DNA of 46,873 nucleotides from a virus: positions 1 to 46,873 of the IMG/VR virus record IMGVR_UViG_3300009154_000090; one strand, given 5' to 3'. Numbering within the stretch: position 1 is the first letter of the stretch; every line of letters begins with the position of its first letter. Positions 1 through 46,873 of the stretch are shown here, one piece after another. The translations under genes and the position numbers were made by a program. The notes beneath the pieces are model-generated. The model made no database searches and was not told the origin of the DNA. It saw only the letters and a program-made list of their open reading frames with translations.

Positions 1-70
1 TCGGTGAAGGCTCCGTTGCGGCGATTGCTGGCGCCATCTGAATTGCTTGGTTTAGTGTGTATGTGTCCAT
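1..70 (-). CDS. N-terminus of a DUF932-like phage protein (partial)
   Basis: Reading on the minus strand from the ATG at 70, an open frame runs off the left edge of the window and gives 23 residues, MDTYTLNQAIQMAPAIAATE followed by PSP. The pattern 'AP-(S/A)-hydrophobic-x-ATEP' near the N-terminus resembles the start of DUF932/TIGR03299-type phage and plasmid proteins, whose function is not established. This rests on a short stretch only, so the family call is tentative. The 60 bases at the window edge are clearly more GC-rich than anything nearby. A good sigma70-like promoter lies 46 nt upstream (117-145). No Shine-Dalgarno sequence is present near the ATG. Confidence 0.4.
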   Translation of the reverse strand, partial: MDTYTLNQAIQMAPAIAATEPSP

Positions 71-116
71 ATTATTTTTTTATTAGGTGTTTGTGTTGTT
101 GTTATTCTTCCTCTTA

Positions 117-145
117 ATAATATCCCCATTATTGGGAAAACTCAA
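117..145 (-). promoter_or_regulatory. sigma70-like promoter for the leftmost gene
   Basis: On the minus strand TTGAGT (140-145) and TATTAT (117-122) are separated by exactly 17 nt. Both are close to the bacterial -35 and -10 consensus. The sequence TTTTCCCAAT occurs twice in or next to it, at 130-139 and at about 150-159, as a possible operator half-site pair. The promoter points at the ATG at 70 and predicts a leader of about 40 nt. Confidence 0.5.
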
Positions 146-159
146 GCCAATTGGGAAAA

Positions 160-600
160 TTATTTCTTTTTAGATGTAAATTTACCCTTTGCATCTCTCT
201 TAGAGACGCGAGGCTTACGAAACTTCTTAGAAGAAAGGATAACCGAATTTACTTCATCTTCACTAAGCTTACGGTATTTTAGGAAGTCTATTCCTTCTGC
301 AAGGTTCAAACCTTCTTTAGCTAAGAAGCTTAAACGCTTTAATAGATACTTGCCATGATATCCGTGTCCTTCTTCTGAAAGATGATTTATCTCTCTAAAG
401 ATATTAATAATGTCATTCTCTGAACCATTCCAATAGTCTGCTGAGATTAAAGAATCTTCATCTTCTGCTAGGTTAGCATTGATATCACACCAGCGACTAA
501 AGTCTACTAGAGTTTTGCTACAAAGAATAACCTTTGAAAGAAGATTACTTGTATAAGATAAACTTCCAAACCAAATTGATGTTGCATTTGTGTATTTCAT
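160..600 (-). CDS. Hypothetical protein, 146 aa, basic C-terminus
   Basis: I do not recognise this family. The protein is soluble-looking, without signal peptide or membrane segment. The middle is acidic and mixed alpha-helical (EDEDSLISADYWNGSENDI), and the last 25 residues are strongly basic and lysine-rich (KKFRKPRVSKRDAKGKFTSKKK region), which suggests nucleic-acid or ribosome contact. The ATG at 600 is the first in frame and lies directly behind a perfect inverted repeat (603-620) and a sigma70-like promoter (611-638). The gene therefore seems to have its own promoter, unlike the packed virion genes. An early accessory or host-takeover role is possible but is only an inference from the promoter type. 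Confidence 0.7.
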   Translation of the reverse strand: MKYTNATSIWFGSLSYTSNLLSKVILCSKTLVDFSRWCDINANLAEDEDSLISADYWNGSENDIINIFREINHLSEEGHGYHGKYLLKRLSFLAKEGLNLAEGIDFLKYRKLSEDEVNSVILSSKKFRKPRVSKRDAKGKFTSKKK

Positions 601-602
601 AA

Positions 603-620
603 GACCTATAATAATAGGTC
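603..620. promoter_or_regulatory. Perfect inverted repeat at promoter/start (operator or hairpin)
   Basis: GACCTAT-AATA-ATAGGTC is a perfect palindromic repeat with 7-bp arms and a 4-nt centre. It covers the -10 element of the minus-strand promoter and ends 2 nt before the ATG at 600. It could be a repressor operator or, if transcribed, a hairpin at the translation start. The short arms and the absence of a T-run argue against a terminator. Confidence 0.5.
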
Positions 621-638
621 AATGTATACCAAAGTCAA
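611..638 (-). promoter_or_regulatory. sigma70-like promoter of the 146-aa gene
   Basis: On the minus strand TTGACT (633-638) and TATTAT (611-616) are 16 nt apart. A second TATTAT occurs at 608-613 (19-nt spacing). The -35 hexamer begins directly after the stop codon of the gene at 639-827. Transcription would start close to 604, giving a leader of only a few nucleotides before the ATG at 600. Confidence 0.5.
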
Positions 639-827
639 CTACTTTTGAAAATAAAAGGTAACACTAGCTCTTTGATCCGTCTTGCTATTAACTTCAAAAG
701 AAATAGGTTTAAAGCCTTTTGAAATTAAATCTCTTTGAATCTTATCAATCTCTACATTGATATATGCTTCTCTTTGAGCAAAGCTAGGCTTTCTTGGTAT
801 TGGTATTATTATGGTTTGTTTTTGCAT
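639..827 (-). CDS. Small hypothetical protein, 62 aa
   Basis: The protein begins MQKQTIIIPIPRKPSFAQRE and ends VTFYFQK. It looks like a single small alpha/beta domain: a hydrophobic strand (TIIIPIP), a helix (AQREAYINVEIDKIQRDLIS) and two strands (FKPISFEVNS, RASVTFYFQ). I chose the ATG at 827 rather than the in-frame ATG at 878, because the latter would overlap the upstream gene by 46 nt while 827 leaves a 5-nt gap, as elsewhere in this genome. No function is recognised. Confidence 0.65.
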   Translation of the reverse strand: MQKQTIIIPIPRKPSFAQREAYINVEIDKIQRDLISKGFKPISFEVNSKTDQRASVTFYFQK

Positions 828-832
828 TAAAT

Positions 833-1024
833 TTAATTCTTGATTTTCGTTAAAAGATTTACTATTCTTTCTATACAATCAGCAATCTCCGAAACTTTTT
901 TCTTATGGAGGGGTACACTAGGTGTGGGTAATTCTACAGTTACATTACCAGCTATACTTTTATTTACATTAGCTTCAAAGCCGGTTTGAACCGGTGATAT
1001 AGGATTACTTGTGTAAGAGTCCAT
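833..1024 (-). CDS. Small hypothetical protein, 63 aa
   Basis: The N-terminal half is Pro/Asn/Thr-rich and probably disordered. Residues 42-63 (KKKVSEIADCIERIVNLLTK) form a likely amphipathic helix. It lies in tandem between the 253-aa gene (9-nt gap upstream) and the 62-aa gene (5-nt gap downstream), so it is probably in one operon with them. The function is unknown. Confidence 0.55.
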   Translation of the reverse strand: MDSYTSNPISPVQTGFEANVNKSIAGNVTVELPTPSVPLHKKKVSEIADCIERIVNLLTKIKN

Positions 1025-1033
1025 TTAAGATAC

Positions 1034-1795
1034 TTACTTGTCCTTATGCATAAAAGCAAATGGACATTTAGCAACTTCTCCTTGTTCAAAGTTTTTAGGA
1101 GTTCTAAAATTCTTTAAATATCTATCAAAGAATTCTGTATGAGCCTTGTCCCAAAGTCTTTTGAATTGTCCTCTATCATAAGAGAATTGAGACTTAAAGT
1201 GTTCTCTCTTAAAAGGTATCACTTGCATAATAGGAGTTCCTTTAGGAATCAAACCGCTGAAATCCTTTCTGAGAAAGAAAGGGAAATGGACTGGAGAAGG
1301 ATACTTGTCTGTGTCAACCATAGAGGTTAAACATTTAAACGGTAGATCATCATAATGTAAAGGATGAGTAAACAAACAAGACCATCCCTTTGGGGTTTTG
1401 GTTATCCAATGATTAATCCATTTAAATACTGTAGAATAAAAACCATCTGGAGTAGGATATAAATTGTGTTGTTCCTTTCTAGTTCCAGATATTATTTCTA
1501 AATCTTCCCATGCCCATTGGAATTTTATCTTATCTTGTCCTTCATTATACACCCAAACATCACAGGGTAATAATATATGATACCCAGAAGTCATAGCATC
1601 TACTACTGGCATACATTTCTTAATAGTGCTATTAGGGTCGCTATAAGAGTCTATACCTTTTTTATCGTCTATATAAGAGGGAGTATTCTTAAACCAAACT
1701 GGGGTATTGCGAGAGCTGGGTTCTGGTTTAGGTGCTATTTCTAAAAATTCTTTGGTTTCAGCTATAAATTTAATTAAGACCTTTTTATTGAACAT
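1034..1795 (-). CDS. Conserved-type phage protein, 253 aa (possibly DUF6065-like)
   Basis: This Trp- and Pro-rich soluble protein has the segments WFKNTPSY, STIKKCMPVVDAMTSGYHIL and a C-terminal run of basic and aromatic residues. The pattern 'KKC-P-hydrophobic-DAMT-x-GYxIxxPxDV' is one I associate with a widespread uncharacterised phage family of about 250 aa (DUF6065-like). The length agrees, but I cannot verify the name. No catalytic motif is evident. It is transcribed divergently from the gene at 1843, with a 47-nt intergenic region. Its ATG overlaps a TAAATATA motif (1795-1802), and it probably leads the small operon 1795 to 639. Confidence 0.65.
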   Translation of the reverse strand: MFNKKVLIKFIAETKEFLEIAPKPEPSSRNTPVWFKNTPSYIDDKKGIDSYSDPNSTIKKCMPVVDAMTSGYHILLPCDVWVYNEGQDKIKFQWAWEDLEIISGTRKEQHNLYPTPDGFYSTVFKWINHWITKTPKGWSCLFTHPLHYDDLPFKCLTSMVDTDKYPSPVHFPFFLRKDFSGLIPKGTPIMQVIPFKREHFKSQFSYDRGQFKRLWDKAHTEFFDRYLKNFRTPKNFEQGEVAKCPFAFMHKDK

Positions 1796-1829
1796 ATATT
1801 TAATTTAACATAAATTAAGACCTTTTCAA

Positions 1830-1837
1830 TAAATATT
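1830..1837 (+). promoter_or_regulatory. T4-late-like promoter motif TAAATATT
   Basis: TAAATATT ends 5 nt before the ATG at 1843, in the divergent region between 1795 and 1843. The same motif precedes other leading genes of this window, and it resembles the T4 late promoter core TATAAATA. Confidence 0.35.
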
Positions 1838-1842
1838 TTAAG

Positions 1843-2148
1843 ATGGATCCTAATATTACCATTTATAATTCTTATCGTAAGTCGCTTAATACCATCTTAG
1901 GAAGTTTTCCAGTGTATAATAATATAGCTGCTGGATGTATAGCTAAAAAGAATGTAGCTGTAGAAACTGCTTTGGATTTATTAGCATTAGACGAGGTAGC
2001 CGATCAATTCTTTCTTATACAAGAATTTCCAGGAGATTCTCCTTTATATGATCCATTTACAGATATAGGATTATTAATTGATATTAACAGCAGGACAATT
2101 AGACCGGATGCGTATGAGGAGATTTACACTTACAATTTGCTCATATAG
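1843..2148 (+). CDS. Hypothetical protein, 101 aa, first gene of the plus-strand structural unit
   Basis: The protein is neutral to acidic, with no membrane segment. The mixed sequence (ITIYNSYRKSLNTILGSFPV; DIGLLIDINSRTIRPDAYEE) suggests a small folded alpha/beta domain. It starts at 1843 behind a TAAATATT motif and is followed after 22 nt by the fibre-like gene at 2171. Its place upstream of two virion-type genes suggests a small structural or assembly protein. That is inference from context only; I do not recognise the family. Confidence 0.6.
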   Translation: MDPNITIYNSYRKSLNTILGSFPVYNNIAAGCIAKKNVAVETALDLLALDEVADQFFLIQEFPGDSPLYDPFTDIGLLIDINSRTIRPDAYEEIYTYNLLI

Positions 2149-2150
2149 TG

Positions 2151-2158
2151 TAAATATA
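2151..2158 (+). promoter_or_regulatory. T4-late-like promoter motif TAAATATA
   Basis: TAAATATA lies in the short gap between the 101-aa gene and the fibre-like gene, 12 nt before the ATG at 2171. It is the same element type as at 1830, 17581, 21395, 22724, 28259 and 32320. Confidence 0.35.
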
Positions 2159-2170
2159 TAAAATAAAATT

Positions 2171-3550
2171 ATGCCCGGAGTAAGAATCACAGATCTACCA
2201 TTAGATAATTCAAAAATTTCAAATGCAGATACTTTTATAAAAGTAAATGGAGACACCACCTACAAAGTAAATGGTGATACATTTGTAAAACAATTTTCAG
2301 GTATCACCGATGCTGCTAGTCTTGGTGATGGAATACCTATATTCAGTTCTTTATCCCCTGATAGAACAAAACTTATCTTTAATACTATATTAGAAGGGTT
2401 TGGAATAGACCTTATACAAGGCACTAACACTTTAACTATACAATTACAAGCTGGAGCATTCATAACTCGAAACATGATTGCTCCGGGTACTATTGACGCA
2501 AGTTTATGTGCTCCTGGTCTTATTTCAGCCGATATTATTCAACCGAATAGTATTGGTTATTCTGAATTAAAAAACGGAGATTCAACAGAAGCTGTTCAGG
2601 ATAGAATAGCAGATGCTTGGGTTAATTTTAACGGAGCAAGAGTAACATCCGGAACTGGATATGCTCCAGAGGTGCGAACAGCTGGATTTACAGATGTTGC
2701 TGGTAATGCTGGTGATCAAACAATAGAAATAAATTGTCCTAATCACGGGATAGCTACTGGCAATACAGTTAATCTTTCTAATATACAATATTTTGCTGGT
2801 GCTGTTGTTACGGTACCTACTAATAAAATATTACAAAATAGAGTATACGTACAACAATATCAAACATTTAATAATAGTCAGGTTTTTGTAGCTGGTAATT
2901 ACATAGCAACAAAAATAAATAATAATGTCTTTCGAGTCAAAGTTCCTAGAAAAGTTTACGGTACCTCATCGGGTAATGTGACAGTTAAAAAGGCTGTAGG
3001 TGCTCAAGCTAATGGTGTTTCTGGAGATCAAATTAGTTTAACAGCTGGGTCACCAAATGGTCAATGGCAAGCTAGTATTGGTACTATTAAATGGGCTGCA
3101 ACAGATGTTGGTGTAACCTTTTACATCTCAGCACCAGGCATTTATAATCAAGAACCTATAAGAATAACTAGTATTGACACGGCAACTAATACCGCACAAT
3201 TTACATTATTAAACGGTAATGCAGCAGATTCAAGAGTGTTAACAGGTAATGCTTATACATTTAATAGCTTTGGTATACGTTCTTGTTTTAACGTGGATGG
3301 TATATCAAAACTTGGCACCGGACAATGGAAGGTATCATTCAGACATGATAGATCAGATAATTTATATGCAGCTGTTGGTAATTGTAATGATCCTTCTACA
3401 ACACCGGATACAGCCATTTTAAGTGTAAATTCTCAAGCAAATACAGATGTTACTATAACAGCTACTAGAGTATCACCACCAGCTAAGAATGCAGTGACTT
3501 CTGGTTATGTGGATTCAACAAATATTTCATTAGTTGTTTTCGGAATATAA
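2171..3550 (+). CDS. Tail-fibre-like virion protein, 459 aa
   Basis: The N-terminus MPGVRITDLPLDNSKISNAD followed by FIKVNGDTTYKVN is the 'ITDLP ... D-hydrophobic-x-V-x-(N/D)G-T-x-K(I/V)' anchor found at the start of many phage fibre and tailspike proteins. It also begins the beta-helix genes at 21403, 22729 and 24932. The rest is Gly/Asn/Thr-rich and beta-prone with no Cys-rich or coiled segments: a motif-like stretch GTIDASLCAPGLISADIIQP near residues 115-135, a strand-rich middle, and a C-terminal jelly-roll-like region with ITATRVSPPA. It probably forms or caps a fibre. It is followed after 27 nt by the 2037-aa giant gene, which suggests the two belong to one structure. Confidence 0.7.
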   Translation: MPGVRITDLPLDNSKISNADTFIKVNGDTTYKVNGDTFVKQFSGITDAASLGDGIPIFSSLSPDRTKLIFNTILEGFGIDLIQGTNTLTIQLQAGAFITRNMIAPGTIDASLCAPGLISADIIQPNSIGYSELKNGDSTEAVQDRIADAWVNFNGARVTSGTGYAPEVRTAGFTDVAGNAGDQTIEINCPNHGIATGNTVNLSNIQYFAGAVVTVPTNKILQNRVYVQQYQTFNNSQVFVAGNYIATKINNNVFRVKVPRKVYGTSSGNVTVKKAVGAQANGVSGDQISLTAGSPNGQWQASIGTIKWAATDVGVTFYISAPGIYNQEPIRITSIDTATNTAQFTLLNGNAADSRVLTGNAYTFNSFGIRSCFNVDGISKLGTGQWKVSFRHDRSDNLYAAVGNCNDPSTTPDTAILSVNSQANTDVTITATRVSPPAKNAVTSGYVDSTNISLVVFGI

Positions 3551-3561
3551 AGGCGTTTATT

Positions 3562-3579
3562 ATAAGTATTTTAACTTAT
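3562..3579. repeat. Inverted repeat over the start codon of the giant gene
   Basis: ATAAGT-ATTTTA-ACTTAT is a perfect inverted repeat with 6-bp arms and a 6-nt loop. Its right arm includes the first two bases of the ATG at 3578. In RNA it could form a weak hairpin that masks the start. All stem pairs but two are A-U, so the effect may be small. Confidence 0.35.
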
Positions 3580-6500
3580 GGCCATGACATCTAGTGTATC
3601 TTTAAATACACAAGCCCCTCTACCTTACAAAGACTGGATAGAGTATCAAGATGCATTAATACCAGAAAATGCTCAAGAAGCTTATTTAGAATATGTCCAA
3701 AGCTGGTATAAGAAACAACTTCAAGACAAAAAAATTGTAAAAGATAGTGTAAAGCAACAATTTATACAATTAGCTAAAGATCTTAGTTTCTTATTTGCAA
3801 ATGCTGAAACCCAAGACCCTTTCTTAAGAAATATAGATTATAATAGTGACGAAAATTTAATTTATGCAATTCCTTTCTTTGCTAAGAAATTAAGACAGAT
3901 AGCCACAGTTTTACAAAACAAAAGAGAAAACGTTAAGAGAGCAAAGTTAAAATATAATTTAGTAGGTTCCAATGAGGGTTTAGAAAAATTACTTTATGAA
4001 TATGTTTTAAGAGGATTTACCAATACAAAAAATTCTATTACCCAAGTACCAGCTTCACCTTTAATAAATTACTTCCCAGATCTTTCTGCTGTAAAAGACA
4101 ATTTCTTTATTGAATTAGAAGAATTACATGATACTCAATCATATTTTGATTCAGACCCTTCTGTTAATATAAATCAATATCTAGATATAAATTCTTTATC
4201 AAATACATTTCCTTTAGAAGGTTTAAATGAAGAAGAGATCAATACAATTATTTCTACAAAGCTTTTACCAAGAGTAGCTGATACACCTTTATCAAATATT
4301 TTTAAAGATTATGTTTTAAATACTCCATCATTATCAACAGTTTCTTTATCTTCCTTTGCTACTAATTTGGTTTATAATGAAATACATGCTTCGACCAAAT
4401 ACCTTGGAGAACCGGTTTATGGTTTAACTGCTGTAAGATTGGAAGATGTTAATATACCTGATGTTGTTTTAAATTTAAAATTTGAGCAAGGTAATAATTG
4501 GTTCTATTGGCCAAGCGGAAATAAAATATTAAATAATGATATTTTCAATAACAATTTAGATCCAGTATACATTAATAATTCTAATTTTGTTTCTTCAAGT
4601 GCCACTGGAGGAACCAATTATACCAATTCAGATTTAATTTTTACAGATAAAAACGGTATTGTCGAAGGAGCTTGGTTGCAAGGACCACACACAGAAAGAC
4701 AAGACTTGAATATAGTTGTTAATATAAATGGAGCTTCTACTAGAGATTTTATATTTCCTTTCCCTGGTATTAAAATATCTTCTAAAGAATTAACATTCCA
4801 AGGATATGCTATAGATGATACTATTAACGAAGGTATAGATAAACTTGCTACACAATCAAAAGTTAAATTGTTAAGTGATTATTATTCTTTTTCTTTGCCT
4901 AATACTTCTAGTAATTCAATTTACATCAATCAAACAACTTTAATAGATTCGGGAGCATATGCTTCAGAATTTTCTCCAGAAGCAGATAATATAATAAAGA
5001 AAACAAAACAAGAAGCTTCTTTACCTATTTATAGTGAAATTAATAACGGTGTAATAGATCAATCATATTTATTTAAATTCCAAAGAACAGATTTACCAAT
5101 CGCTTTAGGAGCTAATAATATTCACTGGCCTATACAAACCTTTGTTACCAGTTCTGATAATTTGCCTATTACAATTAAAGAAGATTGTTGTTTGCCAATT
5201 ATCTTAGGAAATATTAATCCAAGTTATGCTATGGTCGGAGCTGTGGCTGGATTTAATTTTTCTGATTCAGATGTAATATATAAATTAAATAACCGAGGTG
5301 GAGATCCAATGGAAGCTGCTTGGCTAGGAGCAGGATCAATAACAAATTTAGATGCTCTAAAAGGTGCTATACAAATATATGATACACCGGCTACAAAATG
5401 TGCTACTTATATAGATGGACCAGTTCAGAATTCTTGTTCTTTTAAAGTAAACGGATCAGATAAAGTTTCTTTTGTTTGGATGGATCCAGATACTCCAGCC
5501 GACGAGGTATTTAAGTATGTAGAGCATTTACCTAATTGTCAATATGGTAAAAATTATCCACACAATTATTATAAAGATCAAGATTATCAAAATGTAAATC
5601 CTATCAATAGTTTAGATTCTTGGACTAAATGTACTTGTAAGTCTGTACAATATTCTCCAATAGGTCATGAGGGAAATAATTTAAGAGATTATAATGGAAT
5701 GGCTGATTATCTTTTTGCTGATCCAGAGGGTTACGGAGTTGATTTTGCAACTAATACTTGGAAGGATACTAGAGGGTTGGACGTATATAATAGCCCTCAA
5801 TTTAGTTATTACAAAATAACTGGAGGAGATAAACAAGTAGGATGGGGCAAAGGTTATTGGAGGACGGGTACAGGAGCTTCTTTCATATTAAAAACCGGTA
5901 AGCGTTATACCTATTACAGATCCTCATTAAGAACTGATAAATCTAGTGGTAATGTTGCACCTTATTTTGTTTCTAATTATGCTTATAAAAATGTAAATGG
6001 TTTGTATTCTAGTTCTGAAGTTTATGATTTAGTTATAATGATAGACGTTAGTAAGTCTCAATCATATAGTTTAAGTAAAGTTAAAAATATAGTTACAACA
6101 ACTATAGATAAAATTTTAAATAACAATAAAAATCAAGTTCAAATATCTGTTATAGCTTTTGGTAGTGTAGCTTCTCGTTTGAGTTGGTTGACGAAAAATT
6201 TTAGTGCTTTAGAACTTTTTGTTGATCAATTACAAGTATCAAAAGATCCAGCAGTAAATCAAACAGATATATCAGACGCTTTATTATTAGCTCAAAATAT
6301 TTTAGATACTAGAGTCGTTACTAATGATACTAAAATTAATAATAGTAATGCTTATTTAGCTAGTCTCTGTAACAACCTTGGTTATTACATTTATCAACAA
6401 ACTCACAAATTAGGTACACCTCAAAACATTCCTCAAAACGGAAAAAAGAAAATATTAATATTCAGTGACGGAGAAGAAACACTTTACAGAAACAAGAGCC

Positions 6501-9500
6501 ATTTTGCTTTACGCCCATTTGATGATGCAGCATCAATAGCATTGGATTTAAAAAATGATAAAATAGAAATATATGGAGTCAATATAGGAGAACGTTCTTA
6601 TTTTGACGATACTGTAAAATCCATGTCATCCAACATGGCAGATTATTTTGATTTACAAAGATATCTAGTATCTGGAGATGGAGATGAAAATTCTTTTGCA
6701 GAATACATTTCTATGAAATTAGGTAATACAATTTCTGTTAGACCTACTTGGTACAAGGCTATAAGAGACGTTAATGGAAATTGGTCGGCTACTAATGAAT
6801 TATCAGATATGATAATAACTCCAGGAGATTATTTAACATATGTACACCGATCAGCTGTTAATTATACAGCTGCAATTATTAATGCATCTTTTATAACTCC
6901 TAGTATTTCATTTACCGTAAATGTAAAATTAGATGGTTGGGATTATGACAATAGTTATTTCACAGCATCGGCTTTAGGTGATCCCTATGGAGGCAAACCT
7001 TTCTGGGGTAAAGTATATACGTCACCAGATTCTAATTATAATTTCTTTAAAGGGGTCAATGCTTTTGGTGGTCATGTAAGATTCTTTAATGACTATACTC
7101 CTTTACATCAACCAGAAATTTCATCTTTAATTTTTAATACAGGAGATAACATACAATATGTAAGAAACAATAAAGATTCGCTTGTTTGGTCAGAGCCCTT
7201 AAACTTTGGTGTTTCTTTATCTTCTTATAATTGGAAACAATTGACTTTCAAAGAAGATTATTCCAACTTACAGGATTTCTTAAGATCAGGTAAATTAGAC
7301 GAGATTATAGAAGATACTAATTTACCAAGCTATCTAACATTAGAAAGTTATTCTTCTTTTAAACCAGCATATTACAATTATTATGCTAGAAACGGTTTTA
7401 ACTACACTCAAGATCTTTATTATTTAAATAGATGTTTAAAGAGCTTTGTGACCTATCACACTGGAGTAGCTATACAACCAAATGAACCATATGCTCATTT
7501 AGATAATGTTCACTACCCAACTGTAGCAACAGTTTCTTTTCCTTCTCAAGCAGTTAGTGATAAGCAAGTCGGGGAATATCTATTGCCAGAAAAATTAGGA
7601 ACTCCTTTTTATAGAGGAAAGGGTTATTCAATAAAATTAGATAATGAATCTTTAACATATATAGATTCAATAAGTGCTGAAAGAATGTTTTTAGATTTAG
7701 AAAAGTTTGGTCCTAGAAATAGAGGTCTAACTAAAAAGGATCAAATAAGTCCAACCAAGATTACAAATATAACTAATAAATGGATGATGGAACCTTATAG
7801 TTCTGCTTCTAAAGGTGGTGTTATTATTAATACTTTAGAAAATCAAAAGCTTACACCATATCAAACCAGTTATGAAGTATATGGTAAAAATCATTATGGG
7901 CTATCGAGACAAACGGATGTGTTTGAATTTTGGACACCAGCTATTCCAGGTACTTGGAATAATTCAAAAGAATATCCACTTACCTTCAGACAGGAATTAC
8001 CAGCTGAACAATATGCTTTAAGAAAAGAAAAATTACTAACAAATAAAGGAAAATTAGATAATTGGAGAACAGATATATACGGAAATGATTATGGTATATA
8101 TAAACCATTCTCTCCAGTAGACGTAGATGGTTTATATATGTGGTTCTCAGCTGATAGAGGAACTATTAATCAAATAGCTTCTAGCGGTCTTCTAGATGAT
8201 ATTCAAGCTGAACACGGATCTAATGTCTTAAAATGGATGGATCGTAGTGGTAAAAATAATAATCTTGTTGCTATAAGTGGAACACCTATTTTACAAATAG
8301 AAAATAATATCCATAGTATATACTTTAATTCTACCAGTAATTTTACTAATGCTTTTAATTTAAATTTTGCTACAGCTACTATGTTCATAATAGGTTCTTA
8401 TGAAAATATAGAAAATGATTATGCTTATAAAAATTATCAAGTAATGGCATCTTTCGGTCAATATGTGAGTGCCTTAGATCAAAATTATGTTACAAAAGGT
8501 TCTTTAGCCTTCGGACAAAGATATGGGGATTTTGTTTTTGACTTTGGTAACAATCAAGGATGGCCTACAAAAGTTGCTACTACAGAGTATCTATCATCAG
8601 TAGAAGAATTGCCTTATAATATGTGGGCTGTCCAATCTCTATATTGGTCTAGTACAGGTAATAATAGTTTTACAGTTCCCTCAAGAGTTACTTCCATTAC
8701 TGCTTTAGTAATCGGCGGAGGTGGAGCTGGTGGCGGTAGTAATACATCTGATGCTGGTGGTCAAGGAGGCGGTGGTGGTGGTATATCTTATACAGTAATA
8801 AATATTGCTCCAGGTTCTACAATTCCTCTTAAAGTAGGTAGTGGCGGTTTAGGACTGAGTGGAAGTGCTGGTAATCCTGGTGTAGCAAGTTATTTTGGTT
8901 CTTTAACAGCTTTTGGGGGGTCTGGTGGTGGTTTAGGTTCTGCTATCTTTAATGGAACTATGGTATTGGGTGGATCAGGTACTTTATCATATGGATCTTC
9001 TGGAGGTGCTTTTGGAACAATTGATTTTAATGCTTTAAACGGTGTAGATGGATATTACTTTTTATCAGAGAATACCTATTTTGGAGCTGGTGGTGGTGGT
9101 GGATCTCAATCTAATTCTTTGGGTGGCTTGGGTGGCTTGGGTGGTGGAGGAGATGGTTCTAATAAATCATATCTAAACGGGTTGAGTGGTGTAGGGTATG
9201 GTAGCGGTGGTGGTGGTGGTGGTCCGTTGTCTACAGTTAATACTTTTGGAGGAAATGGATCTAATGGTTATATTAAAATATTATGGCAACAACCTACTTC
9301 TGGTCTTACTCTAACTCCAGTGGCATCTACATATCCTACAACTTTATATGAAATTGAGTTGACAGACTATTATGGTTATGTGCCCGGATTCTATCCTCCA
9401 ACTTCAAGCCGTTATATGTTTGAAGCAGTCTTCAATCAACCTTATGCTCAAGCATTTATAAACGGTAAATTATACGCTGACAATAAAGGAACTTTAGTAA

Positions 9501-9691
9501 AAGCTGATACCGGATTAAATTTTGATGCTCCTTTATTTTCTACTGGTGGATTCTGGGTTGGTTGTTATGTACAAAATAGTCTATCAACACCTTGTAAAGT
9601 GTCTGAAATTCTTTTTTATAATAGAGCTCTCTCAACAGAAGAGAGACTAAATGTTGAGAAGTATCTCAACAACAAATATAATCTTTATTAA
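3578..9691 (+). CDS. Giant virion adhesin, 2037 aa: vWA domain and LamG domain interrupted by a Gly-rich domain
   Basis: Residues 1-150 are helical and charged, and include NLIYAIPFFAKKLRQIA and KRAKLKYNL, probably the virion-attachment part. A beta-rich Asn/Ser region follows. A von Willebrand A domain spans about 815-1030 with a complete MIDAS: DVSKS (823-827), Thr896 in QTDIS and Asp964 in FSDGEE, so it should bind a divalent metal and through it a protein ligand. From about 1510 a LamG/concanavalin-A-like domain begins (LYMWFSADRG; KWMDRSGKNNN). It is broken by a glycine-rich domain (about 1690-1902, VIGGGGAGGGS onward) and resumes to the end (AQAFINGKLYADN; EILFYNRALSTEERLNVEKY). There is no signal peptide or membrane segment. 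A baseplate- or fibre-borne receptor-binding protein is likely. Its 3' end overlaps the minus-strand gene at 9688 by 4 nt. Confidence 0.8.
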   Translation: MAMTSSVSLNTQAPLPYKDWIEYQDALIPENAQEAYLEYVQSWYKKQLQDKKIVKDSVKQQFIQLAKDLSFLFANAETQDPFLRNIDYNSDENLIYAIPFFAKKLRQIATVLQNKRENVKRAKLKYNLVGSNEGLEKLLYEYVLRGFTNTKNSITQVPASPLINYFPDLSAVKDNFFIELEELHDTQSYFDSDPSVNINQYLDINSLSNTFPLEGLNEEEINTIISTKLLPRVADTPLSNIFKDYVLNTPSLSTVSLSSFATNLVYNEIHASTKYLGEPVYGLTAVRLEDVNIPDVVLNLKFEQGNNWFYWPSGNKILNNDIFNNNLDPVYINNSNFVSSSATGGTNYTNSDLIFTDKNGIVEGAWLQGPHTERQDLNIVVNINGASTRDFIFPFPGIKISSKELTFQGYAIDDTINEGIDKLATQSKVKLLSDYYSFSLPNTSSNSIYINQTTLIDSGAYASEFSPEADNIIKKTKQEASLPIYSEINNGVIDQSYLFKFQRTDLPIALGANNIHWPIQTFVTSSDNLPITIKEDCCLPIILGNINPSYAMVGAVAGFNFSDSDVIYKLNNRGGDPMEAAWLGAGSITNLDALKGAIQIYDTPATKCATYIDGPVQNSCSFKVNGSDKVSFVWMDPDTPADEVFKYVEHLPNCQYGKNYPHNYYKDQDYQNVNPINSLDSWTKCTCKSVQYSPIGHEGNNLRDYNGMADYLFADPEGYGVDFATNTWKDTRGLDVYNSPQFSYYKITGGDKQVGWGKGYWRTGTGASFILKTGKRYTYYRSSLRTDKSSGNVAPYFVSNYAYKNVNGLYSSSEVYDLVIMIDVSKSQSYSLSKVKNIVTTTIDKILNNNKNQVQISVIAFGSVASRLSWLTKNFSALELFVDQLQVSKDPAVNQTDISDALLLAQNILDTRVVTNDTKINNSNAYLASLCNNLGYYIYQQTHKLGTPQNIPQNGKKKILIFSDGEETLYRNKSHFALRPFDDAASIALDLKNDKIEIYGVNIGERSYFDDTVKSMSSNMADYFDLQRYLVSGDGDENSFAEYISMKLGNTISVRPTWYKAIRDVNGNWSATNELSDMIITPGDYLTYVHRSAVNYTAAIINASFITPSISFTVNVKLDGWDYDNSYFTASALGDPYGGKPFWGKVYTSPDSNYNFFKGVNAFGGHVRFFNDYTPLHQPEISSLIFNTGDNIQYVRNNKDSLVWSEPLNFGVSLSSYNWKQLTFKEDYSNLQDFLRSGKLDEIIEDTNLPSYLTLESYSSFKPAYYNYYARNGFNYTQDLYYLNRCLKSFVTYHTGVAIQPNEPYAHLDNVHYPTVATVSFPSQAVSDKQVGEYLLPEKLGTPFYRGKGYSIKLDNESLTYIDSISAERMFLDLEKFGPRNRGLTKKDQISPTKITNITNKWMMEPYSSASKGGVIINTLENQKLTPYQTSYEVYGKNHYGLSRQTDVFEFWTPAIPGTWNNSKEYPLTFRQELPAEQYALRKEKLLTNKGKLDNWRTDIYGNDYGIYKPFSPVDVDGLYMWFSADRGTINQIASSGLLDDIQAEHGSNVLKWMDRSGKNNNLVAISGTPILQIENNIHSIYFNSTSNFTNAFNLNFATATMFIIGSYENIENDYAYKNYQVMASFGQYVSALDQNYVTKGSLAFGQRYGDFVFDFGNNQGWPTKVATTEYLSSVEELPYNMWAVQSLYWSSTGNNSFTVPSRVTSITALVIGGGGAGGGSNTSDAGGQGGGGGGISYTVINIAPGSTIPLKVGSGGLGLSGSAGNPGVASYFGSLTAFGGSGGGLGSAIFNGTMVLGGSGTLSYGSSGGAFGTIDFNALNGVDGYYFLSENTYFGAGGGGGSQSNSLGGLGGLGGGGDGSNKSYLNGLSGVGYGSGGGGGGPLSTVNTFGGNGSNGYIKILWQQPTSGLTLTPVASTYPTTLYEIELTDYYGYVPGFYPPTSSRYMFEAVFNQPYAQAFINGKLYADNKGTLVKADTGLNFDAPLFSTGGFWVGCYVQNSLSTPCKVSEILFYNRALSTEERLNVEKYLNNKYNLY

Positions 9692-10149
9692 AGATTAACT
9701 AAAGAAAGAAGATAATTTGCTTTATTAAAAGCAGAAAGAATATCTTCCTTGGTATTATTGATACCAGACTTTACAGTGGTTACATAATTATTGAACTCTA
9801 AAGAAGTTAATAGGTTTTGTGTAAATTCATTTATCTTTTTATAATTAGATAAAATATCCTCTGCATCTCCCTTGTATTGATTTATGTCTTCTAAATTTAT
9901 ATTTGAATTAATACTAGGAAATAATGAATTTTGAATTCTTGATGTACCAATTATTTCTTCTTGGAGTTTGTCAAATAAACCATCTAGAGTCTCATAAAGA
10001 TCTCCGAGAATTTCATGAACATTAATATCTGCTGCATACCAATGTAATAGGTGAATGGAAGAATGAATCTTCTTTAATGTAACTCCGAATTGTCTCGTTG
10101 GATCAAGAGACACACCTTCTGATTTTATTTTAATAATTTCTACTTCCAT
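9688..10149 (-). CDS. Ferritin-like four-helix protein (Dps/DUF5856-like), 153 aa
   Basis: The N-terminal half reads FGVTLKKIHSSIHLLHW then a loop and VHEILGDLYETLDGLFDKLQ. His36-Trp37, His45-Glu46, Asp60 and Glu64 line up with the Dps ferroxidase pattern (HW ... HE ... D-x3-E), with the H45-D60-E64 spacing identical to E. coli Dps (15 and 4 residues) and a shorter loop between the histidines. The C-terminal end (EDILSAFNKANYLLSL) is also like the phage/large-virus family DUF5856, which I consider the closest. At 153 aa it is a normal length for a four-helix protein. A diiron or metal-binding role is therefore possible but unproven. It ends the long minus-strand virion unit, 1 nt after the 136-aa gene, and converges with the giant gene. 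Confidence 0.6.
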   Translation of the reverse strand: MEVEIIKIKSEGVSLDPTRQFGVTLKKIHSSIHLLHWYAADINVHEILGDLYETLDGLFDKLQEEIIGTSRIQNSLFPSINSNINLEDINQYKGDAEDILSNYKKINEFTQNLLTSLEFNNYVTTVKSGINNTKEDILSAFNKANYLLSLVNL

Positions 10150-10150
10150 A

Positions 10151-10561
10151 TTATTTTCTTTTAAAGATTTGAACTCTTACTAAATGTTCTCCTATTGATT
10201 CATCTGAACTAGATATTAAGTTATATCCTGTAATAGTTTCCATCTTTGGCTTTTCAATATTTATGGGTTCTGGTTCCTCAGGAGCTGGTTTTTTAATCTC
10301 AATATGATTATTAAGATTATATTCATCATATTCTTTTTTTAAAGATATTAAAAAACTTTCTCTATCTTTAAATCTTAATCTCCAAACCTTTATAGGAAAT
10401 AAAACGTTTAAAGCATATGCTCTTTGAGAGCAAGTTTGGCAAGGTTTATCTTTTCCTGTTATAAAATGAGTTATAATACCTATAAACTTAGAATGTAAAA
10501 TACATGCTACAATATCTCCCAAACCTTCAGCATTTCTTAATCTTAGTTTTGGGTGTTTCAT
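10151..10561 (-). CDS. Small phage protein with CxxC motif, 136 aa
   Basis: The N-terminal 70 residues contain LRNAEGLGDIVACILHSKFI and CQTCSQRAYALNVLFP. A 'GLGD-x-hydrophobic-A ... Cys-x2-Cys ... LN-x-LFP' arrangement is common in a group of small uncharacterised phage proteins encoded near tail genes. The two cysteines could bind a metal only together with other ligands. Residues 90-110 are Pro/Glu-rich (APEEPEPINIEKPKME) and probably a disordered linker, and the end is a short strand (LVRVQIFKRK). It sits between the 118-aa gene (5-nt gap) and the ferritin-like gene (1-nt gap). The function is unknown. Confidence 0.6.
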   Translation of the reverse strand: MKHPKLRLRNAEGLGDIVACILHSKFIGIITHFITGKDKPCQTCSQRAYALNVLFPIKVWRLRFKDRESFLISLKKEYDEYNLNNHIEIKKPAPEEPEPINIEKPKMETITGYNLISSSDESIGEHLVRVQIFKRK

Positions 10562-10566
10562 TTATT

Positions 10567-10923
10567 TTATTTATTATATTTTGATAAAATATCTAGTACG
10601 TCTGTACTCATTTCTTTAAAATCATTATTAAAAAGATTGGCATTTTTAGATATTAAATGCAATTGTCTTATAATATTAGTTATTTGAATACCTAGAGGAT
10701 ACTTTTCTATTATTTCTTTAAGCGCCTTAGCTTCATTGTCCAATTCGATTATTTTCCTATTAGATACCATTTTACCATTATCAAAATCTCCTTCCCAATG
10801 CCACTCTTTTAGGTTTGAAAATTCTAGAGGTATTTCTTTGAGATATCCTTGAAAACTATTATCTTCTAAAATATTAGGAGCATATCCTATTAATTGTTTA
10901 TTTTTATTAAAAAGAGCTAACAT
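10567..10923 (-). CDS. Hypothetical protein, 118 aa (possible fibre-assembly protein)
   Basis: It begins MLALFNKNKQLIGYAPNI and contains KEWHWEGDFDNGKMVSNRKI. The pattern 'short strand-turn with NKxxxxIGYAP, then W-x-GD(F/Y)-x-(N/T)G-x-(M/F)VS' resembles small phage proteins that lie downstream of fibre genes and act as assembly factors. The second half is helical (EAKALKEIIEKYPLG; STDVLDILSKYN). The stop codon abuts the next gene (10924) with no gap, so expression with the paralogous fibre-like genes is likely. The chaperone idea is inference from context and a weak motif. Confidence 0.5.
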   Translation of the reverse strand: MLALFNKNKQLIGYAPNILEDNSFQGYLKEIPLEFSNLKEWHWEGDFDNGKMVSNRKIIELDNEAKALKEIIEKYPLGIQITNIIRQLHLISKNANLFNNDFKEMSTDVLDILSKYNK

Positions 10924-12486
10924 TTAATTACTAATTGTTGCGCCGGTATAAATCCAGGTATTATTTTGCTGAATATATTTTAAAGTATAAACTTTTGCTA
11001 CTTGCATTTCTTGGTGAGTAAAATCAACTAATATAGTTCTATAATAAGATGAACCAGCTGCATAAGAAGCTGGAGCTGGAGCTGTTGTTGTTGCATTTGA
11101 TGCAATTGTAACAGAAGTTGCTGTATACACGGCATATGAGATAACAAGCAAACCGGAATAACCATTACCAATAACTCCTCCGGTTGTACGCACATCATCA
11201 GATCCACCTCCACCAGCTCCGTAGAAAAATCCACTTACATTATGATCTCCACCACCACCTAGACCGCCTCTGCCTGATATACGTCCACCACCACCACCAG
11301 AATATTGAGTTCCGTCATATATAGGTCCTGCTGCTCCGTCTCGTTGATCTCCACCTCCTACACCACCAGTCGCATAGTTTCCAGTACCAGGTATACCTCC
11401 TCCGCCATTTGCTGATCCAGTACCAGCTTGACCTCCATAAGCTATTATATTACCAAATGTAGTATTGCCACCAGCTCCGGTTGCCCCAGAACTTGATATA
11501 GAACCAATACCACCAGCTCCTACGGTATAATTTATTACGCTACCAGGTGTCACGTCAACTTTGCCAGAAGAAATACCACCACCACCACCACCACCAGCAT
11601 ATCCACCATTTGCATTATAAGATCCTCCAGATCCACCACCTCCAACCGCAAAAACCGTTACAGATGAAACACCAGCTGGAACTGTCCAAGATCCAGATGA
11701 AGTAAATGTTTCACTCAAATAACGAATATTATAAGAAGGTGAAGTAGGAGACGCTGCGGCTGTGCGTATGTTTGCGTTATTCGTTATATAAGTGGAACCA
11801 GAAGGAGTCAATATTGAAATACTATTATTATCACCACCAAGAGGATTTGGGGAAGAAGTATATGTATAATGAACTGTATAATCGTCTATACGGGCATCAG
11901 CTAAAATATTAGAAGCATTTGCTCCGGACCCTACGTTTAAACTGGTGGAAGGTTCTGTTGGTATATAACAAATAGAAGAATTATTATTTGTAGATTTATC
12001 TAGTAATACATTGTATATAAAAACAACAACATTAACCATAGAACCGATATTATAATTGGTTGGTGGGAAATTCGTATTTAAATAATTTAAAGAATTAGTT
12101 TGTATAGTATCTATAGTTGTACTGAGGGTGTAGGCATTGACTATAGAACCATCACTAGCATTATTAAAACTGTCTGAGTTATAATTGTTATGTTCATATT
12201 GAACTGTAAAATCTGAAGTATGCCAATATGAACTTAATGTACTAATAGACGTGTGATTTATATTATATTTTTCCACAGCATCGTTAGAAAAATCTAATGC
12301 CATTTTATTATAAATCGTAGAATTGGCGGATATATCATTAAACCAAGTCAAGATGTTATTTTTTTTATAAATATCTGAAGATAAATTACATACGGTTGTA
12401 TCGAGAGATAATAAATTGTAATTATGTTTGGCTATAGAATCACCAACACATTCTTCTCTTTTAATTTCTAAGGTTAATGTTCTCAT
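10924..12486 (-). CDS. Virion protein, 520 aa: paralog family scaffold with a Gly-rich insert
   Basis: This is one of three adjacent related genes (with 12483 and 13292). Shared features are an N-terminal 'GDS-x4-N-x-N-x2-LDT' motif (VGDSIAKHNYNLLSLDT), a helical/aromatic stretch, a 'LN-x-NFP' motif (YLNTNFPPTNYNIGSMVNVV) and a beta-rich end (KYIQQNNTWIYTG). Between them, residues about 260-455 form a glycine-rich domain that starts SGSWTVPAGVSSVTVFAVGG and ends GYSGLLVISYAVY; it resembles the modules in the 2037-aa and 715-aa proteins. I chose the ATG at 12486 because it overlaps the upstream stop as ATGA; the ATG at 12507 would overlap by 25 nt. The likely role is a short fibre or decoration protein. 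Confidence 0.7.
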   Translation of the reverse strand: MRTLTLEIKREECVGDSIAKHNYNLLSLDTTVCNLSSDIYKKNNILTWFNDISANSTIYNKMALDFSNDAVEKYNINHTSISTLSSYWHTSDFTVQYEHNNYNSDSFNNASDGSIVNAYTLSTTIDTIQTNSLNYLNTNFPPTNYNIGSMVNVVVFIYNVLLDKSTNNNSSICYIPTEPSTSLNVGSGANASNILADARIDDYTVHYTYTSSPNPLGGDNNSISILTPSGSTYITNNANIRTAAASPTSPSYNIRYLSETFTSSGSWTVPAGVSSVTVFAVGGGGSGGSYNANGGYAGGGGGGGISSGKVDVTPGSVINYTVGAGGIGSISSSGATGAGGNTTFGNIIAYGGQAGTGSANGGGGIPGTGNYATGGVGGGDQRDGAAGPIYDGTQYSGGGGGRISGRGGLGGGGDHNVSGFFYGAGGGGSDDVRTTGGVIGNGYSGLLVISYAVYTATSVTIASNATTTAPAPASYAAGSSYYRTILVDFTHQEMQVAKVYTLKYIQQNNTWIYTGATISN

Positions 12487-13292
12487 ATTTGTGTGCTGTA
12501 TATCCATTTACAGTTTTGCATTATATACACTAAACAAGATATATTAGATGATTCATAATTATTAGAATAATTAAAATTTAAATAAGCTCTAATAACTGGA
12601 TTATAATAGTGAGTACCGGTTTGAGGGTAACTACATGGGCAGGTAGCCGATTGATTACATCCATTAGATTGTCCATTGCAATTAAAGTCTCCATTACTGC
12701 AATATACATAACCACTATAGTGATTAGTACAATATGTTGTAATAGTTACATCATTAGTAGAACAAGCTCCGGTATCTTGTAATAATCTTACAGTTGATAT
12801 GGGCGTAGATGATTCTTGTTTTAAAGCATAAACATAAGCTATTTGATTTTCTATATATGCTGTTGATCCGCCAAGACCGGAATTTGCTGAAAAATTATCA
12901 TTAAGCCATTTGGTTATTTTTTTTTCTGTTGTAGGTGCTACAGTAGCTTGTTCTATGGATCGAGACGTTACAAATCCTTCTACAGCTAAATCTGTACCAG
13001 TTAATACTACTGGATAAAAAACTACTACAGGTTCTAACCATTTAGCACTATTAATTTGAACTTGAGTCACACAATTATCCCAAGAAGGTTTCCACAATGT
13101 ACCAATTGCTGCAGCATTTTTAAATAAAATACTTTTAACTTGATAGTATTCAACAAGAGGTTTCCAAAGATTTTGAGCACTTAATTGTACCGATCCAATC
13201 CAAGTATCCAAAGTTTCGTAATTCAAATTTACTGTTGATAAAGAATCTCCTATGGAATAAGAAGTTGGTATATTGAAAAATGTGTAGCTCAT
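12483..13292 (-). CDS. Virion protein, 269 aa: paralog family scaffold with a Cys-rich insert
   Basis: This is the second member of the three-gene family. It has SIGDSLSTVNLNYETLDTW near residues 14-32, repeated aromatic segments (SAQNLWKPLVEYYQ; GTLWKPSWDN; SAKWLEPVV), KWLNDNFSANSG followed by IENQIAYVYALK, and the end LVYIMQNCKWIYS. The insert at about 178-222 has seven cysteines in 45 residues with Asn, Gly and Ser between them (CSTNDVTITTYC; CNGQSNGCNQSATCPC), a small disulfide or metal-bound domain by appearance. The gene overlaps its upstream neighbour by 1 nt and its downstream one by 4 nt, so the three are co-translated. Confidence 0.7.
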   Translation of the reverse strand: MSYTFFNIPTSYSIGDSLSTVNLNYETLDTWIGSVQLSAQNLWKPLVEYYQVKSILFKNAAAIGTLWKPSWDNCVTQVQINSAKWLEPVVVFYPVVLTGTDLAVEGFVTSRSIEQATVAPTTEKKITKWLNDNFSANSGLGGSTAYIENQIAYVYALKQESSTPISTVRLLQDTGACSTNDVTITTYCTNHYSGYVYCSNGDFNCNGQSNGCNQSATCPCSYPQTGTHYYNPVIRAYLNFNYSNNYESSNISCLVYIMQNCKWIYSTQI

Positions 13293-14110
13293 TATATTTT
13301 ACTCCAAGACGAAGATCGATTATTATACTTGTATCTTACTCTTACAGATTTTGCACAGAATCTATCCGTGACATAATAATTATAAGAAGATCCATCAGAT
13401 GGTATTTTTAAAGTTTTGCCACCATAACCTGGGCAAGTACAAGTAACATTAGCTCCTCCAGTTACAGTAACACTACATCCATCATAAGCATTGGTACAAC
13501 CACCTTTACCAGCTTTACCTCCGTGGTGGTTGCATCCTCTGCTAGGTCTTCCACATTGACCATTACAAGTTACTGTGCCTCCACCATTCGGTACGTGGCA
13601 GTCATGAGTATATGAAGCTTTAAATCCACTTGCTAAATCAAATTGATAATTTTCGTAAAGATTTACATAAACAGAAACAATTTGATTGACTGTAAAATTT
13701 GATACGGGAAAATTAACATTTAACCAATTAAGGATGTTGTTTGTTGAATATGTTACATTATTAGTTTTCCAGTCTTGAATTTCAAATAACGTATTGTAGT
13801 ATAGAGCAAATTCATTAGCCCAAGTACCACTTAAAGATGTTACAGTTTTAAAATCTTGGATCCAAGTAGCAGAAGTATAAGCCACATTATTACTTGCTTC
13901 TATCCAAGCTGCACTATTATTAGAAAAAAGAGTATAGACTTTATTTAAATAATTTGATGTGGTTTGAATATAGTTTATAGAAGTACTAAGATTGACTACG
14001 TTGGTATTAATAACTTTTAAAGAATTAGACAGACACAAATTTTCATCTAACAAAAATATGTTAGAACACGTCTGGTCTATTTTAGTAAAAAGTGTGTCGA
14101 GGTCTGCCAT
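13292..14110 (-). CDS. Virion protein, 272 aa: paralog family scaffold with a Cys/His-rich insert
   Basis: This is the first of the three paralogs in transcription order. The N-terminal half is Asn/Ser/Thr-rich with W-containing repeats (SAAWIEASNNVAYTSATWIQ; TSLSGTWANEF), as in shaft-like phage fibres. It shares ILNWLNVNFPVSNF and VNQIVSVYVNLYEN with its neighbours and ends in a basic strand (RVRYKYNNRSSSWSKI). Residues about 169-225 carry eight cysteines and several His and Gly (CNGQCGRPSRGCNHHGGKAG and onward). The insert is unlike that of the 269-aa paralog in spacing, so the cassette looks exchanged rather than diverged. Confidence 0.7.
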   Translation of the reverse strand: MADLDTLFTKIDQTCSNIFLLDENLCLSNSLKVINTNVVNLSTSINYIQTTSNYLNKVYTLFSNNSAAWIEASNNVAYTSATWIQDFKTVTSLSGTWANEFALYYNTLFEIQDWKTNNVTYSTNNILNWLNVNFPVSNFTVNQIVSVYVNLYENYQFDLASGFKASYTHDCHVPNGGGTVTCNGQCGRPSRGCNHHGGKAGKGGCTNAYDGCSVTVTGGANVTCTCPGYGGKTLKIPSDGSSYNYYVTDRFCAKSVRVRYKYNNRSSSWSKI

Positions 14111-14111
14111 A

Positions 14112-17100
14112 TTATTTCCAATTAATTTTGTATAAAGAAGTATTAGTAGGTGCTATTTTATTTAAATTGTTCTTGATGCCATTTTCTATTATTTGTTTAA
14201 CTTGATCTGGAACATTTAAATTATGTATATTAATGTTATAATATTTACTTTTACTGCCAGGTAATTGCATTTTATACCAGTGTTTGATTTGTTCTATATA
14301 ACTTCTCTCACCTACAGACATATTCCACAATAGAGACCTATCATCTGCGGCGTGTTTAGATGAAAAATATAATTGTTCTATTTCTCCTTGAGTTAAAGAC
14401 TTATTATAAAGTCTTAATTCTGCAACTTGTCCAGTAAATTTGTAACCATTATCTATGGCTATAATATCATTTAAAGTTGTATTTTGTATAGTTTCACAAC
14501 CTAATAATAAAGATGTTCTGTATATATAATATAATTGGTAAACGTGTGGAGAGAATGTAACAGTATCGCCTTGTTGAACAGAATCTAAATAAGCTTTGAT
14601 TGTTCCATTGACACCATCAAATGCCAAAGTAAAATGATGCCACCCAGGACTTAAATTATTAATGTCATAAGGTAATATTTTTATATTAACAGAAGGGCTT
14701 GGGTTTTTACCGTTAGGTGTAGCTAATTTAAGTTTCCAACTTAATTGTTTATTAATACTAGCATATTTTCTAAGATATTGATATCCTGTAAAATCTCCAA
14801 AAGAAAACATATTAACATTTAAATTATTAGTTAATCCTACAAGATTTAATTTAGTTATAATATTCCCGCTACTGTTGATAGTGTATATATTGTCATCATT
14901 CAGGTCTACCAATATGAGTCGATCTTCAGTTGATACCAAAGTCGTATTACAAGGATCTGAATTACTATCTTTAGGCACTCTTACAAAATTCATAAATCTT
15001 GTTTGTTTTGTATAATCAAAACAAGGATCAGGAGGTAATGTAGAATATTTTCCTAATCTTTTTGAAAATATTATTTGATTATTTAAAACGTTTATTTTAG
15101 TCAAACTATCTTGTCCGTGTAATACCCAAATATAATTGTCTGCATCAAAACTTATTTGCTGCACATAACCTATATTTCCAAATATTGCTTTATTCCTATA
15201 AAGATTACCACCAATTATTTCCCATATATTGTTTTGGTTATCTACAGCAGATTGTAAACCGAAACAAGATATTATGTTTCCATTTAAATCTATTTGAATA
15301 GAATTAACATCTTTGGATAAAGAACCGTTAGATTTGTAATTACCGTTTGTGTCTAAAACTACATAATTTTTTGTAACATTATCAAATATATATAAGTTTT
15401 CGTATTTGTCTGTTTCTATTTGAGATATAGAACTTAATGAATTAACTAAATGAGTTTTAGCATTTAATATATTATTAGTTTGAAATAGTGGTTGATTGTT
15501 AATATCATATTTAATTCCAGCCAAACCTTTTGTATCAAAAACCCAATAGGTATAATCTATCAACCTTTGAACTATTTTATTGCCCTTAGAAAAAGATATA
15601 TTTTGGGCAGTTAAATTTTCTAAATTTGAAAATCTATAATTTAGATTGTATATTTTATTTTTGTAATTGGAAGTATCATTACTATCTACTAAGGTAATAA
15701 TTGGGGTTGTTAAAGATCCTTCATTTATAAGACCAAATCCACTATCATAATAATTACCAAATATTTGTTTTCCAGACATATTCTGCCAGTCTTCTGTATT
15801 CAACCACATAGAAACAGTTAATTGGTTTTGGGATAACAATTCTGTAGTGGCTGGAAAAAGAACGTGATTAGTTCCATCTAAATTTAAACTATCACCTAAT
15901 AAATTAGATTCTTTATTAAAATATAATATACCTTCACCTTGATTAGGTGACTCATCCATTAAAGGAGAAGAATCCCATTTAGTTACTTGTAAAATAGAAT
16001 TAGAAGAAAGATGTTGAATATAATTTAATCTATTTTCTTTTCCTGTATGAAAATAACGATATAAAACTCCAGGTTCTAAATACATTTGCGACGGCATATC
16101 AAATGTATAATTTTCTGTCGTATTTAATCTATCGTGATATACCATCAATTTAGTAGATAGAGCTTGATCAATTGTGTAGTATGCTGGGTTATAATATCTA
16201 TCCATCCATACTTTATTCCCATCCATACTACCAGATAACCAAGAACATAACCAAGTATTACTATAGCGAGTAATAGAAGGAGGCTGAGGGGAGTCTGGTA
16301 TTTTTTCAGAATAATCTTGAAGCTTGATATAAATTCTATCAGAAGCAAATGGAGTCTCACCTGGAATAGCACCATCTTCAATAAGACCGGAAGAACTTAA
16401 AGGTATTCTTTTTGATGTAGGGCCAAAATAAAATGGACTATCTTTATCAGGCGGAAAATCCATTTCAATAGTGTCTGAAGTAAAACCTAGATAAACATTA
16501 TCTAATCCTTTATCTTGGTTAGTTCCGGAATACACGTTTTCATATTTTCTTCTGATTCCTTTTTGACCCTGAACGTATTCTAGACCAAAGCTATAATTGT
16601 ATTCTGGTGTTTGATAATTTTTAAGACCATGTAGAGCTAACGGATAAGTTACTCCTTGTGTTGTTTGTATATAATACTCTGGAGGAAATATTCCTAAATA
16701 ATTTTGAGAGTATTGAGAGTTTATAGTACTTAAATCTAAAGTTAATGTATTTTGATTATTTAAAGGATTAACTTTATATTTTACTAAAAAGCTATCTTTA
16801 ACATCACTATTGAGAGATGGTTTTTCTTTGTATGAAATAAAATTAAGAGATGCTTCTTTTGGAAATTTATAGGCAGATGTAAGATAAGCTAAAGAACTTA
16901 ATCCATAAAAATTATTACTAAATTTTACAACAGCTTGTTCAAAACGAGGTAATAATAAATCATCATTAATTCTAAATAAACTAATAGTGTCTGGTCCTAA
17001 TGCATAATCAAATCTTTGAGCATCTATATAGAAATTTTTAGCACTTAAAATAGGTGTAATTACTGGGTGAAATATAAGACCATTAAATCCTTCAAAAAGA

Positions 17101-17576
17101 CTTGTAAGAAGATATTTGGTTTTTACAGATTCTACTATTACAGAATTATCTGGTTGAAATACAAATCTAAATACATCATTTTGATTAAAAGAAGAAACAC
17201 CAGTTACAGCCCATTGATAATTGTCTTGTACTTTTATTAACGTTAATAATTCTAAATTATGATCTGCTACTGGACTTTTAATTAAACTTTGACCAATAAC
17301 CGGACTATCTATTTCTGTTAACAGACCAGTATCTTTTGGTTTTAAATCATCTGTTAAAAATTCGGAAGCCTTTTTAGTATCGGTTAGAAATAATCCGGTT
17401 TTGTTATTAGTTGTAAAACTAATACAATTACTAAGAAATTCATCAACATTAGCTCTTAATCCATTACTAAAAATAATTGGAGTAGGGCTTGTTGTAAATT
17501 GGTTGCCTAAAATAGAAAATTTTACAGGGTTACAATTAACTGTAGATAAATTTGTATATAGATTTACACTTACCAT
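14112..17576 (-). CDS. Virion adhesin, 1154 aa: LamG domain interrupted by an NHL-like propeller
   Basis: The first ~550 residues are a beta-rich Asn/Ser/Thr region. A LamG/concanavalin-A fold begins near 560 (SLNLDGTNHVLFPATTELLS; LTVSMWLNTEDW). It is interrupted at about 650-910 by a segment with recurring 'D-x-x-x-N-(I/L)-(W/Y)-x-(I/V)' strands (DKYENLYIFDN; DADNYIWVLHGQDSLTKIN), typical of NHL or streptogramin-lyase-like propellers. The LamG half returns at about 965-1070 (LSPGWHHFTLAFDGVNGTIK; VAELRLYNKSLTQGEIEQLY). The last 85 residues are a separate charged tail (IEQIKHWYKMQLPG). The start is the ATG at 17576; a TTG two codons upstream is unlikely. A TAAATATT motif lies 4 nt before that ATG. 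It is probably a carbohydrate-binding baseplate or fibre protein. Confidence 0.75.
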   Translation of the reverse strand: MVSVNLYTNLSTVNCNPVKFSILGNQFTTSPTPIIFSNGLRANVDEFLSNCISFTTNNKTGLFLTDTKKASEFLTDDLKPKDTGLLTEIDSPVIGQSLIKSPVADHNLELLTLIKVQDNYQWAVTGVSSFNQNDVFRFVFQPDNSVIVESVKTKYLLTSLFEGFNGLIFHPVITPILSAKNFYIDAQRFDYALGPDTISLFRINDDLLLPRFEQAVVKFSNNFYGLSSLAYLTSAYKFPKEASLNFISYKEKPSLNSDVKDSFLVKYKVNPLNNQNTLTLDLSTINSQYSQNYLGIFPPEYYIQTTQGVTYPLALHGLKNYQTPEYNYSFGLEYVQGQKGIRRKYENVYSGTNQDKGLDNVYLGFTSDTIEMDFPPDKDSPFYFGPTSKRIPLSSSGLIEDGAIPGETPFASDRIYIKLQDYSEKIPDSPQPPSITRYSNTWLCSWLSGSMDGNKVWMDRYYNPAYYTIDQALSTKLMVYHDRLNTTENYTFDMPSQMYLEPGVLYRYFHTGKENRLNYIQHLSSNSILQVTKWDSSPLMDESPNQGEGILYFNKESNLLGDSLNLDGTNHVLFPATTELLSQNQLTVSMWLNTEDWQNMSGKQIFGNYYDSGFGLINEGSLTTPIITLVDSNDTSNYKNKIYNLNYRFSNLENLTAQNISFSKGNKIVQRLIDYTYWVFDTKGLAGIKYDINNQPLFQTNNILNAKTHLVNSLSSISQIETDKYENLYIFDNVTKNYVVLDTNGNYKSNGSLSKDVNSIQIDLNGNIISCFGLQSAVDNQNNIWEIIGGNLYRNKAIFGNIGYVQQISFDADNYIWVLHGQDSLTKINVLNNQIIFSKRLGKYSTLPPDPCFDYTKQTRFMNFVRVPKDSNSDPCNTTLVSTEDRLILVDLNDDNIYTINSSGNIITKLNLVGLTNNLNVNMFSFGDFTGYQYLRKYASINKQLSWKLKLATPNGKNPSPSVNIKILPYDINNLSPGWHHFTLAFDGVNGTIKAYLDSVQQGDTVTFSPHVYQLYYIYRTSLLLGCETIQNTTLNDIIAIDNGYKFTGQVAELRLYNKSLTQGEIEQLYFSSKHAADDRSLLWNMSVGERSYIEQIKHWYKMQLPGSKSKYYNINIHNLNVPDQVKQIIENGIKNNLNKIAPTNTSLYKINWK

Positions 17577-17580
17577 TATC

Positions 17581-17588
17581 AATATTTA
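17581..17588 (-). promoter_or_regulatory. T4-late-like promoter motif TAAATATT
   Basis: On the minus strand TAAATATT ends 4 nt upstream of the ATG at 17576, in the gap after the 237-aa gene. It is the same motif type as at 1830 and 32320. Confidence 0.35.
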
Positions 17589-17605
17589 GTGTAAAATCTT
17601 TGTTT

Positions 17606-18319
17606 TCAAAGCAGGTTTGTTATTTTGTATTGACCAAAATTATTTGCAAATGGGAGAAGAGCATTTAATGTTTCTAAAGTAAATTCTTTATGGTTAACAA
17701 AATTTAAACTCAAAAGGCCTAAAACATATGCATTATTTCTAACAACGAAAGATACATTATATCGCTTGGTATCTCTATTATAACAAATTTTTGGTTTTTC
17801 TAAATTAGCTTTATCACCACCCCAATTATTTGCTCCTAAAAGTGGTATTGTTATATGGCTATTAAATGCCAAATATATTTCTCCATCTTTACAATCATAT
17901 TCGGTTATAGTTATATAAAAATCAAAAGTCGCTTCTTCTATAGCTGTTTTAATTTGTTGAATACCAGATCTTATAGTAACAAAATAAATTTTAAAATTTG
18001 TTTCATCAAACCAATAATCTATAGGTACCTGGGATATTTTATTAAAAGAACTATTGTTTTGGAACGGTACAATAATTCCATCTGTATTAACTTTTATTTT
18101 TTCAAAAATAAACCCAGTTTCTGTTTCGACATATATTACATCATAAAATATATCAAACTTAGAAATATTATTTGTATTTAATTCTCTATAGAATGTAGGA
18201 TTAACATCTTGGTATTTTGCATATACAGCCGATAGAATTTTATTAGATGCTTCTATTTTCCCGTTTAAGGTTCTCAACCATAATTCTCCGTTATTATATT
18301 CACTACTAAATATACTCAT
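17606..18319 (-). CDS. Hypothetical virion-associated protein, 237 aa
   Basis: This is a soluble, beta-rich protein with many aromatic residues, for example DIFYDVIYVETETGFIFEKI and CYNRDTKRYNVSFVVRNN. Paired strand segments such as 'VSFVVRNNAYVLGLLSLNF' suggest a beta-propeller or beta-sandwich fragment. There is no signal sequence. It overlaps the 272-aa gene at 18316 by 4 nt (ATGA), so the two are translationally coupled. It precedes the 1154-aa adhesin by a 29-nt gap. The function is not recognised; a baseplate-associated structural role is an inference from the neighbours. Confidence 0.6.
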   Translation of the reverse strand: MSIFSSEYNNGELWLRTLNGKIEASNKILSAVYAKYQDVNPTFYRELNTNNISKFDIFYDVIYVETETGFIFEKIKVNTDGIIVPFQNNSSFNKISQVPIDYWFDETNFKIYFVTIRSGIQQIKTAIEEATFDFYITITEYDCKDGEIYLAFNSHITIPLLGANNWGGDKANLEKPKICYNRDTKRYNVSFVVRNNAYVLGLLSLNFVNHKEFTLETLNALLPFANNFGQYKITNLL

Positions 18320-19134
18320 AATAATGCTCCTTTATCCCCTGCTTTATTAGATGAAGGTACAAAATCTATCACCCTGATTTGAGGGTTTAAATTCAAACTA
18401 TCTAATTCATAAGGCTGTAATAATCTATAAGGTCTTCTGTGTATTACTTTTATATTTGTATCTGCTAGTGGTGCTTTAGGAATTTCATGCCAATTAACCA
18501 ACATAGGTACTATGTATTTTGGATTTTTGGTTTCAAATACATAAAGAATGTCATCATTGGGTCCAAACATTTTAGTTGATACTAAATGCATTTCCTCAAA
18601 GAAACCACTATTTAAACCATCCATGTTCGGTGCTATAATATTTATTATATAAAAAATATCCACGAAATCGGGTTTGCCTAATTGATATACTTGAGCCTGA
18701 GCTGTAAATGTTTTATTAAAATATTCTGATGTAGCAAATGTTTTTGTTATAGTAAAATTTCTAGGATCTCCTGGTTCATCTGGATAAGGCAATTTTGATG
18801 TGTCTGAAGAAGTAGGAGCATAATAAAAACTTTTTACTATATCTGGACTACCGTCATTAAAACTCCAAACAATTCTATTAATCTTATTAGGTAATTTTAT
18901 GGCGGAAGGGTTGAATGTTATAGTTGTAGGTCCAAAATTATTAATTATATAAGTACTTGCTGCTGTATAATCTAAAGCAATATATTTGGCACATAATGTA
19001 CCTCTTGTTGTAGAATTACCAAATTCAATACCAGCATACGTTTCGTCAGCTAATAAATATGGAATGGCTCTAGAACCTTCTATTCCAGCCGATAAGCCAC
19101 CAGTTAATGACAACAGTATTTCTTGCGAATTCAT
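18316..19134 (-). CDS. Virion-associated protein, 272 aa, with a PKD-like segment
   Basis: Residues 60-130 contain INRIVWSFNDGSPDIVKSFY, which looks like the core of a PKD/Ig-type beta-sandwich ('W-x-F-x-DGS'), although the match is partial. The N-terminal ~60 residues (LSLTGGLSAGIEGSRAIPYL) and the end (LNPQIRVIDFVPSSNKAGDK) are distinct. There is no membrane segment. The stop overlaps the start of the 237-aa gene, and the 334-aa propeller gene ends 12 nt upstream. It is probably a connector or decoration protein of the tail; no catalytic motif is visible. Confidence 0.55.
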   Translation of the reverse strand: MNSQEILLSLTGGLSAGIEGSRAIPYLLADETYAGIEFGNSTTRGTLCAKYIALDYTAASTYIINNFGPTTITFNPSAIKLPNKINRIVWSFNDGSPDIVKSFYYAPTSSDTSKLPYPDEPGDPRNFTITKTFATSEYFNKTFTAQAQVYQLGKPDFVDIFYIINIIAPNMDGLNSGFFEEMHLVSTKMFGPNDDILYVFETKNPKYIVPMLVNWHEIPKAPLADTNIKVIHRRPYRLLQPYELDSLNLNPQIRVIDFVPSSNKAGDKGALL

Positions 19135-19146
19135 TTATTATACCTA

Positions 19147-20151
19147 TTAATTAATTACAGAAATGGTAGGTGTAAATGCACAAGCTAAATTATTGTCTAA
19201 TATATATGCTGGGTTATAGGGAGCATTAAAGCCATTAAAAACTACAAATCTACCATTACCATAAATTACAGAGCCATATCCGCCACTAGCTAGATTAACC
19301 TTAATCCAATTTATACCATCGTAAGAGTACATTCCAGTGCTACCGTTAAATGAATGTGCTAAAAATATACCATTGCCGTAAGTTAATGATGTAAGGTTTA
19401 AACTACTATTATCATCTCCATATATTTTTCCATCCTGCCAAGTCAATCCGCCGTCAATTGAATATGCTGGAAGGCCTCCCAAAGAACATATAGCTACGAA
19501 TTTACCTCTTCCATAACTTAATCCTCTCCAATACCTAATGTTCGGATATGACCCACCAGGAAGAAGTCCTCCTTGAGACCAGGTAGCCCCTTCGTTATCT
19601 GTATAAACAACATTACCACTAACACCATTACTGGCATCAGGAATTATCATATATCTGCCATTGCCATATGCTGAACCTTTAGCTTCTACGATTGTAGGCA
19701 AATTTCCTCCCGCGGTCCAGGTAACCCCATCATTAGAATATGATGTCCATTGATAGCCAGTACCCGCTGTTGCTATAAATCTAGTACTGGCAAATCCTAA
19801 TGATATATATGTATTAACGTTATATAAATTTCCACCAGCTGTCCAAGTAGCTGCATTATCTGTGGAATATGCACAAAATTGAGTAGTATTATTGGGTTTA
19901 GTACCTATAGCAACAAATCTTCCATTACCAAATGCCGTAAAATTCCAAGTCACTGCGGACTGAGTAGCTGGCATAGCTGCTGTTGTTCCGGTCAATCCAT
20001 CTTCTGTATAAACCGAATATGAATTCGTACCATCACTAGTAACAGCAACAAATTTTTTATTACCATATGAAGGAGCATTCCAGGGATATTGAGGAAATGA
20101 TGTAGCTTTTACCCAATTAACATTTACATTTGTTGTTGTTAAAGTTGCCAT
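19147..20151 (-). CDS. Asp-box (BNR) propeller protein, 334 aa, seven repeats
   Basis: The sequence is a chain of seven repeats of about 45 residues. Each has a strand such as YGNGRFVAI (SYGNKKFVAV, AFGNGRFVAI, AYGNGRYMII, SYGRGKFVAI, TYGNGIFLAH, IYGNGRFVVF; one degenerate, GFASTRFIAT). Most are followed by an Asp-box turn with S/T-x-DG-x-TW (YSTDNAATWTAGG, YSNDGVTWTAGG, YSIDGGLTWQDG, YSYDGINW). Seven blades predict a closed beta-propeller. Sialidase catalytic residues (an Arg triad with Tyr/Glu) are not evident, so it is more likely a binding module than an enzyme. The protein is essentially only the propeller, with short ends. It is placed between fibre-like and adhesin genes. Confidence 0.75.
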   Translation of the reverse strand: MATLTTTNVNVNWVKATSFPQYPWNAPSYGNKKFVAVTSDGTNSYSVYTEDGLTGTTAAMPATQSAVTWNFTAFGNGRFVAIGTKPNNTTQFCAYSTDNAATWTAGGNLYNVNTYISLGFASTRFIATAGTGYQWTSYSNDGVTWTAGGNLPTIVEAKGSAYGNGRYMIIPDASNGVSGNVVYTDNEGATWSQGGLLPGGSYPNIRYWRGLSYGRGKFVAICSLGGLPAYSIDGGLTWQDGKIYGDDNSSLNLTSLTYGNGIFLAHSFNGSTGMYSYDGINWIKVNLASGGYGSVIYGNGRFVVFNGFNAPYNPAYILDNNLACAFTPTISVIN

Positions 20152-20156
20152 AACAA

Positions 20157-21062
20157 TTATGTAATTTTTGTTATCTTTCTATAACTACCTGGTAAAGGAT
20201 CTAAAGTGCCTCCACCTTGGTTAACAAAAACATTAAGGACTATATTGGAAGCGAGGCCTGAGGTTTTTACTAATGCTTTAATAAAAGCATTATGAGAAAC
20301 AGAAGTTGTTAAAGATACTGTTCCTGGTAGGTTTACTGAATTTTTAGACGTTGCTAAAACTCCTGCAGAAGCTGCATTGCCTACAGCTGCTACACCGGTC
20401 GGTGGACCTTGATAATATTGAGAAGATATTAAATTAAGTGTATTACTAGCTGATAGCTGATATGTTACAATTCCTGCTGTATTTTTATAAAAATATAAAC
20501 TATATTCTATTTCATAAACAGAATCTGGAGTTAAATAATCTATTGTAGGATATAAGGCATTAAAAAATGGTAATGGTGAAACTGATATATTTAATAATGT
20601 TGGCACCGGAGAAAGTATGGTATAAAACTTCGGAACTCCTAAAGCATATAAAGAACTATTACCACTAAGACCCATATAAACTCCATTGTTAAAATTTAAT
20701 GATAATGTATTAGGACCATTACCTGCATTATTGGTTACAAAACCGTCTGATAGTACCATTTGATTGCCGGTTCCAAAAAATAATTTAGTAGAACTTATAG
20801 ATGGAGATGTAACAGATGTTGTGAATGTACCAGTTGTGAAAGTAGCATTATCTCCATAAACATTGCCCGTTGCTAAAAATTCACCATTGACTGTTAAAGC
20901 TCTGCTAGGTGTTGTTGCTCCTGTTGCTATGCCAACGTTAATATTAGTGGCACTTAATAAACTTTTCAAAGCATTAGAAGCTGTTGATGCTCCAGTACCA
21001 CCACCCGCTATGGATCTTACTCCATTGGTTTCAATAATAGTTGTGTTATAAAGTGTATCCAT
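20157..21062 (-). CDS. Tail-fibre-like protein, 301 aa
   Basis: The N-terminus contains VRSIAGGGTGASTASNALKS, a glycine/alanine turn motif common in phage fibres ('GGTGA-x-T-A-x-x-A-L'). It is followed by NVGIATGATTPSRALTVNGE, the 'GIxTxxPSRxLTVxG' phage fibre repeat that also occurs in the 636- and 1340-aa proteins. The second half is a beta-rich head-like domain with hydrophobic strands (VYEIEYSLYFYKN; NIVLNVFVNQGGG). Its start overlaps the end of the 107-aa gene by 1 nt. It probably forms a short trimeric fibre or a side fibre tip. Confidence 0.7.
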   Translation of the reverse strand: MDTLYNTTIIETNGVRSIAGGGTGASTASNALKSLLSATNINVGIATGATTPSRALTVNGEFLATGNVYGDNATFTTGTFTTSVTSPSISSTKLFFGTGNQMVLSDGFVTNNAGNGPNTLSLNFNNGVYMGLSGNSSLYALGVPKFYTILSPVPTLLNISVSPLPFFNALYPTIDYLTPDSVYEIEYSLYFYKNTAGIVTYQLSASNTLNLISSQYYQGPPTGVAAVGNAASAGVLATSKNSVNLPGTVSLTTSVSHNAFIKALVKTSGLASNIVLNVFVNQGGGTLDPLPGSYRKITKIT

Positions 21063-21385
21063 TAGAATCTAATTTGTTTATGTTCTAGACCAGAGCGACA
21101 ATTTATGATACCTCTTCCGTCTGGGAGAGTAATATCAACATCTATGTGGTCTGAACCGGCTAAATAATTTGCATCATATATTTCTTGTAATCTAGCGGCA
21201 TCTTCTTTAGAAGCAGCTATAAATTGAGTTTTTTGAATTTCTTTAAATACTTCTAAAACTTCTGGATTTATTTCTCCTTCTGAATTAGTTGCTGTATTAA
21301 GAATTAATTGTTGTTGAGGTGTAGGTTGAGCATATGTTCTTTGAACCCACTTACCGTCTCTAAGAGTAAAATCTTTTTCTTCCAT
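21062..21385 (-). CDS. Hypothetical protein, 107 aa
   Basis: The protein is acidic and probably mixed alpha/beta: a Gln/Pro-rich front (YAQPTPQQQLILNTA), a helical middle (EVLEVFKEIQKTQFIAA) and a strand-turn end (IDVDITLPDGRGIINCRSGL). A TATAAATA element lies 9 nt upstream of its ATG, making it the first gene of the unit that continues with the 301-aa fibre gene (1-nt overlap). It could be an assembly factor for the fibre encoded next. That is inference from position alone. Confidence 0.55.
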   Translation of the reverse strand: MEEKDFTLRDGKWVQRTYAQPTPQQQLILNTATNSEGEINPEVLEVFKEIQKTQFIAASKEDAARLQEIYDANYLAGSDHIDVDITLPDGRGIINCRSGLEHKQIRF

Positions 21386-21394
21386 GTTATTATA

Positions 21395-21402
21395 TATTTA
21401 TA
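21395..21402 (-). promoter_or_regulatory. Exact T4 late promoter core TATAAATA
   Basis: On the minus strand TATAAATA follows the stop codon of the 438-aa gene directly and ends 9 nt before the ATG at 21385. This is an exact match to the T4 late promoter -10 element. It predicts a transcript beginning very close to the start codon. Confidence 0.45.
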
Positions 21403-22719
21403 TTAAGCGCTTCCGTTTACAAGTCTATTATACAAGTCTATACAATTAACAAAACAAGCTGGATTACCTAGGTCTCTGGAATTTGTTAATGTTGGTAAAT
21501 TCTGATCAGAAACAATACAATTAATATATTGGCCTTTGTAGTTGCTTAAATAACCGCTTATAGCATATCCATCAGAAACAGAGCTAGATCCTTTACAAGC
21601 ATTTAAATAAGCATTATTACTAGTTTGATATCCAAAGAAACCTCCACCCCAAGTAGCAGTATTGGAACCAGTGCAATTATAAAAAGTTCCAGCAATAGAA
21701 ATTGATAATTTACCAACAAATCCACCACCAGCTAATCCATAATTAAACCCCTGACAATTATAAAAAATACTATCAGACACTCCACCATTAATTCCAACAA
21801 ATCCGCCACCTCCACTACCACTGTTGCTCCCAGAACAATTAGTAAAGACTGCATTTTGTATAATGGAATTATCACCACCAAATCCACCTCCACCATTATC
21901 ACAAGAATTTGACCCCGAACAATTAGTAAATGTTCCAGATAAAGTAGAACCACTTCCAGCAAATCCACCTCCACTATTACTACCAGAACTTATGCCTTTG
22001 CAATTGGTAAATGTTCCAGATAAAATTGCACTACTTCCAGCAAATCCACCAGCTCCTCCATTATTTCCTATGTTTGATCCAGAACAATTAATAAAAGTTC
22101 CAATTAAATTACCACCAAAAGACCCTTGACCATTTTTTGAATTAGTTCCAGAGCAATTAACAAATGTTCCAGAAACATTAAAAGAATATAACATATCAAA
22201 AATTATATTTTCCCAGTATAAGTTAGTAAAATTACTTCCAACAATAGCACTTATTCCAGAACCATTATTTTTGATTGTGAATCCTATACAACGAATATCA
22301 TTAGCAGATTGATTTATAGTTTGGTCACTATTATTAGAAATAATATTAACATGACTAGCATCCCTAGAGAATCCTACTACATCTACATATTGAGTATCTA
22401 AATTTAAAGAGAAAGAACCGAGGTCATAAGTCCCAGGCATTAATATTAATGTTGCTCTATTAGAAGAACTTAAAGGTAATCCATTTGGAGATAATGTTTT
22501 GGCTTTTGTATAAGCTTTAAGAAGATTAGTCCCATTTGTTATTACATTATCACTAGTTGTTACATATACAAAGTTGGGTGTTGTAGTAGCTATACTTGTA
22601 GTATTGAGAGCATCTATTAAAGAGATTTTTTTTGTTATACCGTCATTAACAACTGGAAACACATCATCTGCTGTAGGAGATGTAAGTGTTGGTAAATCTA
22701 TAATAGTTGTATTAGCCAT
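21403..22719 (-). CDS. Beta-helix tailspike-like protein A, 438 aa
   Basis: Residues 1-40 are the shared anchor (TTIIDLPTLTSPTADDVFPV; NDGITKKISLIDAL). Then comes a pectate-lyase-like start (LILMPGTYDLGS; DTQYVDVVGFSRDASHV) and from about 180 to 410 a solenoid of about eight coils of 22-27 residues with the pattern 'G-T-F-x-NC-x-G-x-(N/S) ... GGGF-x-G'. Each coil places Asn-Cys at the same point, giving a predicted ladder. The end (LVNGSA) is shared with the paralogs. Such right-handed beta-helices are used by phages to bind or cleave surface glycans, but no Asp/Glu catalytic pair can be assigned. It lies 9 nt after the 715-aa paralog. Confidence 0.75.
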   Translation of the reverse strand: MANTTIIDLPTLTSPTADDVFPVVNDGITKKISLIDALNTTSIATTTPNFVYVTTSDNVITNGTNLLKAYTKAKTLSPNGLPLSSSNRATLILMPGTYDLGSFSLNLDTQYVDVVGFSRDASHVNIISNNSDQTINQSANDIRCIGFTIKNNGSGISAIVGSNFTNLYWENIIFDMLYSFNVSGTFVNCSGTNSKNGQGSFGGNLIGTFINCSGSNIGNNGGAGGFAGSSAILSGTFTNCKGISSGSNSGGGFAGSGSTLSGTFTNCSGSNSCDNGGGGFGGDNSIIQNAVFTNCSGSNSGSGGGGFVGINGGVSDSIFYNCQGFNYGLAGGGFVGKLSISIAGTFYNCTGSNTATWGGGFFGYQTSNNAYLNACKGSSSVSDGYAISGYLSNYKGQYINCIVSDQNLPTLTNSRDLGNPACFVNCIDLYNRLVNGSA

Positions 22720-22723
22720 ATGT

Positions 22724-22731
22724 TATATTTA
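22724..22731 (-). promoter_or_regulatory. T4-late-like promoter motif TAAATATA
   Basis: On the minus strand TAAATATA, which includes the TAA stop of the 715-aa gene, ends 4 nt before the ATG at 22719. It is the same motif as at 2151 and 28259. Confidence 0.3.
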
Positions 22732-24876
22732 AGCGTAATAAGTTCCTGAATTTAAAAATTCTAATATTGTATTAGATCCAACTACAGTTACTCTTGGAGA
22801 ACCAGTTGTGATTCCGCTATAATAGTCCGTAGGTATAGAAAGTACAACAGCTCCGGATCCACCTGACCCACCAATAGTGGCGGAGTAATTTCCTGCTCCA
22901 CCACCACCACCACCACCTGAATTTGGAACGCCATCTTTTCCTACACTAGCATTAGTTGCTTTTCCATATCCACCAGAACCACCGCCACCAATCCCCCCAG
23001 TACCTGCGGCAGCTGCTACCCCGTTTCCAAGATTGTCAGTAAAATTAGTACCACCACCGCCGCCACCGCCAATCCAATAAGCTCCATTTACTAATACACC
23101 TACTTTAGAACCTAAAATTGGATTTACTATACCAGCACCACCAGTACCACCAGGACCGCCACCATTGGCGTCTCCTCCAGCAGCACCAGCACCTCCTCCT
23201 CCTCCTCCAGGACTGTAAATAATATTACCAGATGATCCTCCATCATTACCTTGTCGCGATGCAACAACACTATTTCCACCAGGATAAATAAGGCCTTGAG
23301 CATCAGCAATAATACCACCACCTGCTCCACCACCACTACCCTTACTTGCTAGATCAGCGGATGAAGAATTACTGTTTCTGGTTGGTCCTCCGGTACCTCC
23401 GCCATATGCTACTAAATTGCCAAAAGATGAGTTTTGTCCTAGGGTGCCTTTACCTTGATAAGAAGAAGCACCTTGAATAAAAACACCACCGGCACCACCG
23501 GCACCAATTGTTGCACCATAGCTTGTCCCATAATTTAATGTAGTAGTTCCACTTATAACTCCACCGGCTCCGCCTCCTCCTGAAGAACCTCCGCCACCTC
23601 CTCCGCCTATTAATAGGTAACTAATAGTATAAGGAGATGTATTGCTTCCATTAACAATATTACCCGAACCATCTAAACAATTAATATAAAAACCATTAAC
23701 CAAAGATGGAAAAGAAGAATATGTAGTTTTATGATTTATAAAACGACCTTTTACGGTGTTACCTATACTACCAGTACAATTAAAAAATGTTCCAGAAATT
23801 GAAGAACTATATCCACCCCAATCACTAGATGCATCGTAAGAGTTAGATGCTATACAATTATAACAATTGCTATTTAATGTACCATATAGTCCAATAAAAC
23901 CACCGCCTTGAGCTCCGTTATTAGAACCTTTACAATTATAAAAAGTTCCCGAAATTATTCCATACCATCCGGCAAATCCACCGCCATAAGTTGCTGAGTC
24001 GTTATTTGAACCAGTGCAATCTATAAATGTACCAGAAGATGTACTGGAGCTTCCTGCAAACCCTCCACCATAATTTGCTGTATTTATTCCAGTGCAATTA
24101 ATAAATGTACCATTACAACTTCCACTAGATCCGGCAAATCCACCTCCTTTAAAACCAGTATCAGTATTAGAGCCAGTGCAATTAGTAAATAAACCAGATA
24201 TGATACCACCATTACGCGTAAAACCTCCAGATAATCCGATGGAATTTATACCAATACAGTCTGTAAAAATTCCAGAAGCTATACCAATATCCCAATTATT
24301 ACTTGTACAATTTTTAAATGTACCTGATAAAATATCTGAAGATATAGAATTAAAAATTATATTTTCATAATATGCTAAATTTAAATTACTATTTAAAATA
24401 ACCCCTGTACCGTTTGTAAGTGCTGTATTATTTGTTGAGAATCCAACACAACGAACATCATTAGCAGTTTGATTTATAGTTCTAGATGAATTAGAAGATG
24501 TTATAATAGTACCTTTAGGATCTCTAGTAAATCCTACTATGTCTATATATTGTGTATCTAAATTTAAAGAAGAGGATCCTAAATCATAATTAGCTGGTGG
24601 AAGAATAATTACAAATCGATTAGAAGAACTTAAAGGTAAACCATTAGGAGTTTGAGTTTTGGCTGTTGCATAAGCATTTAAAAGTTTAGTTCCATTAGAT
24701 ATATTATTATTGGAAATTACTAATAAATTATAATTTGTTTTACTACCGAATGCGGAAATACTAAAAGCGTCTGATAAAGAAATCTTTTTGGTTACATTAT
24801 TATTAACAATAGGTAATATATCTGCAGGAGATGGTATTGAATTTAAAGTTAAATTAGATATTTTTGTATCTGCCAT
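22729..24876 (-). CDS. Beta-helix tailspike-like protein B with C-terminal Gly-rich domain, 715 aa
   Basis: This is a paralog of the 438- and 426-aa proteins: anchor (ISNLTLNSIPSPADILPIVN; VTKKISLSDAF), pectate-lyase-like strand region (DTQYIDIVGFTRD), then from about 175 to 420 eight coils with 'F-x-NC' (TNCTG, INCTG, IDCTG, YNCKG, FNCTG). Where the paralogs stop at VNGSA this one reads VNGSN and continues into a glycine-rich domain (about 422-680, beginning YTISYLLIGGGGGGG and ending AVVLSIPTD) with short glycine runs and Asn/Ser turns. It ends in a short strand tail. The added domain resembles those at 8697-9285 and 11131-11710. It probably forms a trimeric spike with an extra binding or stalk module. 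Confidence 0.75.
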   Translation of the reverse strand: MADTKISNLTLNSIPSPADILPIVNNNVTKKISLSDAFSISAFGSKTNYNLLVISNNNISNGTKLLNAYATAKTQTPNGLPLSSSNRFVIILPPANYDLGSSSLNLDTQYIDIVGFTRDPKGTIITSSNSSRTINQTANDVRCVGFSTNNTALTNGTGVILNSNLNLAYYENIIFNSISSDILSGTFKNCTSNNWDIGIASGIFTDCIGINSIGLSGGFTRNGGIISGLFTNCTGSNTDTGFKGGGFAGSSGSCNGTFINCTGINTANYGGGFAGSSSTSSGTFIDCTGSNNDSATYGGGFAGWYGIISGTFYNCKGSNNGAQGGGFIGLYGTLNSNCYNCIASNSYDASSDWGGYSSSISGTFFNCTGSIGNTVKGRFINHKTTYSSFPSLVNGFYINCLDGSGNIVNGSNTSPYTISYLLIGGGGGGGSSGGGGAGGVISGTTTLNYGTSYGATIGAGGAGGVFIQGASSYQGKGTLGQNSSFGNLVAYGGGTGGPTRNSNSSSADLASKGSGGGAGGGIIADAQGLIYPGGNSVVASRQGNDGGSSGNIIYSPGGGGGGAGAAGGDANGGGPGGTGGAGIVNPILGSKVGVLVNGAYWIGGGGGGGTNFTDNLGNGVAAAAGTGGIGGGGSGGYGKATNASVGKDGVPNSGGGGGGGAGNYSATIGGSGGSGAVVLSIPTDYYSGITTGSPRVTVVGSNTILEFLNSGTYYA

Positions 24877-24887
24877 AAATCTACTTA

Positions 24888-25040
24888 TTAAGCACTCCCA
24901 TTAACTAGTTTGCCGGAATTATCTAAACAATTTATATAACAAGCTGGTTTGGTTGAATCTCCGGAATTCGTAAGAGTTGGAAAATTTGTGTCATATAATA
25001 ATTTACAATTAATAAAACGCCCTTTATGATTGAAGTATAA
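24888..25040 (-). other. Displaced C-terminus of beta-helix protein C (-1 frame)
   Basis: Translated on the minus strand in the -1 frame, the segment reads NHKGRFINCKLLYDTNFPTL then TNSGD ... CYINCLDNSGKLVNGSA and stops at TAA (24888-24890). This matches the C-termini of the 438-aa protein (NYKGQYINC ... LVNGSA) and the 715-aa protein (VKGRFIN ... YINCLDGSGNIVNGS). It is therefore the original end of the gene at 24932-26212. No slippery heptamer (X XXY YYZ) is present at the junction. Confidence 0.75.
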
Positions 25041-26212
25041 CCACCAATACCACCTCCTCCTGATGTCTCATCAATCCCTAAACTATTGGTAAAAGTTCCA
25101 CTAGCCGAGCCACTTGCTCCTACAAATCCACCACCAGCATAACCAGTATTTTTTCCTATACAATTAGTAAATGTTCCAGAAGCAATACCAGCAGTGCCAA
25201 CGAATCCACCACCATTACCTCCAGTATTTGTACCAGTACAATTTATAAATGTACCAGAAGCATAGCCATAACGACCAGCAAATCCCCCACCGAAGTTGTT
25301 TGCTTCACTTTTTCCGATACAATTAATAAATATTCCAGAAGCGTAACCGCCATAACCTGTAAATCCCCCAGCACCAAGATTACTTCCAGTGTGGAATCCT
25401 TTACAATTAGTAAATGTTCCTGAAGCATCTCCAGCATTGCCAACAAATCCACCACCATTACCTCCAGTATTAGAGCCTGTGCAATTAATAAAAATTCCAG
25501 GAGCGGTGCCACTTATTCCTGCAAACCCACCGCTCAATAGTTGAGAATTTATTCCATTACAATTTATAAATTTACCAGCAGCAGATCCGCCATATGCACA
25601 ATAAGCACCATTTGGATAATTAAGAGTTGTAGATGTACAATTTTTAAATGTGCCAGATAAAACACCAGCATAAATAGAACCGAAAATTATATTTTCACAG
25701 TAAGCTAAATTTAAATTACTAGAAAATGCATAAGCTTCAAACGCACTAGTATTTTTAACTGTAAACCCTATACAACGGACGTCATTAGCAGTTTGGTTTA
25801 TGGTTTGACCTATGGATGCTGATGTTATAATAACATGACTAGCTTCTTTGGTTAATCCAATCAAATCTATATACTCTGTATCGAGAGTAAGAAAAGAAGT
25901 TCCTAAATCATATTTGCCCGGTGGGACAATAATAGAAACTCTATTTGTAGAACTTAATGAAGATCCATTAGGAGTTAAAGTCTTGGCTGAAGTATATGCC
26001 GCTATAAGATTATTCCCGTTAGTAACCGCATTGTTGGTAATTGGTACATAAACATAATTTGCTGCTTGTAAAGGTAAACTACTTAAGGACGCAACGGCAT
26101 TGGCAATTGTAACTTTGGTAGTAGATCCATCACTAACTTTTATAACTGGTAATATGTCAGAAGAAGATGGATTTGTATTGTATGGTAAATTTATTATTCT
26201 TAATTCTGCCAT
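24932..26212 (-). CDS. Beta-helix tailspike-like protein C with a C-terminal frameshift, 426 aa as read
   Basis: Anchor (RIINLPYNTNPSSSDILPVI; TTKVTIANAV), pectate-lyase-like region (PPGKYDLGTSFLTLDTEYID) and about eight 'F-x-NC-x-G ... GGGF-x-G' coils, as in the two paralogs. After GGGGIGGYTS the frame changes: the sequence as read ends in a non-homologous tail (IIKGVLLIVNYYMTQIFQ and onward), while the paralog-like end (NHKGRFINC ... LVNGSA) is present in the -1 frame and stops at 24888. One missing base near 25030-25040 explains it. The gap to the next gene would be 11 nt with the restored frame but is 55 nt as read. A sequencing or assembly error and a real mutation are both possible. Confidence 0.7.
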   Translation of the reverse strand: MAELRIINLPYNTNPSSSDILPVIKVSDGSTTKVTIANAVASLSSLPLQAANYVYVPITNNAVTNGNNLIAAYTSAKTLTPNGSSLSSTNRVSIIVPPGKYDLGTSFLTLDTEYIDLIGLTKEASHVIITSASIGQTINQTANDVRCIGFTVKNTSAFEAYAFSSNLNLAYCENIIFGSIYAGVLSGTFKNCTSTTLNYPNGAYCAYGGSAAGKFINCNGINSQLLSGGFAGISGTAPGIFINCTGSNTGGNGGGFVGNAGDASGTFTNCKGFHTGSNLGAGGFTGYGGYASGIFINCIGKSEANNFGGGFAGRYGYASGTFINCTGTNTGGNGGGFVGTAGIASGTFTNCIGKNTGYAGGGFVGASGSASGTFTNSLGIDETSGGGGIGGYTSIIKGVLLIVNYYMTQIFQLLRIPEIQPNQLVI

Positions 26213-26216
26213 ATCT

Positions 26217-26342
26217 TTAAAGTATTATCTTAGAACCATCTTCTTGAAGAAGGTATCCAGAACCACTAGGAGTTAATAAAAGAAAAAATCTAGATTTAAG
26301 CTGCAATAATGCATCTATACCAAAACTTATATTTCTTAACAT
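26217..26342 (-). CDS. Small hypothetical protein, 41 aa
   Basis: The frame from the ATG at 26342 encodes MLRNISFGIDALLQLKSRFF, then LLLTPSGSGYLLQEDGSKII and a final L. It fits between its neighbours exactly: 1 nt after the stop of the 636-aa fibre gene and 4 nt before the start of beta-helix protein C. This matches the packing style of the genome and is the main reason to accept it. The front half is a mildly hydrophobic amphipathic helix and the rest is strand-like. It is too short for a family call. Confidence 0.5.
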   Translation of the reverse strand: MLRNISFGIDALLQLKSRFFLLLTPSGSGYLLQEDGSKIIL

Positions 26343-26343
26343 A

Positions 26344-28254
26344 TTAAGCTCCTAGGTCACCAAATAAGATCCATCCACCAGTAGAACCAGCATAAAGTAA
26401 AGTTGCTGCTGAATATTGTTTATTTGTTTTCAATAACCCATCTGCTTGATTAATAGTTATACCATTAGTACCTCCAGATAGAGCAATTCTTTGTGTACCG
26501 AGTTGTAATAAAGTAACTTGGAATCCGTCTGGATATGTTCCAGTACCTACGGAAGCTGTCAAACCAGTTGTTAGGTTTGTGGAACAAATCGTATATCCTG
26601 AATCATTAGTTGAAAATGTATAAGAGGTTCCAGATTGAATATTAAGAGGCGCTAGAACATTGCCTATCCATTGTGTACTAAATGATTGTACAGTTGTTCT
26701 TGTATCTACCCAATTGGCACTTGTATTATTGACTTTACTATAAACAGAGGCATTGTTAGCAGAAGCTGATTGTAAAAATGATATACTATTCCAATTAGCG
26801 GTGTTAGGGTTTACATAACTATAAACAGAATCCCAGTTAGCACTTGCAGAATTAACTTTACTATAGACAGATGCATTATTAGCAGAAGCAGATTGTAAGA
26901 AAGATATACTATTCCAGTTACCTGTGTTGGCATTTACATAGCTATAAACAGAACTCCAATTGGCACTTGTAGAACTTACTTTGCTATAAACAGAACTCCA
27001 ACTACCACTTAGAGAACTTACAGCACTATATACATCAGCTGATGCAGATGCTCCAAAATATGTAGAATTCCAATTGACCTTATTAGCATTTACATAATCA
27101 TAAACATCACTCCAATTGGCACTTGTTGTATTAACTTTACTATAAACAGAAGCATTATTAGCAGAAGCAGATTGTAAGAATGATATACTATTCCAGTTGG
27201 CTGTATTAGCATTTACATAGCTATAAACGGATTCATGTTTGCCACTAACACTATTATAAGAAGTATAAACAGAATTCCAATTACCAGTATTGGCATTTAC
27301 ATAACTATAAACAGAATCCCAATTAGCACTTGTTGTATTAACTTTACTATAAACGGATTCATATTTGCCGCTAGCTCCATTATAGGAACTATAAACAGAA
27401 TCCCAATTAGCACTTGTGGAATTAACTTTACTATAAACACTATTCCAATTATTACTATTTCCTTTTAGATCTGTAATAATTCCATTAGAACTAATATCAC
27501 CTACAACAGAAAGTCTACTGCTAGGAGTTGAAGTACCTATGCCTATGTTTCCTGTAGAAGTTACTCTCATTCTTTCATTGGAAGCCTGAGTGCCTCCTGT
27601 GAAAAGAAGAAGATCTCCATAAGCTGTACCAGTACCGACAGCTAAATTAGCAGTCAATGTATAAACATATGAATCATTAGCCTTTACAATATCAAATGCT
27701 GGACTATATCTAGTACCATCATATTGACTACTATTGACACCAATATCCAAATAATCTAAGCCAGTATCATTTGCTATATACAAATCACTACTTGCACTAG
27801 CACTAGGTACTGTATTTTGTATAGAACCAAATACAGAAAGTGTACTGGCATCAATTATATTTAAAGGAGAATAATCAACATATTTTGCTGACATAGGTGT
27901 ACCTAAAGTGATGTGAGGGCTTAATATATCCTTATTAGATGTTAAATTTGTAACATATGTATAAGGAGCCATGAAATTATTATAAGCATAATTCCATCCA
28001 CCACTAGCACCTACTACAGAACTATAAACACTATTCCAATTGCCAGTTAATGATTCCATTATAGCTACACCAGCTGTGTTGGCATAAACCCAAGTGGCAT
28101 AATCTAAAGTTTTAGTATAAATTCCTATATCTGCTATAGAAGTCTTTTTTGTAATTCCAGCCTGAGCTATAGCGGTTTGTTCCGTACCGTTTAATGGATC
28201 AGAATTGTATAAGCTTACAATTAATTTTACTCTATCGGAGGTAATATCAGGCAT
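26344..28254 (-). CDS. Repeat-shaft tail fibre, 636 aa
   Basis: The N-terminus contains QAGITKKTSIADIGIYTKTL, a version of the 'TKK-(I/T)-S' anchor of the neighbouring spikes. Residues about 238-255 are GNIGIGTSTPSSRLSVVG, a phage-fibre repeat. From about 262 to 520 the chain is a long repeat of 'SANW-x-SVYSxV' units (NTTSANWDSVYSYVNANTGN), with some reading SISFLQSASANNASVYSKV, which probably forms the trimeric shaft. The last ~115 residues (IQSGTSYTFSTNDSGYTICS; GGWILFGDLGA) form a compact C-terminal beta domain that often ends phage fibres. It lies downstream of the 1340-aa protein and probably acts with it. Confidence 0.8.
   Translation of the reverse strand: MPDITSDRVKLIVSLYNSDPLNGTEQTAIAQAGITKKTSIADIGIYTKTLDYATWVYANTAGVAIMESLTGNWNSVYSSVVGASGGWNYAYNNFMAPYTYVTNLTSNKDILSPHITLGTPMSAKYVDYSPLNIIDASTLSVFGSIQNTVPSASASSDLYIANDTGLDYLDIGVNSSQYDGTRYSPAFDIVKANDSYVYTLTANLAVGTGTAYGDLLLFTGGTQASNERMRVTSTGNIGIGTSTPSSRLSVVGDISSNGIITDLKGNSNNWNSVYSKVNSTSANWDSVYSSYNGASGKYESVYSKVNTTSANWDSVYSYVNANTGNWNSVYTSYNSVSGKHESVYSYVNANTANWNSISFLQSASANNASVYSKVNTTSANWSDVYDYVNANKVNWNSTYFGASASADVYSAVSSLSGSWSSVYSKVSSTSANWSSVYSYVNANTGNWNSISFLQSASANNASVYSKVNSASANWDSVYSYVNPNTANWNSISFLQSASANNASVYSKVNNTSANWVDTRTTVQSFSTQWIGNVLAPLNIQSGTSYTFSTNDSGYTICSTNLTTGLTASVGTGTYPDGFQVTLLQLGTQRIALSGGTNGITINQADGLLKTNKQYSAATLLYAGSTGGWILFGDLGA
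26744..27215. repeat. Three near-identical ~60-bp DNA repeats in the fibre-shaft gene
   Basis: The segment encoding SISFLQSASANNASVYSKV occurs three times (around 26750, 26874 and 27153) with only a few base differences. For example the core agattgtaagaaagatatac recurs with one to three changes. The copies are about 123 and 279 nt apart, multiples of three (41 and 93 codons). Identity at the DNA level points to recent duplication or recombination and to possible length variation of the shaft. Confidence 0.6.
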
Positions 28255-28258
28255 ATAA

Positions 28259-28266
28259 TATATTTA
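28259..28266 (-). promoter_or_regulatory. T4-late-like promoter motif TAAATATA
   Basis: On the minus strand TAAATATA ends 4 nt before the ATG at 28254, in the 35-nt gap after the 1340-aa gene. Confidence 0.35.
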
Positions 28267-28289
28267 TTCAAAAAAATTTAAGTTATGAT

Positions 28290-31200
28290 TTAAAATCTAT
28301 AAACTTCAACTGGAGAGAAATACTGATTTGAAGTATCGCCTATTCCGACTTCTCCATGGCCATTGTAACCACAATTATAAACTCTTCCTTCTCTTGTAAT
28401 GATACTAAGAGTCAAGTAAGAAGAAGATCCATAAAATGCTACAGAGGCTGCATCGTCATTAGGAGTTCTTACATATAATAATCTATTATGAGAAGAGAAA
28501 TTTGTACTTTGCCCTGTTTGACCATAACCATTATAACCACAAGCATAAACTCTTCCGTCTGTTGTTAATATTGCAAACCCATAAGTTTTAGCTATTATAT
28601 CTTTGATATCGGAGAATGAAAAATTTAACGCAGTTGAAACATATGTTAGACTAGGACCGTTAGAGTAAATACCAGGCGCATATACTTGTGAAGGGTAGGC
28701 TCTGTCTGTATTAGAAGCGTCTCCTAATTGACCATAGTTATTCCAGCCCCAACTATATATCTTAGTACCAACATAAGCATAGCTAGAAGGGTGCCCTCCG
28801 GGTACATTAGTTGTTCTAAATTTTTGAACAGTTGTACCTAAACTAGTTATCTGAGTTGCGTATTGTTTATTTCCAATAACATTTAAACCTAAGAAACCAT
28901 ATTGGTTATCACCTGTACCCCATAAGGTACCATCATTACATAAGAAATATGTTTGTCCTCGAGCACCGGCTCCTCCATTATTGCCGTGTATTTCTTTGAC
29001 ATTTGTTAAATTTGTAAGAGCAGCTTTTAATACTGGTCCGAATGTTGATTTAGAAGTAAAATCACCACGACCAAGTTGTCCCCAATCACCATATCCACAA
29101 GATTGAACAGTGCCATCTGCTTTTAATACGAATGACGATGATACCCACTGATTACTATTCATGAATACATTGATATTATCAGTTCCTAAACTACTTCTAA
29201 CCGTTGGAATGGAAACGGCTACATTATTTCCGGATCCTAACTGACCCCATCCATTGTATCCCCAAGTCCATATTTGACCGTTAGAGGTCATGGCTATACA
29301 AGATACTAAATTCTGTCTATCACCATCACCAGAGCAAGAGAATTTTACAACAGGAAGACCACCGACTGAAATTTTTTGAAAACTTGTTTGATGTATTGTA
29401 GTTCCTACTCCCAATTCTCCATGGACGTTTATACCAGTTCCCCATAATGTACCAGTTGAATCTAAAACATACATACGATCACCAGGCATCCAATATTTTA
29501 CAATTTCATTTACATTAAGATCACTATCACTTATAGCTACAGAAACTGGTGATGAATTATAACTTGTTCCGTAATATCCTGTAGGTAAACTGCCGTAGTA
29601 ATTAAATCCAGCTACATATAATCTAGTTTGATCTGTTTGAGAAGATGCTTCTCCTAAAATTCCAGTTGCATGACTATATCTATTATTATAATAAGCATGT
29701 CCACCAATTGTAGCTATTGCGAATGCTGCAGCACCTCCACCGCCGCCGCCAACTATGTTTATTGTAGGGTCTTCTAAATATCCTCTACCCGGGTTATCTA
29801 TTACTATATTAACAACTTTTCCATTCTGAATTATTGCGTGTGCTGTTGCTTGTTCTGTGTCTGTTGTATCTGTCGGTGCGCTTATAGAAACATTAGGAGC
29901 AGAGCCATATCCAGTTCCTCCAGTTTTAATGAAGATAGCTCTTACGGTACCACTCACCATAGCCTTGCGAGGTCTATTCTTAACAAATCCAGTGACATTA
30001 ATGTCTTTATTAACAGTTAAAGTTCGAGCTACAATGTTGCCCTGAGAACTTAAATTATTTACATAAGTGTAATTTGCTTGTGCTGTTGTTAAGTTAGAAC
30101 CTAAGATAAATGTATTTTGATGATTTGTAGTATTGCAACATCCACCTAAAATACCAGTATAGTTTTGATTTGCTGTATTGCTACATCCTCCTGCCACTAT
30201 AGAGAAACAACCCATTGCACAATTGATTGATCCGCCGGCTACAACAGAGCTTGTGCAACCTGTGCAATTATTTGTTCCACCACCAATTACTGTATAATTG
30301 GCATCCACTATATTATAATATCCGCCACCAATAAAAGAATTACCCGCGTCTGAAGTGGCACAATTATTAGATCCACCTATGATGGCATTGGTAGAACCGT
30401 CTGCTCTGTTAGATATACCACCTCCAATGAATGAATAAGTTGAAGTAATACAATTCAAGCGACCACCAGCAATAACAGAACAAGCATTTGCTATTTTATT
30501 ATTATATCCACCACTGATTGTTGAATGCGTTTGAGATATACAATTACAACGCCCTCCACCTATAGAAGAGAAACAACCAGCAGCAGTAACACAATTACAT
30601 CCATCAAATGGTTTTATAGAAGATAAAGTGCTACCAGTTGTAAAGGGACTTCCACAAGCATGAATACCAGTTAATAAAGATCCATCACCGTAATAAGTTC
30701 CACACACAGCTCCTTGAGAACTGATATTATTAACATATGTGTAATCTTTACTACTTGCAGTTAAATTAGATCCTAAAATAAATGTATTGCAATAAGCAGA
30801 AGTATTACTATTACCACCAGCAATAAATGAATAACAAGCTGATGCAGTATTGGCTTTGCCTCCTACTACGGATGTATTCTTACCAGAAGCTGTATTTTGA
30901 TATCCACTTCCTACAAAGGAATAATTACCAGAAGCTGTACTATCAAACCCTCCTCCTAATGCGGCATAACAACCACTAGATACGTTAGAACAGCCGCCGC
31001 CTATATGTGAAAAATTTCCTGTGGCACAATTTAATTTTCCACCAGTTACTGATGAAGAATCTCCAGGAGAACAATTTATACAGCCACCTAATACAACGGA
31101 ATGAGTTCCGTTTGATAAATTTGTTACACCGCCACCAATGAAAGAATTAGCACCATCTGCATTATTATTACAACCACCTAACACGCTAGAGCAATTAGAT

Positions 31201-32312
31201 GCTGAATTATTATAACCAGCTATAATACGATTATTGGCACTGATATCTCCATTGATTGTTAAAACTGCATTTGGATTTGGCGTATTTATACCAATATTAG
31301 ATGTGTTGGTTATTACTATAGATGAAATACTTGGTGTGGTTCCAAACACCGTTGTAACAACAAGTTTATCTACTAATTCATCGTATTTTATATTAAATCC
31401 AGAAATAGAATTATTTAAATTTTCTCCAATAAAAATAGAAGGACTTTTAAAATCATTGGCTTGTCCATTAACTAGATTTATACCATTAGCTGATAAAATC
31501 GTAGTCCAAATAGTAGAACTAGAACTAATATTTCCATTTACAGTTAAATTTGCATTAGGAGCAGTGCAACCAATGCCAACAAATCCTCCAGTAACATCTC
31601 CGTCTATATAAAAAGCAGTTGCAGCTTGTGCCATTGCCACAAACATTGGTTGATAACCACTTTGTCTAAGCATTAATGTTGTCGTTGATCCACTATAATT
31701 TACAATGTCTAATCCCCTGCTACTAATCATTTCCGTTGTACTTGAAATAACACCGCCACTAAGGAAAAGATTTCCAGTTACATACGCATTGCCTTGAGTC
31801 CAAGTATTACCATTAACGTGTAATGGGTATTTTGGAACTATTGTTGCTATACCCACATTAGCTCCCATGAAACTAGAAGTATATGCTGAAGCGGTTGCAG
31901 TTACGGTTAATGCCCTGGAAATTGAAGCTCCTTGTGAGACACTTAAACTACCTAGGCCATATATGTTATTAGTTACAAAAAGATTTTTATTAGCTCTTAA
32001 ATCGGAATTAGTTAAAAAACTACCTTGTAAAGCTAAATCTCCATCCACGTTTAAATCTCCAGAAGCACTTACATTTCCCGCAACAGTTAATAATTGATTA
32101 GGAGAACCGGTTCCTACACCAACATTACTACCTAAGAAAACTGCAGCATAGGCACTAGTTGGAGGAACTATAGCACTAAGAGCACCTGTTAATACGAAAT
32201 CACCTCTAAACGGATTATCATAACTAGCTATAGGATCGTGACCCGCATCAGGATTAGTATCTGAAGTATAGGTATGGTGATTCTGGCGGTGATATTTTGA
32301 TATGGGTCTCAT
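28290..32312 (-). CDS. Cysteine-rich YadA-type / RCC1 propeller virion protein, 1340 aa
   Basis: A basic N-terminus (MRPISKYHRQNHHTYTSD) is followed by 'VGxGTxxPNQLLTVxG'-type fibre repeats up to about 370. Two blocks of YadA/adhesin-head-like 14-residue repeats (about 370-510 and 585-740; e.g. ANSFIGGGVTNLSNGTHSVV, NYSFVGSGYQNTASGKNTSV) each end in NTFILGSNLT. They contain about 26 Cys, very unusual for this fold. A short 'GYGSAPNVSISAP' domain follows near 780-860. From about 940 to the end come seven RCC1-type repeats (SNGQIWTWGYNGWGQLGSG; TDGRVYACGYNGYGQTGQS; others), predicting a seven-bladed propeller at the tip. This combination suggests a fibre with a head of propellers. Confidence 0.75.
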   Translation of the reverse strand: MRPISKYHRQNHHTYTSDTNPDAGHDPIASYDNPFRGDFVLTGALSAIVPPTSAYAAVFLGSNVGVGTGSPNQLLTVAGNVSASGDLNVDGDLALQGSFLTNSDLRANKNLFVTNNIYGLGSLSVSQGASISRALTVTATASAYTSSFMGANVGIATIVPKYPLHVNGNTWTQGNAYVTGNLFLSGGVISSTTEMISSRGLDIVNYSGSTTTLMLRQSGYQPMFVAMAQAATAFYIDGDVTGGFVGIGCTAPNANLTVNGNISSSSTIWTTILSANGINLVNGQANDFKSPSIFIGENLNNSISGFNIKYDELVDKLVVTTVFGTTPSISSIVITNTSNIGINTPNPNAVLTINGDISANNRIIAGYNNSASNCSSVLGGCNNNADGANSFIGGGVTNLSNGTHSVVLGGCINCSPGDSSSVTGGKLNCATGNFSHIGGGCSNVSSGCYAALGGGFDSTASGNYSFVGSGYQNTASGKNTSVVGGKANTASACYSFIAGGNSNTSAYCNTFILGSNLTASSKDYTYVNNISSQGAVCGTYYGDGSLLTGIHACGSPFTTGSTLSSIKPFDGCNCVTAAGCFSSIGGGRCNCISQTHSTISGGYNNKIANACSVIAGGRLNCITSTYSFIGGGISNRADGSTNAIIGGSNNCATSDAGNSFIGGGYYNIVDANYTVIGGGTNNCTGCTSSVVAGGSINCAMGCFSIVAGGCSNTANQNYTGILGGCCNTTNHQNTFILGSNLTTAQANYTYVNNLSSQGNIVARTLTVNKDINVTGFVKNRPRKAMVSGTVRAIFIKTGGTGYGSAPNVSISAPTDTTDTEQATAHAIIQNGKVVNIVIDNPGRGYLEDPTINIVGGGGGGAAAFAIATIGGHAYYNNRYSHATGILGEASSQTDQTRLYVAGFNYYGSLPTGYYGTSYNSSPVSVAISDSDLNVNEIVKYWMPGDRMYVLDSTGTLWGTGINVHGELGVGTTIHQTSFQKISVGGLPVVKFSCSGDGDRQNLVSCIAMTSNGQIWTWGYNGWGQLGSGNNVAVSIPTVRSSLGTDNINVFMNSNQWVSSSFVLKADGTVQSCGYGDWGQLGRGDFTSKSTFGPVLKAALTNLTNVKEIHGNNGGAGARGQTYFLCNDGTLWGTGDNQYGFLGLNVIGNKQYATQITSLGTTVQKFRTTNVPGGHPSSYAYVGTKIYSWGWNNYGQLGDASNTDRAYPSQVYAPGIYSNGPSLTYVSTALNFSFSDIKDIIAKTYGFAILTTDGRVYACGYNGYGQTGQSTNFSSHNRLLYVRTPNDDAASVAFYGSSSYLTLSIITREGRVYNCGYNGHGEVGIGDTSNQYFSPVEVYRF

Positions 32313-32319
32313 TAGTAAT

Positions 32320-32327
32320 AATATTTA
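32320..32327 (-). promoter_or_regulatory. T4-late-like promoter motif TAAATATT
   Basis: On the minus strand TAAATATT lies 7 nt before the ATG at 32312, directly after the stop of the 1953-aa gene. Confidence 0.35.
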
Positions 32328-35300
32328 TCAAATTGGACTGACATTTTGATCACAACAATGTGACGTAGCAGATCCCCAAGTATTAGAAGGGGCATATACA
32401 TAAGTGCTTGGATAAGAAGACTCTAATTCTGCATAGGTAATAGGGTTGATATTACATATTCTTACTACAGGTAAAGAGAGGTTGTAACAAGACATAGATT
32501 TCCAGGACCAACAAAATGGATCCGTGCATCCAGTATTAATTCCGCTCAAAAGTCTAACATCTGTAATAGAAAGATATCCAGTTAAATATTGTAAAGCTTC
32601 ATATATTTTTTTCAATTCTCTATTAATAACTTGAGGCACATTAAATTCATTAACGCCTACTTTTATTGTTTCATTTTCTATATCACTTGAAAATATTGGT
32701 CTACTAGCAACGGCTATTGGTGATTTGGCAAAATACCTTACAGTTCCATAAGGAGTCTGTTCTGTTGCTATAATAAAACGAGAATCCATTGTATTTCTAA
32801 AAGATTTAATATTTTGGACTAATCGAGTAAATGTTCTATTATAAACTATGTCTTGAGCAAATTCATCTCTACCTACTAGTAATTGATCTTCTGTCCAATA
32901 TTCATAAGGAAGACCTTCTCCAACTTTGAATAAAGTTACTATATCCTGACATCTTATTATACTATTATTTGTTGAAAAAGATAAAGATCTATGAGAAAAA
33001 TATTTTCCAGATGTGTAATTTAATATAGCTCCATTAGAATTATTTAAACTTCCATAAGGAATGTTTACTATAGATATAAAAGTACCTACAATAGAATATT
33101 TAAATATATTTTTTGTTGTTACAACATAAAAGAAATCGCCTCCTTGATCAAATAAAATTTTGACTATTTTATGACCTTCTGTTCTAGCTTCGTATAAAGT
33201 AAAATTACTCACAACTGATCCCATGTGATCAAATACATAAATTTTGTAATTGTTTGTGGCAACATAAGGTAATGTCGTTGTAGGGTGTATGGCTATATTA
33301 GAAGGTATATTGGTTGCAAATTCTTCTGTGTAATATGTATAAATCCAATTTAAATCTTGAGTATATTGTTTGACACAACGATTACCGTAATCCAAAACAA
33401 ATACATTATCATTGCTATACAATACTTCAGAAGGGGCATTAAATTTATTAGAATCGTTTATAGTACCAAATCCACCAACAGCCAATTGAATATTAATTTC
33501 TGATATGTAATCAAAACTTAAATTAAATTTATAAACTTTGTTTTTATAGTTATCTACCAAATATAAATTGTTATTATCTCCGTCATAATCTATAGACACT
33601 GGATTGACTAATAATTGTTTAATTTGGAGATTATTATCAAATATTATTTCCGTTGGTATTTTAGCCGCAGAAAATGCTCTTAAATTTTTACCATCTAACA
33701 CTAGTATTTCATTATCTGTTTCTACGAAGTCTCTTATATTTGAAAAATAAGAAAATCCGTTAGAAGTAGCATAATTTGTATTATTATAATGTAAATTATG
33801 GAAATCTAAAGTATGCCATTGTATGCCTCTTGCTAAATCTTTTGTATTACATCCAAGCCAACCATAATACAATGTAGGAGCATCCGTGTTAATGGTTTGT
33901 ATATTATTTTTTAGATATGTTAGATTATCATTAAGACGGCTAATAGATGTATTGAATATATCAGCTTCACCGAATTCATTAGGTTGTATATAAATTTGAT
34001 CTAGTGTCCAAGGCAATGTAAGTTGAGCTTCAGACAATAAACGTATTTCAGACTGGTTATATGTTGGCCATCTATTAAAAACTGTTATAGGATGTTGTTG
34101 TAACGTAAAGCTACGAGTGAGACCATTATTATAATTTACATCATAAGAAAGTATGTAAACTCCTTTGGAATCATAAGAGTGATATACAACATCATTTATT
34201 AAATGTTGGGCAGATAATCCATCACCGAAATATATATTGTAAGATACAATTTCTACATTTTCAATTTCTTTTGCCAATTCTGGAGTTTCAAATTCTATTC
34301 TTATAGAGTCTCCGGTTAAAGCATAATAAGATGAAAGATATATTTCTGGTTTTACACTAGTACTATATGCTACTAAAGAATGTCTTTCTGATGAAATTAC
34401 TTGATATATTGTACTCCACAAGTCTCTACTTCCAGAATATTGAGCTGTTGTATATCCGTTAAATGTACTAGAAGGTATAGAAATTGGAACTGTAGCACTG
34501 GCTGTTAATACTAAAGAATTAAATTTATAAGGACTTACATTAAACGGTATAGAAGCGTCTCCTACGTTTAAAATAAATAAATCATACAAGCCATTAACAG
34601 CTGGTACATCAATATGACCAAGCCATCCACCTTCTTTAGAAGATAAAGTATATGTAACTACTCCTTTATTAAAATCTTGAGTTGATCTAACAGGGCTATT
34701 AGAAGAATTTGCTGGTGTTAAAGTTTGTAATACTCCGACAAAAAGATTGTCTTCTAAATTAATAGCGGTAATAGGTGTAAATTGTACTCCTAATTGTGTT
34801 ACAGTATTGTAGTCAAAAACAATGGCAGTGTCTACAGCCGAAGCTCTCAATGTCATTGTTTGAAAATCTACAAGTCGAGGGTTTTGGTAAAAAGCACTTA
34901 AAGCACTAGTTGAACCATATATAGCATTTCTAGCTGGAATTGTTTGAGACGTTATAGCAAAATTACCTGTATAGGACCCGGTCAAACTTCCATTGCTCGT
35001 TAAACCATAATAAGTCAAACCATTGACTTTGGGAAACATCCCATTAAAAGCAGATAAAGATAAACTTATGCCGGATAGGGAATATATTTCTTGGTTATTG
35101 CGATCATATGGAATACTTGCAGAAAAATTATTAGAAGAATTAGCAGCTAAGAAAATTTGATCAGATCCATATGTATATTCATAAGAAATTGCTACCTTGT
35201 TAGCAGAAAGATAAAAAGGTTGCGAAGAAGTCTTTGTATATCTATAAGCTGTAGGAGCTTGCGCTAATGTAAAATTAGAGCCATCTAATATAGTTATTAA

Positions 35301-38189
35301 ACCACTATTGCCTTGTCGCCAGGTGTAAGGTGGATATACAATAAATTTTGTAGGTGTGAAAAATTCACTACTTGGAATTGTATAAATTGTTGTGTGAGAT
35401 TTAATGTTGTGAGCAATATTCCATCCAGGAATAGTAGCATCATAAGCACTTAAACCTATTCTTGTAGTTCTAGCTCCATTTTGTATGGAATGTTTAATAC
35501 TTGATATATCACTAAATTTTGTAGAAGATAAGGAATAATAATATCCTAAATCATTAGCTATAGACCATTTAAAAGAAGAAGCACTAATCTTGGGTAATAC
35601 ATTTGTATTACCATAAAAAGCATAATTATTTAAATTTTCTTGCGGACGAGTAACAACATTTTTATCATTGGCGTTTGCTAAAATTAAAGAAGTTCTATCT
35701 TGATATGTTGTATTAAAATATGTATTATATATACTATTATCTGGATGATCTTTAATTGTTAGATTTAATGTACCTAAAACATTGTTATTTTTGTAATGAG
35801 ATATAGCTGATAAACTAAGATAATGATCATTGAAGGCATTTAAAGAAGAGCTTAAACTTATAGAAAAATTTATGCCGCTTAAATTATTTGAAAAATTATT
35901 TGAGCCTTTGTATATATTATTGAAAAGGTCATATGCTGTGACGGGTGAAACTTTTTGAGAATCATATATAACGCCGTCATAACTCCAGGTCCAATACATA
36001 GGAATATCTTGGGGTATATTGTATAATGTGCCTTTAATAGGCACTGCAGCTGTTAATGATATATTTGTAATTCTATTGGCATTAAAAGCTGATAACAATC
36101 CAACTTGAAATTTTCCTTCAGATAAATAATCAAATAGATTTGGATTAGTAATTGCTTTGGCAGTTTCGTTATATTTTTGAGAAGATAAAATTATTGTAGT
36201 TGTATCTGGTCCATATCCAGACACGGCAATTGTCCAAGTGGAGCTGTTAAATCTTATGGCACTATTAGGACTAATAGTTGAAACAACTCTACCAGATTGA
36301 TCTACAGATTGTAAAGATACTCTAGAAGAAAGAGGTGATGTTGAAGTAAAATTCCAAGATATTAAAGAGTTAGTTAAATCTCTGGCAGGAAAATTTGGAA
36401 ATACAACTAAGTCTGAACAATCTAAAACAATTTTATTTTGTTCTTCTTGCAATACTTTTAAAGATATGGGATATCCAGGATTACCTTGAACAATCCCTTG
36501 ACCAAATTTCAATACATTAGCGGTTGTACAATCAGATCTATAATTAAAAATTGTACTACTTAAAGATGTTCTAAAGGTTAAATCAATTTCTCCGTGAGAT
36601 GACGGGTCATAAATTAATAAAAATTGAGGAGCTTGAGTGGTAGGTACAAAGGGAGAATTAACTAAATCATATTGCAAATCTAAATTTGAGCCATAATAAC
36701 AATATACATGATTTAATAGATAAGCATTAGAAGATGATAAATCTATAACATTTAAAGAAATATAATCACTTGGTGCAAATGTTGGTAAATCCAAATTTAA
36801 AATATTAAAATTAGAAGATAAACAAGAGGATAGATAAATAGATGAAATTGTAGATCGTGTAGTCCAAGAAGAAAGAGAAAAATTTAAATTAGTTACGTCA
36901 TTAACTCCTTTAAAATTGGCACTAGAAAAAGCAGTTTTAAAAGTATAATAATGTGGTGAATATGGAATTTTCCATATCATATTATCAAATGGTGTAGTAC
37001 CATCCGAAATAAATGCATTAAAATCATTAAGACCAGAAGCACTTCTTAAAGTTGTTTGATTGTTATAAACCGGTGATGTTGCATCAAAATGATAAGGAGA
37101 TTCTGCTACGTATTTTACTTGTACACTTTTTTCTGGAACTCCTTGAAGAATATTTACAGGATTTCTATTAGCATCTAAATAATATAGACTTTTATATTTT
37201 AGATTAGTAGTACTTAAATTTATAGAAGCAGATAAAATACAATTAGAAATATCTTCTAAGGTCAAATCTGTATTAATACCACTTTGGATTAATTGGAATG
37301 TAGTCGTGTTAGGTGATTCTAAATTAAGATTATGAATAAAAGAAGATCTAAAACCATGTTTTAAATTTGGGGTTTCTTCTGGATAATCTTGTCCGATATT
37401 ATTAGCTTTGTCTCCATAAAAAGCTGTGTTATTAAATTTAGTAAATATAGAGTCGGCTCTTAAATTGGTTTTGTTTGGTTCTAATAAAATGTTTAAAGTT
37501 ACAGGATTATAATTTTCTGTAAATTTAATAACCGGATTAATAGCTATATTTTTTGATGCAGATAAACTATACAATAAATTAAAAGAAATGCTATTATTGC
37601 GTACACTGGTAACTGAAGGTTTTGAAGTTGTATATGCTAAATGTCTGTTATAAGCGTCTTGTTCTGCTGATGAAGAATTAAAAAAGAATGTAGTATCATT
37701 TAAAAAAACAGTTGACGTTCTTAAATAAAAAGAAGTTCCATCACTAGATAAAGCTATTGGGTAAAGAAAAAGTTTTTGCGGATATAAAGAATAAGACTTA
37801 TAATTTAATTTTGAAGTTATATCATCTTTTGTTTGTAAATCTTGTGGGCCAAAATTAATTGAAAAATAATTAAAAACCGGGCCAACATTATATTTTCTTA
37901 AAGAAGATGGTTTCCATGTAAAGGTATTATTATCTATAAAGGATGTAATTTTTGTTAAACTATTATCCGGATCTATAAAATATTGAACAGCAGGACCATA
38001 GTTAAAATCAATTTGATTATAGACATTGAGAACTTTGTTAATATCACTAATAGGATTATTAACGAATCTAAAAAGATTTTCAGCTTGTAAGGCACTTAAT
38101 CCAACTATAACACTATTATAGTAGTTTGGTACTATATTATAATACTCTTCCGGCCAATTGCCTTGTTTTGTTATAGTATAATCTGCCAT
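32328..38189 (-). CDS. Giant virion protein, 1953 aa: Ig-like array, PKD domain and NHL-like propeller
   Basis: The first ~1300 residues are a Ser/Asn/Leu-rich array of beta-sandwich-like segments ('LSLSA-x', 'SSxxxY-x-L-x-A' strands) without recognisable catalytic motifs. A PKD-type domain sits at about 1310-1390 (IVSYNIYFGDGLSAQ; YHSYDSKGVYILSYDV). Residues about 1490-1710 contain NHL-like strands (NNLYLVDNYKNKVYKFN; NVFVLDYGNRCVKQYTQDL; KIYVFDHMGSVVSNF). The end is separate and Cys-containing (CTDPFCWSWKSMSCYN; SATSHCCDQNVSPI). No signal peptide is seen. Its place, two genes after gp6, suggests a baseplate-attached fibre or extender. The gene lies 38 nt after the 1225-aa gene. Confidence 0.7.
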   Translation of the reverse strand: MADYTITKQGNWPEEYYNIVPNYYNSVIVGLSALQAENLFRFVNNPISDINKVLNVYNQIDFNYGPAVQYFIDPDNSLTKITSFIDNNTFTWKPSSLRKYNVGPVFNYFSINFGPQDLQTKDDITSKLNYKSYSLYPQKLFLYPIALSSDGTSFYLRTSTVFLNDTTFFFNSSSAEQDAYNRHLAYTTSKPSVTSVRNNSISFNLLYSLSASKNIAINPVIKFTENYNPVTLNILLEPNKTNLRADSIFTKFNNTAFYGDKANNIGQDYPEETPNLKHGFRSSFIHNLNLESPNTTTFQLIQSGINTDLTLEDISNCILSASINLSTTNLKYKSLYYLDANRNPVNILQGVPEKSVQVKYVAESPYHFDATSPVYNNQTTLRSASGLNDFNAFISDGTTPFDNMIWKIPYSPHYYTFKTAFSSANFKGVNDVTNLNFSLSSWTTRSTISSIYLSSCLSSNFNILNLDLPTFAPSDYISLNVIDLSSSNAYLLNHVYCYYGSNLDLQYDLVNSPFVPTTQAPQFLLIYDPSSHGEIDLTFRTSLSSTIFNYRSDCTTANVLKFGQGIVQGNPGYPISLKVLQEEQNKIVLDCSDLVVFPNFPARDLTNSLISWNFTSTSPLSSRVSLQSVDQSGRVVSTISPNSAIRFNSSTWTIAVSGYGPDTTTIILSSQKYNETAKAITNPNLFDYLSEGKFQVGLLSAFNANRITNISLTAAVPIKGTLYNIPQDIPMYWTWSYDGVIYDSQKVSPVTAYDLFNNIYKGSNNFSNNLSGINFSISLSSSLNAFNDHYLSLSAISHYKNNNVLGTLNLTIKDHPDNSIYNTYFNTTYQDRTSLILANANDKNVVTRPQENLNNYAFYGNTNVLPKISASSFKWSIANDLGYYYSLSSTKFSDISSIKHSIQNGARTTRIGLSAYDATIPGWNIAHNIKSHTTIYTIPSSEFFTPTKFIVYPPYTWRQGNSGLITILDGSNFTLAQAPTAYRYTKTSSQPFYLSANKVAISYEYTYGSDQIFLAANSSNNFSASIPYDRNNQEIYSLSGISLSLSAFNGMFPKVNGLTYYGLTSNGSLTGSYTGNFAITSQTIPARNAIYGSTSALSAFYQNPRLVDFQTMTLRASAVDTAIVFDYNTVTQLGVQFTPITAINLEDNLFVGVLQTLTPANSSNSPVRSTQDFNKGVVTYTLSSKEGGWLGHIDVPAVNGLYDLFILNVGDASIPFNVSPYKFNSLVLTASATVPISIPSSTFNGYTTAQYSGSRDLWSTIYQVISSERHSLVAYSTSVKPEIYLSSYYALTGDSIRIEFETPELAKEIENVEIVSYNIYFGDGLSAQHLINDVVYHSYDSKGVYILSYDVNYNNGLTRSFTLQQHPITVFNRWPTYNQSEIRLLSEAQLTLPWTLDQIYIQPNEFGEADIFNTSISRLNDNLTYLKNNIQTINTDAPTLYYGWLGCNTKDLARGIQWHTLDFHNLHYNNTNYATSNGFSYFSNIRDFVETDNEILVLDGKNLRAFSAAKIPTEIIFDNNLQIKQLLVNPVSIDYDGDNNNLYLVDNYKNKVYKFNLSFDYISEINIQLAVGGFGTINDSNKFNAPSEVLYSNDNVFVLDYGNRCVKQYTQDLNWIYTYYTEEFATNIPSNIAIHPTTTLPYVATNNYKIYVFDHMGSVVSNFTLYEARTEGHKIVKILFDQGGDFFYVVTTKNIFKYSIVGTFISIVNIPYGSLNNSNGAILNYTSGKYFSHRSLSFSTNNSIIRCQDIVTLFKVGEGLPYEYWTEDQLLVGRDEFAQDIVYNRTFTRLVQNIKSFRNTMDSRFIIATEQTPYGTVRYFAKSPIAVASRPIFSSDIENETIKVGVNEFNVPQVINRELKKIYEALQYLTGYLSITDVRLLSGINTGCTDPFCWSWKSMSCYNLSLPVVRICNINPITYAELESSYPSTYVYAPSNTWGSATSHCCDQNVSPI

Positions 38190-38227
38190 GTCTATAATAA
38201 TTATGAAGAAAATTCAAATTTCCCCTT

Positions 38228-41200
38228 TTAAATAAACCCTAAACCTTTATAAAATAAATATGTAAAAATAAATTCCATCATTCCATTATCGGTATCCCAT
38301 TCAAGATATGAATCCGGGTAATCGCCTACTTCTTGGTTTTTTAAGAATTGTATATAATTTTGTTTGTTTACATTAAAATTACCCCAATCTATAATATTAT
38401 CGGTATTGATAATATTTTGAGATGGTAAGAATTCATAAAATTCATAAAAACTTTGCCAATCATTTCCTAAATTAAGAGAATAAGCTAAAATATCTAAGCT
38501 ATAATTTTCATTACCCTTTTTGTTTAAAGATATTAAATTATAATCTTCTACGTCATCTGGATTCAGATGTAATTGACCAGTTGGTATTAATTTATAAGAA
38601 TTTAAAGATTTTGATTTGAGTAAAACTGGTGTACCTGCTGTTACAGAATAAGAAAGAGAGGATAATAACTCACCTCTATTAAAATTATGATATTTGTTAT
38701 AAGAATTAAAATTAAGAGAATCATCCATTTCTCCGCCAAATAATCTGCTTTGATTTACACTAAGAACATTCATAGCTCTCTTAATTGCTAAAGGAAAATT
38801 TAATCTAAAATCATCACTATTCATATCAACAGATGCAGCTAAATCATATAAAGAATCTACATCACAGGTATCAACATCGGATTGATTAGATACAAAATTT
38901 GCAATCTTTTCATAAGTTAATACACCTAAGTCATCGTGTTTAAACGGTGCTTGACCGTATATATCCTTTAAGAAATTAAATAAATTTTCACTTTCTAATA
39001 ATGATGGCATGAAAGCTAAAGATTTCATTTGTTCACCTAAATCAAAATTTTCATTTATTTTAAAAATATCATAATAATTTGGAGGGTAGAATGATATATT
39101 GTTAGGTAATGTTGTTCCAGAAATAGCCTTGTAAGTTACTCCATTATAATTTATATAAGAACTATCATTGTAATCTAGAGCTTGATATTTATTAATCCAC
39201 CTAAACCCAGACCAGTCACCAACGGCTTTAGCAGACTTACTCCAAGGATTGTATTCTAATTGAGTAGGAGCTTTTTCAGCACTTAATGTATATACAAAAC
39301 CTTTAGGGTTTAATCTAAATCTGTCTTCTATTACTTGAGTAGAAGAATTTATAACAAATACTTTATTTTCTATAGAATTTATAATATAGATTTTACCTAA
39401 AATATCTGATGTAATACCTTCTAAAGCAGTTTCTTCTGTATTATAATCTGGATAAAACCAATCTGGTATTTTATCAGAATAACTATTATCTGTTACATTA
39501 ATAGAAGAAAATTCTCCAGTCTGGGAGTTTATAATTCCAGCCCATTGATAACTAAATGTAAACCAAGGATTTTGATTTACATCTAAAGTTAAATGGTTAA
39601 TACCAGCAAATGGTCCGTATGAAGTCAATAAAACACCGTTGGTGTCTCTTTTTTCTAAATAGCCTCCTCCAAGAGCTAGATCTGTACAAACCCAAATGTT
39701 ATTTGTGTTATCACAAACTATTTCTAAAGGAGATACATAAGCATCATATTGTACGGAATTTAATATATTACCAGAAGATAGATATTTTACCAACCATCCA
39801 CTAAATGGATTAGAATAAGTAACCCATACATTGTCATTTAAATCAGTCTCTATGAATGTAGGTTGAATTGGATAATTATCATCAGTTGCCATAGAAATGG
39901 AATATGCATCTGATTGATCTCTCCACCATTCTATAAATCTAGGATTCTCAACATTTTCTATATTATTAAAATTTGTATAGGTAATATAATTTCCTAAATT
40001 ATCAAATTTAAATACATAAGGGGTGTCATGAAAAGCTACCCATATATTTTTTTGACTATCCAATGCTATTCCCATAGGAGATACTTGATCAGGGATAAGA
40101 AAATTTGGAGCTGGTATAGAACTATATTTAAGTTTAGTTAAAACCGCATTTAAATCTATATCTATTAAAATATCACCAATAGAATTTACTCTGTATAATT
40201 TGTTTAATTCAGAATCAACCATCCAAGCATGGTAAGATGGGCCCGGTAATGCTGCTATATTAGACACTCCGTGAAATCCAGAAACTGCAAAGGTATTAGT
40301 TGTAAAAAATGTATCGTCGTTAAAAGATTCTATAATAGGCAAATTAAAGCTGTTAACATGGACTTTATCTAAATAATTTAAAGTTACTGCAGAAACTCCT
40401 TTATTATAATAATATTGTGCAGTCCCCATCATACCAGCCATAGGATTAGAAATCCAAAGTACTGGACTTATGTATTTGGATGATACATCTGGAATAGGAA
40501 AATATCCACTTCCTTCAATATAACAATCAATACTGCTATTTTTATTAACAAATGATCCCTTATAATATCCGCCAGTTTTAAATCCATCTTTGTCTTTAAA
40601 ATTAAATTTTATAGCTGATGGACTATATACAAAATCTAATTCTGTTCCATTTAAATCATAAGCAGATAAAGAAACTGGTATTTTAGTAGAACTAAAAAGA
40701 TCAAACATTGTTGTATCATCAAACGGTACATAATTTGGAAATTCAAATTCTGATGATGTTTTGACACCATTACCATCTATTAAATCATCATTTATGAAAA
40801 TTTTGTTAAAACCAAAATCAATCAATATAGGATTTTGTTGTCCTATAAATCTAATATTAGAAATAGGATTTATTCCGTTTTGGGAAATTCTAATATAATC
40901 TGGTTCTCTCCAAGAGAATATATGTGGAAGAGTTACAGAAGCTAGACTATTAGAATAACTTGGGGTTTTCTTGTCTGAATTTAAAGAGTCATGTATAGAT
41001 CTTATAGCACTAGTTTGTAGAGTTGCTATAATAGTACTATACGGTTGTTTTTGTAGATATAAATCTGAGTTATAAAGATCATCTACAAAATAGAATTGAG
41101 CAGTACCAGTGACTCCTATTACATAACCATTAGGGTTTATATTTCCAGAATCATCAATTTTAATAATAGTATCTTGAGTTTTGATAGAATTAATTTGATT

Positions 41201-41905
41201 ACCATCTAGATCTAAAAATTTCCATTGTGGTCTTAAAAATGACCAATTGTTTTCTGGTTCTTGATATTGATAAGACTTAGAGAATTGAGAACCTAGATCA
41301 ATATAATGGTCTCCGGTGTCTGAAGATGTTATATTAATTTTAAAAGGATAGCGATTTAAGTGTCCAGCAAACGTAGGAGGTGGTATTATGTCAAAATATA
41401 TAGATTCATTTAAAAATAAATTAACTTCTATTTGCTTGCTATAGGTATAAGAGCCTCCTGAATTTGTATAAACAGATGCGTAAACATTATATTTGCCTGG
41501 AGTCTTATATTGATGAGAAGGAAAGGGATTACGACTAGTTTCTCCATCTCCAAAATTCCATAATACAGCTTTGTATATTTTAGCATAATTTGGATCTATT
41601 GAAAAATTAAAATTAGTTGCATTGGCATATCCAATATCTCTATCACTTAAAATTCCATTTATGTTTACACTAGATGTTAAAAATACAGAATTACCATATG
41701 GATCCGTTGCATATAATTGGACATTAAATTTTCCAGAACTTTGATATATATGAGTTGGTGTTATATCTAAAGAATTTGTATTATCTCCAAATGACCAAAC
41801 AAAATCTGTATAATTTGCTATGGTATAGTTATCCGGATAAAAGGATAAAGAAGTTGTATGAGTATATCCAAAATTAGATGGACTTATTTTAATAAAGGCA
41901 GACAT
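38228..41905 (-). CDS. Virion protein, 1225 aa: tandem PKD domains and NHL-like propeller (gp7-position)
   Basis: Two PKD domains open the protein (residues about 1-165): TDFVWSFGDNTNSLDITPTH then KFNVQLYATDP, and AVLWNFGDGETSRNPFPSHQ then KYNVYASVYTN. Further beta-sandwich material follows. An NHL/streptogramin-lyase-like propeller lies near 555-810 (HAWMVDSELNKLYRVNSIGD; DSQKNIWVAFHDTPYVFKFD; NTNNIWVCTDLALGGGYLEK). The last ~260 residues (DLYGQ-like helices; FRLNFPLAIKRAMNVLSVNQ; FNRGELLSS) look like the virion-binding part. In T4 the gene after 6 is gene 7 (1032 aa), so a gp7-type wedge role is possible by position. It begins 7 nt after gp6 stops, and the ATG sits in the palindrome GACATATGTC (41901-41910). 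Confidence 0.7.
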   Translation of the reverse strand: MSAFIKISPSNFGYTHTTSLSFYPDNYTIANYTDFVWSFGDNTNSLDITPTHIYQSSGKFNVQLYATDPYGNSVFLTSSVNINGILSDRDIGYANATNFNFSIDPNYAKIYKAVLWNFGDGETSRNPFPSHQYKTPGKYNVYASVYTNSGGSYTYSKQIEVNLFLNESIYFDIIPPPTFAGHLNRYPFKINITSSDTGDHYIDLGSQFSKSYQYQEPENNWSFLRPQWKFLDLDGNQINSIKTQDTIIKIDDSGNINPNGYVIGVTGTAQFYFVDDLYNSDLYLQKQPYSTIIATLQTSAIRSIHDSLNSDKKTPSYSNSLASVTLPHIFSWREPDYIRISQNGINPISNIRFIGQQNPILIDFGFNKIFINDDLIDGNGVKTSSEFEFPNYVPFDDTTMFDLFSSTKIPVSLSAYDLNGTELDFVYSPSAIKFNFKDKDGFKTGGYYKGSFVNKNSSIDCYIEGSGYFPIPDVSSKYISPVLWISNPMAGMMGTAQYYYNKGVSAVTLNYLDKVHVNSFNLPIIESFNDDTFFTTNTFAVSGFHGVSNIAALPGPSYHAWMVDSELNKLYRVNSIGDILIDIDLNAVLTKLKYSSIPAPNFLIPDQVSPMGIALDSQKNIWVAFHDTPYVFKFDNLGNYITYTNFNNIENVENPRFIEWWRDQSDAYSISMATDDNYPIQPTFIETDLNDNVWVTYSNPFSGWLVKYLSSGNILNSVQYDAYVSPLEIVCDNTNNIWVCTDLALGGGYLEKRDTNGVLLTSYGPFAGINHLTLDVNQNPWFTFSYQWAGIINSQTGEFSSINVTDNSYSDKIPDWFYPDYNTEETALEGITSDILGKIYIINSIENKVFVINSSTQVIEDRFRLNPKGFVYTLSAEKAPTQLEYNPWSKSAKAVGDWSGFRWINKYQALDYNDSSYINYNGVTYKAISGTTLPNNISFYPPNYYDIFKINENFDLGEQMKSLAFMPSLLESENLFNFLKDIYGQAPFKHDDLGVLTYEKIANFVSNQSDVDTCDVDSLYDLAASVDMNSDDFRLNFPLAIKRAMNVLSVNQSRLFGGEMDDSLNFNSYNKYHNFNRGELLSSLSYSVTAGTPVLLKSKSLNSYKLIPTGQLHLNPDDVEDYNLISLNKKGNENYSLDILAYSLNLGNDWQSFYEFYEFLPSQNIINTDNIIDWGNFNVNKQNYIQFLKNQEVGDYPDSYLEWDTDNGMMEFIFTYLFYKGLGFI

Positions 41906-41912
41906 ATGTCAA

Positions 41913-43709
41913 TTAAAAGTCTGCAGCTTTAATTGCTCCAGTGATTTCTTTTACAACGATTCTAGAAGTTAGATTATCTATGTTATTGAATATAGGAAAT
42001 TTAAAATAATCTAAAGTTATATTTTGACTATAAACTTGAGAATCGTTTTCTGGATATGTATTATTCCACAACAATACGGAAATACCTTCTACGTAAGTGT
42101 CCGTATCTTTTCTGTAAGTTTGTATACGTGATACTCCGTCAATATTTAAAATGTTTGTAGACAATTGATATAAATCAATTGATTGTCCGAGATTGTTAGC
42201 TACTCTATTAAAATTAGAAGAGAATACTCTAAGAACATCAGCAAGAATGGCTGAATCAGCTCTTCTTGTATTTCGATTTTTAGTTATTATTAATTGGCAA
42301 TTATTTAAATCTTTAGGACTTGGAGTAATATTTGGATTAGCTACATAAAAATCCAAATACATATATACCGGATCCATTGGAACTATTTGTGAAGTCAAAG
42401 TCTTATTTGAATTTAATCCGTTTAGAATTATTTCTTTTTGAGGAGAAGAAAGATACTCTTGCAAATTACTACTAGGTACCATATACAAATAAAGATTATT
42501 AAAATTACAACTATTGGCAAAATTAATTTGATTTATTAATACTCTATTTTCTTTTTGAGGTTCATTAAGTCCTATATTATATAGATACTTGATATGACCT
42601 TTTAAATAATCATCGTTGTTTATTAATTTTAAATCTGATAAGAAATTAGAATAATTGGATCTTACATAAGATTCATAATCTGTAGTCGTAACTAATCTAT
42701 ATTGAGATCTAAATGCTTGAGGAGCATTTGCTCTTATGCTATCTACATTTTCTTCTTCGGAATAAACTGTAGAAGGATATTCATTATTAATCAAGGTTTG
42801 GCTTAATTGTTGAGTTGTTAAAAACTTTTGATTAACAATAATGTCTGACATTATTTCATTATAAATTTTAGAATTATAAGCAACTATAGGAGTGTTGTTT
42901 AAAGCATTGGGTCCTATGCCAGCTGCATTTTTATCAATACTGAGATAAAATATTTGAATCTGATCTCCGGTTTTTAATTTACGCCCATTAACATCATTAC
43001 CAAATTTAATTTCATAATTTTTATTAGAATTAAATCTTACTTCATAAACAGAATCAGTTGCATTATAAAGGAATAATTCAGAAGCTCTTGTCCAATCTTC
43101 CCAGTGTCCAGTGTCAAAAGGTTTTACATATACAAAAATGTTAAAGTGATCTACATTAACATTCGGAGGCAATGATAGATATATTATTTCATTATCTATA
43201 CCAAAAGCAGTATAAAGAGGATATTCTTGAAATCCTCCTTGATATATTAAATGGGTATTTGCTATATCGGAAATGGTTTCAGCTAAATCTGTATATTTTG
43301 TAAAATTAATATCGTGATTAAAAGAATATATATTATTACCTACGGTTATATTGCTATATCTAGGTATGGTGTAATTTCCAGAAGTAATATATTCAGATGT
43401 TTTAATTGTAAAAGGAACATTTTGGCCAAGTCTTCCAACTGGATTATAACTTAATAATTTTACAATTCTATTCATGTTCTCATAAAGTTGAGATTCTGTA
43501 AACATGGATTCCGAAGAAGTCTTATTAAGATAAAATAATAAGGTACTAAAACTATATCCTATGATATCTATTAAAGCTGATAGATTGGATCCTTGATAAT
43601 TTTGATCCGTAAAAACTTGACCTTGATTTAATTTACTAATGATTAAATCTCTGATGCTTGTTCCATCAAAGGCTACATAAGAATTGGAATTAAAAGGGTC
43701 ATTGCTCAT
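41913..43709 (-). CDS. Baseplate wedge protein gp6 / baseplate J-like, 598 aa
   Basis: The sequence has the hallmarks of the gp6/J family. An N-terminal helical part reads LIDIIGYSFSTLLFYLNKTS then ESQLYENMNRIVKLLSYNP ('one region of short neighbouring helices, then L-x-YNPVGRLGQ'). A middle beta domain has VYEVRFNSNKNYEIKFGNDV then NGRKLKTGDQIQIFYL. A later segment reads IRANAPQAFRSQYRLVTTTD then YESYVRS ('AP-x-x-F-x-(S/T)-Q-x-R-x-VT-x-x-DYE'). T4 gp6 is 660 aa, so the length agrees. It should form the heterotrimeric wedge with gp7 and anchor to gp25. The gene overlaps gp25 by 4 nt, and it is followed by the 1225-aa gene. Confidence 0.9.
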   Translation of the reverse strand: MSNDPFNSNSYVAFDGTSIRDLIISKLNQGQVFTDQNYQGSNLSALIDIIGYSFSTLLFYLNKTSSESMFTESQLYENMNRIVKLLSYNPVGRLGQNVPFTIKTSEYITSGNYTIPRYSNITVGNNIYSFNHDINFTKYTDLAETISDIANTHLIYQGGFQEYPLYTAFGIDNEIIYLSLPPNVNVDHFNIFVYVKPFDTGHWEDWTRASELFLYNATDSVYEVRFNSNKNYEIKFGNDVNGRKLKTGDQIQIFYLSIDKNAAGIGPNALNNTPIVAYNSKIYNEIMSDIIVNQKFLTTQQLSQTLINNEYPSTVYSEEENVDSIRANAPQAFRSQYRLVTTTDYESYVRSNYSNFLSDLKLINNDDYLKGHIKYLYNIGLNEPQKENRVLINQINFANSCNFNNLYLYMVPSSNLQEYLSSPQKEIILNGLNSNKTLTSQIVPMDPVYMYLDFYVANPNITPSPKDLNNCQLIITKNRNTRRADSAILADVLRVFSSNFNRVANNLGQSIDLYQLSTNILNIDGVSRIQTYRKDTDTYVEGISVLLWNNTYPENDSQVYSQNITLDYFKFPIFNNIDNLTSRIVVKEITGAIKAADF

Positions 43710-44212
43710 AATATTTGAATGTTATTGGAAAATATTTTCATAGGAGTTTTAAATATATTGTTATTACCTGCTAATTTATATATGAGTATTACGTGATACA
43801 TCAATTGGTCTGGTAACGGATATACTTCTATATTTACTATAGAGACCCTAGGTTCAAAGGTGGTTATTGCTCTTAATATATCATTGCCTATAATTTTACC
43901 TCTGATATTGTCTACCTTTTCAAAAAGATATTGATTCAAATTAGAACCAAAGGAAGGTGATAATATCTTTTGTCCTGGTATAGTTGTGAATATGTTGCGT
44001 AAAGAATTTGTTATAGCTGCTACATCATTATCTACTTGAATATCATTAGAGGTTTGAGGGTTCAATCCTATTCCGACATTTTTAGCCATAGTCAAATCTA
44101 AATGCAAATCTGTATAAACAGACATCACTTTTACTGGTTCTTTTGAAGGTAAAGTGGTGGAATACTGAGTTTGGCGGGGATTAATTAAATTATCTAGGTA
44201 AATAGTTGCCAT
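43706..44212 (-). CDS. Baseplate wedge protein gp25 (GPW/gp25 family), 168 aa
   Basis: The motif 'LRNIFTTIPGQKILSPSFGS' followed by NLNQYLFE is characteristic of GPW/gp25 proteins (T4 gp25, P2 gpW); the IPG-(Q/E)-(K/R)-x-(L/M)-x-P-x-FG block is the family signature. Helical IRGKIIGNDILRAITTFEPR and a C-terminal strand pair VSIVNIEVYP / YHVILIYKL complete the fold. It is longer than T4 gp25 (132 aa), with a ~40-aa N-terminal extension. The protein joins the wedge to the sheath. It is the first gene of the minus-strand virion unit, and the TAAATATTTA element at 44221 is its likely promoter. Confidence 0.85.
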   Translation of the reverse strand: MATIYLDNLINPRQTQYSTTLPSKEPVKVMSVYTDLHLDLTMAKNVGIGLNPQTSNDIQVDNDVAAITNSLRNIFTTIPGQKILSPSFGSNLNQYLFEKVDNIRGKIIGNDILRAITTFEPRVSIVNIEVYPLPDQLMYHVILIYKLAGNNNIFKTPMKIFSNNIQIL

Positions 44213-44220
44213 GTCGGAGG

Positions 44221-44230
44221 TAAATATTTA
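44221..44230. promoter_or_regulatory. Palindromic divergent late-promoter candidate TAAATATTTA
   Basis: The 37-nt region between the divergent genes at 44212 (gp25, minus) and 44250 (plus) contains the perfect palindrome TAAATATTTA. It offers a TAAATA late-promoter-like core on both strands, 8 nt from the ATG at 44212 and 19 nt from the ATG at 44250. The two genes could thus be driven divergently from one site. Confidence 0.4.
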
Positions 44231-44249
44231 GGTCTAACATACAATATCT

Positions 44250-44816
44250 ATGAGTCAAAAATTCAACAAATTCCAAACATTATGCGAAAAGGCATTTTCC
44301 CATTTTTCTAATGGGGGTTTTCGCACTAATTCCCCAGTGAAGCTTACACCAGCTTTTTTCAAGTCAAATTTCTATAAAGAGAGATATCAGAGAGATGGTG
44401 TATTCGATCAATGGATTAAAGGTATCTTAGAATCCAATCCAGAAACCTTTTTCTTTATTCACGAAGTTTCAAGCAATTCAACAAATGCTAGTTCTAAAGA
44501 TGCTAATGATTTAGCTGGTGGTTCTGATATCTTATTAACTTTAAAAACAGATCCTCGTACATTACAATGGCCTACAGAATTCAATGAATTCACTGTGCCG
44601 GGCAATTATGAATATGTTGAAGTATTAAATTTCGGTAACAATTTACCACCAGTTCAAGGTGTTCCTAACAAGTATGAGCGTCCTATTGGTGATTCAAAGG
44701 CTACAGAATTAAAGAATGATTTTGATATTCTAAACAATCGTCCTACGGATGATTCTTTACCTAAGAAGAATACTTCTATTCCAGCTTCTCCTGCTAAGGA
44801 AAAGCGTTACGTTTAA
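44250..44816 (+). CDS. Hypothetical phage protein, 188 aa
   Basis: This is a soluble single-domain protein with a helical front (FNKFQTLCEKAFSHFSNGGF), a mixed middle with GGSDILLTLKTDPRTLQWPT and FTVPGNYEYVEVLNFGNNLP, and a disordered, charged tail (PTDDSLPKKNTSIPASPAKE). The line-up of short beta strands ('VPGNYEYVEV', 'NNLPPVQGVPN') suggests a small beta-barrel, but I do not recognise the family. It stands alone on the plus strand between baseplate and replication genes, and its stop overlaps the end of the clamp-loader gene by 4 nt (convergent). It could be a regulator or a virion component; nothing here decides it. Confidence 0.6.
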   Translation: MSQKFNKFQTLCEKAFSHFSNGGFRTNSPVKLTPAFFKSNFYKERYQRDGVFDQWIKGILESNPETFFFIHEVSSNSTNASSKDANDLAGGSDILLTLKTDPRTLQWPTEFNEFTVPGNYEYVEVLNFGNNLPPVQGVPNKYERPIGDSKATELKNDFDILNNRPTDDSLPKKNTSIPASPAKEKRYV

Positions 44817-45748
44817 TTAAACGAAGCTTCTATAGCCAGTAAACAGCAGAAGAAATTAATTTCGTGATCTAATACGAAATTATCTCTATACATATATTCA
44901 CCTATGTCTATGAGGAGAATCTTCTTCTCCTTCTCTGTTAAACCTGAATCATAGACATAATCAAACATTTGCTTTAAAAGCAATTGGTAGTCACTATTGA
45001 ATAACTTTTCTGATTCAATAACTTTCTTTCTAAGATCTAAAGAAGATGTCTTAGAAACTGCTAATCCTTTAATAATATAAGATGCCAAATCTGATATCTG
45101 ATCGTCTTCTGGAATAACTAAAGAACCTGATACAGAAAACCTTTGTAGATCATTAATAATACGTCTAAGGTCTGGATACCTATCTGTAGTAAATTCAGCT
45201 AGTCTTTTAGAAGTATTAGCATCGACCTTGATATTTTCTTTCTTTAAAATCTCTACAACTCTAGTAACACATCCTACTAAGTCTGGTTGTAATTTAAAAA
45301 GCATACAACGCGATCTAATAGGCTCAATTATTTTATTGAGATAATTGGCTGTAAGAATAAATCGAGTAGTATCTACATATTCTTCCATGACATTGCGAAG
45401 AATACGTAATGCATCACCTGTAAGACCATCAGCCTCTTCTAATATTACTACTTTCTTCTTTCCATCTACTGAACGGGTCTGAGCAAAGCTAATAACTTTA
45501 TTTCTAATAGTATCAATACCACTTTCATCCGAAGCATTAATATAAAGATATTGACATTTTAAAATATCAATAACAATAATCTTAGCTAAGGTACTTTTAC
45601 CAGTACCAGGAGATCCGTGAAAAAGAATATTAGGTGTATCTTCTCCGATAGTATTAAAATGTTCTCTATTCTCTTCTGTGAGAATAATGTCTTTTAATGT
45701 CTTGGGTCTGTAGCGCTCAACCCAAAGTGTTTCGTAATGATTACTCAT
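44813..45748 (-). CDS. Sliding-clamp loader ATPase (T4 gp44/RFC small-subunit-like), 311 aa
   Basis: This is an AAA+ clamp-loader subunit that opens and loads the DNA sliding clamp during phage replication. N-terminal LWVERYRPKTLKDIILTEEN is the RFC box typical of RFC small subunits. Walker A is GSPGTGKS (45-52), Walker B VVILEEAD (100-107, with EEAD where many have DEAD), sensor-like TANY (near 134), and the SRC motif (146-148) provides the arginine finger. T4 gp44 is 319 aa, a very similar length, and the C-terminal part is helical, as in the collar domain. It overlaps the dUTPase gene by 1 nt (TAATG), so the two are probably co-transcribed. The partner gp62-like gene is not in this window. 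Confidence 0.9.
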   Translation of the reverse strand: MSNHYETLWVERYRPKTLKDIILTEENREHFNTIGEDTPNILFHGSPGTGKSTLAKIIVIDILKCQYLYINASDESGIDTIRNKVISFAQTRSVDGKKKVVILEEADGLTGDALRILRNVMEEYVDTTRFILTANYLNKIIEPIRSRCMLFKLQPDLVGCVTRVVEILKKENIKVDANTSKRLAEFTTDRYPDLRRIINDLQRFSVSGSLVIPEDDQISDLASYIIKGLAVSKTSSLDLRKKVIESEKLFNSDYQLLLKQMFDYVYDSGLTEKEKKILLIDIGEYMYRDNFVLDHEINFFCCLLAIEASFN

Positions 45749-46203
45749 TAGAAGCCTGAGCTACCAAATCCATTAGCTCCGCGAGAAGTTTCGTCTGTTT
45801 CTGTTGCCCATGTAGGTTCTATGCAAAGTAATGGGAAGTAAGCAATTTGAGCTACTCTATCACCTTTGTTTACCTTGTAATCAACATCAGAAAAGTTGTA
45901 AAGCTTAACTCCTAAATCACCTCTATATTCATTATCTATAACTCCTAAATGTGGTTGTATGCTGTGTTTAAATCCCATACCTGAACGAGGAAGAATTAAA
46001 TACCATAAACCTCTTTCTGTCTTTGCTACTTGTAATCCCGTAGGAACAACTGCTGACCCTTTAGCTGGTACTACTACTTCTTCAACGGAAGAAAGATCAT
46101 ATCCGGTATCATTTATATTCTTCTTAGATGGAAGAATTGCATCTGGATGTGTTTTTATAAAATGTATTCTTATTGGTTCTAACTTAAAAGGTTCTTCATT
46201 CAT
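45748..46203 (-). CDS. dut: dUTP pyrophosphatase (dUTPase), 151 aa
   Basis: This trimeric dUTPase hydrolyses dUTP to dUMP and pyrophosphate, keeping uracil out of DNA and supplying dTMP synthesis. All five conserved motifs are present: I NDTGYDL (31-37), II PRSGMG (72-77), III GVIDNEYRGD (87-96), IV KGDRVAQI (113-120) and V RGANGFGSSG (141-150). The length is normal (about 150 aa). The catalytic Asp is in motif III (Asp90 in VID). The ATG at 46203 follows a sigma70-like promoter (46210-46237) only 6 nt upstream, so the mRNA may be almost leaderless. Its stop overlaps the start of the clamp-loader gene, linking nucleotide metabolism and replication. Confidence 0.95.
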   Translation of the reverse strand: MNEEPFKLEPIRIHFIKTHPDAILPSKKNINDTGYDLSSVEEVVVPAKGSAVVPTGLQVAKTERGLWYLILPRSGMGFKHSIQPHLGVIDNEYRGDLGVKLYNFSDVDYKVNKGDRVAQIAYFPLLCIEPTWATETDETSRGANGFGSSGF

Positions 46204-46209
46204 ATGACT

Positions 46210-46237
46210 ATAATAAAATACATTAGACTTTTTTCAA
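46210..46237 (-). promoter_or_regulatory. sigma70-like promoter of dUTPase/clamp loader
   Basis: On the minus strand TTGAAA (46232-46237) and TATTAT (46210-46215) are 16 nt apart. The -10 ends only 6 nt from the dUTPase ATG at 46203, as for the 146-aa gene at 160-600. This promoter type differs from the TAAATAT motif before virion genes, which fits an early or middle class. Confidence 0.45.
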
Positions 46238-46304
46238 CATGGAAATATCTGAGAAGCTCCATAAGTATAATAGTAAGATATTTGTATAATAATTCAACAT
46301 GGAA
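46233..46304. repeat. 12-nt direct repeat TTCAACATGGAA (two copies)
   Basis: TTCAACATGGAA occurs at 46233-46244 and 46293-46304, exactly 60 nt apart and in the same frame. Each copy contains a start codon context, AACATGGAA. The second copy holds the start of the terminase gene at 46299, the first the start of a 16-codon upstream frame. It looks like a duplicated gene start. Confidence 0.6.
46239..46289 (+). CDS. Possible 16-aa upstream peptide (leader ORF)
   Basis: From the ATG at 46239 the frame reads MEISEKLHKYNSKIFV and then TAA (46287-46289), ending 9 nt before the ATG at 46299. The start has the same TTCAACATGGAA context as the terminase gene. It could be a translated leader that affects expression of the gene after it, or just the remnant of a duplicated start. 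Length gives no statistical support. Confidence 0.25.
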   Translation: MEISEKLHKYNSKIFV

Positions 46305-46772
46305 TCAAATAATGAGATAGATGCAATTGTTGAGCAATTGCGAGCTGATTCAGTACCTTCTAATAATCAAGTAGTTCCATCAGAAACTCCTCTTCCGGAG
46401 GTTAATGATGATAACATGAATGAATATGTTATTAAGAAGGCTACAGAAAATATAGAAGCTAGTTTAGATGCTGTTAATTCTTTAAAGGATATAGTCATTA
46501 CCGGACAAAATCCACAAGAGATAGCAGCTTTAGCTTCTTTAATTAATGCAACTACCAAAGCTTTAGATTCTTTGAATAAAATTAATATGCAAAATAAGCA
46601 GATTAAAAATAATATAGAAATTAAACAGATGGAAGTATCTGCTGCCAAGAATATAAAACCTCCTACCACTAATGTGCTCATAGCAACTAGGGATGAAATA
46701 ATGTCAAAATTATATGACAAAAATAAGAGGGATAAAGTAGAGTTAATACAGGATTCAGATCCTGACTTGTGA
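46299..46772 (+). CDS. Probable terminase small subunit (T4 gp16-like), 157 aa
   Basis: Small terminase subunits bind DNA and activate the large ATPase/nuclease during packaging. Here an acidic disordered front (residues 1-35) is followed by DDNMNEYVIKKATENIEASL, like the 'DDY-x5-N' stretch of T4 gp16. A long coiled helix pair follows (ITGQNPQEIAALASLINATT; ALDSLNKINMQNKQIKNN), then 'PPTTNVLIATRDEIMSKLYD' near residues 120-145, like the C-terminal NATVF-x-GS-x-TELM region of gp16. Length (164 aa in T4) and architecture agree, but the sequence identity is low, so I rate it probable. A large terminase gene would be expected just downstream. The frame at 46769 overlaps its stop by 4 nt. Confidence 0.55.
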   Translation: MESNNEIDAIVEQLRADSVPSNNQVVPSETPLPEVNDDNMNEYVIKKATENIEASLDAVNSLKDIVITGQNPQEIAALASLINATTKALDSLNKINMQNKQIKNNIEIKQMEVSAAKNIKPPTTNVLIATRDEIMSKLYDKNKRDKVELIQDSDPDL

Positions 46773-46846
46773 GTGCTATAGAATCAATTTTTTATCTGGT
46801 TGTGATTTTATTATTAGCTAGTGTAATAATAAAACACAAAAATTAA
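46769..46846 (+). CDS. Possible 25-aa single-span membrane peptide (GTG start)
   Basis: A GTG at 46769 overlaps the TGA of the terminase gene (GTGA). The frame reads VSAIESIFYLVVILLLASVI then IKHKN and TAA: a polar start, an uninterrupted ~15-residue hydrophobic helix and a basic end (IIKHKN), a textbook single-pass topology with the basic end inside. The stop-start overlap matches the packing of the genome. Against it, a 25-codon frame can occur by chance and GTG is otherwise not used as a start here. Confidence 0.35.
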   Translation: MSAIESIFYLVVILLLASVIIKHKN

Positions 46847-46873
46847 ATTTTTATTCTTCTCTTTTCTAATTCA

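Follow-up and report, generated by a model that had tools for sequence, protein, structure and literature searches.

The window analysed here is the whole 46,873-nt stretch of the IMG/VR virus record IMGVR_UViG_3300009154_000090, a contig from an uncultured phage. Between positions 10924 and 14110 its minus strand carries three genes, which are transcribed in the order C, B, A. Gene C (13292..14110, minus strand, 272 aa, with orthologs in 32 phages) encodes a stalk-and-head protein with a fixed Cys/His-rich module, gene B (12483..13292, minus strand, 269 aa, orthologs likewise found) one with a fixed Cys module, and gene A (10924..12486, minus strand, 520 aa) one with a variable adhesin slot. 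A preliminary description of this DNA had reported three ORFs of these sizes and two gene overlaps, and we confirm both: C and B overlap as TAATG, while B and A overlap as ATGA, where the stop codon of B meets the ATG of A at 12486. The longest ORF for A (10924-12507) would encode 527 aa, but the closest orthologs begin at the position equivalent to the ATG at 12486, which gives 520 aa. The number of promoter-like sites in 10924-14110 is at the level expected by chance.

Single-sequence BLAST detects the relation between the three proteins only weakly (3e-5 for A and C, 0.002 for A and B, 0.07 for B and C). With orthologs included, full-protein profile-profile scores reach 180.5 for C and B (18.4 as the best of 40 column shuffles), 105 for A and C (shuffle maximum 19.8) and 58 for A and B (shuffle maximum 22.1). 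The preliminary description had noticed a shared scaffold and named a profile comparison as a test that could refute it; all three pairs are significant, with scores far above the column-shuffled controls, and C, B and A are true paralogs from one ancestor. The common scaffold takes in the C-terminal ends, a match absent from the preliminary description, for which the scores are 22.4 for A and C, 16.6 for C and B and 15.4 for A and B (shuffle maxima 11.3, 13.2 and 12.7, respectively), and the N-terminal motif of C is a degenerate version, SNSLKVINTNVVNLST. When 87 stalk regions are placed on a tree, all B sequences group on one branch and all A sequences on another, both with 100% support, and C makes up the remainder; the duplications therefore predate every phage on that tree. 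Within the genomes searched, no paralogs occur outside the C-B-A cassette apart from weak matches, which fall in Ser/Trp-repeat proteins.

The stalk of C is a long helix with heptad periodicity (aa 27-98, 13817..14032) and the C-terminal strands of its head lie at aa 246-272 (13295..13375). The stalk of B covers aa 15-86 (13035..13250) and the C-terminal segment of its head aa 232-269 (12486..12599); in A, the N-terminal motif and stalk occupy 12223..12444 (aa 22-95 of the 527-aa ORF) and the C-terminal segment of the head, 3' of the insert, 10927..11055, all on the minus strand. Stalk length, counted between a conserved Asn and the Trp that precedes the first strand, is 62 in C (N35 to W97, 31 of 32 phages), 63 in B (N22 to W85, 27 of 31 phages) and mostly about 65 in A, with a range of 60-71. 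Hydrophobicity has a period of 3.5-3.6 residues in C and B, above shuffles, and the heptad signal of A does not exceed shuffle level (16.9 vs 18.3). The AlphaFold model of C from the window is weak overall (pLDDT 55) with the head at 80-87, and that of an insert-free A from the relative L021 (212 aa) has a pLDDT of 75, rising to 95 in the head. The order of elements is the same in both models, namely helical stalk, strand, helix, strand, insert loop and C-terminal strands, and so is the topology of the small alpha/beta head. In these models the inserts singled out in the preliminary description map to one shared loop of this head, outside the common fold.

In C this loop holds a Cys/His module (aa 163-235, 13406..13624, minus strand), which is a low-confidence region of the AlphaFold model, and in B a Cys module (aa 175-222, 12627..12770, minus strand). 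The preliminary description had correctly counted eight cysteines in the insert of C (aa 171-226) and seven in that of B (aa 177-220). Across 32 phages, seven module cysteines of C (C171, C182, C186, C193, C205, C212 and C226) and two more near its N-terminus are 91-100% conserved, as are seven cysteines of B, of which C177, C188, C198, C205, C212 and C220 are in the module and C261 is in the last segment. These near-invariant cysteines, together with the separate, 100%-supported branches of B and A, rule out that the Cys modules have been swapped between paralogs, as had been proposed; they are fixed features, each tied to its own paralog. A C-x-N-x4-C motif is present in both modules of the window, and in a comparison of the two for homology the profile score (13.5) was below the shuffle maximum (14.4). 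Rare exceptions to the fixed layouts are a B with a 180-aa N-terminal extension (L012:6377-7795) and a C with a large insert within the Cys region (L027:7989-9872).

The head loop of A in the window instead carries a Gly_rich_2 module (PF21722; 11122..11724, minus strand) with 69 Gly in 201 aa. It matches the Pfam family at 5.7e-11 (43.3 bits, curated cut-off 24.3) and, in a composition-biased match, the Pam3 tail fiber (7YFW/7YPX; 3e-4, score 23, bias 59.5), while a search of the same protein for the GP38 adhesin domain (PF05268) gave no match. In L067, the nearest relative at 40-47% identity, the insert is missing but its flanks are kept. Among the phages compared, A has no added domain in 9 phages, a C-terminal GP38-type domain in 12, Gly_rich_2 in 5 and other domains in 4. 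GP38 scores above the Pfam cut-off in A of L004, L018, L032, L039, L048, L076 and L077 and in B of L051 (7e-22), and is assigned by similarity to other members rather than by that cut-off in L008, L012, L051, L056 and L070. Gly_rich_2 is matched in A of the window, L050 and L054, and in L075 is assigned from its first residues, at the contig end; in L027, A is divided between a pair of ORFs that have TPTP linkers, and Gly_rich_2 and the C-terminal segment belong to the second ORF. The module lies in the head loop in the window and at the C-terminus in other phages. Mapped on the phage tree, the slot of A has changed at least nine times, with five changes for Gly_rich_2 alone, and the scattered states fit gain as well as loss. 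The preliminary description saw a gene family that evolves by changing its module, and this holds for A but not for the fixed modules of B and C: among the paralogs only the slot of A changes often, with rare cases in B of L051 and C of L027. It had also suggested a survey of related phages at the insert site, and there we find no insert, Gly_rich_2, a helical insert (second clade, see below) or a large insert (C of L027).

A also matches phrog_863, named 'tail fiber assembly', at 1e-30, and C, B and A could on that account be non-structural assembly factors, that is, tail fiber chaperones. Most of the stretch that matches is the Gly-rich module, however, and no chaperone family matches the scaffold, so that we consider this very improbable.

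The C-B-A cassette, with one copy of each gene in the same order, was found by scans of viral contigs in about 33 further divergent phages, all of them environmental contigs; where it is incomplete, the missing gene coincides with the contig end. In relatives it is usually flanked by a LamG protein on one side and up to three small genes on the other. In the window these are a 1156-aa protein with a LamG domain (14112..17582, minus strand), which in most relatives immediately precedes C, and a 118-aa protein (10567..10923, minus strand), which in most of them immediately follows A. Neither has named relatives in 50,697 deposited phage records, and the scaffold has no relatives there at all. 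The scaffold likewise has no match in PHROGs, Pfam or the PDB and no significant fold match in PDB and BFVD searches, one scan of bacterial and archaeal genomes with A as query gave no match, and we found no published description of the cassette. From its place and layout the 118-aa gene was considered as a fiber chaperone, and this was rejected since it matches no known chaperone family or structure. A 153-aa protein conserved near the cassette (9688-10149) has weak similarity to DUF5856 and to a 'starvation-inducible' PHROG.

Proteins that decorate the head (capsid) and bear adhesive modules there could also have conserved genes of virion type whose outer domains vary. The cluster, however, holds a gp6-like baseplate wedge protein along with the LamG protein and large fiber-like proteins, and GP38 is an adhesin of the tail-fiber tip, which makes a capsid location for C, B and A unlikely. 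Of the earlier suggestion of an undescribed type of decoration or fiber system, it stands that the family is undescribed, and the GP38 modules make an adhesin role likely, whereas the terms 'decoration' and 'outward module' are interpretive.

On balance, we favor, with moderate confidence, the view that C, B and A form a cassette of tail adhesin proteins, probably attached to the baseplate, of which A is the variable member. This is the best reading because GP38 and the Gly-rich domain of Pam3 are known receptor-binding modules. That the scaffold has no homolog of known place or function counts against it. Each chain would begin at its N-terminus with an anchor motif, continue as a helical stalk of near-constant length, most likely a coiled coil, and end in the small head. 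In C and B the module in the head loop, which probably owes its fold to bound metal or disulfides, would stabilise or cap the head. In A the head would serve as an adhesin slot, filled in the window by a Pam3-type Gly-rich receptor-binding domain and in other phages by a C-terminal GP38 adhesin, by another domain or by nothing. Since 9 phages carry A without an added domain, A must have some further role.

In certain long tail fibers GP38 forms the tip that binds the receptor, and a link between modules of this kind and receptor recognition comes from the structures of S16 and PP01 gp38 (PMC6851490, PMC12892980) and of the Pam3 fiber (PMC9608196). It is from this, from the match to the Gly-rich part of Pam3 and from the 227-kb record L048, in which the sole GP38 match is located in A, that we regard A as the probable adhesin carrier. 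In S16 and PP01, gp38 exists as a protein of its own, on the tip of gp37, whereas in many of the relatives the same domain is fused to the new scaffold, on A or, in L051, on B; A of the window has Gly_rich_2 in its place. The Pam3 fiber protein gp24 is trimeric, with the Gly-rich region as its proposed receptor-binding part (PMC9608196). Like A, it starts with a helical shaft at the N-terminus, and its receptor-binding region, which comes next, has the same type of Gly-rich module, but the match is confined to that module, a PDB search with the scaffold profile gave no hit to the shaft, its TNF-like domain is not seen in the scaffold of A, and it is one fiber protein without Cys-module paralogs.

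A refinement of the tail adhesin reading, which would replace separate homotrimers, is that C, B and A together form one heterotrimeric tail spike with a shared coiled-coil stalk and an own head for each chain, two of them fixed Cys heads and one an exchangeable adhesin. The single-copy, overlapping genes in constant order and the near-equal stalk lengths (62, 63 and about 65), which have stayed constant despite great divergence, are what such a spike would lead us to expect. Yet in a second clade (L092-L106) only B-like and C-like genes are present, a search there for A finding none; the stalk of A ranges from 60 to 71; and Pam3 gp24, the one well-matched fiber, is a homotrimer (PMC9608196). 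We therefore hold the heterotrimer to be possible but rather doubtful; if the chains do co-assemble, such a fiber would be unusual. The C-like protein of the second clade has a long insert, which occupies the site where the other paralogs have theirs.

T4 gp10, gp11 and gp12 are baseplate and short-fiber proteins, and resemble C, B and A, as probable tail proteins, in being neighbors within a T4-like cluster, but no sequence or fold match to them was found. The comparison of C, B and A provides a record of a probable tail protein family that a broad group of uncultured phages has conserved, although databases of cultured phages, PHROGs, Pfam and the PDB all lack it. It also shows a division of labor after duplication, in which two paralogs were frozen around fixed cysteines and the third became a docking point for adhesins, with two types of Gly-rich adhesin docked at two positions.

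A second tandem trio of paralogs in the window (21403-26212; 438, 715 and 426 aa) has N-termini that are 45-52% identical and 'SGTFINCTGSN..GGGF' repeats, and a Gly-rich region ends the 715-aa member. The 426-aa member appears to be frameshifted near its end (24932-25010), as the C-terminal sequence common to the paralogs runs on in another frame. On the strand opposite to the cassette, a 2037-aa protein (3578-9691) combines a VWA domain with a Gly_rich_2 domain related to the module of A. Finally, a fiber-like protein at 26344-28254 has 14-residue Ser/Ala-x-Trp repeats, encoded by 42-bp tandem repeats, which resemble the repeats in the stalks of B and C.
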